From Methylobacterium mesophilicum SR1.6/6 (lineage in GTDB: Bacteria > Pseudomonadota > Alphaproteobacteria > Rhizobiales > Beijerinckiaceae), in NCBI RefSeq assembly GCF_000364445.2, contig NZ_CP043538.1, forward strand, positions 5,165,447 through 5,229,446: a stretch of DNA of 64,000 nt. The letters run 5' to 3'. The notes below the pieces were generated by a model. That model did no database searches. It saw nothing but the letters and a program-made list of their open reading frames with translations, and had not been told where the DNA came from. A program made the position numbers and the translations under genes. How positions within the stretch are numbered: the stretch's first letter is position 1; the number at the start of each line of letters is the position of its first letter. Below are positions 1 through 64,000 of this stretch, one piece after another.

Positions 1-143
1 GTGAGGGGCGTTCAAAACGGCGGCTGATCCGCCGCGGCGACATCTCTACGTACTTTACTTAGGTTGGTCCGGTCGGCGTCGGCTGCCGCCCCGCTGACCT
101 TTCAGGCCTGCCCCCGGCCTTTCTCTCCGACCTGACGGGCCGG

Positions 144-506
144 GGGCGGGTGTGGATGCACCAAGGCTGAATTGAACCCTATTTTGAATACAGCATTACG
201 TGTGCGTCGGCTCAGGTCGACCTCCACGCCCGCTACCTGATGTGCCCCTCCAGCCATCTGAAGGCGGGCGTGGATGTATTGCCTTACCTGACGTATACGT
301 TAGTGACTTGCCGCATTGGGTTGTGATACGGCGTCGTCGTCGGCAAATCGGTCCGACCTCCACGCCCGCCCCAATGTGTGTCCCCTCAAAACCCATCTGG
401 GCGGGCGTGGAGCACAATTCTTGCTCCGCTGTCGGCGTCGAGCCTCCTCTCGGCCGCCACGCTCGCCCTCGAATACCGTCCCCAGGTCCATGAGGGCGGG
501 CGTGGA
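144..506. repeat. Hairpin repeat cluster 1
   Basis: Repeated inverted-repeat units built on TCCACGCCCGC and its complement GCGGGCGTGGA. Paired arms are at 223-233/264-274, 359-369/401-411 and 457-470/492-505; the last is a 14-bp stem with one G-T wobble. A lone degenerate right arm lies at 144-156. The left arm usually follows GACCTC and the right arm is usually followed by TG. Loops are 21-31 nt. No protein-coding gene is convincing between 1 and 585. The same family recurs at 23286-23673. Function unknown; a REP-like or structured-RNA element is possible. Confidence 0.8.
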
Positions 507-585
507 TGCTTCGGGATGGTGAGGCCCTCCAGGCGCAAATCAGGGTCTAAGCCGCTGATTTAACTAGCTTTAGGGCCGAGGGCCT

Positions 586-789
586 TCACGGCCGACTCAC
601 ACGAGGTACGCCGCTCGCCGTGACCGGTAGGCGGAACAGCCCGGAGGCCGCAAACCGCTGGTCAGAGCGCCGCAGCAGCGCCGTGGCCCGCCGCAGGTCG
701 CGGTGGGCGAGCCAAGCCAGGAGCAGCCTGCGCCCGAGCCCAGCGAAGCCTACGACGTGGCCAGCGAGAGCACCGATGCCGAGCATCAT
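586..789 (-). CDS. Small membrane protein, third gene of a small operon
   Basis: A 67-residue protein with one hydrophobic N-terminal segment (about residues 2-30) followed by an Arg-rich tail. I do not recognise the family. The ATG overlaps the stop codon of the upstream gene in an ATGA, which argues for translational coupling and for this start. It is the last of three overlapping small genes reading leftwards from 1150. Confidence rests on the overlap and the plausible composition, not on homology. Confidence 0.5.
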   Translation of the reverse strand: MMLGIGALAGHVVGFAGLGRRLLLAWLAHRDLRRATALLRRSDQRFAASGLFRLPVTASGVPRVSRP

Positions 790-1007
790 CGCGGGCCCCC
801 ATCCTTGATCGGCGTGATGGCCTCGAAGTTCGCCTCCAGCCGCTTGCCGATCTGGCTGAGCATGCAGCCGATCACGTAGATGCAGTCGCGGTGCACGATG
901 TCGTCGTGTGTGCTCAGGGTCGTCAGCACGTTGGCCAGACGATCCGGGTGCATGATGTCTTCCTCCAGGGCGAGGATCTGGCCCCATTCGATGCGGGCGA
1001 CACTCAT
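786..1007 (-). CDS. Hypothetical protein, second gene of a small operon
   Basis: A 73-residue soluble protein of balanced composition (starts MSVARIEWGQ) with two cysteines in the central stretch. No known family is recognised. The start overlaps the upstream stop and the stop overlaps the downstream start, both as ATGA, so the three genes at 1150-586 probably form one translationally coupled operon. Being sandwiched between overlaps on both sides makes it the best supported of the three. Confidence 0.6.
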   Translation of the reverse strand: MSVARIEWGQILALEEDIMHPDRLANVLTTLSTHDDIVHRDCIYVIGCMLSQIGKRLEANFEAITPIKDGGPR

Positions 1008-1150
1008 CGTGTGCCCTCCCGCAGCGGTCGGGACAGCTCGAAGCAGCGCTCCCAGTCGCCTTTGACCATCATGGCGGCATCAACGAGGGCGACGCCGACG
1101 ACGTACAGAGCGCCGGCCTCGACGGGGCAATCGGAGCTTACAAAACTCAC
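1004..1150 (-). CDS. Hypothetical protein, first gene of a small operon
   Basis: About 48 residues from a GTG at 1150 (VSFVSSDCPV). The frame is open further upstream to 1321, but that extension has atypical composition, so the GTG is preferred; an internal ATG pair would give an even shorter product. The end overlaps the next gene by ATGA. The family is not recognised. The start is uncertain because no strong ribosome-binding site is visible. Confidence 0.4.
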   Translation of the reverse strand: MSFVSSDCPVEAGALYVVGVALVDAAMMVKGDWERCFELSRPLREGTR

Positions 1151-1342
1151 CGCTTCGTGGCTTAACACTCTTGGGGCTGGAGCAATCGCAGTCGGATTTT
1201 TTACGCCGTTCTCCAGACTCGCCGATGCAGGTGCCTGTGCCGAATCCGGATCGGCTTTAATCTTATCGAGTGTTGCTGATCTGTTTTTAGGAGCCGCGCT
1301 ACACATTGTCGGTCGTGTCATTATTGATTTTCAGGTTCGATT

Positions 1343-1531
1343 ATGGCGCCTCTTGAAATTTACGTTTTGTACGTGTTGCCCGTGGGCGGGTTCTTAGCTT
1401 GCGCGGTGTTCATTATATACGTGCTCATTGGGAAACGCCGCGCGAAAGCGAAGATGCTCAATCAGATCATTGGCGGCGATAGAACATTCCCGCACATGGC
1501 GATCGACAACACCAAAAAGGGTGCCGCTTAA
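1343..1531 (+). CDS. Small membrane protein
   Basis: A 62-residue protein with a single strong transmembrane segment at about residues 5-29, followed by a basic cytoplasmic stretch (KRRAKAK), consistent with N-out/C-in topology. No family recognised. It stands alone, divergent from the three-gene operon to its left, and lies just upstream of the secreted protein at 1586. Confidence 0.45.
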   Translation: MAPLEIYVLYVLPVGGFLACAVFIIYVLIGKRRAKAKMLNQIIGGDRTFPHMAIDNTKKGAA

Positions 1532-1585
1532 GCTGTGACACGCTCCCTGCTTGGTTGGACGCGCTACGACAGCTACCCTGCCGAG

Positions 1586-2035
1586 ATGCACTACGCCATC
1601 GCCGCCGTGATCCTCGCCGTCGCCACCGCAGCGAACGCACAGGCGCTGCCTCCGCCGGTGCAGGCCGCAATGGCCGAGGCCAAATCCTCCTGTCAGCCTG
1701 ATCGCACCAAGGTCGGGCCCGGCTTCGTCCAGCGTCAGGACATCAACGGCGACGGTGTGCCCGACTTCGTGCTGAGCTACGAAGCTGTGGCATGTGCTGA
1801 CGGTGGCCGACTGAACTGCGGCTCCGCCGGGTGCCTCACGCAGGTCTTCGCCTCGACGCCCTCAGGTTACGTCAAGGTGCTGGACGAGAACGTGCAGGAG
1901 GTCCGCTTCCGCCGCGTCAAAGGCCGTCCCGCGATGCTGCTCGGCCTCCACGGCAGCTCGTGCGGCAAAGTGGGCGCTGAAGCCTGTGGCGCCACGCTCT
2001 ACTGGAACGGAGCGAAGTTCAGCCCCGCCCACTAG
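1586..2035 (+). CDS. Secreted protein with calcium-binding-like DxNxDGxxD loop
   Basis: 149 residues from the ATG at 1586. The frame is open upstream to 1535, but the internal ATG begins a clean signal peptide (residues 1-18, cleavage near ANAQ-A). The mature part contains DINGDGVPD at residues 52-60, an EF-hand/FG-GAP type Asp/Asn loop, and several cysteines consistent with a periplasmic disulphide-bonded fold. The C-terminal half is Gly/Cys rich. No enzyme function is evident. Confidence 0.65.
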   Translation: MHYAIAAVILAVATAANAQALPPPVQAAMAEAKSSCQPDRTKVGPGFVQRQDINGDGVPDFVLSYEAVACADGGRLNCGSAGCLTQVFASTPSGYVKVLDENVQEVRFRRVKGRPAMLLGLHGSSCGKVGAEACGATLYWNGAKFSPAH

Positions 2036-2166
2036 CTCAAGCTTGCCCACTGTTGCTCGCCATCGCGAAGGCCTGTGCCTCGACACCGCTATCCCGGCGG
2101 CTATCCTGTCGCCATGCGCACAGCCCTCGCCGCCGAGAAGCGCGCACTGTCTGACGTGGGGCCACC

Positions 2167-2418
2167 ATGAGAACCACGCTGATCGGATGGCTCACTGTGG
2201 CGATCACCGTCAGTGTGAGCACCGCAGCTGTCGCGCAGCGGAGGCGGATCCACAGGGCGGCTCCTCGTGCAACAATCGAAGCACCGCGGCCCGGTCTCCT
2301 GCAACTGCCAAACACGAGGCTGCGCCCTCAGGACGACGGCATCATTCACTGGAACACGCCGAATAAGAGCGGCAATCTCGGCGGTCCAGGAGCGGGCGGA
2401 AGCAGTGGCGGAGGCTGA
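2167..2418 (+). CDS. Small secreted protein, Gly/Ser-rich tail
   Basis: 83 residues. It has an N-terminal signal peptide with cleavage after about residue 23 (AVAQ-R), a basic Arg-rich region, a short segment around IIHWNTPNKSG, and a Gly/Ser run at the C-terminus. No family recognised. It lies between two other genes for exported proteins on the same strand, suggesting a cluster of small secreted products. Confidence 0.55.
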   Translation: MRTTLIGWLTVAITVSVSTAAVAQRRRIHRAAPRATIEAPRPGLLQLPNTRLRPQDDGIIHWNTPNKSGNLGGPGAGGSSGGG

Positions 2419-2631
2419 GCTATTCCGCCTTCGCTATCGCTGCCCGGGGCTCTGTACGATGTTGCGGAAGAGGTTGTCGGGTAGTCGCGACGTCAACCGC
2501 GCGGCTGGGGCGTCATCCGAATAGGGGTAGTGCTCCGGAGCACACCGCGAGATGGTGTGTGGGGATTAACTATATCTCGCACCGTCGTCGCCGTTGAGAC
2601 TTTGAGGCGTAGGTGCTGGAGGGTCTCCACC

Positions 2632-3015
2632 ATGTTGACTCGCACCGTCATCAGCGTCGCCGCCCCGATATTCCTCATCGCCTCGTGGGCCGCTCCATCT
2701 CTGGCTCAGCCCGGCGCCAATGGTGCCCCAAAGCTTCTCATCCACGGAAACTACTGCGGCCCGGGCAACAACGCGCCGCTACCACCGATCGACGCCCTCG
2801 ATGCCGCCTGCGCTCGGCACGACGCCTGCACGCCGGACGTCGGCCTACCCTCAAAGGCCTGTAACCTTCGGCTGGAGCGAGAGGCGGAGGCAGTCGCTCG
2901 GGATCCGCGTCAGCCGGATGATATCCGCTCTCTGGCCGGCTTCGTAGCCTCATTCGCCGCGTCCAATGCGTCGAGCACCGCACCGTCGGTGATCCCCGCT
3001 AGGTTAGGTCGCTGA
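2632..3015 (+). CDS. Secreted phospholipase A2-like protein
   Basis: 127 residues. The ATG at 2632 begins a signal peptide (cleavage near residue 25, SLAQ-P), so the open frame upstream is not used. The mature protein has both hallmarks of the prokaryotic secreted PLA2 fold: a calcium-loop-like YCGPGNN at residues 41-47 and the helix ALDAACARHDAC at 55-66 carrying the His63-Asp64 pair, followed by another Cys at 77. The family hydrolyses the sn-2 ester of phospholipids with calcium. The C-terminal third is Ala/Ser rich and short, so activity is not certain. The neighbours are other small exported proteins. Confidence 0.75.
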   Translation: MLTRTVISVAAPIFLIASWAAPSLAQPGANGAPKLLIHGNYCGPGNNAPLPPIDALDAACARHDACTPDVGLPSKACNLRLEREAEAVARDPRQPDDIRSLAGFVASFAASNASSTAPSVIPARLGR

Positions 3016-3034
3016 GGGGCTGGGGGCTCAGCCC

Positions 3035-3106
3035 TCACTCCGCCTTGGCCATCTGGCGCCTCTAGTTCTGGACGATGTCGCGGGAGAGGGTGCCGGAAGC
3101 GGAGGT
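3035..3106 (-). pseudogene. Remnant of phage tail tape-measure C-terminus (copy 2)
   Basis: Read on the minus strand this gives TSASGTLSRDIVQN, a TAG stop, then RRQMAKAE and a final stop. It aligns closely with the last residues of the tape-measure protein encoded at 28353-30722 (TSATGNLFRDIVQN, then GRQMAKAD). Only about 24 codons remain and they contain an in-frame stop, so it is a dead fragment. Together with the fragment at 4093-4830 it shows that tape-measure genes related to the island copy once lay here. Confidence 0.75.
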
Positions 3107-3125
3107 CGCGTGCCTGCCGCTGTGA

Positions 3126-3929
3126 TCACCAACCGTTCCGGGCGACGGGCTCAGCGATGGCGATCATGTCACCACCTTGCCGCCAATCATCGGCGGAACG
3201 ACCCGTGATTTTGGCGACATAGGCTCTGGTTTCCTGCGGCAACGATGAGCGCCCAGCGAGCCAGTTTCTCACGCGCTGCGGGCCCGCGTTGTAGGCCGCC
3301 GCTGCCAGGCCTAGGCTGCCGAATGCCGCGCGCTGCTCGCGCAGGAATTCCGCCGCTTTTGGTATGGCCTCGAACGGGTCAAAGGGATCGACCAAGCCCC
3401 GCTCGGCTGCGGTTGCCGGCATGAACTGCGCGACGCCCTGAGCGCCGGCACGGCTGACGGCACGGTGATCAAGCCCGCTCTCCTGCTGGAGGAGACGCAG
3501 GAAGAAGTCGACCGGCAAGCCGCTGGCCTCCGCTGTGTGCTCAATGAACTGCCGCAAGCGCTGCTTGTCGCCGTAGAAGGCGTTGAGCCACGTGTCCTGA
3601 AGGGTCCCGGCAAATTGGGGGATCGCGGCCGCCGCGTTCACAGCCGTCAGGTTCGTCCGGACGAAATTGGCTATGGCACCATCAGCCGACATGATTGCAA
3701 TCAGGCTGGGCGGCTGCGGGGTGAGGGCTGGAACGGCGGCAACCGGAGCAACTACGTCACGTTCCGGCTGCGAAGGGAGAACCGTCAGCGCGACTCCCAG
3801 GCTCGCTGCACCCATGAGGACAGCGTATCTTCTGCCTTTCAAGACGACCCAATACACGCGACTACGGACCGCGCTGCGGTCGGCCCGCGCCCAGAACTCA
3901 CGTTGGCCGATCGGTGATAGATCCTGCAT
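3126..3929 (-). CDS. Lytic transglycosylase, SLT domain
   Basis: 267 residues. A basic N-terminus and one membrane segment (about residues 34-52) anchor it; the C-terminal half (about 135-260) is a soluble-lytic-transglycosylase domain with the catalytic Glu150 in LLQQESGLDHRAVS, followed by GVAQFMPATA and the AAYNAGPQRV motif. Such enzymes cleave peptidoglycan with 1,6-anhydro product formation. It sits between two broken tape-measure tails, so a phage or secretion-associated role is likely, but a general cell-wall role cannot be excluded. Confidence 0.85.
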   Translation of the reverse strand: MQDLSPIGQREFWARADRSAVRSRVYWVVLKGRRYAVLMGAASLGVALTVLPSQPERDVVAPVAAVPALTPQPPSLIAIMSADGAIANFVRTNLTAVNAAAAIPQFAGTLQDTWLNAFYGDKQRLRQFIEHTAEASGLPVDFFLRLLQQESGLDHRAVSRAGAQGVAQFMPATAAERGLVDPFDPFEAIPKAAEFLREQRAAFGSLGLAAAAYNAGPQRVRNWLAGRSSLPQETRAYVAKITGRSADDWRQGGDMIAIAEPVARNGW

Positions 3930-4092
3930 CCCTGCCTTGTGAGCGCTGTCCCGGTCGGTCCTGGGGATTGGTCGATCTGAAACTTGGCCGATTTAGGAAC
4001 AGATCTACCACAACGGGCCTGGTCTTGATCGGTGACCGGCCCCAAACCAAGGGCTAGCCCTGTTGATTGTGGTGAAGCCTGAGGGGGCAGCC

Positions 4093-4830
4093 TCAGTTTC
4101 CACCCGCCGGAGCCATCGTCCGCCCGCGGCTCAGCATTACGTCCTTAAACAGGTTGCCAGCAGTCGAGGTCCGAACGTTCGTGTCGGGCCCCGGCCGCTG
4201 CACGACGACGCTGATGCTGCCGTTGTTCTCGATCTTGGGTCCGGCAACGACACCGGCACGGGCGGCGGAGCATCGAGGCGACCCTCACCCTGCTGCATCG
4301 TCTCGACCGCCTTCCTCGCCTTCTCCCGGGATGCCCAGCCGTCTCCATCAGCCTGCGCTACGTCTGGGCGCGGCATGCCGGCCGGGCGGCCTGCTGCGAG
4401 TTCGGGGACGTCGCCGATCGGAGCCCGCTCACCGCGCGCCAGGGCGCCTCGCAGCGCCGGGTTGTAGATCGACCAGTTGCGGATGCCGCCGTTCCGCAGG
4501 GGGTGGAGCGCCACGCGGGTCTGCTCCTCCAAACTGCCGGCCATGGCGTTGGGCGCCGTGATCCCGAGGCCTGGCGCGATCCGGCGCCAGTTCGAGTTCA
4601 GCATCTGGTAGTAGCCCTGGGCGGTGTAGTCCTTGGTCGCCAACGGGCTGAGTCCCTGCTGCCGGCCCACGTAGTTCATGGTGTTCTGGCCGTGGCTCTC
4701 GTACTTCATGATGAGCCCGAGCTGGTTGCGCGTAATTACCCACGGGGTAGCTTGGTCGTCGGTTGAACGCCCGCGGCTGCGCTCCTGCCGAGCCAAGCTT
4801 GCCTCTTGCGCGGGTCGTCTCTTGCGCGGG
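4093..4830 (-). pseudogene. Truncated, frameshifted phage tail tape-measure protein (C-terminal part)
   Basis: The frame opens with a lysozyme/SLT-like region (IMKYESHG, later GYYQMLNSNWRRIAPGLG) and continues with PRPDVAQADGDGW and GEGRLDA, matching the tail of the island tape-measure protein. At about 4270 one base is missing. In the shifted frame the sequence continues ARAGVVAGPKIENNGSIS and GNLFKDVM, again matching the homologue, and stops at 4093. The N-terminal part is absent; the gene runs into the IS66 fragment starting at 4857, which probably removed it. The upstream boundary is approximate. Confidence 0.7.
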
Positions 4831-4856
4831 GCGAATTTCGCTGATTCCTTCGTGGG

Positions 4857-5147
4857 ATGGGCCGCAGCGAACTGGAACGGCTGAGCCGCGAGGAGCTGAT
4901 CGAGCTGGTGCTGCGGCTGCAGCGGCCAGAGAAGACCTCGCGGACCTCGTCCAAGCCGCCCGCGACCGATCGCAAGGAGCAGCGGGAGCACTCAAAGCCC
5001 GGCGGCGCCAAGCCCGGTCACGAGGGCCATAGCCGCGTCGTCAGCGATGATCCCGACGCAGTCGTCGAGCATCGTCCCGAGGCGTGTGCGTGCTGCGGCG
5101 CCAGCCTGCACGCCGCTCTTGCTCGCCGCCATGCGTGGCGGACCTGA
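4857..5147 (+). pseudogene. IS66-family transposase, N-terminal fragment
   Basis: About 96 residues beginning MGRSELERLSREELIELVLR. They carry the features of the IS66 TnpC N-terminus: the leucine-rich helix, the Lys/Pro-rich linker ending in KPGHEGHSR, and the zinc-binding segment HRPEACACCGASL. The rest of the roughly 500-residue transposase, with its DDE domain, is missing and the frame ends soon after the cysteines. It lies at the truncated end of the tape-measure pseudogene, so the insertion probably caused that truncation and then decayed. Confidence 0.75.
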
Positions 5148-5828
5148 TCGGGTGCTGGTCGGCGCGCTCGCCGGCATGTCGCGCCCGGTCTCCTCGACCC
5201 CGGTGGCTGATGTGGCTGACCGACCTGTTCCTGTCGCTGCCGCAGCTGCCGCTGCTGCTCCTCGTGGATTCTACTGGTCGCCGACAGCCTGAAGGCCGTT
5301 CGGCAGCCAGGTGCGCGGCGTGTTCCTTGATGATCGTCGCACGGTGATCGGGGCCTCTGCGCTGGATCCGTCGCCCCGGCTTGGTGCGGGCGCAAAGTTC
5401 CTGTCCTCGGCGCGAGAAGGAGTTCGGGGAGCGGCCGCTCGCAGGGGCGACGACCGGGCACCTCGTGCTGCCGCCACATCTCTGCCTAGAAACGCGCTGG
5501 GCCCGGTGACGTGACGCGCCTCCGATCCGAGGTCTCTCGGCAGGCGTATCATCGCCGGAATCGACCCTGTTCCTTTCCTGGGCGGCTCGCTTCCGACCCG
5601 GACATCCCGACTGGGGGCGCTCCGCTTCGACGCCCAAGGACCACCTCGACCGTCGCGCCGCACTGGGCGCTTGGTTCCCGGCCGGCGCGATCTTCCTGAC
5701 GGTGCTGTCTCGATCAACGTTCATCGGCGACGGTTTGCCGGATGCCGCTCCCGATCCGCGGCGCCGTGCTGTAGGCATCGCGGCGGATTCGTTTCGAGAG
5801 AAACACCGGTTCCGCGTCTTTCCCTTCA
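5148..5828. other. No gene recognised; probable insertion-sequence debris
   Basis: About 680 bases between the IS66 fragment and an inverted repeat. Open frames here are short or have the Arg/Pro/Ser-rich composition typical of shadow frames in GC-rich DNA. I recognise no domain on either strand. Decayed mobile-element sequence is the likely content, inferred from position only. Confidence 0.4.
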
Positions 5829-5988
5829 CCCCTCTGCGGGGAGGGTGCCCCTGCGTCAGCAGGGGTCGGGAGAGGGGCCACGGGTTCAGAATTGCGCGGG
5901 GCCTTCATGACGGGCGCAGCCTCATCCTGCACCGTCGCTCCCCTCTCCCGACCCGCTTCGCGGGCCACCCTCCCCCGCAGAGGGGGGA
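5829..5988. repeat. Long imperfect inverted repeat, REP type
   Basis: The left arm (5829-5877) reads from CCCTCTGCGGGGAGGGTG to GGGTCGGGAGAGGGG; the right arm (5941-5988) is its imperfect reverse complement, starting CCCCTCTCCCGACCC. The arms, each itself partly palindromic, enclose about 63 nt. This is the common intergenic REP-like element of methylobacteria and rhizobia. It lies 50 bp upstream of the ABC ATPase gene, where it could affect transcription or mRNA stability. Confidence 0.75.
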
Positions 5989-6040
5989 GGGAGGAGACGG
6001 GACCGCCGCGCCCATCCGGAATGGATCAGGAGTGAAGCCT

Positions 6041-7891
6041 GTGACGGACCCGATCCTCTCGGTCTCGGACCTCACCGTCTCCTTCCGGTCGGACGGGCGC
6101 TGGCGCGAGGTCGTGCACGGCGTCTCCTTCGACGTGGGCCCGCGCGAGACCGTGGCGCTCGTCGGCGAATCCGGCTCCGGCAAGAGCGTCAGCGCCCTCT
6201 CGATCCTGCGCCTCCTGCCGCGGGACGCGAGCCGCATCGGCGGGCGCGTGCGCTTCGCGGGCCGCGAGCTGCTCGCCGCCCCCGAGGCCGAGATGCGGCG
6301 GGTGCGCGGCGATTCCATCGCCATGATCTTCCAGGAGCCGATGACCTCCCTGAACCCGGTCCTGACCATCGGCTTCCAGATCGCCGAGGCGCTGATCCGG
6401 CACCGGGGCCTGTCGCGGTCCGCCGCCGAGGCGGAGGCGCTCCGGCTCCTCGACAAGGTCCGGATCCCGGCCGCCCGCTCGCGCCTGCACGAGTACCCGC
6501 ACCGCTTCTCCGGCGGCATGCGCCAGCGGGTGATGATCGCCATGGCGCTGGCCTGCCGGCCAAAACTCCTGATCGCCGACGAGCCGACCACGGCGCTCGA
6601 CGTCACGATCCAGGCCCAGATCCTCGACCTCATCAAGAGCCTGCAGGCCGAGGAGGGCATGTCGGTCCTGTTCATCACGCACGACATGGGCGTGGTCGCC
6701 GAGATCGCCGACCGCACCGTGGTGATGTACCGGGGCCGCGCCGTGGAGGCCGGCCCGACCGCGCGGATTTTTTCCGAACCCACCGAGCCTTATACGCGGG
6801 CGCTGCTGGCCGCGGTCCCGCGCCTCGGGACCATGGCGGGCCGGGCGCGCCCGATGCGCTTCCCGGTGGTCGACCGGGCCACCGGCCTGGCGGCGCCGAC
6901 GCCTGAGACCCCCGACACCGTCAGGGCCGCCGAGCGCCCGGTTCTGGAGGTGCGCGACCTGACGACCCGGTTCGACATCCGCTCCGGGCTGCTCGGCCGC
7001 GTGACCGGCCGCGTCCACGCGGTGGAGCGGGTCTCGTTCAGCCTCGCGGCCGGCGAGACCCTGGCGCTCGTCGGCGAGTCCGGCTGCGGCAAGTCCACCA
7101 CCGGGCGCTCGATCCTGCGCCTCGTCGAGCCGCTCTCGGGCTCGGTCCTCCTCGACGGCGAGGACATCACGGGCCTCGATCCCAAGACCCTCCGCGCCCG
7201 CCGCCAGCGCATGCAGATGATCTTCCAGGACCCGTTCGCCAGCCTCGACCCGCGCCTGAGCGTCGGCGCGGCGGTGGCGGAGCCGCTGCTGATCAACCGC
7301 CTCGCGACGCCCCGCGAGGCGCGGCGGCGCGCCGAGGACTTGCTGGGGCGGGTCGGGCTCCCCCCGGAGACCGCCGGGCGCTTCCCGCACGAATTCTCCG
7401 GCGGCCAGCGTCAGCGCATCTGCATCGCACGGGCGCTCGCCCTGAACCCCCGCCTGATCGTCGCCGACGAGGCGGTCTCGGCGCTCGACGTCTCGGTGAA
7501 GGCGCAGGTCGTGAACCTGATGCTCGACCTCCAGGCGGAGTTCGGCCTCGCCTACCTGTTCATCTCGCACGACATGGCGGTGGTGGAGCGGGTGAGCCAC
7601 CGGGTGGCGGTGATGTATCTCGGCGAGATCGTGGAGATCGGCCCGCGCGCGGCGATCTTCGGCGATCCGCGGCACCCCTACACGAAGAAGCTGCTGGCCG
7701 CCGTGCCGGTCCCGGATCCGGCCCGGCGCGGCGAGCGCCACGCCCTGCCGGACGACGAGATCCGCAGCCCGATCCGGGCGCCCGACTACGTGGCGCCCGA
7801 GCGGCTCTACCGGGAGGTATCCCCGGGCCACGTCGTGCAGGACTGGGGCTCCGACTGGTCCGCGCCCGCGACGTCGGTGGCGGCTGCGTGA
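6041..7891 (+). CDS. Fused double-ATPase peptide/nickel ABC transporter ATP-binding protein
   Basis: 616 residues from a GTG at 6041, preceded by AGGAG at a spacing of 8; the open frame upstream runs through a REP element and is not coding. It holds two complete ABC ATPase domains of the DppD and DppF type joined head to tail. Domain 1 has Walker A GESGSGKS and Walker B LLIADEP; domain 2 has Walker A GESGCGKS, signature SGGQRQR and Walker B LIVADEA. An oligopeptide_HTH/OppF C-terminal extension follows each. Such proteins (YejF/GsiA type) power import of peptides, glutathione or nickel. No binding protein or permease gene is present on either side, so it is an orphan or the remaining end of a disrupted operon. 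Confidence 0.9.
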
Positions 7892-7993
7892 TGGGCCCGC
7901 CCTTGGCGCGGCGATTGAGCTTCGCGCCCGGACAGGGCATGTCCCCGTCGCTGCGGGCCGACCATGCCCCTGACGTGGATCCGGGGCGCGACG

Positions 7994-8245
7994 ATGCCTG
8001 ACCTCCGCTGGACTGAAGGCCCGGTTCACTGCACCGACCTCGTGGACGCGACCGGCAAGGTGTACGGCTATGTGGGACCGCGGGCGGTCGGCGCCCGCGG
8101 TTACGTGGTCCAGGCCGGGTCGGAATGGCCACCGCGGCCAGCCGCCTTCAGCGACCATGCCTCGACCGATTCCGCCCGCGCCTGGGTCGCGGCCGAGGTC
8201 GCCGCGCGCGCGATCCAGCCCATCCGCATCCTCCGAGACACGTAG
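7994..8245 (+). CDS. Hypothetical protein
   Basis: 83 residues from the ATG at 7994 (MPDLRWTEGPVH); an ATG ten codons upstream is also possible. Balanced composition with a central YGYVGPRAVG and an Ala-rich C-terminal helix. Family not recognised, and no membrane segment or signal peptide is visible. It follows the ABC ATPase gene by about 100 bp on the same strand but has no evident link with transport. Confidence 0.5.
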   Translation: MPDLRWTEGPVHCTDLVDATGKVYGYVGPRAVGARGYVVQAGSEWPPRPAAFSDHASTDSARAWVAAEVAARAIQPIRILRDT

Positions 8246-8272
8246 CGCTGCGTCCTGCGGGTCGGGGCAGCC

Positions 8273-8479
8273 TCAGCGCTCGACGTCTACGGGGTCGTCC
8301 CACGTGATTCGGCGCGGCCGGCTGACCGCGACGGCCGGTTCGAGGCTGATCCGGATCACCGTCGCGACGATCGCCACGGCGGCACAGACGAGAAGCAGGG
8401 CGTCGAGCACGGCGCCGGCGTCACATCGGGGCGCGGGCAGCGCGCGGATGCCGGACGGCGCGCTGGCGGGCGCGGGCAT
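8273..8479 (-). CDS. Small single-span membrane protein
   Basis: 68 residues with one transmembrane helix (about residues 21-46) and a polar C-terminus. No family recognised. It converges with the gene ending at 8245. The start is uncertain because the region upstream shows no strong ribosome-binding site. Confidence 0.4.
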   Translation of the reverse strand: MPAPASAPSGIRALPAPRCDAGAVLDALLLVCAAVAIVATVIRISLEPAVAVSRPRRITWDDPVDVER

Positions 8480-8693
8480 TGTGCAGGCGCCGCATCTGTT
8501 CCTGGAGGACTTCGTCCGCCTGCACGGGGCGGATGAGGTTCGACGACGGGAGCGATGCGTCGAGACGGTCTTGGACCGGAGGATAGACTGCTTTCATGGC
8601 CGCCCTCTTCAGTCGTAATTACGCAGGAGCTTAGCCATTTATGAATCCGTTGCAACCTCGCCTCAACGGAAGTCCGTGGATTGGTGCCGGAAC

Positions 8694-8939
8694 CTACTTT
8701 CCGAACCGGCCCAGCAGGTTGGGGACGTAGACGAGGTAGAGCGCCTGGGCGAGGTAGGCGCCCTGGAACGTGGCGTTCATCTCGAAGCAGCGCCGGAGGA
8801 CCTTCAGGAAGGGCCGAGCATGGACAGCGCCCTCGACGCCGACGGCGACGGCAAGGATCATCGCGATCGCGACCACGCTGAACCAGTTCAGCCAACGGGC
8901 GGTGACCAATCCGACGGCCGCGATCAAGATGTAAACCAT
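8694..8939 (-). CDS. 81-residue membrane protein, paralogue of 21948-22193
   Basis: 81 residues, with two or three hydrophobic segments (about 2-18, 22-38 and 60-75). It aligns over its whole length with the 81-residue product at 21948-22193: both have V(Y)IL at the N-terminus, ILAVA(V/I)GVEGA(V/I)H in the middle and LKVLRR before the last segment. Function unknown. The gene immediately upstream (9070-9249) is also paralogous to the partner of the second copy, so this is half of a duplicated two-gene cassette. Confidence 0.7.
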   Translation of the reverse strand: MVYILIAAVGLVTARWLNWFSVVAIAMILAVAVGVEGAVHARPFLKVLRRCFEMNATFQGAYLAQALYLVYVPNLLGRFGK

Positions 8940-9069
8940 GACCCGCCCCCGCCGATCCGGAATTGTTTCTGAGATGTTACTTACGCAGTTTGAATGAGGC
9001 TGGAAAGAGGCGATTAATACATTCTTGTGTTGAGGTGCGCGTCCGGTATCAATTATTGCGCTGCACCAT

Positions 9070-9249
9070 TCAGCTCATCAGCAACAGAAATCCCATGTAA
9101 GAGAAAGATGTAGCGAGCAGAGATCCGAGTAATAGGGCGCTGATACGGACGGACAGTGCAGCAGACGGCGGCAATGCTTCGTACCATCGCCAAGGGAGGC
9201 GAAGTAATATGAAACGGCTCTCGGGTCGGGAACGATCCTTGGCGGCCAT
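9070..9249 (-). CDS. Small membrane protein, partner of the 81-residue protein (copy 1)
   Basis: 59 residues from the ATG at 9249. The C-terminal two thirds contain WYEALPPSAALSVRISALLLGS, which resembles MWYDRLTPSEAFSFRTGFLL in the 57-residue protein at 21688-21861. One transmembrane helix at about residues 34-56. It precedes the 81-residue gene by about 130 bp on the same strand. Earlier ATG codons exist, but their extension has atypical composition. Confidence 0.55.
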   Translation of the reverse strand: MAAKDRSRPESRFILLRLPWRWYEALPPSAALSVRISALLLGSLLATSFSYMGFLLLMS

Positions 9250-10192
9250 CGAACAACATAAGTCAAGAGTACGGGGCAGGCGGTTTGCTTCCGGGAGAAG
9301 CGGCGCGCCCATCAACCTAGCCGCCTGACGTTTTGGTAAATGCGACACTCCGCACATGGGCGCGACGCGTGGACGGCCTCCGGTGAAAGCGAGGACCGGC
9401 ATGCAGGGAGACAGACGTGTGTCCGAGAGAGACAATCCGTCGACTACAAATTTACGGACCGCGATCGTGCCATAGTATGAGGGGCACGGATTTTTCTTCG
9501 TCGAAAGACGTACGGAGAGGGGTGTTCAAACGAACGCAGGCTCTCATCGGAGGCATTCTTTTTCGCTCGGGCCTCCGCGAGACTCTGCGATTGGTCCGAG
9601 AGTCATCGCACCGACGATATGGAGGGGGCCGACCACAGGCCCGCCACACAGGGCTCGCGTCGCTCGAAGTCAGGTCCCGCCCAGGTCGACCATGCGCGAC
9701 CGTCGACGTGCGGCGCTGCCTGTGAGGATCATCCGGAACGGACGGCGGACGGGCGGTATCGACGGCAGGCATCGCAGGTCGGGACGCTGAAGTCCGGCGG
9801 TGCGGCGCCTGACGCTGGCGCACGACCGCGAGATCCGTGCCGCGCTCGGAAGGCCCGCGGGGGTGCGGCCGACCGGATCGTCCGCGCGGCGGGGCGGCGT
9901 GCGCTCAGTCACGCCCCGGCCGGAGCGGACCCTCACGGATTGATAGCCCGGCGCGATCATGCGAGGGCATCCCATGTCCATCACATCGACCCGCTGCACC
10001 ACCCACGCCGCGGAACGTGGGGCCGCCCCGCAGGCCGTAGGCCCCGCGGCGCGCGGCCGTGGCGCCTCCGCGGGCGTCCGCCCGGCTCCGGGCTTCGGGA
10101 GCCGTCGGCGGAGCGCCGCCCCCGGTGGTCCCGCACCAGAGAGGATATCCCGCACGGGACGGGAAGCCGGGCGCAGGGCGGTCTAGATCACC
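9250..10192. other. Long region without a recognisable gene
   Basis: About 940 bases. Frames open on either strand are Arg/Pro/Gly rich and overlap one another as shadow frames do. No tRNA, no clear repeat and no domain were seen. GC content drops somewhat around 9400-9560, which may reflect old transferred sequence or a regulatory zone upstream of the sensor kinase. Confidence 0.4.
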
Positions 10193-13180
10193 ATGACTCC
10201 GACCCCTGACGCGGTCGCCGACCCCGGCCGGCTCGCCGCCCTCGCCGCCCACGACATCCTCGACACGGCGCCGGAGGAGGAATTCGACGACATCGTGCGC
10301 CTGGCCACGCGGCTCTGCGCCGCGCCCGTCGCCCTCGTCAGCCTCGTGGCCGCCGACCGGCAATGGTTCAAGGCCCGGGTCGGGTTTCCGCCCTGCGAGA
10401 CGGATCTGAACGCTTCGGTCTGCAAATTCGTGCTGACCGAGCCCGATCTGCTCGTCATCCCGGATCTCACCCTGGACCCGCGGACCGCGGCGAATCCGCT
10501 GGTCACGCACGCGCCCGGCCTGCGCTTCTACGCCGGCGTGCCGCTCCGGACGGGCGCGGGCGATGTCCTCGGCTCCCTCTGCGTCATCGACCGCGCGCCG
10601 CGGCCCGAGGGACTCACCGCCGAGCAGGCCGACAACCTGCGCGCGCTCGGGCGGCAGGTCTGCAGCCTGCTCCGGATGCACCGGACGCGCTCCGAGGAGG
10701 CCGGGACCGTCAGGGCGCTCGCCGATGCCGAGGCGCGGCTGCGCCAGGCCCAGGAGGCCGGTGGCGTCGGGCTGTTCACCATCGATCTCGCCGACAACGT
10801 GCTGACTCCGACCCCGCAATTCTGTCGCCTCTACGGGCTGCCCGAGGCGCCGCGTTACCCGTCGACGGCTTTCGAGGGGCTGATCATCCCCGAGGACAGG
10901 CACCTGATCTCCACCGCCGAAACCCGGCGCCGGGGCGATCCGCCCCGGGACGTCGAGTATCGCATCCGGCGTCCGGACACCGGCGCGCTGCGCTGGATTG
11001 CCCGCAAGGGCGAGCTCGAACGCGACCCGTCCGGTCGTCCCGTGCGGTTCTCCGGGGTGGCGCGCGACGTGACCGAGCAGCGTGGGACCCTCGACGCCCT
11101 GGCGCGCAGCGACGAGCGTTTCCGGACGATCCTGGAGACCATCGAGGCGGCCTTCGCCATCGTCCAGGTCAAGTTCGACGCCGACGACCAGCCGATCGAC
11201 TACCGGTTCCTCGAAGCCAATCCCGCCTTCGAGCGCGAGGCGGGCGTCAACCTGCGGGGCAAGTGGGTCACCGAGTTCGCCCCGGATCTGGAACGCTTCT
11301 GGTTCGAGACCTACGGGCGCGTCGCCAAGACCCGGGAGCCCGCCAACTTCGAGAGCTACGCGAAGGCCTTCGAGCGCTGGTTCGACGTCCGGGCGGTCCC
11401 GGTCGGCGACCCGGCCGAGCGGCAGATCGCCATCATCTTCAACGACGTCACCGCCCGGCGGACCGCGGAGGAGCGCCTGCGCGTGAGCGAGGCGCTGGCG
11501 CGCGCGAACGTGGAGCGCGTCCAACTGGCGCTGGCGGCCGGCGCGATCATCGGCACGTGGCACTGGGACCTGCCGAGCGACCGCTTCACCGTGGACGACG
11601 CCTTCGCCCGCGCCTTCGGCCTCGACCCGGCGCTCGGACGGGACGGCATCCCCCTCGCCCAGATCGTCGCCACCGTCCATCCCGACGATCAAGCGGGATT
11701 GGCCGGCGCCATCAACGAGGCGGTCGCCCGAGGCGGCGCCTACGCCCACCAGTACAGGACGCGGCGCGCGGACGGGCACTACTACTGGCTGGAGGCGAAC
11801 GGCCGGGTCGACCACGCCTCAGACGGCACGCCCCTGAGCTTCCCCGGCGTCCTCATCGACGTCGAGGAACGCCGCGCCATCCTGGCGGAGCGCGACCGGG
11901 CGGCGGCGGAGCTGCGCGCGCTCAACGAGACCCTCGAGCAGCGCGTCGCCGAGCGGACCGCCGAGCTGATGCAGGCCGAGGAGGCCCTGCGCCAAGCCCA
12001 GAAGATGGAGGCGGTCGGCCAGCTCACCGGCGGACTCGCGCACGACTTCAACAACCTGCTCGCCGGCATTTCCGGCAGCCTGGAACTCATGCAGGCGCGG
12101 ATGGCGCAGGGCCGCTTCGGCGACCTCGACCGCTACATGACGGTCGCCCAGGGCGCGGCCAAGCGCGCCGCCGCCCTCACTCACCGCCTGCTCGCCTTCT
12201 CGCGCCGCCAGACCCTCGATCCCAAGCCCACCAACGTGAATCGCCTCGTGGTGGACATGGAGGAGTTGATCCGGCGCACCATCGGGCCGGCGATCACCCT
12301 GGAGGTGGCCGGCGCCGCGGGCCTGTGGCCGGCGCTGATCGATCCGGGGCAGCTCGAGAACGCGCTCCTGAACCTCTGCATCAACGCCCGGGACGCCATG
12401 CCGGACGGCGGGCGCATCACCATCGAGACGGCCAACACGTGGCTGGACCGGCCGGCCGCGATCCAGCACGAGGTGCCCGAGGGCCAGTACCTGTCGCTCT
12501 GCGTCACCGACACCGGCACGGGCATGCCCCCCGAGGTGGTCGCCCGCGTGTTCGAGCCCTTCTTCACGACCAAGCCCATCGGCCAGGGCACCGGGCTCGG
12601 GCTGTCGATGATCTACGGCTTCGCCCGCCAGTCCGGTGGACAGGTGCGGATCTACTCGGAGGTCGGCCAGGGCACGACCGTCTGCCTGTACCTGCCGCGG
12701 CACGACGGGGAGAGCGACGCGGATGACGTCGTGGGCATGCTCACCGAGGCGGCGCGCGCCGTCCAGGGCGAGACGGTCCTGATCGTCGATGACGAGCCGT
12801 CCGTGCGCATGCTGGTGACAGAGGTGCTCGAGGATCTCGGCTACACGGCGATCGAGGCGGCCGACAGCATCGCCGGGCTGAAGGTGCTGCAATCGGACGT
12901 GCGGATCGACCTGCTGGTCACGGATGTGGGCCTGCCGGGGGGCATGAACGGGCGGCAGATCGCCGATGCCGGCCGCGCCCGGCGTCCCGGCCTGAAGGTG
13001 CTGTTCATCACGGGGTATGCCGAGAACGCGGCGGTCGGGAGCGGGCAGCTCGACCCCGGCATGCAGGTGCTGACCAAGCCCTTCGCCATGGAGGCGCTCG
13101 CTGCGCGGATCAGGGATCTGATCCACGTCCCGGCACCGTCGCCCGAGGACATGGGGGCTCCCCCCGGCGCCGAGCCGTAG
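10193..13180 (+). CDS. Hybrid sensor histidine kinase: GAF, PAS repeats, HisKA, HATPase, REC
   Basis: 995 residues with no membrane segment, so cytosolic. Domains in order: GAF (about 25-160), three PAS units (about 187-300, 310-425, 440-565, each followed by PAC-like sequence), a coiled-coil linker, HisKA with phospho-accepting His617 in [11 protein letters not shown], HATPase with GTGLGLSM, and a C-terminal receiver with Asp911 in [10 protein letters not shown]. The HDFNN type of H-box and this layout match the large PAS/GAF hybrid kinases of Methylobacterium, some of which are light or redox sensors. The GAF segment lacks an obvious bilin Cys-His motif. No cognate regulator is adjacent. 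Confidence 0.93.
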
Positions 13181-13219
13181 CGGGCTGCCACGGGCCCGCG
13201 CCGTCGACCCGAACCGGCC

Positions 13220-14713
13220 TCAGAGGCTGCCGGGGCCGCGGGCGAGCCCCACCAGGGTGAACAGGTCGACCGACAGCTTGGCGCCGACCACGAAGGCGTC
13301 CGGAATGTTGCGGCGGTAGAACGGGAACCGGGTCTGGTCCGGATTGACGATGACCTGCAGGTTCGGCGTCAGCCGGACCGCCGGGTTGATCTGGATCCCG
13401 TAGTTCAGCTCCATCATCACCTGCTGCGTCGGGATCCTGCGGACCAGGCCCAGCGTGCTCTGCGCGAGCACGATGTTCGACAGGGCGAGCGGGCTGAAGG
13501 CCTGCGTGTTGATCACGAACCCGACCGTGTCGAACGGCCGCCCCGCGAAGGTGCCGGTCTGCACGGCGCCGATCTCCAGGAAGTAATCCTCGACCAGCCG
13601 GCCCGAGGTGCCCGCCATGGCGACGCCGAACAGCGTCAGGCCCTGGATGCCCGCCGGGTCCGGCCGGGTCACCATCTGGTCGAACCGGGCGTAGACGCCC
13701 GAGCGCCCGAACCGGGTCATCGCCGGCAGGCCGGTGAGCACCGCCGGCCGCCCGGTCACGTCGCGCACGGGGTCGGCGTAGTCGGAGGCGTCGTACCAGC
13801 CGCCGATCCCGTAATTGCGGGGCCGCGCGTCGTTGGCGAAGGTGGTCGTGTAGCCGAGCTCGAACGGCACGATCGCGCCGGTGGCCCCCTTCAGGGAGAA
13901 GTCGAGGCCGTTGTCGCCCGGCTGCTGGTGCAGCGGGTTCACCTCGTAGGCGCCGGCGTGGACGAAGACCGTGTCGGTGAGCCACGCCTTGGCGTGCGCG
14001 CCCCAGCTGGACACCGGCCAGAAGGTGAAGTTCGACGTCTTGAACACGAAGGTCGGGTTGCCGCAGGCCGAGTTCGTCTGGAAGTTGCAGTAGATCGGCG
14101 AGTTCAGGAACGCGATGTTGGCGACCAGCCGGCCGACCTCGATGTCGAGGCGGTTGTCGAACAGCTTCTGCTGGTAGGAGAGCAGCGTCAGCCGCGTGGT
14201 CTGGCCGCCGCCGTAGATCTCCTGCACGCTCGTGTTGTTGCCGATGACGTCCTGCGCGAGGCTGCGCCCGTGCCGGTTCGTCACCGCCACGTGGAACGCG
14301 CCGCCGTCGATGCCGGCGAGGCGCTGCAGGTCGCCGTCGATGCCGAAGAACAGCTGGCCGGCATAGGCCGAGCCCTGGCGGAGGCCGCCGATCGGGTTCA
14401 CCGCCCCCTGCCCTGTGTAGGTGGCCAGGAAGCTCAGGCCGTTGCCGAAGTCGAGGGTGCCGGGCGGCAGGGTCGGGGGCGTGGCGGTCTGGCCCAGCGT
14501 ATCGGCGGCGCCCGCCGCACTGTCGGCCCCGCCGAAGCCCTGGCCGTCCGGCCGGGGCGGCGGCGGAGGGGCTGCCTGGCGCCGCAGCACCGGGCCCAAA
14601 GCCGTCGCCGGCACGGCGAGCCCGCCCGCCGGCTCCTGCGTCCGTCCGGGCTGCGGCAGCAGCCCGAACCCCAACCCGAGCGCCAGCGCGGCGCGCGTCG
14701 CCAAACCTGTCAT
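13220..14713 (-). CDS. oprB: Carbohydrate-selective porin, OprB family
   Basis: 497 residues: signal peptide (cleavage near residue 25), a Pro/Gly-rich linker, then a beta-barrel of OprB type with repeated aromatic/Gly strands, ending in a strand pattern without the usual terminal Phe. OprB porins pass mono- and disaccharides across the outer membrane. It starts only 42 bp after the fruA stop on the same strand, so it is probably the last gene of the fructose operon and brings fructose to the PTS permease. The gene symbol follows the family; orthology to the Pseudomonas protein is not claimed. Confidence 0.88.
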   Translation of the reverse strand: MTGLATRAALALGLGFGLLPQPGRTQEPAGGLAVPATALGPVLRRQAAPPPPPRPDGQGFGGADSAAGAADTLGQTATPPTLPPGTLDFGNGLSFLATYTGQGAVNPIGGLRQGSAYAGQLFFGIDGDLQRLAGIDGGAFHVAVTNRHGRSLAQDVIGNNTSVQEIYGGGQTTRLTLLSYQQKLFDNRLDIEVGRLVANIAFLNSPIYCNFQTNSACGNPTFVFKTSNFTFWPVSSWGAHAKAWLTDTVFVHAGAYEVNPLHQQPGDNGLDFSLKGATGAIVPFELGYTTTFANDARPRNYGIGGWYDASDYADPVRDVTGRPAVLTGLPAMTRFGRSGVYARFDQMVTRPDPAGIQGLTLFGVAMAGTSGRLVEDYFLEIGAVQTGTFAGRPFDTVGFVINTQAFSPLALSNIVLAQSTLGLVRRIPTQQVMMELNYGIQINPAVRLTPNLQVIVNPDQTRFPFYRRNIPDAFVVGAKLSVDLFTLVGLARGPGSL

Positions 14714-14755
14714 GTCGCATCCCCCGATGGCATGGTGTTCGTGCGGCGGCCCGGC

Positions 14756-16462
14756 TCAGCCGGTCCGCTTCTTGAGCAGGCCGACCGCCAGCGCGGTGAC
14801 CAGGGTGCCGGCGGCGAGGGCCAGGACGGCGCCGGGCAGGTTGGTCACGGCGTTCGGGATCGGCAGGACGAACAGGCCGCCATGCGGCACCTTGAGGGTC
14901 ACGCCGAGGGTCAGCGCCAGGGCGCCCGCCACCGCGGAGCCGGCCACCAGCGACGGGATCACCCGCAGGGGATCGGCGGCCGCGAAGGGGATCGCCCCCT
15001 CGGTGATGAAGGCCGCGCCGAGCACCGCGGCGGCGCCGCCGGCCTCGCGCTCCGCCTGCGTGAAGCGGGCCGGGAACAGGCGGGTCGCCAGGGCGAGGCC
15101 GAGCGGCGGCGTCATCCCGCCGAGCATGACGGCCGCCATGGGCGCGTCGACGCCGGAGGAGAGCAGCGCCGCCGCCGAGGCGTAGGCGGCCTTGTTGATC
15201 GGGCCGCCCATGTCGACCGCCATCATGCCGCCCAGCACGAGCCCGAGCACCAGGGCGCTCGCCCCCTGCATGCCCTTGAGCCAGGCCGTGAGGGCCGACA
15301 GCACCGCCGCCACCGGCACGCCGACCACGTAGATCATCAGGAGGCCGGTGATTGTGGTGGCGAGCAGCGGCAGGATCAGGACCGGCTTCAGCCCCTCCAG
15401 GTTCCGGTGCAGGCGGATATGCGTGTTCAGGAACCGGGCCGTGTAGCCGGCGATGAACCCGGCCGCGATGCCGCCGAGGAAGCCCGCCTGGAGGTTCGCC
15501 GCCAGCATGCCGCCGATCATGCCCGGCGCGATGCCGGGCCGGTCGGCGATCGAGTAGGCGATGTAGCCGGCGAGCGCCGGGACGATCAGCGCGAAGGCCG
15601 CCTTGGCGCCGATCTGGCCCAGCGCGTAGCCGAGCGTCCCCTCGTGGCCGGGCGCCATGGCGTCGATGCCGCCGACCGCGAAGGCGAGTGCGATCAAGAG
15701 GCCGCCCGCCACCACGAAGGGCAGCATGAACGAGACCCCGGTCATCAGGTGCTTGTAGGCGCCGGCCTTCCGCTCGGCCGCCTCCGGCCGGGCCTCGGCC
15801 GCTGCGCCGTCGGCCGGCTGCATCTGCGCCTCCGCCAGCGCCGTGGCGATCAGGCCCTTGCCGTCGCGGATCGCCGCCTTGGTGGTGGTGGCGTAGACGC
15901 GTTTGCCGGCAAATCGGGACCGGTCGACGCCGGTATCGGCCGCGATGAGGACGATGTCGGCGGCGGCGATCTCGGCGGCGGTCAGGCCGTCGCGGGCGCC
16001 GACCGAGCCTTGCGTCTCCACGCGGATCGCGTGGCCCAGCGCCTCGGCGGCGGCCTGCAGACCCTCGGCGGCCATGAAGGTGTGGGCGATCCCGGTGGGG
16101 CAGGAGGTGATCGCCACGATCCGCTTCGTCCTGGCGGCCTCGGCGGCCGGCGTCCCCTCCCCGGCCCCGGAGAGCGCCCGGTCGAGCACGGCGTTGACGT
16201 CGGTGAGGACGTCCTCGACGGCGGCCCGCGCCCGGCGCAGCGCCCCGAACCGGCCCTCGCCGAGATCCCCGGAGCCGACGAGCAGCACCGCGCCGGCCTC
16301 GCGGATCGCCGCGTCCGGCAGCGGGTTGGCGCCCGGCGCGCCGCGCAGCTCCAGGGCGATGGGCTGGTTGCGCCGGCCCGCGGCCTTGCGCAGCGCCTCG
16401 AGGGCGAGGACGGCGTGGGTGGAGAGGTCTCCGCCTCCGACCACCGCCAGCAACTGTGCCAT
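14756..16462 (-). CDS. fruA: PTS fructose-specific permease EIIBC
   Basis: 568 residues. The ATG at 16462 (MAQLLAVVGG) is chosen over an upstream ATG because it begins the EIIB-prime domain and follows a GGAGG-like site. EIIB-prime covers about 1-95, EIIB about 112-205 with phospho-Cys121 in ITSCPTGIAHTFMA, then a membrane EIIC of about eight to ten helices (about 225-565). It imports fructose and phosphorylates it to fructose 1-phosphate. Phosphate comes from FruB, encoded upstream, and the product goes to FruK. Confidence 0.95.
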   Translation of the reverse strand: MAQLLAVVGGGDLSTHAVLALEALRKAAGRRNQPIALELRGAPGANPLPDAAIREAGAVLLVGSGDLGEGRFGALRRARAAVEDVLTDVNAVLDRALSGAGEGTPAAEAARTKRIVAITSCPTGIAHTFMAAEGLQAAAEALGHAIRVETQGSVGARDGLTAAEIAAADIVLIAADTGVDRSRFAGKRVYATTTKAAIRDGKGLIATALAEAQMQPADGAAAEARPEAAERKAGAYKHLMTGVSFMLPFVVAGGLLIALAFAVGGIDAMAPGHEGTLGYALGQIGAKAAFALIVPALAGYIAYSIADRPGIAPGMIGGMLAANLQAGFLGGIAAGFIAGYTARFLNTHIRLHRNLEGLKPVLILPLLATTITGLLMIYVVGVPVAAVLSALTAWLKGMQGASALVLGLVLGGMMAVDMGGPINKAAYASAAALLSSGVDAPMAAVMLGGMTPPLGLALATRLFPARFTQAEREAGGAAAVLGAAFITEGAIPFAAADPLRVIPSLVAGSAVAGALALTLGVTLKVPHGGLFVLPIPNAVTNLPGAVLALAAGTLVTALAVGLLKKRTG

Positions 16463-16543
16463 GGGTTCCTCCCTGTGTTTCGATTTGCCTTGCGTCCTGC
16501 GCCGGCAGGGCGCGGAGCCGAACAACGTCACGTCCCACCCGCG

Positions 16544-16656
16544 CCCTCATCCTGAGGTGCTGCGCAGCAGCCTCGAAGGAGGGTTCCAGGGATCGCGCGG
16601 CTGGCTGGAGGGCTCCTTCGAGGCCTCCGCTGTGCTGCGGCACCTCAGGATGAGGT
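16544..16656. repeat. Long inverted repeat between fruK and fruA
   Basis: The left arm (16544-16583) contains CCCTCATCCTGAGGTGC and CCTCGAAGGAGG; the right arm (16611-16656) is its imperfect reverse complement, with GGCTCCTTCGAGGCC and CACCTCAGGATGAGG. This is the widespread rhizobial/methylobacterial intergenic palindrome. Placed inside an operon, it could act as a partial terminator or mRNA-stability element that sets a lower level of FruA and porin than of FruB and FruK. Confidence 0.8.
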
Positions 16657-16707
16657 GGAGGGTGGGGTTCGAAGGCGCATGCGGAGCGTCTTCCGCCGCG
16701 CGGGAAA

Positions 16708-17670
16708 TCAGAGTCCGACAGGGCCGGCTGGCGCCACGCGGACCGCGCGCATCAGCGCCTCCACGGTGTCCCGCGGCGGCAGGCTGGCGCCCGCCCGGGT
16801 CAGCTTGCCCGCGGCGAATGCCATGGCGAGCCGCGCGGTCGCGTCGAGATCGAGGCCGACCCGGAGCGCCGCCACGAGGCCGGCCACCAGGGCATCGCCG
16901 GCGCCGACCGTGCTCGCCACCGCGATATCGGGCGGGCGCGCCTGGACGGCGCCCTCCCGCGTCAGGAACAGCGCGCCCTCGGCGCCGAGGGAGATCACCA
17001 CGATCGGGATGCCGAGATCGCGCAGGTTCAGGGCCGCCGCCAACACGTCGGTCAGCGTCGGCAGCGGGTGACCGGCCCACTCCTCCAGCTCGTGCCGGTT
17101 CGGCTTCACCGCGAAGGGCAGCGCCTCTGGCCTGGCCGCGAGGGCGGCGGCGAGCGGCGGCCCCGAGGCGTCGAGGACCACCCGGGCGCCCCGGCCCTTC
17201 AGGCGAGCCGCTAGGTCCGCGTAGGTCTCCGGCGCGAGCGTCCCCGGCAGGCTCCCGGCCAGCACCACGAGCGCGTCGGCGGAAGCGTGGTCCAGGAGGA
17301 TGGCCCGGGCCGCGTCGAGGCTGTCGGCCGTGACGGCGAGGCCCGGGAGGTTGACGTCGGTGGTGTCGCCGGTCCGCCGGTCGAGGAGCTTCAGGTTGGT
17401 CCGGGTCTCGCCGGGTATCCGGACGAAGCGATCGGCGATGCCCTTCCGGGACAGAACCTGCGTGAAGGGTGCGTCGTTGTCGGCGCCCAGGATGCCGGTG
17501 GCGGTCACCGGCAGGCCCCAATCGGCGAGGCAGCAGGCGACGTTCACGCCCTTTCCGCCGGCATGGGACCGCACTGCGGACGCCCGGTGGACGCTGCCGG
17601 GCTCCAGCGCGTCGAGCACGACGGTCTGGTCGATCGCCGGGTTCAGCGTCAGGGTGACGATCGGGCTCAC
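16708..17670 (-). CDS. fruK: 1-phosphofructokinase
   Basis: 320 residues from a GTG at 17670 that overlaps the fruB stop (GTGA), a sign of coupling. PfkB family: the N-terminal TLTLNPAIDQTV, GGKGVNVA at 38-45 and the anion-hole/catalytic VGAGDAL with Asp259. It phosphorylates fructose 1-phosphate, made by FruA, to fructose 1,6-bisphosphate in the cytosol. It lies second in the fruB-fruK-fruA operon. Confidence 0.95.
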   Translation of the reverse strand: MSPIVTLTLNPAIDQTVVLDALEPGSVHRASAVRSHAGGKGVNVACCLADWGLPVTATGILGADNDAPFTQVLSRKGIADRFVRIPGETRTNLKLLDRRTGDTTDVNLPGLAVTADSLDAARAILLDHASADALVVLAGSLPGTLAPETYADLAARLKGRGARVVLDASGPPLAAALAARPEALPFAVKPNRHELEEWAGHPLPTLTDVLAAALNLRDLGIPIVVISLGAEGALFLTREGAVQARPPDIAVASTVGAGDALVAGLVAALRVGLDLDATARLAMAFAAGKLTRAGASLPPRDTVEALMRAVRVAPAGPVGL

Positions 17671-20234
17671 GCGGCGACTCCCGCGAGGCCGGCGAGGTCC
17701 GAGGCCGTGTCCAGCGCGCGGACCGCGGCCGCGTCCTCCTGCTCGCAGGCCTGGCTCGCGAGCGCCCGCAGCGCCGCCATGTCGGCTCCGCGCAGGCGCG
17801 CCTTCACGCCCGGCAGGTCGCGCGGGGTCATCGACAGCTCGTGGACCCCGAGCCCCGCCAGCAGGCAGGCGCCGAACGGGTCGCCCGCGATGCCGCCGCA
17901 GACGCCCACGAAGCGCTTGTGGCGCGCGGCCCCCGCGCAGGTCATGTGGATCAGCCGCAGCACCGCCGGGTGCAGGGAATCGGCCTCCGGCGCCAGCTCC
18001 GTGTTCTGCCGGTCGATGGCGAGGGCGTACTGGGTGAGGTCGTTGGTGCCGATCGAGAAGAAGTCGCAATGGCGGGCCAGCGCGTCGGCCTGGATCGCGG
18101 CGGCCGGCACCTCGATCATGATGCCGAGCGGCACGTAGGGCGCGCCGATCGCCACGCGGATCCGCTCGGCGATGTCGCGCAGCCGCAGCACCTCCGGGAC
18201 CGAGGTGATCATCGGCATCATGATGGAGAGCGGGGCGTGCTGGCCCGTCGGCGCATCGGGACCGACATGGTCCTTCGCGGCCCGGTAGAGCGCGCGGAGC
18301 TGCGGCTCCAGCAGGTCCGGCCGGCGCAGCAGCAGGCGGGCGCCGCGCACGCCCAGGAAGGGGTTCTCCTCCTTGGGCAGCTGCAGGTGCGAGACCTGCT
18401 TGTCGCCGCCGATGTCGAGGGTGCGCACGATCAGCGGGCGGCCGTCGAGAGCCTTCAGCATGCCCGCGTAGGTCTCGTACTGGTCGTCCTCGGAGGGCGT
18501 GTCGCCGCGTTCGAGGAACAGGAACTCGGTGCGCATCAGGCCGACGCCCTCGGCGCCCTGGTCGAGGGCGAAGGGGACCTGTTCGGGATTGTTGACGTTG
18601 GCGCCGACCGCCACCGCGTGGCCGTCGCGGGTCCGGGCCGGCAGGGCGCGCTGGCGCGCCTCGTCCTCGGCCTGCCGGCGCTGCCGCGCGCGCCACGCCT
18701 CGGCCGCGGCGATGTCGGCCGCACTCGGGTCGAGGTAGAGGCGGCCGGTGCCGCCGTCGAGGATCGCCGGAGTTCCCTCGGCGAGCGCCAGCAGGCCAGG
18801 GCCGCCCGCCACCAGGGCGGGGATGCCCAGCGTCCGGGCGAGGATCGCCGTGTGGGAAGTCGGACCGCCCTGGGCGGTGGCGAGCCCGATCACCCGGGCC
18901 GGGTCGAGACCGGCTGTGTCGGAGGGCGCGAGATCGGACGCCACCAGGATGCAGGGCGCGTCGGGCAGCGCGTGGCCGCTGCGCAGCGCCGGGTCGATCT
19001 GCGCCAGGACCCGGCGGCCGACGTCGCGCAGGTCCGCGGCGCGGCCGGCGAGCACCGGGTTGCCCAAAGCTGCGAGCTGGCCGGCGAGGCGGTCCACGGC
19101 CGCGTGCCATGCGTAGGCGACGCCGTGGCCCTCCACCATGAGCTGGCAGGCGAGCGTGATCAGGTCCGTGTCGGCGATCAGCTCGGCCTGGGCTCGGAAG
19201 ATCCCGGCATCGGCCTTGCCGAGGCGCCGCTCGGTGTCGTCGGCCAGCGCCTTCAGCTGGTCGGCGGTCGCGCCGAGCGCGTGGTGCAGGCGGTCGGCGC
19301 CGGTGGTCAGGGGCTCGGGCGCGTCGGGGACCACGAGGTCGGCGCTGGCGAGCACGTGGATTGGCCCTATGCTGAGGCCGGGGCTCGCCCCGATGCCCGC
19401 CAGCGTGGTCGGCCGGTCCGCGGGGTTCCAGCCGGCGACGGGGCCTGCGGCCTTGGCGGCGGCCTCCGCGGCGCGCTGGGCCGCCGCTTTCTCGCCGGCG
19501 CTGAGCCCCGTGACCGCCGCGCAGATCCGGGCGAGCGCCCCGGCCTCGTCGTCGCCCTCGGCGGAGATCGTGACCGCCTCGCCGCAGCGCAGGCCGAGCT
19601 GGAGCAGGCCGATCAGGCTCTTGGCATCCGCGACCTGGGCGCCGTGCCGGACCTGGATCCGGGCCGCGCAGGTCTTGGCCACCTCCACCCAGTGCGCCGC
19701 CGGCCGGGCGTGCAGGCCGGACGGGTAGTCCACGGTCCAGTCGAAGCGCTGGCGCAGGTCCGTGACCGGTCCCGAGGCGGCGCCGGTGGCCGTGTCCTCC
19801 GACAGGGCGCCGACGATGTCGGCCTCCGCGGTCGTGGTGCGCAGGTGCTCCAGCCGGGCCTCGTCCTGGATCAGCCGCGTGAGGCGCCGCAGGACCGTGA
19901 TGTGGGTGTCGGACTGTGCCGCGATGGCGACCACGAGGTGGGCCACCTGCCCGTCGTGCCAGAGGACGCCGTCGGGCACCTGGAGGACGGCGAGGCCGCT
20001 GTGGCGGACGAGGTGGCGGTCGTCGACCATGCCGTGGGGGATGACGACCCCGTGGCCCAGGAAGGTGTTCGCCACCGCCTCCCGGCGCAGCATGCTGTCG
20101 CCGTAGGCGCCGTCGATGCAGCCCGAAGCCGTCAGGAGCTGCGCCGCCTCGCGGATCGCCGCCTCCTTGGTGGCCGGCGCGGCCGCGAGGCGCACCAGGA
20201 TCCGGGGCGCGGACAGGGGTGTCGGTGCGAGCAT
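17667..20234 (-). CDS. fruB: PTS multiphosphoryl transfer protein: EIIA-Fru, HPr, EI fusion
   Basis: 855 residues carrying the whole soluble phosphorelay. EIIA-Fru (1-145) has His67 in VIPHGM; HPr (about 165-250) has phospho-His175 in YPSGLHARPAA; enzyme I (about 275-850) has phospho-His461 in GGPTSHTAILA, and the PEP-binding barrel follows. Phosphate passes from PEP through EI, HPr and EIIA to FruA. A fused EI means the fructose system does not depend on a separate ptsI. First gene of the operon; a near-perfect LacI-type operator lies at 20292-20307, 57 bp upstream of the start. Confidence 0.95.
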   Translation of the reverse strand: MLAPTPLSAPRILVRLAAAPATKEAAIREAAQLLTASGCIDGAYGDSMLRREAVANTFLGHGVVIPHGMVDDRHLVRHSGLAVLQVPDGVLWHDGQVAHLVVAIAAQSDTHITVLRRLTRLIQDEARLEHLRTTTAEADIVGALSEDTATGAASGPVTDLRQRFDWTVDYPSGLHARPAAHWVEVAKTCAARIQVRHGAQVADAKSLIGLLQLGLRCGEAVTISAEGDDEAGALARICAAVTGLSAGEKAAAQRAAEAAAKAAGPVAGWNPADRPTTLAGIGASPGLSIGPIHVLASADLVVPDAPEPLTTGADRLHHALGATADQLKALADDTERRLGKADAGIFRAQAELIADTDLITLACQLMVEGHGVAYAWHAAVDRLAGQLAALGNPVLAGRAADLRDVGRRVLAQIDPALRSGHALPDAPCILVASDLAPSDTAGLDPARVIGLATAQGGPTSHTAILARTLGIPALVAGGPGLLALAEGTPAILDGGTGRLYLDPSAADIAAAEAWRARQRRQAEDEARQRALPARTRDGHAVAVGANVNNPEQVPFALDQGAEGVGLMRTEFLFLERGDTPSEDDQYETYAGMLKALDGRPLIVRTLDIGGDKQVSHLQLPKEENPFLGVRGARLLLRRPDLLEPQLRALYRAAKDHVGPDAPTGQHAPLSIMMPMITSVPEVLRLRDIAERIRVAIGAPYVPLGIMIEVPAAAIQADALARHCDFFSIGTNDLTQYALAIDRQNTELAPEADSLHPAVLRLIHMTCAGAARHKRFVGVCGGIAGDPFGACLLAGLGVHELSMTPRDLPGVKARLRGADMAALRALASQACEQEDAAAVRALDTASDLAGLAGVAA

Positions 20235-20291
20235 GGCGTGCGCTCCTCCCGTGGCGGCGACGATTGCGATGTCGCCTGTTCGTTACATTTA

Positions 20292-20307
20292 GTGAAAACG
20301 TTTTCAC
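20292..20307. promoter_or_regulatory. LacI-type operator upstream of fruB
   Basis: GTGAAAACGTTTTCAC is a perfect 16-bp palindrome with the central CG typical of LacI/Cra-family sites. It sits 57 bp before the fruB start, in the divergent region shared with the LacI-type regulator gene, and is the expected binding site for that regulator. Confidence 0.85.
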
Positions 20308-20392
20308 AACGTATGTCAAGGCGAGCCGCCCGGAAATGTGGCCTGGTGAGTTGCGGCCCGCCCGCACCCCTGGCAGTGAAGAGTTCGCGCAG

Positions 20393-20408
20393 CTGAAAAC
20401 GTTTCCTG
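20393..20408. promoter_or_regulatory. Second LacI-type operator, near the regulator start
   Basis: CTGAAAACGTTTCCTG shares the GAAAACGTTT core with the site at 20292 but is imperfect on its right side. It lies 13 bp before the regulator ATG and about 100 bp from the first operator, consistent with weaker binding for autoregulation or looping. Confidence 0.7.
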
Positions 20409-20420
20409 GGACTCGCGATC

Positions 20421-21404
20421 ATGAAGGTAGGGATCCGTGACGTGGCCCGGGCGGCGGGCGTCTCGACGGCGACCGTCTCGCGGGCGCTCGGTCGGGGGCC
20501 GATCAGCGAGGCGCTGCGCGCGCAGGTCGAGGCCGCGGTTCGCACCACGGGCTACCGGCCGAATCTCTCCGCCCGGCGCCTGCGCTCGCAGGCGGCCCAG
20601 ACGATCGGCCTGATCGTCGCTGACATCCGCAACCCCTTCTTCACCGCCGTGAGCCGCGCGGTGGAGGACGCCGCCTTCGCCGTGGAGATGCGGGTGATCC
20701 TCTGCAATACCGACGAGGACCCCGCCCGCGAGGCGATGTACCTGCGCCTGATGGAGGAGGAGCGGGTCACCGGCGTGATCTTCGCGCCGACCGTGGCGAC
20801 CACGCAGCGGCTCGGTGCGGAGCCCCTCGGCTTCCCCGTGGTGCTGATCGACCGGTCGGGGCCGCCGGGCCTGCATGACGGCGTGGTCCTCGACAACGCG
20901 GCCGCCGGCGCGGCTCTGGTCGACCACATGGCGGCCCAGGGCTTCGCGCGGATCGGCGGCCTGTTCGGCTCGACGAGTTCGACCGCGCAGGAGCGCCGGG
21001 CCGGCTACGAGGCGGCGATGCTCCGGCACGGGCTCGCCCCCCAGATCCGGACGGTGCCGCCGAACGCCGCCGCCGCGGAGGCGGAGGCTGCCCGCTGGCT
21101 GGCGGATTCCGACAGGCCGGAGGCGCTCATCGTGTCGAACGGCCTGATCCTGATGGGTGCTGTGCGGGCGTCGCGGACCCTGAACCTGAGCCTTCCGGGC
21201 GACCTCGCGCTGGCGGGCTTCGACAACGAGCCCTGGACCGAGCTGGTCGAGCCCGGCCTCACCGTGATCGAGCAGCCCGTCTCGGAGATCGGGGCCCAGG
21301 CGATGCGGCTCCTGTTCGAGCGCATCGACACGCCGGATCAGCCCATCCGCAAGGTCGTCCTCACCGGGCGCCTCGTGGCGCGGGGCTCGACGCGGCGTCG
21401 CTGA
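20421..21404 (+). CDS. LacI-family regulator of the fructose operon
   Basis: 327 residues. The N-terminal HTH and hinge (1-60: IRDVARAAGVSTATVSRALG, then the GYRPN hinge helix and ARRLRS) are followed by a periplasmic-binding-protein-like effector domain. It is divergent from fruB, and two LacI-type operators lie in the 186-bp gap, so it most likely represses fruBKA-oprB and is released by fructose 1-phosphate or fructose 1,6-bisphosphate, as for FruR/Cra proteins. The effector is inferred. Confidence 0.92.
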   Translation: MKVGIRDVARAAGVSTATVSRALGRGPISEALRAQVEAAVRTTGYRPNLSARRLRSQAAQTIGLIVADIRNPFFTAVSRAVEDAAFAVEMRVILCNTDEDPAREAMYLRLMEEERVTGVIFAPTVATTQRLGAEPLGFPVVLIDRSGPPGLHDGVVLDNAAAGAALVDHMAAQGFARIGGLFGSTSSTAQERRAGYEAAMLRHGLAPQIRTVPPNAAAAEAEAARWLADSDRPEALIVSNGLILMGAVRASRTLNLSLPGDLALAGFDNEPWTELVEPGLTVIEQPVSEIGAQAMRLLFERIDTPDQPIRKVVLTGRLVARGSTRRR

Positions 21405-21687
21405 AGGTCTGCACCGAGGGCCCGCGCGACGTCCATCGCGAGGTGCGAGGGCGCCGCGCGCGCCGCTGCCCACTCCTCAGCCATCAGGGGCGCGAGCGCG
21501 GATGCGCGGCCCGGCAGGCCTCCGCCGTCAGCCCACGCGCGATCACCGCCCGCGGCTGCGCGACGTGCGAAAAGCGCGCGCTGTGTGCGAAAAGTTGCAT
21601 CCCTGCGGCGAGCTGGACTGTAGCATCGCGACGGCTGAAATTGTCGGAAACACTTTGTTACGCCAGCCTCGCATCAAGTTGACCAGA

Positions 21688-21861
21688 ATGATCAACAGAG
21701 CGTCGGACAATCCTTTCAAGATACCGCTGCGCAAAGCGCAGATGTGGTATGATCGGCTCACGCCGTCGGAGGCCTTTTCCTTTAGGACGGGCTTCCTGTT
21801 GATCTGGACCATGATTTTCAGCATGGCCGCCTACGGCGTGGCTGACCTGGTCGCGCCGTGA
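21688..21861 (+). CDS. Small membrane protein, partner of the 81-residue protein (copy 2)
   Basis: 57 residues from the ATG at 21688. It has a basic N-terminus, then MWYDRLTPSEAFSFRTGFLL leading into one transmembrane helix (about 33-55). It resembles the product of 9070-9249 around the WY-x-x-L-x-PS-x-A motif. Earlier in-frame ATG codons give an Arg-rich extension that looks non-coding. It precedes the 81-residue paralogue by 86 bp. Confidence 0.55.
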   Translation: MINRASDNPFKIPLRKAQMWYDRLTPSEAFSFRTGFLLIWTMIFSMAAYGVADLVAP

Positions 21862-21947
21862 TGCTGCGGCGCGACAACCGCCTCGCTTGCTAAGCTTGAC
21901 CATATCGGGCTACCTAAGCAGACCGAATTGGCAGGCCGGCACCCCCC

Positions 21948-22193
21948 ATGCTGTATATCCTGACCGCGGCCCTCGGCGTCGTTGTCGCTCGACGATTTCA
22001 CTGGATCGGCATCTTCGCCGTCAGCACGATCCTCGCTGTCGCCATCGGCGTCGAAGGCGCGATCCATGATCGGACGCTCCTGAAGGTTCTGCGCCGAGAC
22101 TGGGAGGTCATGATCACCCTGCAGGCTTCCTACGCCGCCCATCTGCTCTGGGATGCCTATGGTCGGCATCTGATGGCCCGCATCGGCCGATAG
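21948..22193 (+). CDS. 81-residue membrane protein, paralogue of 8694-8939
   Basis: 81 residues with hydrophobic segments at about 2-15, 20-36 and a weaker one near 58-72. About half the residues match the product of 8694-8939 at the same positions, including GVEGA and LKVLRR. Same gene order as the first copy: small WY/PS protein, then this protein. Function unknown. The conserved charged LKVLRR between membrane segments suggests a cytoplasmic loop. Confidence 0.7.
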   Translation: MLYILTAALGVVVARRFHWIGIFAVSTILAVAIGVEGAIHDRTLLKVLRRDWEVMITLQASYAAHLLWDAYGRHLMARIGR

Positions 22194-22400
22194 GGCGGCC
22201 CGAACCCGGCGATGGCTCACGATTCGCCGCGTGCGGGCCTGGAGGCCGCCGCCGATGCGTTTCGGCGATGAAGGCACTGCCCCGATTATGACGGGCGGCT
22301 GACCGCTGTCCCGGCCGCGTCGGCGGATCCGCGCCGGTGCGGCAGGGGCGATGCGAGAGGGCCGGGTGCCCGGACGGCGCACCCGGTCGGCCTCAGGCGC

Positions 22401-22619
22401 TCACCGGTAGACCGTGCACCGGTTGACGTCGCCAATCGGCAGGAGCTCGCAGTTGGTGACCGGCGGAATGACGCCGTCATCCGTCAGGATCGCGTCTGCC
22501 GCCTCGCTGGTCGGAGGCGAGGTCAGCATGACGGTGCCGAACGCCGTCGCGGCGACCGCGAAGGCCAGCGCGAACAGCAGAAGATTGCGCCGGAGCGCGG
22601 GAGGCAGGGCAGCGGACAT
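22401..22619 (-). CDS. Small membrane-anchored or exported protein
   Basis: 72 residues with an N-terminal hydrophobic segment (about 11-33) that could be a signal anchor, then a short polar tail with two cysteines (NCELLPIGDVNRCTVYR). No family recognised. The ATG is preceded by an AGGA-type site on the minus strand. Monocistronic by position. Confidence 0.5.
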   Translation of the reverse strand: MSAALPPALRRNLLLFALAFAVAATAFGTVMLTSPPTSEAADAILTDDGVIPPVTNCELLPIGDVNRCTVYR

Positions 22620-22710
22620 GAGCGTCCTCCTGAGCGACGCAGAGGCTGCGCCGAGGAGAAGGCTAGGCGCTCCGCCGGGCGGACGCGTCCCCCGAACGAA
22701 TGACGACGGA

Positions 22711-22896
22711 TCAGGACGCCAGCGCGAAGTCTGCCCCTGCGAAACCGAGGCCAGCCACGAACAGGCTTCCGCCCATCGCCTCGAGGATCGCCTTGTGGCG
22801 GGGGAATCTGTCGGAGCTGGCGGCCAGGCCGACGCCGGCCACGAAACAGAACAGGCCCAGGGACAACATGCTGGCCTCGGTATCGATCAGCGACAC
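22711..22896 (-). CDS. Small two-span membrane protein
   Basis: 61 residues with two hydrophobic segments (about 10-28 and 40-58) separated by a short charged loop (SDRFPRHKAI). The segments share a Gly-rich GLF/AGLGFAGA pattern. Family not recognised. It lies 92 bp upstream of the gene ending at 22619, with which it may be co-transcribed. Confidence 0.5.
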   Translation of the reverse strand: MSLIDTEASMLSLGLFCFVAGVGLAASSDRFPRHKAILEAMGGSLFVAGLGFAGADFALAS

Positions 22897-22901
22897 AGAG
22901 C

Positions 22902-23132
22902 CTACGGCTGCGCGACCGCGCGGTTCCCGTGCATCGGGGCTGTCGACAGATTCATCGCGCTCTGCGCGAGCGCGGCTCGAGCCTTCCGCGCCACAACATC
23001 GTCGATCCGGTCGACTCGATTGTTGGCTGATCGATGACGAGGACCGCGAGGTCGTCGCGAATGAGGGATTTCGCGGATCATTTGGCGGAGGGAGCGTCCG
23101 CCCATGGATCCAGTTTCAGCGTTGTTCTTCAT
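22902..23132 (-). CDS. Hypothetical protein
   Basis: 76 residues from the ATG at 23132, chosen because AGGAG stands eight bases before it. Basic, with no membrane segment. No family recognised, and the composition is compatible with a spurious frame. The candidate attachment-site sequence at 23083-23096 lies inside it, so if that site is real this frame may be a junction product. Confidence 0.35.
   Translation of the reverse strand: MKNNAETGSMGGRSLRQMIREIPHSRRPRGPRHRSANNRVDRIDDVVARKARAALAQSAMNLSTAPMHGNRAVAQP
23083..23096. other. Candidate island attachment site (14-bp copy of tRNA-Ser 3' end)
   Basis: TGGCGGAGGGAGCG is identical and in the same orientation to 41263-41276, the last 14 bases of the tRNA-Ser gene (CCA end, discriminator, acceptor strand and start of the T stem). 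The integrase gene abuts that tRNA. An 18.2-kb segment of phage-like genes lies between the two copies. The match is short, so this is a candidate only. Confidence 0.45.
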
Positions 23133-23285
23133 GCACTTAGCTCCTGGCTCCTGGTGTCTACCCACGTCCTGATCCACATCCTGAGCGCGGATCTTAGCGA
23201 GCGCCGGCAGATGACGGCGGACATGATTTGGCAAAGCTCACGATTTATTGATCAGCTTGCCGGCGGCCTTAGCCCCTGCTGGCCG

Positions 23286-23673
23286 TCCACGCCCGTCTGA
23301 CGGATCTTCATCCGGTGGTAACGGGCGGGCGTGGATGCATGAATTTTGCATTCAGTCGAACGCCGACCTCCTCTCGGCCACCACGCCCGCCCGCGGACGT
23401 CTTCCCCCGTGCGTCTCAACTGGGCGGGCGTGGATGCTGAGAACCGGCTCAGCGAAACGGACACCATGTCCGTTTTCAAAAGCGACACGGTGTCGTGTTT
23501 GACCTCCCCGGATCTGGGGAGCGCAAAACGGAAATCATTTCCGTTTTCCAAAAGCGAAACCGTTTCGCATTTGGCCAACCGAGCGTAGGCTATTGAAGTC
23601 GGATCGTCCTCCGACCTTCCACGCCCGCTACGCGACCTCCTTTGCCCAAAGGCCGAGCGGGCGGGCGTGGATG
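23286..23673. repeat. Hairpin repeat cluster 2
   Basis: Three further copies of the TCCACGCCCGC / GCGGGCGTGGA inverted repeat. Arms are at 23286-23296/23325-23335, 23381-23392/23422-23433 and 23618-23628/23661-23671. Right arms are followed by TGC, as at 144-506. The 45-bp block before the middle copy (GCCGACCTCCTCTCGGCC and on) matches that before the 457-505 copy in cluster 1. The 583 bases from 23133 to 23716 contain no gene, only these hairpins and the module at 23457-23568. Confidence 0.8.
23457..23568. repeat. Duplicated double-hairpin module with compensatory changes
   Basis: Two units, each of two small hairpins. Unit 1: ACGGACA-CCA-TGTCCGT (23457-23473) then CGACAC-G-GTGTCG (23483-23495). 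Unit 2: ACGGAAA-TCA-TTTCCGT (23528-23544) then GCGAAAC-C-GTTTCGC (23554-23568). A separate CTCCCC/GGGGAG hairpin (23504-23521) lies between them. C-to-A changes in the left arms are matched by G-to-T changes in the right arms. TTTTC or similar T-rich stretches follow the first hairpin of each unit. Function unknown. Confidence 0.75.
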
Positions 23674-23716
23674 CTCAAACCGGGAAATGCCGGGTTTGCC
23701 GGCAATAACCTGATCG

Positions 23717-23926
23717 TCACTCAGGTTTTGCCCGCATGGCCAGAGCATCTGCCAGCCGCACCCGCTCCCGGGACCGCGCGAAGGCTTCATCACCATCGCG
23801 GTGCAGCCGTTCTGACCGGGCCAAATCGAACCGGGCGAGCCGGATCATCCGGATGGCGAGGAAGGCGTAGATCAGGCTCCGGACGCGGCAGACAGGGCCG
23901 GCCTCGGTGAAGCGCAACGCCTTCAT
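23717..23926 (-). CDS. Hypothetical basic protein
   Basis: 69 residues, Arg-rich, with a hydrophobic patch near residues 17-30 (SLIYAFLAIRMI). The ATG overlaps the stop of the 251-residue gene upstream as ATGA, which supports both. Third gene of a coupled operon reading left from 25010. No family recognised. Confidence 0.5.
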   Translation of the reverse strand: MKALRFTEAGPVCRVRSLIYAFLAIRMIRLARFDLARSERLHRDGDEAFARSRERVRLADALAMRAKPE

Positions 23927-24678
23927 GCGGAATGCCCCATCTCGCGCAGGTTGAGTGAGACGCCCGAGACGTTGGCGGCGCTCAACAGCAGGGGCAGGTA
24001 GTGCTCCGGGATGTTCTCGCGATACATCGCCTCGAACATGCCGACGTGCACAGCTAGGCCCTCAGAAGTGGTAGCTGTGAGAAGCCGCATTCGGTCGCGA
24101 GCGGCTCGCCAAGCCGTCTCCGCTTCCCTCTCGGCAGCGCCCAGTTCAACAATCCTATATCGGGCATGAGCCTCCTCGACGCGCCTGTCATGGGCATCTG
24201 CCAAGGGCAGGAGCTGCCGCCAGCGGCGGAGCAGATGCGGCGTGCGGCCCGCAGGGCCCAAGCGCCCAACAGCACGTTCAATGACGACGCGTAGACCTCG
24301 GCCGCTCCAAGCCAGATCGGGATTGCGCCAAGAGCCATCAGGCGCGGACTGTGGTCGCACTCGCGGGTACGGCGGATCCCCCGGCATGCCGAACCACCAG
24401 TGACGGAAAAGTCGCTTCTCCTCTGCGTTCAGCACGAGCGCGAGCGGCACGAGGCCGTGATCACGCCGAGCAGCTCGGCCAGCGGCTGTTCTGGCTTCAC
24501 AGGCAGCCTTGAACGCCGCGTCGAGGCGATCCGCCTCCACCCCGGCGGCGATCAGATCCGCATCGGGATGCGACTGCTGTGCAGCAGTCGTGGGAAGGGC
24601 GAACGCCCCGGTTCCAGCAGTTGCTGATGCGAGAGCGAGACCGCGCAGAAAGCCGCAGCGATTGGCGGGAGCGCTCAT
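23923..24678 (-). CDS. Exported protein of unknown function
   Basis: 251 residues from the ATG at 24678, which overlaps the upstream stop (ATGA) and has GGAGG before it; an ATG two codons earlier is less likely. The N-terminus looks like a signal peptide (FLRGLALASATAGTGAFALP), with an Arg nearby but no clean twin-arginine motif. The rest is helical and Arg/Ala/Glu rich with HWWFGMPGDPP and GRGLRVVIERAVG segments. I do not recognise the family. It lies in a three-gene operon of unknowns at the island edge. Confidence 0.6.
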   Translation of the reverse strand: MSAPANRCGFLRGLALASATAGTGAFALPTTAAQQSHPDADLIAAGVEADRLDAAFKAACEARTAAGRAARRDHGLVPLALVLNAEEKRLFRHWWFGMPGDPPYPRVRPQSAPDGSWRNPDLAWSGRGLRVVIERAVGRLGPAGRTPHLLRRWRQLLPLADAHDRRVEEAHARYRIVELGAAEREAETAWRAARDRMRLLTATTSEGLAVHVGMFEAMYRENIPEHYLPLLLSAANVSGVSLNLREMGHSA

Positions 24679-25010
24679 AAGCACCTCCCGTAGCCAGGGA
24701 AGCCCTGCTCGGCGATCGCGTCGTAGTCGGCAATGCCGTTGTCGTCGGTATTGCCCTCGGCGTCGTGGCCGTCTTCCAGATCCGTGTCACCGTCGAGGGC
24801 ATCTAATAAGGCGAGGTCCGCCTCGATGCGGTCTGCGATCCGGCGGCGCAGCTCGCGGATGCGCTGGCGGTCAGGGTCTGCAGCCTGCATGGCCGCGAGG
24901 GCGATGGTGACGGGGCCCGGCTGGCGGCCGAGCCCTGTGCCTAATAAGGGCTGCGGGCTGCCGGACAGGCGTAATAAGGGCGTGCGTGTGCTATAGGCGT
25001 GAGTAGCCAT
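24675..25010 (-). CDS. Hypothetical protein with three tandem TTA-TTA leucine codons
   Basis: 111 residues from the ATG at 25010. The middle is a charged helix (about 47-80) and the C-terminus is Asp/Glu rich. It contains three Leu-Leu pairs, all written TTA TTA (in TPLLRL, PQPLLGT and LALLDAL), each preceded by CCC or GCC. TTA is the rarest leucine codon in such GC-rich genomes; neighbouring leucines use CTC/CTG. First gene of the operon continuing through 23717. Confidence 0.6.
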   Translation of the reverse strand: MATHAYSTRTPLLRLSGSPQPLLGTGLGRQPGPVTIALAAMQAADPDRQRIRELRRRIADRIEADLALLDALDGDTDLEDGHDAEGNTDDNGIADYDAIAEQGFPGYGRCL

Positions 25011-25099
25011 TTCGATCCTCACTCGATCGTGGTGGTCAGGGCCGTTTCGGTGTGTCCAGCACCGTTGCGGCCCGCCTTTCTTGCGCGTATAAAGTTGCT

Positions 25100-25300
25100 A
25101 TGTCAACAGATGTTGCGCGCAAAAAGTCGAAGATGGGGCGCCCCTCGGTTGACAGCGAGGAGGTTCGGTCGCGCATGCAACGGCCGCTGCTCGACGCGGT
25201 AGACGCGTGGTCCGATCAACAGCCAGACAAGCCGCCGCGGGCCGAAGCAGTCCGCCAGATCCTCGCCGAACACCTGAAGGCGAAGGGCTATCTCAAATGA
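25100..25300 (+). CDS. Ribbon-helix-helix-like DNA-binding protein
   Basis: 66 residues from the ATG at 25100. A basic N-terminus (ARKKSKMGRPSVD) is followed by a stretch that fits a ribbon-helix-helix fold (VRSRMQRPLLDAVDAWSDQQ, then PRAEAVRQILAEHL). Such proteins are often antitoxins or repressors. The stop overlaps the next gene by ATGA, so the two are probably an operon. Confidence 0.6.
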   Translation: MSTDVARKKSKMGRPSVDSEEVRSRMQRPLLDAVDAWSDQQPDKPPRAEAVRQILAEHLKAKGYLK

Positions 25301-25497
25301 GCGATCCCGAACCCGACGCCGATTTCCGCGAGCGGCTGCTGCGAGAAGTTCCTGACGGCGATCGGGACCTCGTGTTGGGAGCGTCGGGGAAGCAGCTCGA
25401 CGCGTTGGGTCGCAAATACGACGTGTACCGGACCGGTGTGCCCCTAGATGGGTTCGATGGCTTCGAGGATGGCGGCACCGAAGATGACGACGCCTAA
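25297..25497 (+). CDS. Small acidic protein, SDPEPD family copy 1
   Basis: 66 residues, acidic, starting MSDPEPDADFRERLLR and containing GRKYDVYRTGVPLDG. It overlaps the upstream RHH gene (ATGA). It is clearly homologous to the next gene (25537-25719), with the same N-terminal motif and the same RKY-x(4)-TGVPL segment. No known family. It could be the partner of the RHH protein, for instance a toxin, but nothing in the sequence proves that. Confidence 0.6.
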   Translation: MSDPEPDADFRERLLREVPDGDRDLVLGASGKQLDALGRKYDVYRTGVPLDGFDGFEDGGTEDDDA

Positions 25498-25536
25498 CCC
25501 ACTCACCGAGCGTCTGAAGTTGAAGGGCTATCGGAA

Positions 25537-25719
25537 GTGAGCGATCCGGAGCCTGACGAGCTGTTCCGTGCTCGTCTCCTGCGCGTCGTTGTCGACAACG
25601 ACCGGCATCTTGTAAGAATGGCCTACGGTGCGTTCCTCGATCACATCGGCCGGAAATACGGACGGTTCAGGACAGGCGTGCCTCTGAAGGGGCTGGACGT
25701 TCAGGGCAAGCGGATCTGA
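25537..25719 (+). CDS. Small protein, SDPEPD family copy 2 (tandem duplicate)
   Basis: 60 residues from a GTG at 25537 (VSDPEPDELFRARLLR). A diverged tandem copy of the preceding gene, less acidic, retaining GRKYGRFRTGVPLKG. The 37 bases before it (LTERLKLKGYRK in frame) resemble the C-terminus of the RHH protein at 25100, so the duplication took in the end of that gene too. Function unknown. Confidence 0.55.
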   Translation: MSDPEPDELFRARLLRVVVDNDRHLVRMAYGAFLDHIGRKYGRFRTGVPLKGLDVQGKRI

Positions 25720-25725
25720 CCGGGT

Positions 25726-26097
25726 GTGAAGAAACCCGACGGAGCTCGCCTCAACGCTCTGATTGAGAAGGCCGCCGCAGCCCGCGAACCCTCGCGCGAG
25801 CTGTTCGCCGATGTGTGGTTCGCCACGACCGGTAAGCCGCATGCCGACATCAAAGTGCGGTTCGCCCTGTTCATGGAGGCGAAGGCCTGGACCGACGCCG
25901 CGTTGATCATTGCTGCGCACGCTCTTCCAGAATGGGGTGTCGTGACGAGGACTGGCCCGGGACCGGGTGAGGCCAAGATGCAACCGCCGGGGGTGCGGAG
26001 TCGTCGCTACCAGGGCCTGGAGCCGATCCGGCATCCGGGAGGCGCCGCGCTAGCGGTCCTGCAGGCGATACTTCAGGCGAAGGTGGCGGGACACTGA
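25726..26097 (+). CDS. Hypothetical protein
   Basis: 123 residues from a GTG at 25726, four bases after the preceding stop, so likely co-transcribed with the RHH and SDPEPD genes. Helical, with SRELFADVWFATTGKPHADIK and AWTDAALIIAAHALP segments. No domain recognised. Last member of this four-gene plus-strand set. Confidence 0.55.
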   Translation: MKKPDGARLNALIEKAAAAREPSRELFADVWFATTGKPHADIKVRFALFMEAKAWTDAALIIAAHALPEWGVVTRTGPGPGEAKMQPPGVRSRRYQGLEPIRHPGGAALAVLQAILQAKVAGH

Positions 26098-26219
26098 AGC
26101 CGAAACCTTCAGACGGCAGTAACCAACTTGCCGGATGAGCGTTGGAGAGGTTCACTCAGCCATCTGGTACCGCCATGCAGCCGCAGCTTATCGCGTTCAG
26201 CGCTTGTTGCCCCGTCGAC

Positions 26220-26363
26220 ATGAGTGAGCCGACGCGGGACGAACTGGTGGCGATGGCGCGTCGCACGTTCGGTGACGCGGCCGCCCAGGAATTGGCCGAT
26301 CACCTCGCGGTATCGTCCGAAACCTACGGTGTCGGCGGCGATAGAACTAACGGCGAAGGATAG
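26220..26363 (+). CDS. Small hypothetical protein
   Basis: 47 residues from the ATG at 26220 (MSEPTRDELVAMAR). A short amphipathic helical protein; an earlier ATG at 26142 would add 26 residues of less typical composition. No family recognised. The next 200 bases to the tRNA carry only the regulator remnant at 26478. Confidence 0.4.
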   Translation: MSEPTRDELVAMARRTFGDAAAQELADHLAVSSETYGVGGDRTNGEG

Positions 26364-26477
26364 ACCTCCGAGCCGCGCCGCAGCCCTTCCAGCAGGACTG
26401 CGATGGCGGAGGCATCACGACCCGGCACTGATAGGGGTGCCGTCGGCAACTCTCTAGCGAGGCCACGGAAGCAGGCG

Positions 26478-26566
26478 GCCTGATCGGCGGCCGCGCAGAC
26501 CTCAGGGCCAAGCTCTAGGCCGCCCTCAAAGCCGCCGGCGTCATCTTCCTCGACGAGAACGGCGAA
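26478..26566 (+). pseudogene. Remnant of an XRE-type regulator C-terminus
   Basis: Read in frame this gives LRAKL, a TAG stop, then AALKAAGVIFLDENGE. That is the characteristic end of many alphaproteobacterial XRE-family regulators (usually ALEAAGVEFIDENG followed by GPGVRL). The stop codon and the loss of the rest show it is dead. It runs directly into the tRNA at 26567, so the tRNA lies where the gene end used to be. Confidence 0.55.
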
Positions 26567-26642
26567 AGGCCTGTAGCTAAATGGTTAGAGCCGACCGCTC
26601 ATAACGGTCTGGTTGCAGGTTCGAGTCCTGCCGGGCCCACCA
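26567..26642 (+). tRNA. tRNA with CAT anticodon (Met or lysidine-type Ile2)
   Basis: 76-nt cloverleaf including an encoded CCA. The anticodon stem GACCG/CGGTC encloses CTCATAA with CAT at 26600-26602; the T arm is GCAGG/CCTGC with loop TTCGAGT; the variable loop is 5 nt. The acceptor pairs AGGCCTG with CGGGCCC, leaving A1 opposite C72. A CAT anticodon can be initiator Met, elongator Met or Ile2; the sequence alone does not decide. It lies inside the island, so it is probably an element-borne tRNA. Confidence 0.85.
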
Positions 26643-26862
26643 GTTCAGCACCTCAGTCAGCTCAGGCCATCGGCCGCTTGCAACTGATCCTCTGCCGGAG
26701 CATTGTTCCTGCGTCGCGCGTGGCCGGTTCTTGCCCGTAGCACCCCAGAGCCAGAGCACCCATCGCCAACGAGGCACCGGGTCAACGCCAGCGGGTCAAA
26801 GCGAGCCGCGACATCTCTCTCCCTCTTTCGCGTCCGCGCGCCTCCACGGCGTGCGCTTCGCT

Positions 26863-27090
26863 ATGGATCTGGCCATGCGCAAACAGTCCCTCCGTGCCTT
26901 CGTTGAGATCGCTCCCGACTGCTTCGTTCCCTGTAAGAAGCTTGCCTTCGATGCCGAAGCGCTCGCTGGTGCCGCGAACATGCTCGAAGCCGATATCCGG
27001 AAGGCTATCGGGGGCATGGCGCCGTTGGTGGGCGAGGACACCATCTTGCGGATCTGCCGCGAGGTGATGGCTGAGGACCGGGGGCGGTGA
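26863..27090 (+). CDS. Hypothetical protein
   Basis: 75 residues from the ATG at 26863 (MDLAMRKQSLRAFVEIAPDCF); an ATG four codons later is also possible. Balanced composition: an N-terminal strand-helix region, then a helix (EALAGAANMLEADIRKAIGG). No family recognised. It lies alone between the tRNA and the convergent DUF2335-like gene. Confidence 0.5.
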   Translation: MDLAMRKQSLRAFVEIAPDCFVPCKKLAFDAEALAGAANMLEADIRKAIGGMAPLVGEDTILRICREVMAEDRGR

Positions 27091-27146
27091 GAGCCTGATC
27101 CGTTCGCGCGGACCATCGTGGGAGACCTGCTCGCGATGGCGTGAGA

Positions 27147-27794
27147 TCAGCCGGGTTTCGTCGGGGGCGTCGCCGCGGAAGGCGCTTCCGGTGGTACTAG
27201 TACGGCGGGCGGCGGCTGCGCCGAGGCGGTGGACCTGCCAATATACGCGTTGACGAAGAGGCCGATGAGACCGGTACCAAAAGTGGCTAGAACGCCGCCG
27301 GCCAAGCCATCATGGCCGGTGGCGGACAGATGCGCTACGTACCAAAGAACGCCGAACAGGCAGATGACGCCGGCGATCAGCCCGAGTACCTTATAGGTGA
27401 AGTCCATCCACTGCTGCCGCGACTCGGAGGCAATAGTCGCCGCTTGATCGGCTTCGCCCATTGCGATCACGCGCTCGCCTAAGCCTGGACGGGCCCGCTC
27501 GTATCCTGCAATCATCTCCTCGGGTGGAAAGCGGCCGATGTACTGCGTGTGAGTGGCAGTAACCGTCATCTGCGCGGCGAGCTGCGCAGCGACCGGTGCA
27601 GTCACAGGTTTCGCCTGTAAGGCAGACAAAACTTTCTCGGCGGCCTCAATGCGTCGATCCGGTTCGACGACACCCTCTAGTGCTGCTGCCGCATGCTCGA
27701 TCATACCACGCGGCAGCACGTCCAAGGCTGTCGAAGGCGGAGGCGCCGGATCCGGTGCGTCAGAGGGATCGTTTGGACCGCTGCTCACGCTCAA
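27147..27794 (-). CDS. DUF2335-like membrane protein
   Basis: 215 residues. A Pro-rich N-terminus (about 1-30) and helical soluble part (30-125) containing YERARPGLGERVIAMGEAD, which resembles the YE-x-x-x-PG-x(3)-R-I-x-x-MAE motif of DUF2335, then two transmembrane helices (about 132-155 and 163-185) and a Pro-rich tail. DUF2335 proteins are common in phages and islands; their role is unknown. The start overlaps the upstream gene by 35 bp, so a later start is possible. Confidence 0.7.
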   Translation of the reverse strand: MSVSSGPNDPSDAPDPAPPPSTALDVLPRGMIEHAAAALEGVVEPDRRIEAAEKVLSALQAKPVTAPVAAQLAAQMTVTATHTQYIGRFPPEEMIAGYERARPGLGERVIAMGEADQAATIASESRQQWMDFTYKVLGLIAGVICLFGVLWYVAHLSATGHDGLAGGVLATFGTGLIGLFVNAYIGRSTASAQPPPAVLVPPEAPSAATPPTKPG

Positions 27795-27987
27795 CCTGTT
27801 GCGCAGCTCGGTTCAGATGCCGTCCAACCGAGTCCCACGCACGACCTATTGTTTCGCCCGGCTGCAAGGCTCGGGGTCCCGGCAGGGGTTGAAGCAGCAG
27901 CAAGGGGCCCGAGAACCCCAGGGCAAAATTCTGGGCGAATGTGCGAGCTGAGACTTTGATGCGATATCCGTTCGCGAAGCGGCTCAT
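27760..27987 (-). CDS. Hypothetical basic protein upstream of the DUF2335-like gene
   Basis: 75 residues from the ATG at 27987 (MSRFANGYRIKVSARTFAQ). Basic, with a short hydrophobic patch (FSGPLLLLQPLP). No family recognised. It overlaps the DUF2335-like gene by 35 bp, so the two are likely co-expressed. Confidence 0.45.
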   Translation of the reverse strand: MSRFANGYRIKVSARTFAQNFALGFSGPLLLLQPLPGPRALQPGETIGRAWDSVGRHLNRAAQQVEREQRSKRSL

Positions 27988-28352
27988 CGTTTTCTCTCCA
28001 CGCACGCGGTGCAGCCAGATGCCTTCCGCGAAGACGCTTTTGAGTTGGGCAAAGCCCGACGGCTCGTTTTCTGTACCACCATGCTATCAATATGCCATCT
28101 CGTAACGCGTTCCGGTATGCGATGAAACGCACAGCGCTGTTACACGCGCGGTTAATGCGGATCGCAGTCGCGCCAGGCAAAACGCGCGCAGCGAAATTCG
28201 TAGCACCAATTCGGTTTTCCGTGAGCGCGCCGCTCGTCGTGCAGTTAATTGCACGCGCTAATCCGCCACGCACGGCGTGCTAAGCGGAGGCGCATTGGTG
28301 GAACGAATTTGGCGTGGGGGTACGCTGCGCGCGCCAGATCTAGCGCGCGGCT
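27988..28352. other. Intergenic region with GC-rich palindromes
   Basis: 365 bases between the tape-measure stop and the next small gene. No convincing frame. It holds several GCGCGC-rich stretches and a near-palindrome GTGCAGTTAATTGCAC (28239-28254). On the minus strand a CGCGCGC-8 nt-GCGCGCG hairpin near 28331-28352 directly follows the tape-measure gene and could be its terminator, though no T tract follows. Confidence 0.4.
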
Positions 28353-30722
28353 TTAATCCGCCTTCGCCATCTGCCGCCCATGGTTCTGGACGATGTCGCG
28401 GAACAGGTTCCCCGTGGCGGAGGTCGTGACCCGAGCGTCCGGCCCGGCCTTCTGCACGTTGACCGTCACGCTGCCGTTGTTCTCCACCTTGGGTCCGGCC
28501 ACGATGCCAGCCCTGCCGGCGGAGGCGTCGAGGCGGCCCTCGTTCCGGCTCATCTGAGCCTCGTAGGCTTTCCGGGCATTCTCCCGGGCTGCCCAAGCCT
28601 CGCCATCGGCTTTGCTGACATCTGGACGCGGGAGGCCGGATAGGCGGTTGGCCGGCATCTCAGGATCGGCACGCAGGGCATTGCGGACTGCACCGGAGCG
28701 CCGGTTGATGAACTTCGGCGCCTCGAACTCCTTCGTGATGGTGTTGGTGTCGCCCTCGAGGTTGCCCGAGCCGCCACCCATCAGGATGCTACGAGTTCGA
28801 GGATAGCGCCCCGACATGGCGCTGTGAGCCATCTCGCGCATCTGCCCCTCAGCGGAGTTGCGGGCGTAGCCGTTCTGCTCAAGCCAACGGACCATGTCGC
28901 TGCGCCGAGCGCCCCGATAGTTGCCCCAGCCGTGCGGGTCCCGCGCGCCGTAGATGCCGTAGCCGGTCCCGCCGTCGTGGACCTTGTTCGGGTCGAGGCC
29001 GGACTCCATCGTGGCCTGCCCGACAAGATGCGCGGCGGACTCCCGCAGCTTGTCCTCCGGCACACCTTCCCGCCGGAGCTGATCCATCGCGTAGCCCATC
29101 ATCTGGCTGGTGCGTGCCGCGCCCGCGGTCCCGCTGCCATCGCCACGAGGAGCCGAGCCGGCGCCGATCCCTTCCAGCCGCGGCGCACCGCTGCCGAGGC
29201 CGTTGAGGCGCCCACCGCCGCGGCCTGCATCTGGACCAGCAGGGCCGGCCTCGCCGCTGTAGCCTGGCCCTGAGCCGCCGCCCGGCAGGTTCGCGCCACG
29301 TCCGAGCCCAGGAAGCCGCCCGAAGCCGCCACCGCCCGTGAAGGCCGCCGACTGGATCCTGGCACCTGCGAACGGCCCGTCGCCCTCCGCAGAGCTTTTC
29401 TGAGCCTTGGCGTCGCCTTCGCTCTTCTGCCGGAGCGCCCGGATCTCCTCCGTCAGCTTCTCCATCTCTCGGCGCAGACGGTCGGCCTGCTCACGGGCGC
29501 GCTCGCTGGCGGTGCCGCTCTTCTCGGACGCTGCGAAGTTCTCCAACTGGCGTTTCACTTGGTCGAGGCGGTCCTGCTTGTTCAGCACCTCATCGCCGGG
29601 CAGCGGAGCGAGGCGCCGGGCGAGCGGGCCGGATCCACCATCGAGGTGCCGGAACGCTTCGACGTACTTGCCTTCATTGAAGGAGCGGATCGCCGCGGCA
29701 ATCTCCTTGATGTCGTTGGCCAGGGGCTGCACCAGCGCGGTGGTCGAGAGCAGCATCTCCTTCGCTGAGGCCCCGGCGCCCTTCCAATCGATGGCGTTCA
29801 GCTCGCGGGCGATGTCCTGCAGGCCGCCGCGCAGACCCTTCACGAAGTCGCCACGCTGATCCTTGGCTATGCCGTCGATCCACTGGGTGAACTCGGAGGC
29901 GAAGGGCAGCACCTCCTTGGCGATGGTGGTGCCGATCGTCTGCATGGAGGTGCGCAGGTCGGCGATGGCCTGCTCGAACTTCTCAGCCTGCAGGAGGGCC
30001 TTCGGATCGAGCGGGCCGAGCCGTTCCTTCGCCGCGTTCCACACGTCGCTGAGCTTGCCGAGGTGCCCGTCCGCCAGTCGGCCGAAGTCCGAGTTGCCGA
30101 ACAGGTGCTGGGCGAAGATCCCGCGCTCGACAGGGTTCTTGATCGTCTCCATGAAGGTGAGGCTCTTGCGGAGCTTCTCGCCCTCATCCGTCGTGCCGCG
30201 GATGTCCTGGGCGAAGTCCTGAAAGGCCTTCCGTCCGGCCGCATCCGTGCCCTGCCGGTTGATCCACTGGTAGGTGTCGCCGATCCCGCGGGCGAACTCG
30301 CGCATGTTCCCGGCGAAGGTCTTGGTGCCGGAGGCGACCGCATCCTGTTCCAGACCGAACTTGCGGGCCACGGCGCCGAAGGTCTGCAGCGTGCCGGCCG
30401 CCACGCCGGTCTCGCGCGAGAGCGCGCCCAGGCTCGACAGGTTGCTGGAGAGCTTGCTCAGCGACATTGCCACGCCGGCCACCGCCGCGCCCGCCGTCAG
30501 GCCCGTCACGCCGACCGTCGCCAACGCGGGGTTCAGCACCGTCGTCGCGGAGCGCGCGGTGGACTGGATTGCCGCCTCGGCCTTGCCCATACCCTTTGCC
30601 AGGGTCTCGCCGTGGCTGGCGCCCTGCCGGGAGACGTCGAGCAGCTGGCTGCGCAGCGATTTCAGCGGGCCGCTGAATTTATCAACGACCTCGGCCTGCA
30701 TCCGCAGGGTCTCATCGGCCAT
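28353..30722 (-). CDS. Phage tail tape-measure protein with tail lysozyme domain
   Basis: 789 residues. The N-terminal helical region (KFSGPLKSLRSQLLDV, then hydrophobic Ala/Gly/Val-rich segments around 75-110) is typical of short tape-measure proteins; a coiled coil covers about 385-440. A Gly/Pro-rich linker (about 455-530) leads to a phage tail lysozyme-type domain (about 540-680, Glu near 573 in QATMESGLDP). The C-terminal tail has VENNGSVTVNVQ. The protein sets tail length and helps penetrate the wall. It follows the baseplate hub gene by 30 bp. Broken relatives lie at 3035 and 4093. Confidence 0.85.
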   Translation of the reverse strand: MADETLRMQAEVVDKFSGPLKSLRSQLLDVSRQGASHGETLAKGMGKAEAAIQSTARSATTVLNPALATVGVTGLTAGAAVAGVAMSLSKLSSNLSSLGALSRETGVAAGTLQTFGAVARKFGLEQDAVASGTKTFAGNMREFARGIGDTYQWINRQGTDAAGRKAFQDFAQDIRGTTDEGEKLRKSLTFMETIKNPVERGIFAQHLFGNSDFGRLADGHLGKLSDVWNAAKERLGPLDPKALLQAEKFEQAIADLRTSMQTIGTTIAKEVLPFASEFTQWIDGIAKDQRGDFVKGLRGGLQDIARELNAIDWKGAGASAKEMLLSTTALVQPLANDIKEIAAAIRSFNEGKYVEAFRHLDGGSGPLARRLAPLPGDEVLNKQDRLDQVKRQLENFAASEKSGTASERAREQADRLRREMEKLTEEIRALRQKSEGDAKAQKSSAEGDGPFAGARIQSAAFTGGGGFGRLPGLGRGANLPGGGSGPGYSGEAGPAGPDAGRGGGRLNGLGSGAPRLEGIGAGSAPRGDGSGTAGAARTSQMMGYAMDQLRREGVPEDKLRESAAHLVGQATMESGLDPNKVHDGGTGYGIYGARDPHGWGNYRGARRSDMVRWLEQNGYARNSAEGQMREMAHSAMSGRYPRTRSILMGGGSGNLEGDTNTITKEFEAPKFINRRSGAVRNALRADPEMPANRLSGLPRPDVSKADGEAWAARENARKAYEAQMSRNEGRLDASAGRAGIVAGPKVENNGSVTVNVQKAGPDARVTTSATGNLFRDIVQNHGRQMAKAD

Positions 30723-30752
30723 GCCGGCCTCCTATGATCTGTGTGGGGGCGC

Positions 30753-31868
30753 TCAGGTGTAGAGCCCCGCTGGGGTACCGCCGGAGCCCTGAGCCCCGCC
30801 GGACTGGACCTGGCCGCCGCCGTTGAAGGCTTCCGGCAGGACGAGGTTGATGTCGGTGGTGGTGCCCTGTGGCCCCTGAGAAGATGTCACGGCCTGGATC
30901 GCCAGCTGCATGCGGTCCTTGGTGAACAACATCGGGCTGAAGACGCTGACCACGTCGCCGATGTGCTCAAGCCAAAGGCTGTTCTGATCCTTGAACCAGC
31001 CCTGGACCTTGATGTTCACGTTGATCTGGTTGGCGAGATTGAACCCGTTCTCGTGCTGGGCTCGCATCCGCATGTCGGCCTGGTCGCCCGGCATCTCCGC
31101 AATCAGGTGGTACGGCGCGTGCTCGGTCACGGCCGAGTTCTTCACCGTCGCGGTCACGTCCCGGGAGGCGTCACCGAAGGTCTGATCGTTGCCGGGCTGC
31201 TGGCCGATGGACTGGATCTCGGAATAGGCGTCGGCGTAGTCGAACACCGCGTTGGCCGCGAGGATGTTGCGGCCCTCCTCCAGCTCGGCGATTGAGCCCG
31301 ACTTAGACTTCAGCCGGTAGCCCACGATGTCGGAGCCCTGGCCCGGCAGCAGATAGATGTTCCGGAACCGGCACAGGCGCTCGATGAAGGTGAAGACGCT
31401 CTCGCCAGCCTGGACGTTGACCTTGGGGAACACCTTGTCGGCGTCGGTGGTGTCGCCCTTCAGGCTGAACTTGATGCCGTAGGGTTGCAGCACCGAGTTC
31501 GCGATCTGGCTGAGGCTGTAGCCTTTGAACTCGCCTCGCTTCTCGTGATCGACGACCGAACGGGCAATCACCTGCGAGCGTGTGGTGCCGGTGATCTGCA
31601 GGCCGTGCTCCTTGGCGTCGTAGGCCGGCTGCCGGCCAGTGATGCGGCCCTCGGCAACGGCCTGTCGCCCGCCGAGGTACACCTCGCACGGATCACCGAT
31701 CCCGAGCTTCATTGAGGCGAAGTCCGGGGCACTCTCGGCCGGGGCGGCTGCCGTGAATGCGAACTTCGGGAATAGCTCGACGCCGCTCCGGGTGACGGAT
31801 GCCGTCATCCAGTTCTTGTAGCGCTTCCCCTTCACGAGGATCTCGGCGACTTCCTGCGGCTTCGGCAT
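30753..31868 (-). CDS. Phage baseplate hub protein, Mu gpP (gp44) type
   Basis: 371 residues. Features of the Mu gpP/late control D family: an N-terminal VTRSGVELFPKFAFTA strand region, then GDPCEVYLGG, ITGRQPAYDAKEHGLQITGTTRS, and a central FTFIERLCRFRNIYLLPGQ with the hub fold, then the beta-rich C-terminal part (RMRAQHENG, WLEHIGDVVSVFSPML). This protein forms the tail hub beneath the tube. It starts one base after the stop of the 40-residue gene. No spike, tube or sheath gene is nearby. Confidence 0.8.
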   Translation of the reverse strand: MPKPQEVAEILVKGKRYKNWMTASVTRSGVELFPKFAFTAAAPAESAPDFASMKLGIGDPCEVYLGGRQAVAEGRITGRQPAYDAKEHGLQITGTTRSQVIARSVVDHEKRGEFKGYSLSQIANSVLQPYGIKFSLKGDTTDADKVFPKVNVQAGESVFTFIERLCRFRNIYLLPGQGSDIVGYRLKSKSGSIAELEEGRNILAANAVFDYADAYSEIQSIGQQPGNDQTFGDASRDVTATVKNSAVTEHAPYHLIAEMPGDQADMRMRAQHENGFNLANQINVNIKVQGWFKDQNSLWLEHIGDVVSVFSPMLFTKDRMQLAIQAVTSSQGPQGTTTDINLVLPEAFNGGGQVQSGGAQGSGGTPAGLYT

Positions 31869-31869
31869 G

Positions 31870-31992
31870 TCAGTCGGCCTTCACCCAGCGGGAACCGTTC
31901 CAGCGCAACCGCACGCCGAGCAGCTCGCGGATCTCGCCGAGGATTGGCGGGGCGTTGGTCGGGACGGGCGTTGGGGCTGGCTGATCGGTCAT
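31870..31992 (-). CDS. 40-residue protein between small terminase and baseplate hub
   Basis: Forty residues starting MTDQPAPTPVPTNAPPILGE and ending RLRWNGSRWVKAD. The ATG overlaps the small-terminase stop (ATGA) and its stop is one base before the hub start, so it is firmly embedded in the operon. Pro-rich N-terminus and a WNGSRW segment; no family recognised. It is too short for most gene finders. Confidence 0.65.
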   Translation of the reverse strand: MTDQPAPTPVPTNAPPILGEIRELLGVRLRWNGSRWVKAD

Positions 31993-32525
31993 GCCGCTTC
32001 TTCAGTCGTGCCCTTGCCGGACAGGGCCCGCACCTCATGCTCGACGACCAACTCCTGCAGGATGGCGACAACCTCATCGTAGAGGATGGCCCGGATGGGT
32101 TCCGCTTCCGGCCGCATCACCAGCCGCGGGGCTACCCGGGAGGGCAGGCCGAGCATCTTGTTTCGGACCCGGGTTGAGCTGCGGGTAACGATCGCAACGG
32201 CATCATCAATCAGCACCACGTTGCCGAATGCGATGTCGTTCTTGATCTCGGCCGAGATGGCGAGCGCCCGATCCTTCCGAGCCCGCTCCTGCGCCGGGTC
32301 GAGGTTGCCGGGCGCGATCTCCGGCGTGGCCCGCAAATGGGCAAGGTAGGCGCGCACCACCGGGATCAGCGGATAGCGTCCGCGCTCCTCCTTCGGCAGT
32401 ACGTCCTCGGCCACGAGCTGCTGAACACGACGCGGCGTCACGTCGAGCACGTGCGCGATCGTGGAAACCGGCACCATCAGTGCGGCGTCGGCGGCGGCAT
32501 CAAGGCTGGCGGATTTCGCTTTCAA
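31989..32525 (-). CDS. Phage terminase small subunit-like protein, Nu1 type
   Basis: 178 residues. The N-terminal winged-helix region (about 15-65: VPVSTIAHVLDVTPRRVQQL, then GRYPLIPVVRAYLAHLR) matches Nu1/TerS DNA-recognition domains; a charged helical part (LDPAQERARKDRALAISAEIKN) and C-terminal region follow. Such proteins recognise packaging sites on phage DNA. No large terminase is encoded in the window. First gene of the operon running through the hub and tape-measure genes. Confidence 0.75.
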   Translation of the reverse strand: MKAKSASLDAAADAALMVPVSTIAHVLDVTPRRVQQLVAEDVLPKEERGRYPLIPVVRAYLAHLRATPEIAPGNLDPAQERARKDRALAISAEIKNDIAFGNVVLIDDAVAIVTRSSTRVRNKMLGLPSRVAPRLVMRPEAEPIRAILYDEVVAILQELVVEHEVRALSGKGTTEEAA

Positions 32526-32788
32526 CGGCCGGTTTCCTCGAAGCTACGGTGACAAATTTGATTTGAGATGACGAAGCGAAACGCGCTGTAAAATTTGACA
32601 CCTGCGGAGAAGCTTTGCTCGGGCGGACCCTCACCTCTGGGGGTGGTCTGGAAGGACCCCGGAACTCGCTCTGACCGGACACCCTCCGTGCGGAGATCCC
32701 CGTTGGGTCCTACCTGCTCATCGGCCTCAGGGCGCTGCAGGGGCGTGTGTGCTATACTGTCCAGACCGACGAACCGATGGAGGTTCTG

Positions 32789-33082
32789 ATGGACGTGAAG
32801 CAGTCGACTGAGCTTGCGGTCCTCGTCATTTCGGTGATCGCGATAATCGCTAGCTTCTTCAACATGCTGACCCGAGAGCGTCGCGTGAAGGTTGGTTACA
32901 TCTACAACGGCAGCGGTAGTGGCGGAGGCGGGAGCTACGGCGGCTCGAGCCCCTCGACGGACAACAGTTCGTCGTCCGGCGGCCATGGTGGTCACGGCTG
33001 CTCGCACGGCGGCTCCTCCAGCGACGGCGGAAGCTGTGGTGGTGGAGACGGCGGTGGCGGCGGCGGTGGTGGAGGCGACTGA
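32789..33082 (+). CDS. Membrane-anchored Gly/Ser/His/Cys-rich protein
   Basis: 97 residues from the ATG at 32789, preceded by GGAGG at a spacing of 6. One transmembrane helix (about 8-27), a short basic region, then a roughly 55-residue tail almost entirely Gly, Ser, His, Asp and Cys, with GGHGGHGCSHGG in the middle and a final run of Gly. No family known to me. The His/Cys content suggests metal binding, but this is inference. It is divergent from the small-terminase operon. Confidence 0.6.
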   Translation: MDVKQSTELAVLVISVIAIIASFFNMLTRERRVKVGYIYNGSGSGGGGSYGGSSPSTDNSSSSGGHGGHGCSHGGSSSDGGSCGGGDGGGGGGGGGD

Positions 33083-33090
33083 CACGGTCG

Positions 33091-33273
33091 TCAGCCTCGC
33101 CGGAACGCAGTGCCGTTGGCCTGAGCGTCCTCGGCGGACTCGTGCAAGGTGCCGGGCTTGATGACAGCCCGCTCGGTGTTGCCGATGCCGTGAGCGTCAC
33201 CGTGATCGACAGGCGTGGTCTCAATAACCGGCACGTCGGGCTTCACGGTGGTGTCGGGCTTTGTGCTGGCCAT
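33091..33273 (-). CDS. Hypothetical polar protein
   Basis: 60 residues from the ATG at 33273 (MASTKPDTTVKPDVPVIETT), preceded by GGAGAG. Polar, with Thr/Pro repeats at the N-terminus and no hydrophobic core, so probably disordered. The frame stays open upstream to 33495 but with atypical composition. No family recognised. Confidence 0.45.
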   Translation of the reverse strand: MASTKPDTTVKPDVPVIETTPVDHGDAHGIGNTERAVIKPGTLHESAEDAQANGTAFRRG

Positions 33274-33500
33274 GAGGCTCTCCGGACTGTCGGGTGAGGA
33301 GACCGCAGCGGGGTGACCCCCTCCGCCGCGATCTCCGTTGGTCCCTGCTTGGTCAGGGAGTGCAGCCTCGCCGGCCTTTGGATCCCCGGTCCCATGGCCA
33401 TGGTCATTCGGGGACAGGCTGGCTTTCCGCTGTTGGGCTGACTGCATCGCCCTCAATGGCGCGGGGAGAAGGCCCGTAGGCTTGGACCCGCGCAATTCCT

Positions 33501-33767
33501 TCAGCCGGTACGCTTCCAGCGGCTGCCGTCAGCCGCGTAGCGCTCCTGGCCAACCTGATAGGCGGTGCCGGGAACGTGCAGATCGCGCCGGCTCTGCTCA
33601 ACGGCCGTGCGGGTCTGCGTGCCCTTGGCCTCGTCCTGGCGGTTCTGAGCCGACCAAGCGGCCATGCGCTCCGCCTGAGTGGGCTTGCGCTCGGGAGCGG
33701 TCGGCTCGGGCTTGCGGAACAGACGACGCGCCCAGGCGGCGCCTTCCTCGATCTCAGCGCGGGTCAT
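33501..33767 (-). CDS. Hypothetical protein, phage-type
   Basis: 88 residues from the ATG at 33767 (MTRAEIEEGAAWARRLFRKP). A helical N-terminus, a charged middle (QAERMAAWSAQNRQDEAKG) and a C-terminal segment with VGQERYAADGSRWKRTG. It overlaps the end of the upstream gene by 14 bp, consistent with an operon with the RHH regulator. Family not recognised. Confidence 0.5.
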   Translation of the reverse strand: MTRAEIEEGAAWARRLFRKPEPTAPERKPTQAERMAAWSAQNRQDEAKGTQTRTAVEQSRRDLHVPGTAYQVGQERYAADGSRWKRTG

Positions 33768-34422
33768 GGACAATCCTGTAGGGAAGCGGGGCGGCGATCT
33801 CGCCCCAGATGAAGCCAGTGCCGTTGCCCGGGTTGGGCAACCGCACGCGGCTGGCGATTGAGGCGTGCGGCTGGTCGAGCCTGCCCTCCCAGCGGCAGGG
33901 GGGCTCGCCGGTCGGAACTGGATCAACGCCATCGGGCAAGGCGAAGTTGGCGGACTCGATCAGCGCGGCACGCTCGCGGATCCGCTCCAACAACGGCACC
34001 AGGCGCTGGGCCTCGGTGACATACTCGGTCGCTAGCTTCTCGACCTCGGCAGAGGCCTTCATGGCCTTGCGGTGAAGATCTTTGCGGCGCTTCTGCTCGG
34101 CCTCGTGCGCGGCCTGAGCCTCGGCCTCAGACACCAACGCTGCGGCGTGCTGGGCATGAGCCTGAGCCATCCGGATCCGAGCGTGCTCAATGCTGGCGTC
34201 GAGGGCGGCGACCTCCTCCGGCGAGCCGAGCAAGAGCATATCGGGGCGGCTCGCCAGCAAGGCATCGCACTGGCGTCGCGCGTGCTCACCATCAGCGAAG
34301 ATCTGCGCGGAGGTGCGGGGCTCCGATGGCGCTACGGGCTTTAGGTCAGGACGGCTGCGGCCGAGGCTGACGTACGGCGCGACGTGGCGGTCGGTGCGGA
34401 TGTTGGCGATCGGGAGGTTCAT
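33754..34422 (-). CDS. Coiled-coil protein of unknown function
   Basis: 222 residues from the ATG at 34422 (MNLPIANIRTDRH). A long Ala/Glu/Arg-rich coiled coil spans about 70-155 (HARIRMAQAHAQHAAALVSE and on), followed by a beta-like C-terminus (RVRLPNPGNGTGFIWGEIA). It begins 11 bp after the RHH gene. A phage-structural or scaffold role is conceivable, but I recognise no family. Confidence 0.55.
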   Translation of the reverse strand: MNLPIANIRTDRHVAPYVSLGRSRPDLKPVAPSEPRTSAQIFADGEHARRQCDALLASRPDMLLLGSPEEVAALDASIEHARIRMAQAHAQHAAALVSEAEAQAAHEAEQKRRKDLHRKAMKASAEVEKLATEYVTEAQRLVPLLERIRERAALIESANFALPDGVDPVPTGEPPCRWEGRLDQPHASIASRVRLPNPGNGTGFIWGEIAAPLPYRIVHDPR

Positions 34423-34433
34423 GCCGATCTCCC

Positions 34434-34664
34434 TCAAGCTGCACGAGCGAGGGCGGCCGCCGGGCCGGCGGGTCGGGGACCGTCGCCACCGTCCAGATCC
34501 GGGAGGGCAACGCCATCGGCGGCAAGGCGCTGCCGTAGTGCTTGGCGCATCCACTCCGCGGACGACGTGCGAGCCTTCCGAGCGGCGCGAGCAACGGCGT
34601 GGTTCAGGCCGGGCTCAGCCCTGAAGCGAACGGGTTCGGAGAACTCGATACGGTCGGCGGACAT
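34434..34664 (-). CDS. Ribbon-helix-helix regulator
   Basis: 76 residues. The N-terminal strand EFSEPVRFRAEPGL and helices AVARAARKARTSSAEWMRQA fit an Arc/MetJ-like ribbon-helix-helix domain with an Ala/Pro-rich tail. First gene of a minus-strand set continuing to 33501. A repeat array (34729-34788) lies 65 bp upstream of its start, so it probably represses itself. Confidence 0.6.
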   Translation of the reverse strand: MSADRIEFSEPVRFRAEPGLNHAVARAARKARTSSAEWMRQALRQRLAADGVALPDLDGGDGPRPAGPAAALARAA

Positions 34665-34728
34665 CTCGGGCGCACTCCGTGTGCAAATGATGCTCTAAGA
34701 TGTGTTGTGATCTGAGATATAATTGCAA

Positions 34729-34788
34729 GCGAACGACTTGTGTCTATCAGTCGTTCGCCGTCGTTCGCTGTTATGCCTAGTTATTCGC
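34729..34788. promoter_or_regulatory. Operator array upstream of the RHH gene
   Basis: A perfect 10-bp inverted repeat, GCGAACGACT (34729-34738) and AGTCGTTCGC (34749-34758), with a 10-bp spacer. It is followed by a direct copy GTCGTTCGC at 34760 and a weaker TTATTCGC at 34781. Spacings of 10 and 21 bp equal one and two helical turns. The region 34690-34850 is markedly AT-richer than its surroundings. From 34665 to 35107 I find no gene. Confidence 0.6.
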
Positions 34789-35107
34789 TGTTGTGTTGTG
34801 TTATTACTAGACTGCGTTGTTCTGCCGCGGGTGTTCGGCGCTCTTTGGTGACTAGCGATCCAGCGGTCACCGAAATCCGACGCCTCGCGCTGGCAGCCGC
34901 CTGATCGCAAGCTTTCGTTAACCACGATGCCGTTCTCTGAGTCATGGTCGACCCCGCGCTGGCGCGGAAGTTGCAGTTCTCAGCGGAGGAGAGGTGCGAT
35001 GGATCAGCAATACGGCAGCGATCACGAGGATCGTCAGCAGATGGAGTGACATGCCGCACGGCGCAGCTTCGATGATCTCGCCACATTGAGCGGGAAAGGA
35101 TCGCGCC

Positions 35108-35212
35108 ATGATCAGCATGTCGAACCGCATCATCATCGCCACGCCCGCCGCGCTCGGGATGCTCCTGACCGTCGCGCTGATGGCGCAGAGCGCCGCCGTC
35201 GCGATGCAGTGA
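35108..35212 (+). CDS. 34-residue hydrophobic peptide
   Basis: Begins MISMSNRIIIATPAALGM and is hydrophobic to the end (LLTVALMAQSAAVAMQ). The ATG at 35108 has AAAGGA about nine bases upstream. Probably one short transmembrane helix. It is too short for standard gene calling, and the evidence is composition and start context only. Confidence 0.35.
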   Translation: MISMSNRIIIATPAALGMLLTVALMAQSAAVAMQ

Positions 35213-35347
35213 TGTGATCGTCAGGCAGGCCGGAAGGCTGCGCTTATCCAGCGGCCATCACAATCCCGCGTTGAAACACAAATGCCGCTGACACGTGCTA
35301 CGTAGGCCGGGCAGTTGCGTCATTCGTCGCCTTATCGGGAGGCTTCG

Positions 35348-35716
35348 ATGTCGTTTGTTACCTGGCTGGTCTCCAAGACGATCGCATTTCTCCTTGGCAA
35401 CGCCCAGGAGCGGAAAGCCGACATAATCGCCGCCAAGAAGGAAGCCGGCGATTTCAACGGTGAGTTCTTCTTTAGGGCAAGGAACTTCGAGACAGATTAC
35501 AATGCTGCCGTGCGGATGCTGAGAGACCGGATCGACCGCAAGTTCCCAAGCGGCCACTATGGGCGGCTCAGAGCGGGGGAGAATAGCCCCTACGATCACG
35601 GTGAAGATCGCGCGCACGCCGTGGATACCATGTCGACCGCGATAGCGATGGCTCTGCGAGACGGGGCTACCGTGAAGCAGGCCGCTGAAGCCGGCGCGGC
35701 GAGCGTAGGCATCTGA
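35348..35716 (+). CDS. Hypothetical protein
   Basis: 122 residues from the ATG at 35348 (MSFVTWLVSKTIAFLLG), with AGGC/GGGAGG context upstream. A mildly hydrophobic N-terminus, then a soluble charged region (FRARNFETDYNAAVRMLRDRI) and a C-terminal helix AVDTMSTAIAMALRDGATV. Family not recognised. First of three small plus-strand genes facing the replication module. Confidence 0.55.
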   Translation: MSFVTWLVSKTIAFLLGNAQERKADIIAAKKEAGDFNGEFFFRARNFETDYNAAVRMLRDRIDRKFPSGHYGRLRAGENSPYDHGEDRAHAVDTMSTAIAMALRDGATVKQAAEAGAASVGI

Positions 35717-35813
35717 TCGGCTAAGCCTTCCGCCCCCTCCCTAATTTGGAGGAAGAAACCCACAGCCCTTAGCAATAGAAGGCGCTCAGGTGTCCCGGCA
35801 GAGGCGCTTTCCG

Positions 35814-36056
35814 ATGAGGCTCGATCTTGATCTTCCCGGCATCTGGATCGTTGATCCCGAGGACGTGGCACTGCGCATCGGCGTGAGTGCGGCCGCTCTA
35901 AAGCGCTCTGTCATTGAGGGGAACGCCAGGGTTCTGATCGTCCCCGAAAGCTGGGTGGACGCGGGCAGCGCGCGCGTCACAGTTCATCACTACGATGGCG
36001 GGTGGCAGGGCACATTCGATCAGAGCGGGCAGCTCGTGACGGAGCACGTCTGGTAA
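35814..36056 (+). CDS. Hypothetical protein
   Basis: 80 residues from the ATG at 35814 (MRLDLDLPGIWIVDPEDVAL); a GTG at 35790 would add eight basic residues. The middle VALRIGVSAAALKRSVIEG resembles a short helix-turn-helix-like segment and the end is beta-like (HHYDGGWQGTFDQSGQL). No family recognised. Confidence 0.55.
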   Translation: MRLDLDLPGIWIVDPEDVALRIGVSAAALKRSVIEGNARVLIVPESWVDAGSARVTVHHYDGGWQGTFDQSGQLVTEHVW

Positions 36057-36117
36057 CTGCAGCCGCACCATATGGGCCGATGTGAGTTGAACCTCCTACT
36101 GACCGGAGGACATCAGC

Positions 36118-36303
36118 ATGGCTCAACCCATCTACCCTGATGTGAACACCAGCTCGGCGAGCAACCACGCCACCACTCGGCCGATCCACCGCGCGGGTGA
36201 AGACGTCGACACCACGGACCAGCTCCCCAGCCCGTACCTCCTAGGCATCGCGACCGCCGGTTCGTTCGTGGCGCTCCTGTTGGTCAAGCTTGTGATCGGT
36301 TGA
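36118..36303 (+). CDS. Small membrane protein
   Basis: 61 residues. ATG at 36118 with GGAGG ten bases before it. A polar N-terminal 40 residues and one C-terminal transmembrane helix (about 41-60: LGIATAGSFVALLLVKLVIG), i.e. a tail-anchored layout. No family recognised. Convergent with the RepA-like gene across the repeat region 36325-36422. Confidence 0.55.
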   Translation: MAQPIYPDVNTSSASNHATTRPIHRAGEDVDTTDQLPSPYLLGIATAGSFVALLLVKLVIG

Positions 36304-36324
36304 ACGCTGCATAGACGACTGGGT

Positions 36325-36422
36325 CGGACAAACCGGACATTCCGGACAGATGTCCCGTTTGTCCGGCGTCCAGCACCGGACGGACAGGACAAAACCCTAG
36401 GGATCTGTCCTGTCCGTCCGGT
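36325..36422. repeat. CGGACA iterons and 16-bp inverted repeat after the RepA-like gene
   Basis: CGGACA occurs at 36325, 36334 and 36343, an exact 9-bp period, followed by TGTCC and GTTTGTCCGG in the opposite sense (CGGACAAAC/GTTTGTCCG forms a 9-bp stem). Then ACCGGACGGACAGGAC (36375-36390) and its perfect complement GTCCTGTCCGTCCGGT (36407-36422) flank 16 nt. It lies between two convergent genes, so a bidirectional terminator is the simple reading. The iterons beside a replication gene also allow an origin. Confidence 0.65.
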
Positions 36423-36430
36423 CGATCGGG

Positions 36431-37693
36431 TCATTCCCCCGCCTCGATCAGCCAGATGTGGTCGATGCCATTCAGGGCCACGGAGCCGATCAGGCTGCGG
36501 CCGAGGCAGGTCTCCACGGCTCGCTTGAACGCCTTGCGCTTGGCTTCCGACCGCTTGGCCTCGTCGTCCCCATCGGCCGGGTAGATGGCGAAGAACGCCG
36601 CCCTTACGGCTTGCAGCGGTACGGCTCGGACTTCGGCGGCCTCGTTCCCGAACGGCCACGCTCGGATGCCCTCTTCGGCGCGACTCGTCAGCAAGGCCTG
36701 CCGGAACACCTTCGACGAGGTTGGCCAGCGATCCCTGCTGGCGGCGACGGCCGCGGCCGAGGTCCGGTCCGTCTGCCAGTTCACCACACAGGTGGTGATC
36801 GGCTCGCGGTCGTAATTCTCGCCGACGGTGACGATCTCCAGATCGAACGGGATCTCGTACCCGCAGCGCGCGCCGCGCACCTTCCGGATCGCCATGCGCG
36901 TGTTGCTGATGGACCCGCCCTCGTCCCGGTTGGCGAGGACGGCGAGAACCGCGTCCGCCGCAGCCTCCTTGGCAGAGGAGCCCCGCGTGCCGGTCTCGGC
37001 GGTCTTCCCGAAGTGGTCGATGCCGAGGACGAATGCCCCCGTCTGGCGACTCAGCGCCTCCATGGCGTTCATCACCCGCTGCGCCTCGGCGGCCGAGTTC
37101 TCGTCTCCGAAACCAGCCGCTGCCGCGACGGTGTCCACGATGATCAGCGCGAGCGGAAGGTCGAAGGTCTCGCGCAGATGGTCGGCAGCGGCCTTGGCTA
37201 CCGCGACGAGTTGGGCGACCGCCTCGGTGCTGAGCAGGCGCGGACAGTCATCGATCCATGCAAAGGGAAGCCTATCACCGGGATCGCCTCCCAGCTTCCC
37301 CTGAACCAGACCGCGCAGCCGGATCGGGATCTCAAAGGCACCCTCCGAGGCGACGAACAGAACGCCGCCCTGCCGGACAACACGTCGTCCGGCGAACGGC
37401 TGCCCGGTCATCACCGACGCGGACAGGTCGATCGCCGTGAAGGTCTTCCCGCATCCCCATTGGCCGGGCATCAGGCCTTTGCCGGTTTCGCAGATTAGAT
37501 CCTGGACCAACCAAGCGCGATCGGCGTCTGGGTCCGCATCTCCGTGCCAGCGAATGCTGATCGCGGTACTGGCAAGGGCCGCACTATTATTGCGACCCTT
37601 ACCCCGCGGCATGGCGTCGGGATCGGGGCCGGGCCAGCCGTGAAACTGGTCCGCTTCGTCCGGCGAGGAGTCATTGAACGAGCGCTCGGACAT
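36431..37693 (-). CDS. RepA-like AAA ATPase / helicase
   Basis: 420 residues with a RecA-type ATPase core (AAA_25/RepA family): Walker A GQWGCGKT at 77-84, Walker B LALIIVDT with Asp187, and an IDHFGK motif downstream that fits the sensor region. The family includes the RepA hexameric replicative helicase of RSF1010 and DNA-repair RadA-like proteins. The C-terminal part (about 330-415) is a small domain with AFKRAVETCLGRSLIG. It follows the Toprim gene and a 77-residue gene with overlaps, so it belongs to the island's DNA-processing operon. Confidence 0.8.
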   Translation of the reverse strand: MSERSFNDSSPDEADQFHGWPGPDPDAMPRGKGRNNSAALASTAISIRWHGDADPDADRAWLVQDLICETGKGLMPGQWGCGKTFTAIDLSASVMTGQPFAGRRVVRQGGVLFVASEGAFEIPIRLRGLVQGKLGGDPGDRLPFAWIDDCPRLLSTEAVAQLVAVAKAAADHLRETFDLPLALIIVDTVAAAAGFGDENSAAEAQRVMNAMEALSRQTGAFVLGIDHFGKTAETGTRGSSAKEAAADAVLAVLANRDEGGSISNTRMAIRKVRGARCGYEIPFDLEIVTVGENYDREPITTCVVNWQTDRTSAAAVAASRDRWPTSSKVFRQALLTSRAEEGIRAWPFGNEAAEVRAVPLQAVRAAFFAIYPADGDDEAKRSEAKRKAFKRAVETCLGRSLIGSVALNGIDHIWLIEAGE

Positions 37694-37926
37694 CAGGCGC
37701 CTCCGCGCGAGCTGGTGGGCTTGAGTAGCGCCGCGGCGTCCGCCGCGCTGGCGAGAGCGACGGCAGCTTGGCGCAGCGCGTACCGAAGGCCGCGGGCGTC
37801 ACCGATCGCCGCGAACTCGGTGGCCATCCTGGCGTAGCTCTCGGCGATCGACGCGGCCTCGTGGACGGCGTCGAAGGTGTGGGCGGTCATGGCCGCCCGC
37901 TCGGGGCTATGGAACGGCGCGTTCAT
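37693..37926 (-). CDS. Hypothetical helical protein in the replication operon
   Basis: 77 residues from the ATG at 37926, which overlaps the upstream stop as ATGA; its own stop overlaps the RepA-like start (TGATG). Ala-rich and helical (ASIAESYARMATEFAAIGDA). No family recognised. The double overlap makes it a firm gene and a likely partner of the ATPase. Confidence 0.6.
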   Translation of the reverse strand: MNAPFHSPERAAMTAHTFDAVHEAASIAESYARMATEFAAIGDARGLRYALRQAAVALASAADAAALLKPTSSRGGA

Positions 37927-38834
37927 GCCGCGCCTCCCTCGCTGAACTGTTCGCCCCAAGCGCGCAGCAGGTCCCTCTCGGACCGCTCAGCAACCCTGAG
38001 TGCGGCGAGCGCGACCGGCGAGATGTGCCGCTCAATCGCTTCCCGAACCATACCCTTCAGGACTCGGGGCGGGAGCGCGTCCAACTCAACGCTCTCGCCC
38101 TCAAAGTCCTTGGCGTGTCGATTGCCGTCCCGCTTCGTCGGACGCGTCGGCAACCGATGCTCCTTGATCTGGCGCTCGGTCAGCGCCACCCGCTCCACGG
38201 TGAAGTCGATCCCCGGGCAGAACTCCCGGAGTCGTGACTCAATGGTGCGAGGGATCAGCGCACCGGTCGGGTCGTGGTCGCCGAATTGGTAGATGTAGCT
38301 GGGGCGCCGACGGACCTGCCACTCGCGCCTGATCTGCTCGGCTGTCGAATGCAGGAAGGTGAGCGAGGGCATGCCCTTCGACGACAACAACGGCACGTCG
38401 TAGGTCGAGGTCGGATCCCACATGATGCCGGACAGCGCGTCCTTCTCGACCCAGATCTCAATGTAGGCGGGCGAGTCCCGCAAAGCGCTGCGGCGATAAA
38501 AGGTGGCGGTGTCGTCCGCCGCCTCCGCGATGCTGCTGTAGGTTCTGGTTACCTGCCGCCGGCGGGTGTGATCCACGATCCAGTGGAACGGCAACTCGCC
38601 GTCGATCCGCATCGAAGTCAGCAGGCGCACCACCGTCTGCTGGTACTCGGCCTCGGTCTTCTCAATCACGCTGCGTTGGACGAGCTGATAGTAGATCTGC
38701 CGGACCGTCATCGGGTGGTCGGCCGCGACGATATCGTAGATGACCTGCTTGAGGTCGGTGACCGCAGCCTTTGACCGCCGCGCCCGCTTTGTAGGGCATG
38801 CCTGATAAGTCGGGTTGATGGCTGAGGTGCTCAT
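37923..38834 (-). CDS. Topoisomerase VI-A/Spo11-like Toprim protein
   Basis: 303 residues. The ATG at 38834 has GGAGG upstream and overlaps the previous stop. The N-terminal winged-helix carries MTVRQIYYQLV with Tyr48 and Tyr49 at the place of the catalytic tyrosine of TopVI-A/Spo11. The Toprim part has Glu130 in IWVEKDALSG and the DxD pair Asp186/Asp188 in FGDHDPTG. Orphan TopVI-A homologues (Mini-A type) are known from mobile elements. It may nick or cut DNA during replication or transfer. No TopVI-B subunit is present. Confidence 0.75.
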   Translation of the reverse strand: MSTSAINPTYQACPTKRARRSKAAVTDLKQVIYDIVAADHPMTVRQIYYQLVQRSVIEKTEAEYQQTVVRLLTSMRIDGELPFHWIVDHTRRRQVTRTYSSIAEAADDTATFYRRSALRDSPAYIEIWVEKDALSGIMWDPTSTYDVPLLSSKGMPSLTFLHSTAEQIRREWQVRRRPSYIYQFGDHDPTGALIPRTIESRLREFCPGIDFTVERVALTERQIKEHRLPTRPTKRDGNRHAKDFEGESVELDALPPRVLKGMVREAIERHISPVALAALRVAERSERDLLRAWGEQFSEGGAA

Positions 38835-39043
38835 CGCGACGCCCTCCACGAGTCCGAGGAGGCGAACGCCAATTCCGCGACCACCGCGGCGAGGCTAGAG
38901 CTGAAATCGTACCGTGCACGCAGGTGCCTGGTCTGGATTTCGAGCGGGGTGGGTGCTATCTCAGAACCATCGGTGCCCACCGAGAATTCCGAGGCCCGCC
39001 GGCTTGCCAGAGCCGTGCGGGCTTCACCTTTTCTGGACGCCAT
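38831..39043 (-). CDS. Hypothetical protein upstream of the Toprim gene
   Basis: 70 residues (MASRKGEARTALASRR). Arg/Ala/Ser rich, with a helical C-terminus SSLAAVVAELAFASSD. Its stop overlaps the Toprim start as ATGA, and it begins four bases after the excisionase-like stop, so it is part of the same operon. No family recognised. Confidence 0.5.
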   Translation of the reverse strand: MASRKGEARTALASRRASEFSVGTDGSEIAPTPLEIQTRHLRARYDFSSSLAAVVAELAFASSDSWRASR

Positions 39044-39047
39044 TCGT

Positions 39048-39275
39048 CTACGCGGCCTCCGTCTCTAGAGAGGCCGCGAAGGCCCGCAGGGAGTCGTCGG
39101 TGATCCGTGTCGCGGATCCGATCTTCACCACCTTCAGTTTGCCCTGCCCGATCAGGCGGTAGAGCGTGGTGGTGCCGATGCCGAGCGCCTCGCGGACCTC
39201 GTTGGGCCGGTGCAAAAGCTTCCCCGTCGACGGACGCAGGTCTCCCTGCACCGCCTGAAACCTTTCGGTATTCAT
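39048..39275 (-). CDS. Excisionase-like helix-turn-helix protein
   Basis: 75 residues. The segment LLHRPNEVREALGIGTTTLY, then RLIGQGKLKVVKIGSATRIT, is the MerR-like HTH_17 fold of excisionases and AlpA-type activators. It directs integrase towards excision or activates transcription. First gene of the DNA-processing operon (39275 to 36431). Two identical palindromes (39364 and 39394) lie upstream. Confidence 0.75.
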   Translation of the reverse strand: MNTERFQAVQGDLRPSTGKLLHRPNEVREALGIGTTTLYRLIGQGKLKVVKIGSATRITDDSLRAFAASLETEAA

Positions 39276-39363
39276 GGCTCTTGTCCTCTGATTTCGCCGG
39301 CAATCCAGCGAAGACAGGCGAATACTGTGGTTGGGCGCTTAGTAGAGCAAGCGTCCGAAATGC

Positions 39364-39409
39364 GCGTTCTTAAGAGCGCGCGAAATAAATACTGCGTTCT
39401 TAAGAGCGC
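39364..39409. promoter_or_regulatory. Twin identical operators upstream of the excisionase-like gene
   Basis: GCGTTCTTAAGAGCGC occurs at 39364-39379 and again at 39394-39409, exactly 30 bp apart (about three turns). Each has a perfect TCTTAAGA core. The AT-rich gap AAATAAATAC between them may hold part of the promoter. The right copy overlaps the last codons and stop of the upstream gene. Confidence 0.75.
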
Positions 39410-39921
39410 AGATTGGCAAGCCGTCTTCGAACCGCGTCGACACTCACCTCTTTGAAGCCAGCCTGCGCCAGGGATTTGTTGACCTGGCTCAGGATAAGAG
39501 AGGCCGCACCCCTTGCCGCGATCTGCTTGTAACTTTTGTTCTGGACTGCCTGTCTCACCGCCCGCAGTAGCGCGCGCTCTTCCGGGCTGTTCTGACGTGC
39601 TGCCCGCGCTTTGGCCGCCTGCACGGACGGAGCTGACAACTCAATCTCCGCGTCGGCGAGGAAGCGAGACCCCTCCAGCAGTCCCCGCAACATGACTGCG
39701 AGGTCAAGTACGATGGCCTCAGCATTTTCTGGATCCGACTGTATCAATCGGTCTGCTGTCCCAAGAAGCCGTCGTCCTGCTTCAGCTACCGACGACCAAG
39801 TCGAGCGTTCAGCAAGCGACTCCGCTGTAGGCGTAAGCTCACCAGCCTTTTCCTCGATCGCGTTGAGAACGCCAGCGATCCAGTCGTGCGTGCGCTGCGC
39901 TAGAGGGGAAGCTTGTCGCAT
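39400..39921 (-). CDS. Hypothetical protein between integrase and excisionase
   Basis: 173 residues from the ATG at 39921 (MRQASPLAQR), just after the integrase stop; an earlier start would overlap the integrase. All helical. The C-terminal part NKSLAQAGFKEVSVDAVRRRLANL could be a DNA-binding helix-turn-helix. It is placed where elements often encode a regulator, and twin operators overlap its 3' end. No family recognised. Confidence 0.55.
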   Translation of the reverse strand: MRQASPLAQRTHDWIAGVLNAIEEKAGELTPTAESLAERSTWSSVAEAGRRLLGTADRLIQSDPENAEAIVLDLAVMLRGLLEGSRFLADAEIELSAPSVQAAKARAARQNSPEERALLRAVRQAVQNKSYKQIAARGAASLILSQVNKSLAQAGFKEVSVDAVRRRLANLRS

Positions 39922-39926
39922 GCTGA

Positions 39927-41147
39927 TCAGTCGGATGTGAGCCGGGCCAAGCAATGGGTAGACCATGCTCCCATCAGGTCGCGCCGCTTCTCAAACAGGT
40001 CGCCGCGCCGGTAGGCCCTCTCCACCTTGGACTCAACGGTATGGGCGAGCGCCATCTCCACCACTTCGGACGGGAAGTCCGTGGTCTCGGAGGCCCAGTC
40101 TCGGAACGAGCTACGGAACCCGTGAACCGTCAGGTCGGGCCGCTCCATCCGTCGGAGCAACGTCAGCATGGCCATGTTGGAGAGCGGCTTCCCGCGCCGA
40201 CCTCCGGGGAACACGAAGGTGCTGTCGAGGCCCTGCATCTCGCCGAGGATCGCCAGCGCGGCGGGCGAGAGCGGCACACGGTGTTCGGCGCCAGCCTTCA
40301 TCCGCTCGGCCGGCACGGTCCAGATCCCGGCTTCCAGGTCGATCTCATCCCAGCGGGCGCCCAGCGCCTCGCCCGTGCGCGCGGCCGTCAGGATCGTGAA
40401 GGCCATCAGCTTCGACGCGACGCCGGGCTGCGCGGCCACGGCCTTCATGAACCCCGGCACGTCCTTGAACGGCAGGGCGGCGTGATGCTCGACCTTCCGC
40501 ACCTTGGATCGCTTCGGCAACAAGTTCTGGAGGTGGCCCTTCCAGCGGGCCGGGTTCTCGCCGCGCCGGTAGCCGCGGGTCGCGGCCCAATCCAGCACCG
40601 ACTCAATGCGTCCCCTCACCCGCGTCGCCGTCTCCGGCTTCGTGATCCAGATCGCCTCCAGGGCCTTCAGCACCAAGCCGGTGTCGACGGCCTGCACCGG
40701 CAGATCCCCGAACACCGGGAAGGCATAGGTCGCCAGCGTCGCGGTCCACTGCGCGGCGTGCTTGTCGTTGCGCCAGCCGGCCTTGTGAGCCTCGATGTAG
40801 GCCTCGGCGCAGGTGCGGAAGGTAATCGCCTTCGCGGCCTCTACGGCGGCCTCCTGACGCTGCCCGCGCCGCATCTCGATCGGGTCGATGCCCTCGTAGC
40901 AGAGCTTCCGACAGGTCAGGGCCTTGTCGCGGGCCTCGGCCAAAGAGAACGTGCTGACCGGCCCGAGCCCCATCTCCCGGGATTTTCCGCGCAGGGTGTA
41001 CCGGAAAACCCAGCTCTTCCCACCCTTGCCGGACACCTGCAGCCACAGGCCGCCCCCGTCCCCGTACATGCCGGGGATCTTCAGCTTGGTGACACCGAGG
41101 GCGGTGAGCTTGCCCAGCATGGCATTCGCACCCATGACGCTATCCAC
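39927..41147 (-). CDS. int: P4-type tyrosine integrase
   Basis: 406 residues; a start at 41132 is also possible. The N-terminal DUF4102-like arm-binding domain (LTALGVTKLKIPGMYGDGGG), core-binding domain (about 110-200) and catalytic domain carry Arg257 (TAARTGEALG), His342-x-x-Arg345 (HGFRSS), His369 and Tyr379 (ERAYRRGDL). It recombines the island with the adjacent tRNA-Ser 3' end, which lies 116 bp away. Confidence 0.92.
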   Translation of the reverse strand: MDSVMGANAMLGKLTALGVTKLKIPGMYGDGGGLWLQVSGKGGKSWVFRYTLRGKSREMGLGPVSTFSLAEARDKALTCRKLCYEGIDPIEMRRGQRQEAAVEAAKAITFRTCAEAYIEAHKAGWRNDKHAAQWTATLATYAFPVFGDLPVQAVDTGLVLKALEAIWITKPETATRVRGRIESVLDWAATRGYRRGENPARWKGHLQNLLPKRSKVRKVEHHAALPFKDVPGFMKAVAAQPGVASKLMAFTILTAARTGEALGARWDEIDLEAGIWTVPAERMKAGAEHRVPLSPAALAILGEMQGLDSTFVFPGGRRGKPLSNMAMLTLLRRMERPDLTVHGFRSSFRDWASETTDFPSEVVEMALAHTVESKVERAYRRGDLFEKRRDLMGAWSTHCLARLTSD

Positions 41148-41262
41148 ATCATAAACGCGGATTTGGGCGAATGCCAGCGAACTGCCGCGAAAGGCGGACT
41201 GCTGATTACCTAGGTTTTGGAGTGCTTTAGCGGTCTGTGGCGAATGGCTACGAACAGGTAGC

Positions 41263-41352
41263 TGGCGGAGGGAGCGGGATTCGAACCCGCGATACCGTTT
41301 CCGGTATACACACTTTCCAGGCGTGCGCCTTCAACCACTCGGCCACCCCTCC
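41263..41352 (-). tRNA. tRNA-Ser (GGA)
   Basis: 90 nt including an encoded CCA. The acceptor begins GGAGGGG; the anticodon loop CTGGAAA gives GGA; the long variable arm (TATACCGGAAACGGTA region) is typical of class II serine tRNAs; the T arm is GCGGGTTCGAATCCCGC. Its 3' end faces the integrase gene, the usual attachment site for P4-type integrases. Confidence 0.95.
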
Positions 41353-41493
41353 GTCCGCGGACCGGGCGCCCGGGCGCGCCCGTGGGCCGCCGGGCGCGGC
41401 CAGGGCCGCGCGGTGCCGTGCTGTTAGCCGGGTGTGCCGCCGCGCGCAAGGCACGCCGGGCCGGGCAGCGCGAAAACCGCCCGGCCGCCGGCC

Positions 41494-43776
<2,283 letters not shown>

Positions 43777-43889
43777 GGACACTCCGGAGCGCGACCCGCC
43801 GGGCAGGTGCCGCGGCGGGGAGCCCCTGGTGAACGTGTCGGAAACAGCGAAGCTCCCGCGGTGCCGCAAAAATCGCCGGGCGCTGGGCC

Positions 43890-44861
43890 TCAGTTCGAGG
43901 CCGCGGTCGTGAAGCTCCGGTCGACGGCCCGGCCGACATCGAGCGTCTTCGACAGGATGCCGTACCGCGTGGCCCGATCTGCAGCCTCCTGAACCTCCCT
44001 CACGACGCCGTCGTCGATCGCGATCGGGCCGGTCCGCTGCGCCGTATAGGCCGCGCGCAGGACGTCTTCGGGCAGCTTGGTCAGGCCGGCCGTGCTGCGG
44101 GCATACTCATCGAGGTGGTCCAGCGACCAGAGCCGCGCCTTGCTCAGGCGGTTCAGGAAGTCCTGCACGGCGGCCCGTTTGGTGGCGATGGCGGCGTCCG
44201 ACGCGACGATTAAGGTGATGGTCGGGGTCAGATCTGTCCCGTCGGCGACCGGGCGGGCGTGATCCTTCAGCGTCGCGAACGAGACGTAGGGTTCCCAGAC
44301 CGCCCAGGCATCCACCGAGCCGGCCATCAGCGCGACCTTGGCGTCGACGGGGTTCAGCGGGGCGAAGCTGGCCTCCGACGGCGCGATCCCCGCCTTCTCC
44401 AGCGTCGCGCTGATCAGGAACTGGCCCCAGCCGCCGCGGGTGCCGGCCAGCCGCTTGCCCTTGAGATCGGCGGCCGAGCGGATCGTCGAATCCTGGCGGA
44501 CCAGGATGGCCTGCGTCCGCGGGTTCGACCTGGTGCCGCCGATCGCCTTGATCGGTGCGCCCGCGGCGAAGACCGTGAGGAAGGAGAGATCGCCGGTGTA
44601 GCCGACGTCGAGGGCGCCCGCGTTGAGTGCCTCCAGGATCGGTGCAGCGGCGGGGAATTCCGACCACTCGATCCGATAGGGCAGATCCCTCGCGGTGCCG
44701 GCGATCTCCAGGAGCGACCGGTTCCCACCCTTCTGATCGCCGACCCGCAGGACGACCGTGTCGGCCGCGAACGCCGCCGCTGACCCCAGCGCCACGGCGA
44801 CGACCAGGACGGAGGCCGCCAGCCGGTGGCCGACGGAACGGGCGGAGAATGCGATGCGCAT
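43890..44861 (-). CDS. Aliphatic sulfonate ABC transporter substrate-binding protein
   Basis: 323 residues from the ATG at 44861, which begins a signal peptide (cleavage near AFAA-D). It has the SsuA/TauA-like type II binding-protein fold: VGDQKGGNRSLLEIAG, ALDVGYTGDLSFL, then LKGKRLAGTRGGWGQFL and VDAWAVWEPYVS. It should bind sulfonates or related sulfur compounds in the periplasm. No permease or ATPase gene is adjacent, so it is an orphan here. Confidence 0.85.
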   Translation of the reverse strand: MRIAFSARSVGHRLAASVLVVAVALGSAAAFAADTVVLRVGDQKGGNRSLLEIAGTARDLPYRIEWSEFPAAAPILEALNAGALDVGYTGDLSFLTVFAAGAPIKAIGGTRSNPRTQAILVRQDSTIRSAADLKGKRLAGTRGGWGQFLISATLEKAGIAPSEASFAPLNPVDAKVALMAGSVDAWAVWEPYVSFATLKDHARPVADGTDLTPTITLIVASDAAIATKRAAVQDFLNRLSKARLWSLDHLDEYARSTAGLTKLPEDVLRAAYTAQRTGPIAIDDGVVREVQEAADRATRYGILSKTLDVGRAVDRSFTTAASN

Positions 44862-45045
44862 GGGGCCTGTCGCGGATTGATGCTCGCGCGGCGCGGGCAT
44901 TTCCAGGAACGGCCGAGTTTATGATCGGGTCGGCAGCGGTCAACGAAATGAAAATCTGTATTTCTCGCTGCCCGGGCAATGGCGTTTCACCGGATCGCTG
45001 CGCGTGAGACGATCAGGAACGGTCTTGCACCGGGCGCCATCCTCC

Positions 45046-46200
45046 CTATGCCGCCAGCAGCCCGTTCTCGTCCTGCGTGATCCGGCGCAGGTGATGGGCG
45101 GTGTCGCCGAGCTGGTACTCGATCATGGCGAGCCGCTTGAAGTGGTGCGCCCCGATGTATTCCAGGGTCATGCCGATTCCGCCGTGGAGCTGGACCGCTT
45201 CCTGGCCGACGTAACGGCAGGCCTTGTTGATCTGCACCTTCACGGCCGACAGGGCCGCGGCCCGCGCCTGCGCGTCGGGCGTGTCCACCATCATGGCGGC
45301 GTAGAGCGCCATCGAGCGGGCCTGTTCGAGCTGGATCAGCATGTCGACCGCCCGGTGCTGCAGGGCCTGGAACGATCCGACGCTGACGCCGAACTGCTTG
45401 CGGGTCTTGAGATACTCGACCGTGAGCTTGTGGAGCGCGTCCATGGAGCCGACCGCCTCGGCGGCCAGCGCCGCGATGCCGTGCTCCACCACCCGCTCCA
45501 GGAGCGGCAGGCCTGCGTCCGGATCTCCGAGGGCCGCGTCGGCCGGGAGCTGCACCTCCGAGAAGGAGACCTCCGCGGCCCGGCCGCCATCCTGGGTCGG
45601 ATAGGCCTCGATCGCGAGGCCGGCGGCATCGGTGGGGACCAGGAACAGCCCGATCCCCTGCGGGTCGCGCCGTTCTCCCGAGACGCGGGCGGAGACCACC
45701 ATCAGGCCGGCCGCGTCGGCATTGGGCACCACGCTCTTCGCTCCGCTCAGCACGAACCCGTCGCCCGAGCGCCGGGCCGTCGTCGCGACGTCCGCGAGGT
45801 CGTAGCGGGACTGGCGCTCGGTGTGGGCGAGGGTCAGGCGCAGGTCGCCGCCGACGAGACCCGGGACGAGGCGCTCCTTCTGCGCGGCGCTGCCGCCGAG
45901 CCGCAGGGCCGTGGAGCCGAGCACGAGGCTGGCGAGCAGGGGCTCGACCACGAGGTTGCGGCCCACCGCCTCCATGACCAGCATGGTCTCCACCGGACCG
46001 CCGCCGAACCCGCCCTCCTCTTCCGAGAAGGGCAGGCCGGTGACGCCGAGTTCCGCGAAGGCGGCCCAGCCCTCGGCGGGGAAGCCGAGCGGCGCCTTCA
46101 GCCGCGCCTGCCGGCTCTCCAGCGACGGGTAGAGGTCGGCGGAGAGCCGCTCGACGCTGTCGCGCAGGAGCGACTGGTCCTCGTTCAGGTCGAAATCCAT
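45046..46200 (-). CDS. Acyl-CoA dehydrogenase (pimeloyl-CoA-type, small subunit)
   Basis: 384 residues. Acyl-CoA dehydrogenase fold: an N-terminal helical domain, beta domain (TLAHTERQSRYDLADV, FVLSGAKSVVPNADAA), then C-terminal helices with KTRKQFGVSVGSFQALQHR and QLHGGIGMTLEY. It pairs with the dehydrogenase encoded upstream, as in the pimC/pimD pair that oxidises dicarboxylyl-CoA such as pimeloyl-CoA. Last gene of the four-gene operon. Substrate is inferred from gene order. Confidence 0.85.
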   Translation of the reverse strand: MDFDLNEDQSLLRDSVERLSADLYPSLESRQARLKAPLGFPAEGWAAFAELGVTGLPFSEEEGGFGGGPVETMLVMEAVGRNLVVEPLLASLVLGSTALRLGGSAAQKERLVPGLVGGDLRLTLAHTERQSRYDLADVATTARRSGDGFVLSGAKSVVPNADAAGLMVVSARVSGERRDPQGIGLFLVPTDAAGLAIEAYPTQDGGRAAEVSFSEVQLPADAALGDPDAGLPLLERVVEHGIAALAAEAVGSMDALHKLTVEYLKTRKQFGVSVGSFQALQHRAVDMLIQLEQARSMALYAAMMVDTPDAQARAAALSAVKVQINKACRYVGQEAVQLHGGIGMTLEYIGAHHFKRLAMIEYQLGDTAHHLRRITQDENGLLAA

Positions 46201-46215
46201 GGTGATGTTCCTCTA

Positions 46216-46333
46216 CCCCCTCTCCTCCCCCTTGCGGGGAGGAGCCGGAGGTGGGGGTGGTGCGGAAGGCACCGCGGCGCTCGATCCTCAACCACCCCCA
46301 CCCCTGACCCCTCCCCGCAAGGGGGAGGGGAAA
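46216..46333. repeat. Long inverted repeat between the two dehydrogenase genes
   Basis: The left arm (46216-46261) has CTCCCCCTTGCGGGGAGGAG, then GGTGGGGGTGGT; the right arm (46290-46333) is the reverse complement with a few mismatches (ACCACCCCCACCCC, then CTCCCCGCAAGGGGGAGGGG). About 28 nt separate them. It is a REP-type intergenic palindrome inside an operon and may attenuate the downstream dehydrogenase gene. Confidence 0.8.
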
Positions 46334-46337
46334 TCGC

Positions 46338-47534
46338 TCACAGCCCCAGAATGCCCTTGGCGATGACGTTGTGCTGGATCTCGTTCGAGCCGCCGTAGAT
46401 CGAGACCTTGCGGTTGTTGAAGTAGCTCGGCGCGGCGGCATCGACCCAGTCGAAGCCCCCGGGCAGGTTGTTGGCGCCCGCGCCCCGCGCCGGGGCCGCG
46501 AGGGCGAAGGGGCCGGCGAGTTCCACCAGCAGCTCGGTCGCCGCCTGCTGGAGCTGCGAGCCGCGGATCTTGAGGAGCGAGGAAGCCGGGTCCGGCTCCA
46601 CCGAATCCGCCCGGCCCTGCTTGGCGGCGACCCGCATCTGCGTGATCTCCAGGGCCTTCAGCTCGACCTCGACCTCCGCGACGCGAGACCGGAAGGCGGG
46701 ATCGTCCCACATCGTGCCGGGTCCGGCCGGCATCTCCCGGGCCAGCCGCTTGATCCGGGCGATCCGCTCCTTGGTCAGCCCGATCCGGGCGATGCCGGTC
46801 CGCTCGTTGGCGAGCAGGAACTTCGCGTAATCCCAGCCCCGGTTCTCCTCGCCCACGAGGTTCTCGACGGGCACGCGGACGGAATCGAAGAAGACTTCGT
46901 TGACTTCGTGCCGGCCCTCCAGGGTGAGGATCGGCCGCACGGTGATGCCGGGGGTCTTCATGTCGATCAGCAGGAACGAGATGCCGCGCTGCTTCTTGGC
47001 CTCGAAATCGGTGCGCACGAGGCAGAAGATCCAGTCGGCATGCTGGCCCAGCGTCGTCCAGGTCTTTTGGCCGTCGACGACGTAGTGGTCGCCGTCGCGC
47101 ACCGCCTTGGTCTTGAGCGAGGCGAGGTCCGAGCCGGCGCCGGGCTCGGAGAAGCCCTGGCACCACCAGTCGTCGAGATTGGCGGCGCGCGGAAGGAAGC
47201 GCGCCTTCTGGTCCTGCCGGCCGAAGGTCGCCAGCACCGGGCCGAACATGTAGCAGTTGAATTGCTGCGGCAGTGGCACCGCCGCCTGGAACAGCTCCTC
47301 CGTGTAGATGTAGCGCTGGATCGGGGTCCAATCCCGGCCGCCCCATTCCTGCGGCCAGTGCGGCACCGCCCAGCCCTTGGCGTTGAGGATCCGCTGGCTG
47401 GTGACGTAGTCGTCCTTCGAGAGGCTGCGCCCTTCCGAGACCTTCTTGCGGATCTCCGCCGGGATCTCCGTCCGGCAGAAGCGCCGGACCTCGTCGCGGA
47501 ACGCGATTTCCTCGTCGGTGAAGCGCAGGTCCAT
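46338..47534 (-). CDS. Acyl-CoA dehydrogenase (pimeloyl-CoA-type, large subunit)
   Basis: 398 residues. It has FSEPGAGSDLASLKTKA (FAD/substrate loop), WTTLGQHADWIFCLVRTD, ERTGIARIGL and C-terminal VSIYGGSNEIQHNVIAKGI. It oxidises an acyl-CoA to the 2-enoyl-CoA, passing electrons to ETF. It follows the thiolase gene by four bases. The set thiolase, two dehydrogenases and a hydratase/dehydrogenase fusion matches the pim operon layout for odd-chain dicarboxylate use. Confidence 0.88.
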   Translation of the reverse strand: MDLRFTDEEIAFRDEVRRFCRTEIPAEIRKKVSEGRSLSKDDYVTSQRILNAKGWAVPHWPQEWGGRDWTPIQRYIYTEELFQAAVPLPQQFNCYMFGPVLATFGRQDQKARFLPRAANLDDWWCQGFSEPGAGSDLASLKTKAVRDGDHYVVDGQKTWTTLGQHADWIFCLVRTDFEAKKQRGISFLLIDMKTPGITVRPILTLEGRHEVNEVFFDSVRVPVENLVGEENRGWDYAKFLLANERTGIARIGLTKERIARIKRLAREMPAGPGTMWDDPAFRSRVAEVEVELKALEITQMRVAAKQGRADSVEPDPASSLLKIRGSQLQQAATELLVELAGPFALAAPARGAGANNLPGGFDWVDAAAPSYFNNRKVSIYGGSNEIQHNVIAKGILGL

Positions 47535-47538
47535 CGGT

Positions 47539-48726
47539 TCAGCTCCGGGCGATCTCGAACAGGCCGGCGCAGCCCTGGCCGCCGGCGACGCACATGGTCA
47601 CGACGGCGTAGCGCGCGCCGCGGCGGCGGCCCTCCAGCAGGGCGTGGCCCACGAGCCGTGCCCCCGACATGCCGAACGGGTGGCCGACCGCGATCGCGCC
47701 GCCGTTGACGTTGACCTTGTCGGGATCGATCCCGAGCGTGTCGCGGCAGTAGACCGACTGGGACGCGAACGCCTCGTTCAGCTCCCACAGGTCGATGTCG
47801 GCGACGCGCAGGCCCTGGCGCTCGAGGAGCCGCGGCACCGCGAAGACCGGCCCGATGCCCATCTCGTCCGGGCCGCAGCCCGCCGAGGCGAAGCCCCGGA
47901 AGGTGCCCAGCGGTTCGAGACCGCGCCGCGCCGCCTCGTCGGCCGACATCAGCACACTGGCCGAGGCCCCGTCCGAGAGCTGGCTGGCGTTGCCCGCCGT
48001 GATGAAGGCGCCCTCCCCGCGCACGGGCTTGAGCTTGGACAGACCCTCCAGGGTCGTGTCCGGCCGGTTGCCCTCGTCCTTGGCGAGCCGCGTCTCGACC
48101 TCCCGGGTCTCGCCGGTGGCCTTGTCGGTCACCGCCATCACGGCGGACATCGGAACGATCTCGTCGTCGAACAGCCCGCGCGCCTGGGCATCGGCCGTGC
48201 GGCGCTGGCTCTCCAGGGCGAATTGGTCCTGCGCCTCCCGGGAAATGCCGTATCTTTCCGCCACGATGTCGGCGGTCTCGATCATGGGCATGTAGATCGC
48301 CGGCAGATGGGCCTCCAGCCACGCGTTGCGGGTCAGCTCCCGCTGCACCTTCGGCTGCACGAGGCTGATCGACTCGACGCCGCCCGCCACCGCCACCGGC
48401 ACGCCGTCGAGGACGATCCGGCGCGCCGCGCTGGCGATCGCCTCCAGGCCCGAGGCGCAGAAGCGCGAGACCGTGACGCCGGCCGAGTCCACCGGGATCC
48501 CCGCCACCAGGGCGGCGTGGCGGGCGACGTTGCCGCCCGTGGCGTTCTCCGGATAGCCGCAGCCGAGCACCACCTCCTCGACCGCCGCCGGCTCCAGGCG
48601 CGCCCGGTCCAGGGCGCCGCGGATCGCGTGGGCCGCGAGGTCGGCGCCGCGGGTGAGGTTCAGCGCGCCGCGATGGGCCTTGCCGATGGGCGTGCGGGCG
48701 GTCGAGACGATCACCGCGTCGGTCAT
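47539..48726 (-). CDS. Acetyl-CoA C-acyltransferase (thiolase)
   Basis: 395 residues. The nucleophile Cys90 is in [10 protein letters not shown], His349 in [10 protein letters not shown], the second active Cys379 in TMCVAGGQG. It cleaves 3-ketoacyl-CoA with CoA to release acetyl-CoA, the last step of beta-oxidation. It begins 14 bp after the multifunctional enzyme gene. Thiolases of this type also work in the biosynthetic direction, but the operon is catabolic. Confidence 0.93.
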
Positions 48727-48740
48727 GATCTCTCTCCCGC

Positions 48741-50834
48741 TCAGGCGTTCTTCAGGTCGGCGAAGCGGCCGCCCTCGGCGGCGAGGCGCTTCAGGAGCGG
48801 CGCCGGCTCCTGGCTGTCGTCGCCGGTCTCGGCCGCGAAGCGCGACAGCGCCTCCGCGACGGTCTTCAGCCCGACCGTGTCGGCCCAGTGCATCGGGCCG
48901 CCGCGCCAGGCCGGCCAGTTGTAGCCGTTGATCCAGATCGTATCGATGTCGCCGGGCCGGGCCGCGATGCCCTCCTCCAGGATCCGCGCGCCCTCGTTGA
49001 CCATCGGGTACATCAGCCGGGCGACGATCTCCTCGGGTGTGAAGCTGCGGCGCGCGACGCCGTGCTCGGCGGCGACGCGCGCGATCAGCGCTTCCACCTC
49101 CGGGTCCCGCGTGCCGGTGCGGGCGCCGTCCGGGTACAGGTAGAAGCCCCGGCCGGTCTTCTGACCGTAGCGGCCCTGCTCGGCGAGCGAATCGGCGACC
49201 GGGGCTCGTCCGCCGAAATCCTTGCGCGAGCGCCAGCCGATATCGAGCCCCGCGAGGTCGCTCATGGCGAAGGGGCCCATCCGGAAGCCGAACCCGGTCA
49301 CCGCCGCGTCGACCTCGTGGGGCAGCGCGCCCTCGAGCAGCAGCCGCTCGCCGGCCCGGCTGCGGCGCTCCAGCATGCGGTTGCCGACGAAGCCGAAGCA
49401 GACCCCCACCGTCACCGGCAGCTTGTTGAGGCGCTTGCCCAGGTCGAGGGCGGTGGCGAGGACCTCCGGGGCGGTCTTCTCGGCCCGGACCACCTCGACG
49501 AGGCGCATGACGTTGGCCGGGCTGAAGAAGTGCAGGCCGAGCACGTCCTGCGGCCGGTCCGTCACCGCCGCGATGGCGTTCACGTCGAGATAGGAGGTGT
49601 TGGTGGCCAGGATCGCGCCGGGCTTCGCGATCTGGTCGAGCGTCGAAAAGATCTCGCGCTTGACGCCCATGTCCTCGAAGGCCGCCTCGACGACGATGTC
49701 GGCCGCCCGGGCGTTCTCCAGGCCGAGCGCCCCGGTGATCTGGCCGACCCGCGCGTCGCGCTGAGTTTCGGTGATCGAGCCGCGCTTGGCCGAGCCGGCG
49801 TAGAGCCCCTTCACCCGGTCGAGGCCGCGCGCGAGGGCACCCTCTTCCGTCTCGATCACCGTCACGGGGATGCCGGCATTGGCGAAGCACATGGCGATGC
49901 CGCCGCCCATCGTGCCGGCGCCGATCACGGCGGCCGTCTGGATCGGGCGACGGGCTGTCTCCTTCGGCAGGCCGGGCACCCGGGCCGCCTCGCGCTCGGC
50001 GAAGAAGGCGTAGCGCAGGGCCTTCGAGCGCGGATCCTCCACCAGGGCCCGGAACTCGGCGCGCTCCACCGCCACCGCGGCGTCGAAATCCTGTTCCAGG
50101 CCGGCGCGCACGGCCCGCACGAGGGCGTGCACGTTCGTGGCGTCGGGATCGCGCTTGACCGCCTCGGCGGCCTGCGCCTCGAATTGTCCGCGCGCCTCCG
50201 GCGTCAGCTTCTCAGACCGGTCGCGCACCCGCGGCAGGACGCCGGAATCGGCGAGCTCCAGCGCCCGCTTGCGGGCCTCGGCCACGAGGTCGCCCAGCAC
50301 CACGGCATCGACGATCCCGAGCGCCGCCGCCTTCTCGGCGGAGACGGGCTCGCCGGTGAGCATCATCGGGAAGGCGGCGTCCGGACCGATCAGGCGCGGC
50401 AGACGCTGCGTGCCCCCCGCCCCCGGGATGATCCCGAGCTTGATTTCCGGCAGGCCGATCTTGGCCGACGGTGCCGCGACGCGGCCGTGACAGGCCATCG
50501 CCAGTTCCAGGCCGCCGCCGAGCGCCGCGCCGCCGATGGCCGCCACCACCGGTTTCGGGCTGGCATCGAGGCGGTCCAGCAGGTCCGGCAGGCTCGGCGG
50601 GCGCTGCGGCTGGCCGAACTCGCCGATATCGGCGCCGCCGACGAAGACCTTGCCCTCGGCGGCCAGCACGATGGCGCGGACCGCAGCGTCCGCGATGGCT
50701 TTCGTCAGGGCCTCGTCGAGGGCCGCCCGCAGCGCGGCGCCCAGCGCGTTGACCGGCGGGTTGGCGAGCGTGAGCACCGCCACGCCGCCTTCGACCTCCT
50801 GACGAACCACCCCGAACTCCCTGTCGTTCTGCAC
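48741..50834 (-). CDS. Multifunctional enoyl-CoA hydratase / 3-hydroxyacyl-CoA dehydrogenase
   Basis: 697 residues from a GTG at 50834 ([16 protein letters not shown]); ATG codons at 50885 and 50936 give longer forms, so the start is uncertain. The N-terminal crotonase domain (about 1-190: [39 protein letters not shown]) is followed by a linker, NAD-binding 3-hydroxyacyl-CoA dehydrogenase ([27 protein letters not shown]) and C-terminal domains. It carries out hydration and NAD-dependent oxidation in beta-oxidation. First gene of the operon. Confidence 0.9.
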
Positions 50835-51144
50835 CGCAGAATAATCGTCTGTCGCTCGGCGAATGTTGGTGCGCTGCCGGCCCATCGTCAAGGACGGATC
50901 GAGACATCCGCCCGGGCATGGTCCGCTGTTCTGCATTGCAGAAGAAGGGCCGCCCGATGGTTTGACCCGTGACCCGGCCGCGTGCGATCAGGGCGGCTCC
51001 GGCAGAATTCGGCTGCAGTCGTTGCCGGGCGTTCGCCGGCTTGGTGGCCTGAGGCAGGGGGAGGATCGCGGTGCGCGGCATCGATCGGGGCGAGCGGCCG
51101 AGGCGTGCCGGTTCGGCGCGGGATCGGGCGACGAGGAGCGTGCG

Positions 51145-52173
51145 GTGAGCGACGGTCCCGAACAGCTCCCGGCCGGCCGCCTGCCCGAAGCCCTGCGCGG
51201 CCGGCTCACCCTGCCGGTCATCTGCGCGCCGATGTTCATCGTCTCCGGGCCGGAGCTGGTGATCGCCCAGTGTCTTGCCGGCGTGGTCGGGTCGTTCCCC
51301 GCGCTGAACGCCCGGCCGGCCGAGCTGCTGGACGAGTGGCTCGCGCGGATCACCCGCACGCTGGCCGAGGCCCGGGCGGCGGACCCTGCGAGACGGATCG
51401 CCCCTTTCGCGGTGAACCAGATCGTCCACGCCTCCAACGACCGTCTGGCGCAGGACGTCGAGGCCTGCGTCCGGCACCGGGTGCCGATCATCATCACCTC
51501 GCTGCGGGCGCCGGACGCGGTGATCCGCCCGGTCCACGCCTATGGCGGCGTGGTGTTCCACGACGTGACCAACGTGCGCCACGCCGAGAAGGCCCTGGAG
51601 GCCGGCGTCGACGGGTTGATCCTGGTCTGCACCGGGGCGGGCGGGCATGCGGGGACGCTGAGCCCCTTCGCCCTCGTCGGCGAGATCCGGCGGTTCTACG
51701 ACGGGCCGCTGATCCTGTCGGGGGCGATCACCTCGGGCTCCGCGATCCTGGCGGCCCAGGCCATGGGGGCCGACCTCGCCTATATGGGCACCCGGTTCAT
51801 CGCCACCCGGGAGGCGAACGCGGTCCCCGCCTACAAGGACATGATCGCCGGCAGCGCGGCCGCCGACATCCTCTACACCCCCTACTTTACGGGCGTGCCG
51901 GGCAACTACCTGACGCCGAGCATCCGCGCCGCCGGCCTCGATCCCGAGGCGCTGCCGGTGCGCGACAAGACCGCGATGAACTTCGGCAGCGGCAGCGTGA
52001 AGGCGTGGCGCGACGTCTGGGGCGCCGGCCAGGGCGTCGGCACCATCGCGGACGCGCCGGCCACCGCCGACCTCGTGGCCCGCCTCACCCGCGAATACGC
52101 GGCGGCGCGGGCGCGGGCGGCCGGAGTCTCGGCGGATTACGCTGCGGATCACGCGGGCGGTGCTGCGCCGTGA
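51145..52173 (+). CDS. Nitronate monooxygenase family protein
   Basis: 342 residues from a GTG at 51145, with AGGAG six bases before it. FMN-binding TIM barrel: [42 protein letters not shown] (flavin phosphate site with His), and [19 protein letters not shown]. The family oxidises nitronates; some members are enoyl reductases or act on other substrates. The gene starts the plus-strand operon with a hydratase, an IclR regulator and a CoA-transferase, so a role in acyl-CoA metabolism is possible. Confidence 0.85.
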
Positions 52174-52907
52174 GCGTCCGCGTCACCGATCCGGAGCCCG
52201 GGATCCGGCTCGTCACCATCGACCGGCCGGAGCGGCGCAACGCCCTCGACCGGGCGGCCTACGCGGATCTGACCGCCACCTTCGGGGCCGTGTCGAGCGA
52301 TGAGGCCGTGGGGGCCGTCGTGCTGACCGGCGCGGGCGGCTGCTTCACCGCAGGCAACGACCTGAAGGATTTCCAGGACGTGGAGACCGGAGGCGACAGC
52401 CCCGGCCTCACCTTCCTCACGGCCCTGCGCGCGTGCGCGAAGCCGGTCGTGGCCGCGGTGGAGGGGCACGCCGTCGGCATCGGCACGACGCTGCTGCTCC
52501 ATTGCGACCTCGCCTATGCCGGAGCCGGTGCCCGGTTCCGCTTGCCGTTCACGGCGCTGGGCCTCAGCCCGGAGGGCGGGTCGAGCTATCTTCTGCCCCT
52601 GGTGGCGGGATCGAAGCGCGCCGCAGCGCTGCTGATGCTCGGCGAGCCCTTCACCGCGGAGGACGCCGCGTCCGCCGGCCTCGTCAACGCCGCCGTGCCG
52701 GCGGGCACCGCGCTCGAGACCGCGCTGGCCAAGGCGCGGGCGCTCGCCGCCCTGCCCCGGGTGTCGATCGCCGCCACCAAGCGAGCCCTGCGCCGGGGCC
52801 AGGACGAGAGCGTCGCCCGCGCGCTGGCCGAGGAGGCGGAGGTGTTCCACGCGCTGCGCCGCGGCCCGGAGGCGCAGGCGGCGTTCGCGGCCTTCCTGCG
52901 CCGATGA
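52170..52907 (+). CDS. Enoyl-CoA hydratase/isomerase family protein
   Basis: 245 residues from a GTG overlapping the previous stop (GTGA). Crotonase fold: [16 protein letters not shown], oxyanion-hole segments [13 protein letters not shown] and [17 protein letters not shown], and the second catalytic region [15 protein letters not shown], where one acidic residue is in PEGG. It probably hydrates or isomerises an enoyl-CoA. The IclR gene overlaps its end. Confidence 0.87.
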
Positions 52908-53722
52908 CGGCCGGAGAGACGACCCTGCTGGCCGAGCCCGACGCCGCCGGGGCCGGGCCCAAGGAGGACCGCCACTTCGTCACGGCGCTGGCCCGGGGGC
53001 TGTCGGTGCTGGCCTGCTTCGGCCCCGGCCGCACGAGCCTCGCCAACCACGACATCGCCGAGGCCTGCGGGCTTCCGCGCTCCACCGTGTCGCGGCTCAC
53101 CTATACGCTGACCAAGCTCGGCTACCTGCAGCACATGCCCGAGCTCGGCCGCTACCGGCTCGGCACGGCGACCATCGCGCTCAGCTCGGCGGCGCTCGGC
53201 GGCCTCGACGTGCGCGCCATCGCCCGCCCGGTGCTGCGGGCCGTCGCCGAGGCCGCCAACGCCTCCGTGGGCCTCGGCGTGCGCGACCGGCTCAGCATGC
53301 GCTACGTCGATTGCCAGCGCGGCCCGGCGGCGATCTCGCTCAATCTCGACACCGGCTCGCGCATCTCGCTGGCCCGCAGCGCCATGGGCCGCGCCTACGT
53401 GGCGGTCTGCCCGGACCGCGAGCGCGCGGGCATCTACGAGGATCTGAAGGCGCTCGATCCGGTGGCCTGGCCGGCCCTCCGCACCTGTCTCGACCGGGCG
53501 GTGGACGAGCACCGGGAACTCGGCTGCTGCACCTCGTTCGGCGACTGGCAGGAGACCGTCTGTGCCATCGCGGTGGGCTTCCATCCCGGCGGCGGCCTGC
53601 CGCCCATGTCGGTCAATTGCGGCGCCCCCACCGTCATCACCGATGCGCGCTTCCTCTTGGAGGTGGCGCGCCCCAAACTCATCGATGCCGTGCGCAGCCT
53701 CGACGGCGTCATGGGAGCCTGA
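52904..53722 (+). CDS. IclR-family transcriptional regulator
   Basis: 272 residues from an ATG overlapping the preceding stop (ATGA). The N-terminal winged HTH (about 25-80: [40 protein letters not shown]) is followed by the IclR effector domain. It is embedded in the operon it probably controls, and may also act on the divergent beta-oxidation operon. The effector is likely an acyl-CoA or related acid, by analogy. Confidence 0.92.
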
Positions 53723-53734
53723 GGACCTTTCGCG

Positions 53735-54931
53735 ATGGATGCCGCTGCCGACCTGCCGCTCGCCGGAATCCGCGTCCTCGACCTGTCCCGGGTCCTGGCG
53801 GGACCCTGGTGCGCGCAGGTGCTGGGCGATCTCGGCGCCGACGTGATCAAGGTCGAGCACCCGGAGCGCGGCGACGACACCCGCGACTGGGGCGTGCCGA
53901 CGAGTCCCGGCAACACCTCGTATTTCGACAGCGTGAACCGCAACAAGCGCTCGATCGGCGTCGACCTCGCCACGCCGGAGGGGCTGGCGATCGTCAAGGC
54001 GCTCGCCCGCGAGAGCGACGTGCTGGTCCAGAACTTCAAGACCGGCGGGGCCGAGAAGCTCGGACTCGGCTACGCGGACCTCTCGGCGGAGAATTCCGGG
54101 CTGATCTACTGCTCGATCGCCGGCTACAGTTCCGATGGCTCGGAGGCCGGCCGGCCCGGCTACGACCTCGTGGTCCAGGGCGAGTCCGGCGTCATGGCGC
54201 TCAACGGCGAGGCCGGCGGACCGCCGCTCAAGTTCGGGGTCGCGGCGGTGGACCTGTTCACCGGGCAGTTCGCCGCCCAGGCCGTGCTGGCGGCCCTGTA
54301 TCAGCGGGAGCGCACCGGGCGCGGCAAGGCGATCGACCTCGCCCTGTTCGATTGCGGCGTGGCGCTGACCTCCTATTACGGCCTTGAGGCGCTGGCCCGG
54401 GGCGTCGATCCGCCGCGCTACGGCAACGCCCATCCCTCGATCGTGCCCTACGGGGTGTTCGAGGCCGGCGACGGGCCGGTGGTGATCACGGTGGGCAACA
54501 ACGGCCAGTACCGCCGCTTCTGCGAGCAGGTTCTGGAGCGTCCCGACCTCGTCGCCGACCCGCGCTTTGCCACCAACCTCGACCGCTCGAAGAACCGCGC
54601 CGCCTTCATCCCGGTGCTGGAGGCCGAACTCGCCAAGTGGGCGCGCGCGCCGCTGATCGCGCGGCTGCGGGCGGCCGGCATCCCCTGCGGCGAGGTGATG
54701 GGCCTGCGCGAGGCGCTGACCTGCGACCGGGCCCGGGAGGCCGGTCTCGTGGTCGAGGGCGGCGGGAACGCCCACGTGATCGCGCCGCCCTACCGTCTCG
54801 ACGGACGCCGGCTGCCGGTGCGGCGCATGCCGCCGGGGCTCGGCGCGTCGAGCGGGGAGATCCTGGCGGAGGAGCTGGACTATCCGGAGGCGGAGCGCGA
54901 CGCGCTCACGGCGAAGGGGGTGGTGCGGTAG
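53735..54931 (+). CDS. CaiB/BaiF-family CoA-transferase
   Basis: 398 residues. Class III CoA-transferase: LAGIRVLDLSRVLAGPWCAQ, DLGADVIKVEHPERGDDTRD, NRNKRSIGVDLATPEG and the catalytic Asp region RPGYDLVVQGESGVM. It moves CoA between an acyl-CoA donor and a free acid, the activating step that would feed the acid into this pathway. Last gene of the operon, 12 bp after the IclR gene. Confidence 0.92.
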   Translation: MDAAADLPLAGIRVLDLSRVLAGPWCAQVLGDLGADVIKVEHPERGDDTRDWGVPTSPGNTSYFDSVNRNKRSIGVDLATPEGLAIVKALARESDVLVQNFKTGGAEKLGLGYADLSAENSGLIYCSIAGYSSDGSEAGRPGYDLVVQGESGVMALNGEAGGPPLKFGVAAVDLFTGQFAAQAVLAALYQRERTGRGKAIDLALFDCGVALTSYYGLEALARGVDPPRYGNAHPSIVPYGVFEAGDGPVVITVGNNGQYRRFCEQVLERPDLVADPRFATNLDRSKNRAAFIPVLEAELAKWARAPLIARLRAAGIPCGEVMGLREALTCDRAREAGLVVEGGGNAHVIAPPYRLDGRRLPVRRMPPGLGASSGEILAEELDYPEAERDALTAKGVVR

Positions 54932-55007
54932 CGGCGACGCTGACGGGTTCCCCCTTCACCGTGCGGGATGCCAGGCGTGACAGGCCTCAGGAGAGACACG
55001 GGCCGCC

Positions 55008-55973
55008 TCAACCGGCGCCGCGCGAAACCCTGAGCCGCGCCCGGGCGTCGTCCAGCACCCGCGTCAGGGCCTCGTCCCACGCGACCCGCGGCTGCCAGCC
55101 GGTGGCGGCGTGCAGGCGGCCGGCATCGCCCGCGGCGAGCGGGATCTCGGCGGGACGCACCCGCTCGGGGGCGATCCGGATCTCGAACGGCACCCGGGCC
55201 AGGGCGCGCAGCCCGTCGAGCACGCTGGCGATCGTCCGCGGCTGGCCGGAGCTGATGTTGAACACGCTCCCGTCCGCCAGGGAATCGGCGCGGCCGATCA
55301 GATCGGCATAGGCCGCCGCCACGTCGGCGACATCCAGGAAGTCGCGGTGGGAGGTGAGGTTGCCGACCTCCAGGCACGGCGGCACCAGCCCGGCCTCGAT
55401 GCGGGCGATCTGACCCGCGAACGAGGCCACGACGAAGCGCTCGTCCTGCCCCGGGCCGATATGGTTGAACGGCCGCAGCACGACGAGCTTCACGCCGATC
55501 CGGGGCAGCAGGTCGCGCAGCAGCTGCTCGCCGACCCATTTCGATCGCGCATAGGTGTTGCGCGGCAGGGGCTCGGCCGCCTCGGTGAGGGCGTGTCCGG
55601 CCAGGAAGGCGCTGCCGTAGACCTCGCCGGAACTGACGAAGAAGAACGTGCAGCCCGGCACCGCCTCCACGGCGGCCACGAGGTTCATGAGGCCGTTGAC
55701 GTTCACCCGCCAGGTCTGACCCGGCCCGTTGGCGGAGTCGGCCACGGAGGCGAGACCCGCGAGATGCAGGATCGCGGTCGGCCGGAAGCGGGCCACGAAG
55801 GCGCCGAGGGCGCCGTCATCCAGGAGGTCGATCGCCTCGTAGGTGACGCCCTCCGGCAGGGACGGCGGTCGCCCGCGCCCGATCCCGGCCACGCGGACGT
55901 CCGCCCCGGTGAGGAGGGGCAGAACATGACCGCCGACGAACCCGGCGGCCCCGGTGACGAGGATGCGTCTCAC
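55008..55973 (-). CDS. NAD-dependent epimerase/dehydratase (GDP-mannose 4,6-dehydratase-like)
   Basis: 321 residues from a GTG at 55973 (VRRILVTGAAGFVGGH). Extended SDR: the Rossmann GAAGFVG at 8-14, then HLAGLASV, and the YxxxK pair Tyr141/Lys145 in YARSKWVGE. Closest in features to GDP-mannose 4,6-dehydratase or GDP-4-keto-6-deoxymannose reductase (RPFNHIGPGQ, HRDFLDVADVA). It makes a deoxy-sugar nucleotide for polysaccharide. No other sugar gene is adjacent. Confidence 0.85.
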   Translation of the reverse strand: MRRILVTGAAGFVGGHVLPLLTGADVRVAGIGRGRPPSLPEGVTYEAIDLLDDGALGAFVARFRPTAILHLAGLASVADSANGPGQTWRVNVNGLMNLVAAVEAVPGCTFFFVSSGEVYGSAFLAGHALTEAAEPLPRNTYARSKWVGEQLLRDLLPRIGVKLVVLRPFNHIGPGQDERFVVASFAGQIARIEAGLVPPCLEVGNLTSHRDFLDVADVAAAYADLIGRADSLADGSVFNISSGQPRTIASVLDGLRALARVPFEIRIAPERVRPAEIPLAAGDAGRLHAATGWQPRVAWDEALTRVLDDARARLRVSRGAG

Positions 55974-56086
55974 GACCTGTCTGCCGATCTGCCTGCCGAT
56001 CCGTGGTTCGAGGGCGCGGGCACCGTGCGGTGCGGGCCAGGCTCTCAGTCCGCGACGGATCGCGCGCCGGTGCCGAGCCGGGATGC

Positions 56087-57316
56087 CTAGCGCTGGGTTC
56101 GGGTTCCCCAGCGCACGCCCATGCCGCCCTGGACGGTTCCCGGCGAGCCGCCGGCATCCGCCCCGATCGCCGGGCCGGAGGCGGTCTTCGGCCGGTGCTG
56201 CGAGCCGTCCGCCATGGGCTTCGGCGCCAGCATGTCGGGGACCTCGGACAGCACCTCCTCGTCCCGGTCGGTGGCGAACTGGCCCGCCTTGCGGAAGGTC
56301 CAGAGGTAGCCCGGCACCACCGCCTCGGCGGCGGTCGGGATGATCCCCAGTCCCTCGAAGGTCCGGCCCTCGGCCTTGGCGGCCTCGGAGACGATGTTGT
56401 CGTTCTGGAGCAGGACGACCTGATCGCGGGTGAGCTTCAGCGTGTCGGGCAGCAGGCCGAAGGTCAGGGTGTCGGCGATCTCCAGGAGCCGGGCCTGGAG
56501 CTTGGCCGCCGGCAGCGGCAGGTCCACGACCGGGCGCTTGCGCCGGATCGTCTTCAGCATGTAGCGCACGAAATGCTCCAGCGTGCCCACCTCCGGGCCG
56601 CCGAGTTCGTAGACCTTGCCGCCGGCCACGGTGCCGTCCACCGCCCGGGCGATCGCCTCGGCGACGTCGCCCACGAAGGCCGGCTGGAAGCGCGACTGGC
56701 CGCCGGCGAGCGGCAGGACCGGCAGCGCCCGGGCGAGGCTGGCGAAGCGGTTGAAGAAGCCGTCGCCCGGCCCGAAGATCAGCGACGGCCGGAACACCAC
56801 CGCGTCGGGGCAGGCGGAGAAGACCCGCGTCTCGCCCTCGGCCTTGGTGCGGGCATAGAGCGACGGCGAGGCCGGATCGGCCCCGATCGCCGAGACCTGG
56901 ATCATCCGCGCGCCCTGGCGCGCCGCCGCGCGGGCGATGGCGTCCGCCCCCTCGACCTGCAGCCGGGCGAAGCTCTGGGAGCCGGTCTCCTGCAGAATGC
57001 CGACGAGGTTGATCAGCACGTCCGACCGCTCGGCGGCCCGGGTCACCGAATCCGGGTAGCGCAGGTTCGCCTGGACGGCCACGATCTGGTTGACCTTCCC
57101 CAGCGGCTGCAGGAACAGCGCGAGGTCCGGCCGCCGCACCGCGACGCGGATCCGGTAGCCGCGCTTGGCGAGCGCCCGCACCACGTGCCGGCCGAGGAAG
57201 CCCGACCCGCCGAAGATCGTCACGAGCTGGTCCTGCGGGCGCAGGGGGCCTGGCGCCGCGGTTGCGGGGCCGCTGTCCGGTGTCGCCTGCGCGTTCGTCG
57301 TCTCTTGGCCGGTCAT
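56087..57316 (-). CDS. Complex I NDUFA9 subunit-like NAD(P)H-binding protein
   Basis: 409 residues. A Pro-rich N-terminus, then an atypical SDR: VTIFGGSGFLGRHVVRAL, SDVLINLVGILQE, YARTKAEGE and VFRPSLIFGPGDGFFNRF, the pattern of the NDUFA9/39-kDa subunit family found in alphaproteobacteria. The protein binds NADPH and associates with respiratory complex I or acts in quinone synthesis. The C-terminal region (about 370-409) is Gly/Pro rich. Confidence 0.88.
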   Translation of the reverse strand: MTGQETTNAQATPDSGPATAAPGPLRPQDQLVTIFGGSGFLGRHVVRALAKRGYRIRVAVRRPDLALFLQPLGKVNQIVAVQANLRYPDSVTRAAERSDVLINLVGILQETGSQSFARLQVEGADAIARAAARQGARMIQVSAIGADPASPSLYARTKAEGETRVFSACPDAVVFRPSLIFGPGDGFFNRFASLARALPVLPLAGGQSRFQPAFVGDVAEAIARAVDGTVAGGKVYELGGPEVGTLEHFVRYMLKTIRRKRPVVDLPLPAAKLQARLLEIADTLTFGLLPDTLKLTRDQVVLLQNDNIVSEAAKAEGRTFEGLGIIPTAAEAVVPGYLWTFRKAGQFATDRDEEVLSEVPDMLAPKPMADGSQHRPKTASGPAIGADAGGSPGTVQGGMGVRWGTRTQR

Positions 57317-57494
57317 CGCCGTGGTCTCGGGCTCCTGGCGCGCCCGGGGGCGCCGTCACGGCGCCTACTTAGTGCGGCGCCCGAGGGCGTTGCAATCAGG
57401 CGATGTCCGAAGTTTCGGGTTTCCCGGTGCGTCCGAGCGGGAACGGCTGCGGGACCCGCGCATTTTTTCCGGCCCGCCGCGCCGGAGATTCTCG

Positions 57495-57701
57495 ATGATC
57501 GTTGGTATGCTGATCTCTGCGGCGATCGCCGTGTTCGGGCTCCTCGTCGCCCTCGGCCGCATCGGCCACCCGATCGACGCGCAGCTCGTCAGCAATTACG
57601 GCTGGAGCATCCTGATCATCGGCGCGGCGCTGTTCGTGCTGTTCGCGGTGGGCCGGTTCAACCGGACGCGCAAGGCCCGGTCCGCCGGGCGCTCGGCCTG
57701 A
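57495..57701 (+). CDS. Small two-span membrane protein
   Basis: 68 residues from the ATG at 57495, with GGAG eight bases upstream. Two hydrophobic segments (about 3-22 and 36-55) with a short loop containing GRIGHPIDAQL, and a basic C-terminus. Family not recognised. It is divergent from the NDUFA9-like gene and convergent with the metallo-beta-lactamase-fold gene. Confidence 0.6.
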   Translation: MIVGMLISAAIAVFGLLVALGRIGHPIDAQLVSNYGWSILIIGAALFVLFAVGRFNRTRKARSAGRSA

Positions 57702-57711
57702 TCCGGGCCGG

Positions 57712-58650
57712 TCAGGCCACCTTGACCCGCCGGCGCAGCTCCCGGACGGCGGGGCGGCTGTTCGATCGGCGGCTCACCGTCCGGGGCGCGCCGACCGTGA
57801 CGCTCTGGCGCTCCCGGGCGATGAAGGCGCTGGGCATCTCGGCCTGGAGATCGGCCTCCATGTCGCGCAGGGCCGTGTCGGAATGGGCCGGGTGCAGGTG
57901 GATGATGGCCAGCGCCTTGACGCCGGCGACCTGAGCCAGCTCGACGCCCTTCTGCCACGTCGAGTGCCCCCAGCCCCGGCAGGTCGGATACTCGCCGTCG
58001 GTGAACATGCCGTCGTAGACCATCAGGTCGGCGCCGGCCACGAAGGCCGCGAGCTCCGGGTCCGGCCAGGGATCGCTGTGCTCGATGTCGCTGATCAGGC
58101 ACAGGCGGCGGCCGTTATGCTCGAACCGGTAGCCCACCGAGCCCTGCGGGTGGTTCAGGGGAATCGTGTCGACCCGCGTGCCGTCCCGGAAGGTCAGGGT
58201 CTGGCCGGCCTCGAAGCCATGATGGTGGAAGGTGCAGCACAGCTTGTCGAGCGTAACCGGGAAGAGCGGCGGCGCGAACAGGCGGTCGAGGGTCGGCCCG
58301 GCCGATTCGCCGCCGAGGTTGCCGCAATAGGTGTTGATCACCCGCTCGGCGTCGAGGACCGCCGGCTTGAAGAAGGGGAGCCCCGCCGTGTGGTCGAGAT
58401 GCAGGTGGCTGAACAGCAGGTCGACTTCCTGCGGCAGGTCGGTCCGGTGGCCCTGCCCGAGGTTGTAGATGCCCGAGCCGGCGTCGACGATGAACATCCG
58501 CTGGCCGCACCGCACCTCGATGCAGGGCGTGCTGCCGCCGAACTCGGCATATTGCGGGCCGCTGACGGGGGTCGAGCCGCGGACGCCCCAGAAGCGGAGC
58601 ATAAGGTCCTGGTCGGCCGCCGGACGAGCCGGCTCGGAACTGTTGGACAT
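57712..58650 (-). CDS. Metallo-beta-lactamase-fold hydrolase
   Basis: 312 residues from the ATG at 58650 (MSNSSEPARP); an ATG three codons earlier is possible. It has FWGVRGSTPVSGPQ, the metal-binding HLHLDHTAG, HHHGFEAGQTL, CLISDIEHSDPWPDP and a distal His in IIHLHPAHSD. The GVRGSTP N-terminus is typical of phosphodiesterase/RNase Z-like members seen with cyclic-nucleotide or phosphonate contexts. Substrate unknown. Confidence 0.88.
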   Translation of the reverse strand: MSNSSEPARPAADQDLMLRFWGVRGSTPVSGPQYAEFGGSTPCIEVRCGQRMFIVDAGSGIYNLGQGHRTDLPQEVDLLFSHLHLDHTAGLPFFKPAVLDAERVINTYCGNLGGESAGPTLDRLFAPPLFPVTLDKLCCTFHHHGFEAGQTLTFRDGTRVDTIPLNHPQGSVGYRFEHNGRRLCLISDIEHSDPWPDPELAAFVAGADLMVYDGMFTDGEYPTCRGWGHSTWQKGVELAQVAGVKALAIIHLHPAHSDTALRDMEADLQAEMPSAFIARERQSVTVGAPRTVSRRSNSRPAVRELRRRVKVA

Positions 58651-58855
58651 GGCGATCACGAATCTGCGGACGGGCGGTCCCGATCTGTTATGATCGAAAC
58701 CCCGTCGCCGTTCCGGGAAGGTAGCTCTGAATACGGCAGGCCGACGGAGCGAGAGTACCGCTCATCCCCTGCCGTACCATGAATTGGTGTGCCAGGGACC
58801 GCCGTGATGTGCGGCTGCGCACACGGATGGGCGGCTGCTCGGGGCCGGTGCATGC

Positions 58856-60049
58856 CTAAAGCGCCTCCGCCGCGGCCAGGGCGCCGAAGGCCGATCCATG
58901 CAGATTCGGGCGGCCGAAGGCCCGGCCGTCGAGACCGGCCGCGACCCACGTGGGCAGCCCGTCGCCGTAGCGTGCCGCGAGCGGAGCGGCGAGGCGCCCG
59001 AACGGGTCGGGGGCGCGCTCGTAGACCGGGACGAAGCCAGCCATCCGCCGCGGCGCAAGGACGGAATCCGGCGCCACCCAGGTCGCCCAGACGGATTCTG
59101 GCACCGGGTGCGCGGCGCGGCGACCGGGCACGACCACCACCTCCTGCCCGGCGAAGGCGAGAGCCTCCGGCCGGCTGATGTCGCCGACCGCGCCGCCGCG
59201 GGCCGTGAAGGCCGCCCAGAAGGCGTTCTGGCCGCCGTCGGAATAGGTGGTGCGAACTGCGGGCTCCCCCGCCTCGGCGAGCGCGGCGATGCGCGCATCC
59301 TCCACCGCCCGGCGCGTGGTCACAGCCGCCTCGACGGCCGGATTCCGGGAGGCGGCGAAGGCGTAGCGGCCGGCGACCACCGAGACCTGGAGTTCCTCCC
59401 GGCTCGCCTCGAACCGGTCGGAGCCGGCCTTGAGCTCGCGCCAGAAGGCGATGTTGGGGTCGGCCCGGTGGCGGGCCATGTTCTCGGCGGTCATCCGGAA
59501 CGGGTAGGACTGGAACTGGAAGGCGGGCTGCCCGCCGTTCAGCGCATCCCGCGCAATGGCGTAGATCTCGCCGACCGTGCCGTTGGTCATGGCGAAGCAA
59601 CCCATCGACGAGCAGATGCCGTGGACCATCACGGCGGAGCCCGTGCCGCCATGGGCGCGGTCGTAGGCGTTGGGGTAGCCCACGTCGAAGGACAGGTAAT
59701 AGTGCGAGTTCGGATTCATCTGGCGCCGTGGCACCGTGTAGAACCCCTCCGGCGTCTGCCGGTCGCCGCTCTTGCGCTTGGGTCCGAGCTGGCCGGACCA
59801 GCGGCAGATCGGAAAGGTCTTGATGAAGACGTAGCCGGACGGCCCCTTCTTCCAGACCTCGATCTCCGATTCCTTCTTGTAGGCCCGGAACAGGACCGGC
59901 GAGGCGGCCGTCACGCCCTTCTGCGCCATCAGCGCGAGGGTCGCGGCCGGGATCGGCGCCTCGGCCTTCCCGGCCTGTGCGGCGGCGGGGCCTGCGGCGA
60001 CCAGGAGTGCGAGGCCCGCGGCGAGCGTGATCGAGATCGTTCGAGGCAT
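58856..60049 (-). CDS. L,D-transpeptidase, YafK-like
   Basis: 397 residues: signal peptide (cleavage near AAAQ-A), then a YkuD/YafK-type catalytic domain (about 70-200) with the active pair His143 and Cys151 in VHGICSSMGCFAMT. The C-terminal half has no known domain. These periplasmic enzymes cross-link peptidoglycan 3-3 or attach proteins to it. The gene stands alone. Confidence 0.88.
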   Translation of the reverse strand: MPRTISITLAAGLALLVAAGPAAAQAGKAEAPIPAATLALMAQKGVTAASPVLFRAYKKESEIEVWKKGPSGYVFIKTFPICRWSGQLGPKRKSGDRQTPEGFYTVPRRQMNPNSHYYLSFDVGYPNAYDRAHGGTGSAVMVHGICSSMGCFAMTNGTVGEIYAIARDALNGGQPAFQFQSYPFRMTAENMARHRADPNIAFWRELKAGSDRFEASREELQVSVVAGRYAFAASRNPAVEAAVTTRRAVEDARIAALAEAGEPAVRTTYSDGGQNAFWAAFTARGGAVGDISRPEALAFAGQEVVVVPGRRAAHPVPESVWATWVAPDSVLAPRRMAGFVPVYERAPDPFGRLAAPLAARYGDGLPTWVAAGLDGRAFGRPNLHGSAFGALAAAEAL

Positions 60050-60242
60050 GAACCGTCCGCCCTGGATCGGCCGGGATGGCGCCGGACAGGCACGGCCCTC
60101 CGCCCTGACGGAGTATTGCGGCGGCCGTGAGGCTGACGCGGGCCGCGGCGGCCTGACGGGCCGGGTTCATCCCATCCGCGGCGCAGCCTGGCATCAGGCT
60201 CCGGCTAACGGTCCCGGACGCCCCCTCCTGTTCCCGGAGAGG

Positions 60243-61178
60243 TCAGGCGCCGCCGACCGACGCCCGGTAGTCGCGCGGACTCAAGCCGTAGGCCTGCCGG
60301 AACGCACGGCTGAGGACCGCGCTGCTCCCGAAGCCGAAGGCCTCCCCGATCTCGCCGATGGACCGCCGCTCGAGGGGTTCGTCCAGGGCCGCCCGTACCG
60401 CAGCGAGGCGCTGACGGGCGAGGTAGTGCGCCACTCCGCCCTCCGGTTCGAACAGGCGGTAGAGTTGCGAGCGCGACATGCCGAGGGTCTTCGCGAGCGC
60501 GTCGATCCGGAGCGGCGTGGAGAGCTGGCGCCGGAGGAGCTGCTTCGCGGCCCTGAGCCGGACGGCATCGAGCGGCGCGCCGGCGCGCCCGATGGATTCC
60601 AGGCTCGGGCGCGCGCAGGCCGCGAGCATGTGGAGCGTGGCCTGGGCGACGTGGGCCGCGTCGACCGTCGCGATCGCGTGGCTGTGCGCGGCCAGGCTTC
60701 GCACGTGATCGGCCAGGAGGCGGCCCGCACCGCCCTGCAGGATGAGTCCGTGCAACGTGTCCTCGTCGGGCAGCACGGAGGCGACGGACGCCCGCGGCAG
60801 CGCGACGATCAGCGAGTCCGTCTCCGGCACCCGGCTGCGGCGATAGGGCTGGGACAGGTCGTTGAGGCTGATGGCGCCCGCCGGAACGTCGATCACGCCG
60901 CGTTCGGTCTCGACGCTGTAGGCGTGCCGGCTCAGGTGCAGGACGAAGCCGTCCTGGCCGTCGCGCCGGATCCGGGATCGGGACCGGCCGGGCCCCTGGG
61001 GCGCGGCATTCATGACGCGCAGGGCCAACGAGCCGATCAGGGTCGTCTCGATCTTGCCCGAGAAGCCCTGTGGGTCTGCATCGAGATCGTGCGCGGAGAA
61101 CAGGGCGCGCCAAGCCTCGAACCGGTCGCGCTCGGGAAGGCTCGCAGTCGTGAAGTGGGACCGAGGTACGAAGGTCAC
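60243..61178 (-). CDS. AraC-family transcriptional regulator
   Basis: 311 residues. An N-terminal AraC-binding-like domain of the NphR/FeaR type (about 10-190: RFEAWRALFSAHDLD, SVETERGVIDVPAGAI) is followed by the paired HTH (IDALAKTLGMSRSQLYRLFE, then IGEIGEAFGFGSSAVLSRAF and YGLSPRDYR). It probably senses a small organic compound. Target genes are not obvious from the neighbours. Confidence 0.9.
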   Translation of the reverse strand: MTFVPRSHFTTASLPERDRFEAWRALFSAHDLDADPQGFSGKIETTLIGSLALRVMNAAPQGPGRSRSRIRRDGQDGFVLHLSRHAYSVETERGVIDVPAGAISLNDLSQPYRRSRVPETDSLIVALPRASVASVLPDEDTLHGLILQGGAGRLLADHVRSLAAHSHAIATVDAAHVAQATLHMLAACARPSLESIGRAGAPLDAVRLRAAKQLLRRQLSTPLRIDALAKTLGMSRSQLYRLFEPEGGVAHYLARQRLAAVRAALDEPLERRSIGEIGEAFGFGSSAVLSRAFRQAYGLSPRDYRASVGGA

Positions 61179-61390
61179 GGCAATTCTGCTGTCGAGGGCA
61201 AGTACCTTTAACCCTGGACGTGCGCTTGGCCCGTTTCTTTCAGGTCACAGCCGACAATCACCCGTTGCCCGACCGCGCGACCGCATGTCGCTCTCGAACC
61301 CGGGTCCTGGCATGGCCGACGCCCCGGCTCCGCACGCGCCGACGCTGGTCGTCGTCAAGCTCTGCGGCCTTTGAGGCGGCCCCTGCCCCG

Positions 61391-63976
61391 TCAACCGACC
61401 GGAGCAGGCTCCGCCTCCTCCGGCATGTGCAGCGGCGCGACCACCGCGCTGTTCTCCACGACAACGACCGCGTCGAACGGTTCGGCGCCTTCGGGCACGC
61501 CCGTCTCGGGCAGGCAGACGATGAAGCCGCGATCGGCCCGCGCCTGCCGCAGCCGGGCGAGGCGGTCGCGCAGCCCCTCGGCCTTGCGCTCGTCGGCGGC
61601 GATCGCGACGACGAGGATGTCGGGCTCGCGCGCGAGGCACCGGCTCAGCTCGATCGCCACCCGCTCGCGCGCGTTGATCGTGCCGTCCGCGAGCGCGCCG
61701 GTGCCGGGCTGGATCTCGACCCTGCTGTCCAGGCCGAGCCCGTAGACCGAGGCTTCGAGCCCCTCGTCGGCGAGCACGCGCCGCACCAGTTCGCGGACCC
61801 GGGGCTCGGCGTTGGCCTCGCCGAGGCTGATGCGGCCGAACAGCAGGTTCTCCTCCAGGCTGGCGGCCGGGTTGACCCGGGACGGATCGTGGAACTCCAC
61901 CGCGCCCGCGAGGTGGGGCGGGAGCATCCGGGCGAAGGAGCGGCGCGCCTGGACCAGACGCTCCTCGAAGGCGGCGTCGATCAGGCCGAAGCGGTGGCGG
62001 GTCTCGCTGTAGCGCAGCGCGAGCCCGATCAGGCGCGTGCGGTCGCGCTGGCCCGCGGGACCCCGGCGCAGGCTCGCGGCGTTCGGCAGCCGCGCCACGA
62101 GGTCTTCGAAGTAGCCCCGCTCGGCGGCCTGGAACAGCGAGTAGGCGTCGAACAGCGGGTGGTCGTTGGGCAGGTCGGCGAAGATCTCCACGGTGCTGCG
62201 GGCGACCGACAGGCCGATCTCCGTGAGCGGGCGCACCAGTTCCTCGGCCTCCAGCACCGCCCGCAGGTAGGGGTGGCGGGCGAAGCGCAGGGGCGCGAAG
62301 GCGCCGCCGACCGGTTCGCCGAACAGGATGTTCTCGCCGACATTCGCCTGATGATTGTATCGGTCCGGATCGAACGGCTCCACGAGGCGCTCGGCCCCCT
62401 TGGCGGCGAGCGCCTGCCGCATGGTCCGGCGGGCGGCGACGATCGCGGCCGCAAGCCGCGGCTGCGCCGTCGGATCCAGCCGTCCGGTCAGACCGCGGGC
62501 GTAGACGAACCCGTCCAGCCCCGTGAGGCGGCAGATCCCGATCAGCCCGATCTCGTCGGGCGCGTGAGCCGGATCGGTGCCGTAGAGCAGGTTCTGCCGG
62601 AGCGAGCCCGCCATCAGGATGGCCTCTCCCGCCGCGAAGGCGATCCGGCGGGCGCGCTCCGCGGCGTCGAAGACGCGCAGATCCGTGCCCCCGTAGGTGA
62701 CGGCGCCCGCGGTCGGCTCGACCTGCCCGGCCAGGACGGCGGCCAGCGCCCGGGCGCCGCTGCCGCGGCTGCCGGTGATCGCCACGTGGCCCGGCATGGG
62801 GAACGCCACGTCGACGCCCGTCAGGCGCTCGCCCGTCGCCGGATCGAAGGCCCCGACCCCCTCCGTCGCCAGGATCCCTGACCGCGGCAGCGGCAGCGCG
62901 GTGCCGGTCCGGGCGGCCCGCGCCCGCCGGCCTTCGAGGGCCGCGATGATGCGGGCGAGGTCGCGGAAGCGGGGGCGCACCGCCCGGCGCACCGTCCACA
63001 GGCGGGCGCAGATGGCCGCGAGCCAACCGGCCAGGCCGAAGGCGCCGGTCGCCGCCAGGAGCGCGGCCGGGTCCACCGGCGGGACCGGGGCGGCACCGGG
63101 CCCGGTCGAGCGCCACAGCGCCGTCCCGACCGCGATCGCCGGCAGGATCACCGCCAGCGCCAGCGCCGGCGCCCGCGCGTAGGCCAGCCGCGCCTCGGCC
63201 CGGGCCACGTTGGTCCGCATCGCGGCGACGCGGGAGGCGATGCGTCCCCGCTCCAGGGCGGCGGCCCCGTGGCTGCGCACCGCCGGCAGGCGCCGGACGA
63301 GGTCGTTCAAATTGTCCTCCGCCCGTGCACTGGAGCGCAGCCGCAGGTCCTGCCGGTCCCGCGCCCGTTCGAGCACCAGCCCGTAGGCGAGACCCACCGC
63401 CCCGAGCCCCACCACGGCGGCCGGGATCAGCCGGGGGGCAGCGAGCGCCGCGAAGCCCAGCGCCAGGAGCAGGGCCGCGAGGGTCATGGCCGGCAGGACG
63501 ATGCCGGCGGCGAGCAGCCGGTCGGCCCGCGCCAGCACCTCGCCGACGAGCCGGGCGAGGCTGCGGGTCTCGTCCCGCGCCCCGGCCGGCGCGTCGAGGA
63601 TCGTCCCCAGGACGGCGTTGCGGACCGTGTCGGCGGCCCGGTTCTGGGCCTTGAAACACAGGCGCGCCACGCTCCAGCCGAGCGCTGCCAGAATCACCGC
63701 GCAGGCGGCGATGCACAGAAAGGCCGCGAGTTCGAGTTCGGCCGGACGCATCGCCACGCCGGGTGCGACGACGAACTCCCGGCCGGGCAACGGCACGGCG
63801 AGGCGCAGGAACGGCAGCACGGGCGCCTCGTCCCTGGGCAGAACTGCGATCAGGTCGCGCAGGCACAGCAGCGCCAGCGCGCAGAGCGGGGCGCCGATCC
63901 CGACCGTCAGGGCCACCGCGGCGGCGTGAAGACGCCGAGCGGCACGCCAGGTCAGGACGAGAGGATCGGATTCCAT
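61391..63976 (-). CDS. ABC-like protein with degenerate ATPase motifs
   Basis: 861 residues. An N-terminal membrane domain of about six helices (about 20-320) precedes an ABC-like region. The Walker A position reads GSRGSGARALA, lacking the essential Lys. The signature region reads TINARERVAIELSRCLARE in place of LSGGQ. The Walker B position reads DILVVAIAADE. Three segments resembling the loop after the Q-loop occur (SLRQNLLYGT, VGENILFGEP, SLEENLLFGR), as if parts of several ABC cassettes were joined. It may be a non-hydrolysing relative of an exporter. Function unknown. Confidence 0.7.
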   Translation of the reverse strand: MESDPLVLTWRAARRLHAAAVALTVGIGAPLCALALLCLRDLIAVLPRDEAPVLPFLRLAVPLPGREFVVAPGVAMRPAELELAAFLCIAACAVILAALGWSVARLCFKAQNRAADTVRNAVLGTILDAPAGARDETRSLARLVGEVLARADRLLAAGIVLPAMTLAALLLALGFAALAAPRLIPAAVVGLGAVGLAYGLVLERARDRQDLRLRSSARAEDNLNDLVRRLPAVRSHGAAALERGRIASRVAAMRTNVARAEARLAYARAPALALAVILPAIAVGTALWRSTGPGAAPVPPVDPAALLAATGAFGLAGWLAAICARLWTVRRAVRPRFRDLARIIAALEGRRARAARTGTALPLPRSGILATEGVGAFDPATGERLTGVDVAFPMPGHVAITGSRGSGARALAAVLAGQVEPTAGAVTYGGTDLRVFDAAERARRIAFAAGEAILMAGSLRQNLLYGTDPAHAPDEIGLIGICRLTGLDGFVYARGLTGRLDPTAQPRLAAAIVAARRTMRQALAAKGAERLVEPFDPDRYNHQANVGENILFGEPVGGAFAPLRFARHPYLRAVLEAEELVRPLTEIGLSVARSTVEIFADLPNDHPLFDAYSLFQAAERGYFEDLVARLPNAASLRRGPAGQRDRTRLIGLALRYSETRHRFGLIDAAFEERLVQARRSFARMLPPHLAGAVEFHDPSRVNPAASLEENLLFGRISLGEANAEPRVRELVRRVLADEGLEASVYGLGLDSRVEIQPGTGALADGTINARERVAIELSRCLAREPDILVVAIAADERKAEGLRDRLARLRQARADRGFIVCLPETGVPEGAEPFDAVVVVENSAVVAPLHMPEEAEPAPVG

Positions 63977-64000
63977 GCGTCTCCGGGTGAAGTTCAGGCC

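Follow-up and report, generated by a model that had tools for sequence, protein, structure and literature searches.

An integrated element of Methylobacterium mesophilicum SR1.6/6 with its own small terminase, baseplate hub and tape measure protein, probably a phage satellite

Gene content and boundaries of the island

The window, that is, the whole stretch of 64,000 nucleotides analyzed (contig NZ_CP043538.1 of M. mesophilicum SR1.6/6), contains an island of 18.2 kb (23083-41276) located between repeats of the 3' end of a tRNA-Ser gene (Table 1). The initial annotation had confined it to 28353..41147, which covers only the genes from the tape measure protein (TMP) to the integrase and is too small, as the 14-base tRNA-Ser end recurs at 23083. 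When the 9 kb that had been searched were dinucleotide-shuffled 300 times, one shuffle contained an equally long match. The inner flank at attL resembles that of L057, a relative integrated at the same tRNA whose integrase is 91% identical to that of the island, whereas the outer flank is unlike it.

The gene functions first assigned from the letters (integrase, excisionase-like protein, replication ATPase, TopVI-like protein, Nu1-type small terminase (TerS), hub and TMP) were all confirmed with Pfam and PHROGs as open frames on the minus strand. Equally upheld, with prophage queries, was the absence of portal, capsid, large terminase (TerL), sheath and tube genes between the att repeats, where these queries detected no protease and no further baseplate gene either. 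The hub family profile matches the structures of Mu gp44 and the MuSo2 tail protein (1wru, 3cdd). No match of the island DNA to a phage was found, and the hub matched 136 phage records, all at less than 60% identity (27.6% for the best of the 15 matches listed). For the 222-aa protein used here as family marker, structure prediction gave a long coiled coil (mean pLDDT 72.6), and no PDB structure matched it with an E value of 0.001 or lower; a role as capsid scaffold was considered and nothing was found in its favor. A PADLOC scan of four far-end ORFs returned nothing convincing, and among 10 accessory or unknown ORFs scanned for defence genes there was one weak GajB match (E 0.002, 14.7 bits) in a questionable ORF. 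The tRNA gene carried inside the element is 96% identical to a host copy and is also present in L057, L106, and L112.

Table 1. Features of the island and its attachment site, in positions of the window
Feature	Position	Strand	Evidence or remark
attL core, 14 bases of tRNA-Ser 3' end	23083..23096	.	exact repeat of 41263-41276
Far-end region: sparse coding, small genes	23097..28352	.	some relatives near far end of other elements
tRNA gene, CAT anticodon, inside element	26567..26642	+	ARAGORN
TMP, 789 aa	28353..30722	-	several tape-measure PHROGs; C-terminal Phage_lysozyme2 E 9e-7
Baseplate hub, 371 aa, Mu gp44/gpP type	30753..31868	-	phrog_177 E 2.5e-54; Mu gpP/gp44 domains
40-aa ORF, overlaps terS, ends just before hub start	31870..31992	-	relatives in many elements
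terS, Nu1-type small terminase, 178 aa	31989..32525	-	phrog_57 E 5e-22
cos-like site, ~80 bases upstream of terS	32608..32665	-	
60-aa family protein	33091..33273	-	
88-aa family protein	33501..33767	-	
Family marker, 222 aa, predicted long coiled coil	33754..34422	-	
76-aa ORF	34434..34664	-	relatives in L106, L121
Three small accessory genes, opposite strand (35348-35716, 35790-36056, 36118-36303)	35348..36303	+	no PADLOC match
AAA_25 replication ATPase	36431..37693	-	Pfam E 6e-31
77-aa gene, between ATPase and TopVI-like gene	37693..37926	-	
TopVI-A-like / Toprim protein	37923..38834	-	phrog_6247 E 3.6e-54
HTH_17 excisionase / AlpA-like regulator (putative role)	39048..39275	-	Pfam, PHROGs
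188-aa ORF	39400..39966	-	part conserved in L057
Integrase, tyrosine type	39927..41147	-	Pfam Phage_int_M 1.6e-31, Arm-DNA-bind_3 9e-20, Phage_integrase 6e-15
tRNA-Ser (GGA)	41263..41352	-	3' end 41263-41276 = attR

The initial annotation had named a full prophage at this tRNA, from which the island could be derived by deletion, as the case that would speak against a satellite. Such a prophage was looked for at the tRNA-Ser copies of 12 other species and none was found: the stretches inspected, a small sample of 4.7 to 19.9 kb each, contained no phage structural gene, and a related integrase was present at two of them. An exact empty site with both flanks was not found among them, the left flank matching none of the 12 loci next to the site.

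Related elements in Methylobacterium

The marker gene was detected in 17 loci (seven repeating G-genome contigs being counted once), all of them in Methylobacterium, and gave no plasmid match. Members of the family share a layout in which the marker gene is followed by the cos-like site, terS, and then hub and/or TMP. For a set of 21 elements, from which L122 (a short fragment) and L123 (a viral contig that contains the marker and part of a TMP, 372 aa) were excluded, 21 structural queries derived from prophages were searched; only hub and/or TMP were found, in 20 of the elements, and TerL, portal, capsid, sheath, and tube in none. The queries cover neither tail chaperones nor the small genes for head-tail joining, and the names of some of them (spike, gp46-48, and minor tail, for instance) are labels by gene order, ten prophage genes being named by PHROGs. 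The control prophage G047, which had supplied no query, was matched by 20 of the 21.

Hub is present in 15/21 elements and TMP in 17/21. TMP occurs without hub in L108, L110, L112, and L119, and hub without full TMP in L063, L121, and L193. L106 retains only the end of a TMP, in G103 the hub is split across two frames, and L107 has neither gene within the 825 bases separating terS from the contig end. In L061, hub, a tail assembly chaperone (PF10109), and TMP are found together. The other 20 elements, all from Methylobacterium and at different sites, contain the cassette with these variations and mostly in open frames. Of the 14 elements examined for att repeats, 5 have them at both ends, three tRNA genes being used, and these five are 18.18, 18.28, 18.31, 18.50, and 20.03 kb long; for elements without such repeats bounds were judged by eye on gene maps, and several end at contig ends. 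A literature search, with subscription journals and preprints outside its scope, returned no description of this element family.

Packaging and tail genes

A TerS-like gene lies at the cos-like site in all 21 elements (11 were scanned and all match TerS PHROGs, the rest being assigned by likeness). The C-terminal part of the island TerS links it to prophage TerS, and in 14 of the 21 satellite TerS, that of the island not among them, this part is absent from the 8 prophage TerS compared. The cos-like sequence is common to satellites and prophages with a GpA-type terminase. Across 111 genomes its exact pattern is matched 8 times, and the reversed control not once, the island site being the sole match in the 6.56-Mb genome; it is absent from 7/12 satellite genomes and most GpA prophages. 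As the pattern was written after viewing the island and some relatives, its presence there is not independent evidence, which consists instead in its rarity elsewhere and in the finds in G046 and at a second site in G013. In a profile scan of 1.02 Mb from 62 loci, chosen for holding satellites, prophages or tRNA-site copies, 27 distinct sites rank first, of which 26 precede a terS-like gene and one lies beside a prophage remnant, although many matches are individually weak (E 0.038 for the island site). The site had gone unmentioned in the initial annotation.

In the island, the hub gene precedes that of the TMP, opposite to the mapped prophages, in which TMP comes first and mostly two genes separate it from the hub (they adjoin in L068 and L069). 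Type B elements have the prophage order. Purifying selection acts on hub, TMP, and terS, with dN/dS of 0.13-0.37 for TMP in type A pairs. In the hub tree, which includes the G006 hub from a locus with baseplate genes and no mapped head block, satellite hubs are interspersed among prophage hubs at several places, which means that exchange of the tail cassette, with hubs passing between satellites and phages, has happened repeatedly; the tail type of the elements does not track the marker tree. TMPs are of 789-884 aa in type A elements versus 779-811 aa in three prophages, and of 702-725 aa in type B elements versus 707, 720, and 839 aa in three others. With lengths so near to prophage values, the satellite TMP does not evidently serve to alter the length of the tail. 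More likely, the complex that starts the tail is used preferentially or is resistant, or ejection proceeds by a different step.

Candidate helpers and comparison with known satellites

As phage satellites do in general, the island occupies the chromosome as a discrete unit with its own integrase between att repeats, has an incomplete set of virion genes, and combines a candidate cos-like site with TerS as a helper-like packaging signal and terminase subunit. Recurrence of the cassette, mostly open frames, low dN/dS, and the lack of any other structural gene among those queried bear out the satellite reading of the initial annotation, which we regard as well supported. In its full form, with a probability of about 0.7, the island is an integrated satellite of a new family, found so far in Methylobacterium only, which uses helper heads and builds its own hub and TMP into chimeric tails.

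The trigger would be infection by, or induction of, a myophage with a GpA-type (lambda-like) TerL and a Mu-like contractile tail, upon which the island would excise and replicate. The island TerS would bind its own cos-like site and join the TerL of the helper, so that satellite DNA would be packed into helper-made heads, as proposed here. Hub and TMP of the island would start tail assembly in place of those of the helper, which would provide tube, sheath, the remaining baseplate, and fibres. By analogy with the PLE satellite of Vibrio cholerae, we infer that both proteins are incorporated into the virion and so remodel the helper tail.

When a helper prophage was sought in the SR1.6/6 genome, as the initial annotation had advised, none intact of the expected type was found. 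A genome-wide search for sheath, hub, and TerL genes found no sheath and no second hub, and the one GpA prophage has a TerL of 465 aa versus about 680-700. Satellites need not share a host with their helper. GpA-terminase prophages with Mu-like tails are present in other Methylobacterium genomes (G013, G047, G043, G018, G097:C40, and G087); they have related hub, TMP, and cos-like site, but differ from the island in possessing head and tail blocks and in placing TMP before hub. Methylobacterium sp. UNC378MF (G097) contains such a prophage (L072, L128) together with L057, whose cos-like site lies at 10777-10839 of that locus. GpA TerL is not enriched in satellite genomes (5/12 in the set versus 53/111 overall). 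Prophage att ends were looked for and not found; one draft contig of 50.9 kb has a phage-like gene map from end to end, and satellites would therefore be at most about two fifths the size of that helper.

Hub and TMP might alternatively be weapons, forming dead-end tail-starting complexes that poison the tail assembly of the helper. Tail assembly is indeed blocked by other proteins of satellites or prophages, namely Tai (PMC11364771) and Rta (PMC12987554), as described there, and some elements have only one of the two genes complete; yet the island proteins are full length and evolve under constraint, satellite hubs have mixed several times with phage hubs, and the PLE counterparts are reported in virions, deletion of tmp reducing transduction (PMC12987554), which makes this explanation unlikely. 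We consider somewhat less probable still that the satellite is no longer mobile in this strain and is kept for immunity, for example, its hub and TMP having no present use: the genome lacks an intact helper and the far end of 5 kb is sparse, but every core frame is open and L057, the close relative at the same tRNA, keeps the cassette. That the island is a prophage remnant, deprived of the head genes and of most genes for the tail, is very improbable, for although its genes are of phage type, tail genes have decayed in L106, L059, and L063, and type B elements retain the order TMP-hub, the same selective gene set recurs in 20/21 elements, the order in the island and its type is reversed relative to mapped prophages, dN/dS is low, att ends are present, genes 33091, 33501, and 33754 are absent from mapped prophages (33754 occurring only in Methylobacterium), and no prophage was found in the stretches inspected at 12 other copies of the site. 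Derivation by deletion from a related prophage was discarded given the reversed order, the family-only genes, and selection; moreover, a cassette recurring at different sites with mostly open frames and low dN/dS does not come from independent decay, and on these sequence comparisons prophage decay, the competing explanation of the initial annotation, is rejected as a general explanation. A tailocin or independent tail was dismissed because the genome has no sheath and the island no tube, and a capsid-forming PICI because capsid, portal, protease, and TerL of its own are all absent.

For the satellite reading, the PLE is the best precedent. In PLE11, as described, TMP, chaperone, and hub of the satellite are combined with phage parts into chimeric tails, and among PLEs tmp is reported in all, in distinct sequence groups, and hub in some (PMC12987554). 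The island likewise has its own TMP and hub, the other tail parts presumably coming from a phage, and L061 holds the same trio as PLE11 (PMC12987554). The PLE uses the ICP1 tail, as described, whereas here bacteria are different, the tail is Mu-like, and prophages are the candidate helpers; chimeric tails were proven for the PLE (PMC12987554) and are inferred here. The island has its own TerS and cos-like site, features that may set it apart from the PLE.

Chimeric tails were reported in 2026 for one satellite family, and called a first, and what satellites gain from replacing tail parts was left open by that study (PMC12987554). The Methylobacterium elements, compared by description and not by sequence, would be a second such family, in other bacteria, which points to the replacement of tail parts as a strategy used more widely by satellites and not an oddity of the PLE. 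Tentatively, and with chances slightly short of even, the strategy of the family may be a plug-in cassette for tail starting and packaging, with TerS domains, hub, and TMP swapped between helper types, its hallmark being tail capture rather than capsid remodelling, and having arisen independently of the PLE. If true, such swapping, seen in both gene orders and at least two tail lineages, would fit the backbone to the tail and terminase of another helper. The family offers natural replicates with which one can ask what replacement of hub and TMP buys: it has two tail lineages, its cos-like site is shared, and sister genomes contain prophages of the helper type.

Proteobacterial PICIs resemble the island in integrase, AlpA-like regulator (here HTH_17, with putative role), replication module, specific att site, and cos packaging, which is predicted for the island (PMC6092414). 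PICI candidates were chosen for the lack of phage structural genes, a size of about 12-15 kb, and an attachment site never taken by prophages, according to that description (PMC6092414); the island has integrase, replication module, and regulator, but differs in its two tail genes and in its size of 18.2 kb (18-20 kb for the elements here). cf-PICIs, described as having their own capsid, portal, protease, and both terminase subunits (PMC10690885), are likewise satellites with part of a virion, some with putative tmp genes (legend to Extended Data Fig. 10, PMC12987554), whereas of those components the island has TerS only. AH14b of Pseudomonas sp. ANT_H14, for which the authors found no terminase gene and whose description, unlike the island, mentions no hub or TMP, has one tail-assembly-like gene beside integrase, AlpA-like, and primase genes in 16.8 kb, and a 55-kb helper adjoins it (PMC4936722).

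Bounds and gene order of the island

The initial annotation had placed the island at 28353-41147, which is too small. Because the 14-base 3' end of tRNA-Ser is repeated farther out, because the element at the same tRNA in genome G097 (integrase 91% identical) has its far end marked by a 16-base repeat, and because the likeness of the two elements in an alignment starts at the repeat and goes inwards, DNA outside the repeat being unlike, the island is placed at 23083-41276 in a genome consisting of a single contig of 6.56 Mb. All genes that had been named before were found with open frames on the minus strand. In the window sequence, the 40-aa ORF overlaps terS, its stop adjoins the hub start, and 30 bases separate hub and tape measure protein (TMP) genes, so that terS, the 40-aa ORF, hub and TMP look like one operon. 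Four elements (window, L057, L106, L112) contain a tRNA gene with a CAT anticodon, the window copy being 96% identical to a host copy. Elsewhere in the window, a 190-aa ORF has an end that by eye resembles the end of the island TMP; Pfam and PHROGs gave no firm match, and it may be a remnant of another element.

Features of the window, from the tRNA-Ser side inwards according to the gene map, and of three other loci
Feature	Position	Strand
tRNA-Ser 3' end	41263-41276	
Integrase		-
188-aa ORF		-
HTH_17 excisionase/AlpA-like gene		-
TopVI-like gene		-
77-aa gene		-
AAA_25 ATPase		-
Three small genes		opposite
33754 (222 aa)	33754-34422	-
33501 (88 aa)		-
33091 (60 aa)		-
Second conserved stretch	32652-32715	-
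Cos-like site	32608-32665	-
terS		-
40-aa ORF		-
Hub		-
TMP		-
tRNA (CAT anticodon)	26567-26642	+
Repeat of tRNA-Ser end	23083-23096	
190-aa ORF	4137-4709	-
439-aa ORF	L106 12654-13973	
Sister element L193	G046:C6 41000-60999	
Prophage remnant L130	G000:C1 6056000-6071999	

A family of elements in Methylobacterium

The island is filed as a member of a new phage satellite family. Its 222-aa marker protein 33754 matched 17 loci in one-genome-per-species contigs, every one titled Methylobacterium, at least 74 proteins in a large protein set and one viral contig, and none was found in a plasmid search; wherever the source names the organism, the relatives of the marker protein are from Methylobacterium. 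Among 111 genomes of the genus, 26 matched in the hub search and 17 in the TerS search. Gene maps reveal a common plan of marker genes, cos-like site and TerS-like gene, followed by hub and/or TMP: hub-TMP (type A; window, G040, G097, G086, G103), TMP-hub (type B; G073, G079, G085, G066, a second J-078 element, J-076), TMP alone (J-070, J-077, GXS13, J-067), hub alone (G088, with a TMP end, a second WL119 element, G046) or hub-chaperone-TMP (G090, chaperone PF10109). Marker 33754 was not called in the G103 element. Integrases differ between the elements, as do replication genes (AAA_25, Prim-Pol plus D5, DUF3987). Sister element L193 of G046, traced by the cos pattern, carries a Prim-Pol primase, TerS and hub, and neither TMP nor the 33754 marker was found when searched for there. 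Among 14 elements tried, att repeats of tRNA ends were detected in the window, G097, G085 (tRNA-Ser TGA, 14 bases), GXS13 and G040 (both tRNA-Asn, 51 bases; the latter seen once more flanking DNA was added), at three tRNA genes in all; these five elements measure 18.18 (window), 18.28, 18.50, 18.31 and 20.03 kb. At the tRNA-Ser that the window island occupies, G083 (L175) has a related integrase (92% identity) on a contig ending inside what is probably another element; G033 (L176) has a related integrase (51% identity) about 16 kb from this tRNA.

A tblastn search of 21 elements (L122 and L123 left out) used 21 structural proteins of Methylobacterium prophages as queries: TerL (three), portal, capsid, minor tail protein, TMP and hub (two each), protease, sheath, tube and five other tail or baseplate proteins, the tail chaperone not being in the set. 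TMP matched in 17 elements and hub in 15, at least one of them in 20, and no other query matched any element. With these queries, the previously noted absence of portal, capsid, large terminase, sheath and tube is upheld for the window island. Control prophages of G013, G043 and G047 matched 20, 19 and 20 queries, G047 being the source of none. In L107, both hub and TMP are absent from the 825 bases between terS and contig end.

A decayed prophage had been considered as the competing explanation, and decay does occur in individual elements, the G103 hub being spread over two frames and the tail genes of L106 being reduced to a TMP end. Pairwise dN/dS (Nei-Gojobori) is low for hub (type A 0.10-0.18, type B 0.05-0.15; 6 pairs each), TMP (type A 0.13-0.37, 10 pairs; type B 0.09-0.32, 6 pairs), TerS (0.19-0.50, 6 pairs, dS over 1 in four) and 33754 (0.23-0.42, 15 pairs), indicating from sequence comparison that these genes are maintained and that decay is not the pattern. 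In L106 (M. longum), a 439-aa ORF, by eye MFS-transporter-like, occupies the hub/TMP position.

Cos-like site, candidate helpers and proposed mechanism

A stretch of about 50-60 bases ahead of terS is common to satellites and prophages with a lambda-like (GpA) TerL (blastn) and reads GGGTCCTTCC, about 17 bases, then GAGGGTC-GC-CGAG. Lambda cosQ starts GGGTCCTTTCC. The exact pattern occurs 8 times in 7 of the 111 genomes (reversed control, 0): in the window island, as the sole match of its genome, in satellites of G073, G079, G085 and G046, in prophages of G013 and G047 and in a prophage remnant of G013. Elements in 7 further satellite genomes do not match it, nor do most GpA prophages; the sites there deviate by some bases. 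A profile from four sequences was scanned over 62 loci (1.02 Mb), and 27 distinct sites (28 rows, one site lying in two overlapping loci) outrank the first site elsewhere; they lie in 19 of the 21 satellites, in 7 of the 8 prophages and in 1 remnant, four of the sites being profile seeds. As E-values are 0.01 to 1.2 from the eighteenth row onward, the argument there rests on ranking and position. The window site scores modestly (E 0.038) and matches the pattern exactly; the scan ranked no site in the G088 and J-077 satellites or the G090 prophage. The second stretch, just upstream and overlapping the site's edge, is conserved in several satellites and had no prophage match at the cut-off used.

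In related prophages, TerS and a GpA TerL come first, followed by portal, protease and capsid, next by sheath, tube and chaperone, and finally by TMP ahead of hub and baseplate genes (PHROGs names for ten G013 genes, chaperone from G047, together with gene maps), TMP and hub being adjacent in two; one helper-type contig has 50.9 kb. A matching helper was sought in the window's genome and no intact one was found: there is no sheath, no other hub and one prophage with a 465-aa TerL. Candidate helpers are widespread in the genus, yet not enriched beside satellites, since GpA TerL occurs in 5 of 12 satellite genomes versus 53 of 111 overall. At locus L130, a prophage remnant has TerS and a GpA TerL of reduced length; genes that by eye resemble a tail end come next.

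To the gene content and cos-like site found here, further steps can be added by analogy to the PLE satellites of Vibrio cholerae: Int and the HTH_17 protein would excise the element, its own genes would replicate it, its TerS together with a helper TerL would pack DNA from the cos-like site, and its hub and TMP would start a chimeric tail. According to PMC12987554, whose main text lacks the word Methylobacterium, PLE11 virions contain PLE11's TMP and hub, deletion of tmp lowered transduction by about 99.9%, all PLEs have tmp genes, and PLE-like elements and cf-PICIs are the other carriers given. The window element may work like a PICI or PLE; it differs from PICIs in having structural genes and in size, and the structural-gene search indicates that it is not a cf-PICI.

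Exchange of tail genes with phages, and modular TerS

The hub tree comprises 22 proteins, 12 from satellites and 10 from prophages. On it, the satellite label needs to change 5 times, at least 4 changes being forced by well-supported branches, and 0 of 200 bootstrap trees need just one change. The marker tree has 19 rows, of which 17 carry a label, and good support for 5 of its 16 inner branches; it requires 6 changes of tail type versus a minimum of 3 and contains three pairings of type A with TMP-only elements, just one of them well supported. TMPs have 789-884 aa in type A satellites versus 811 (G047), 781 (G013) and 779 (G087) in prophages, and 702-725 aa in type B satellites versus 707 (G043), 720 (G018) and 839 (G097:C40).

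TerS is modular, the grouping of N-terminal HTH parts differing from that of C-terminal parts. The C-terminal part of the window TerS groups with prophage TerS; 14 satellite TerS share a C-terminal group that includes none of the 8 prophage TerS compared. In nine satellites (L057, L061, L073, L074, L107, L108, L112, L115, L120), the TerS genes look like shuffled halves, with like HTH halves fused to differing second halves.
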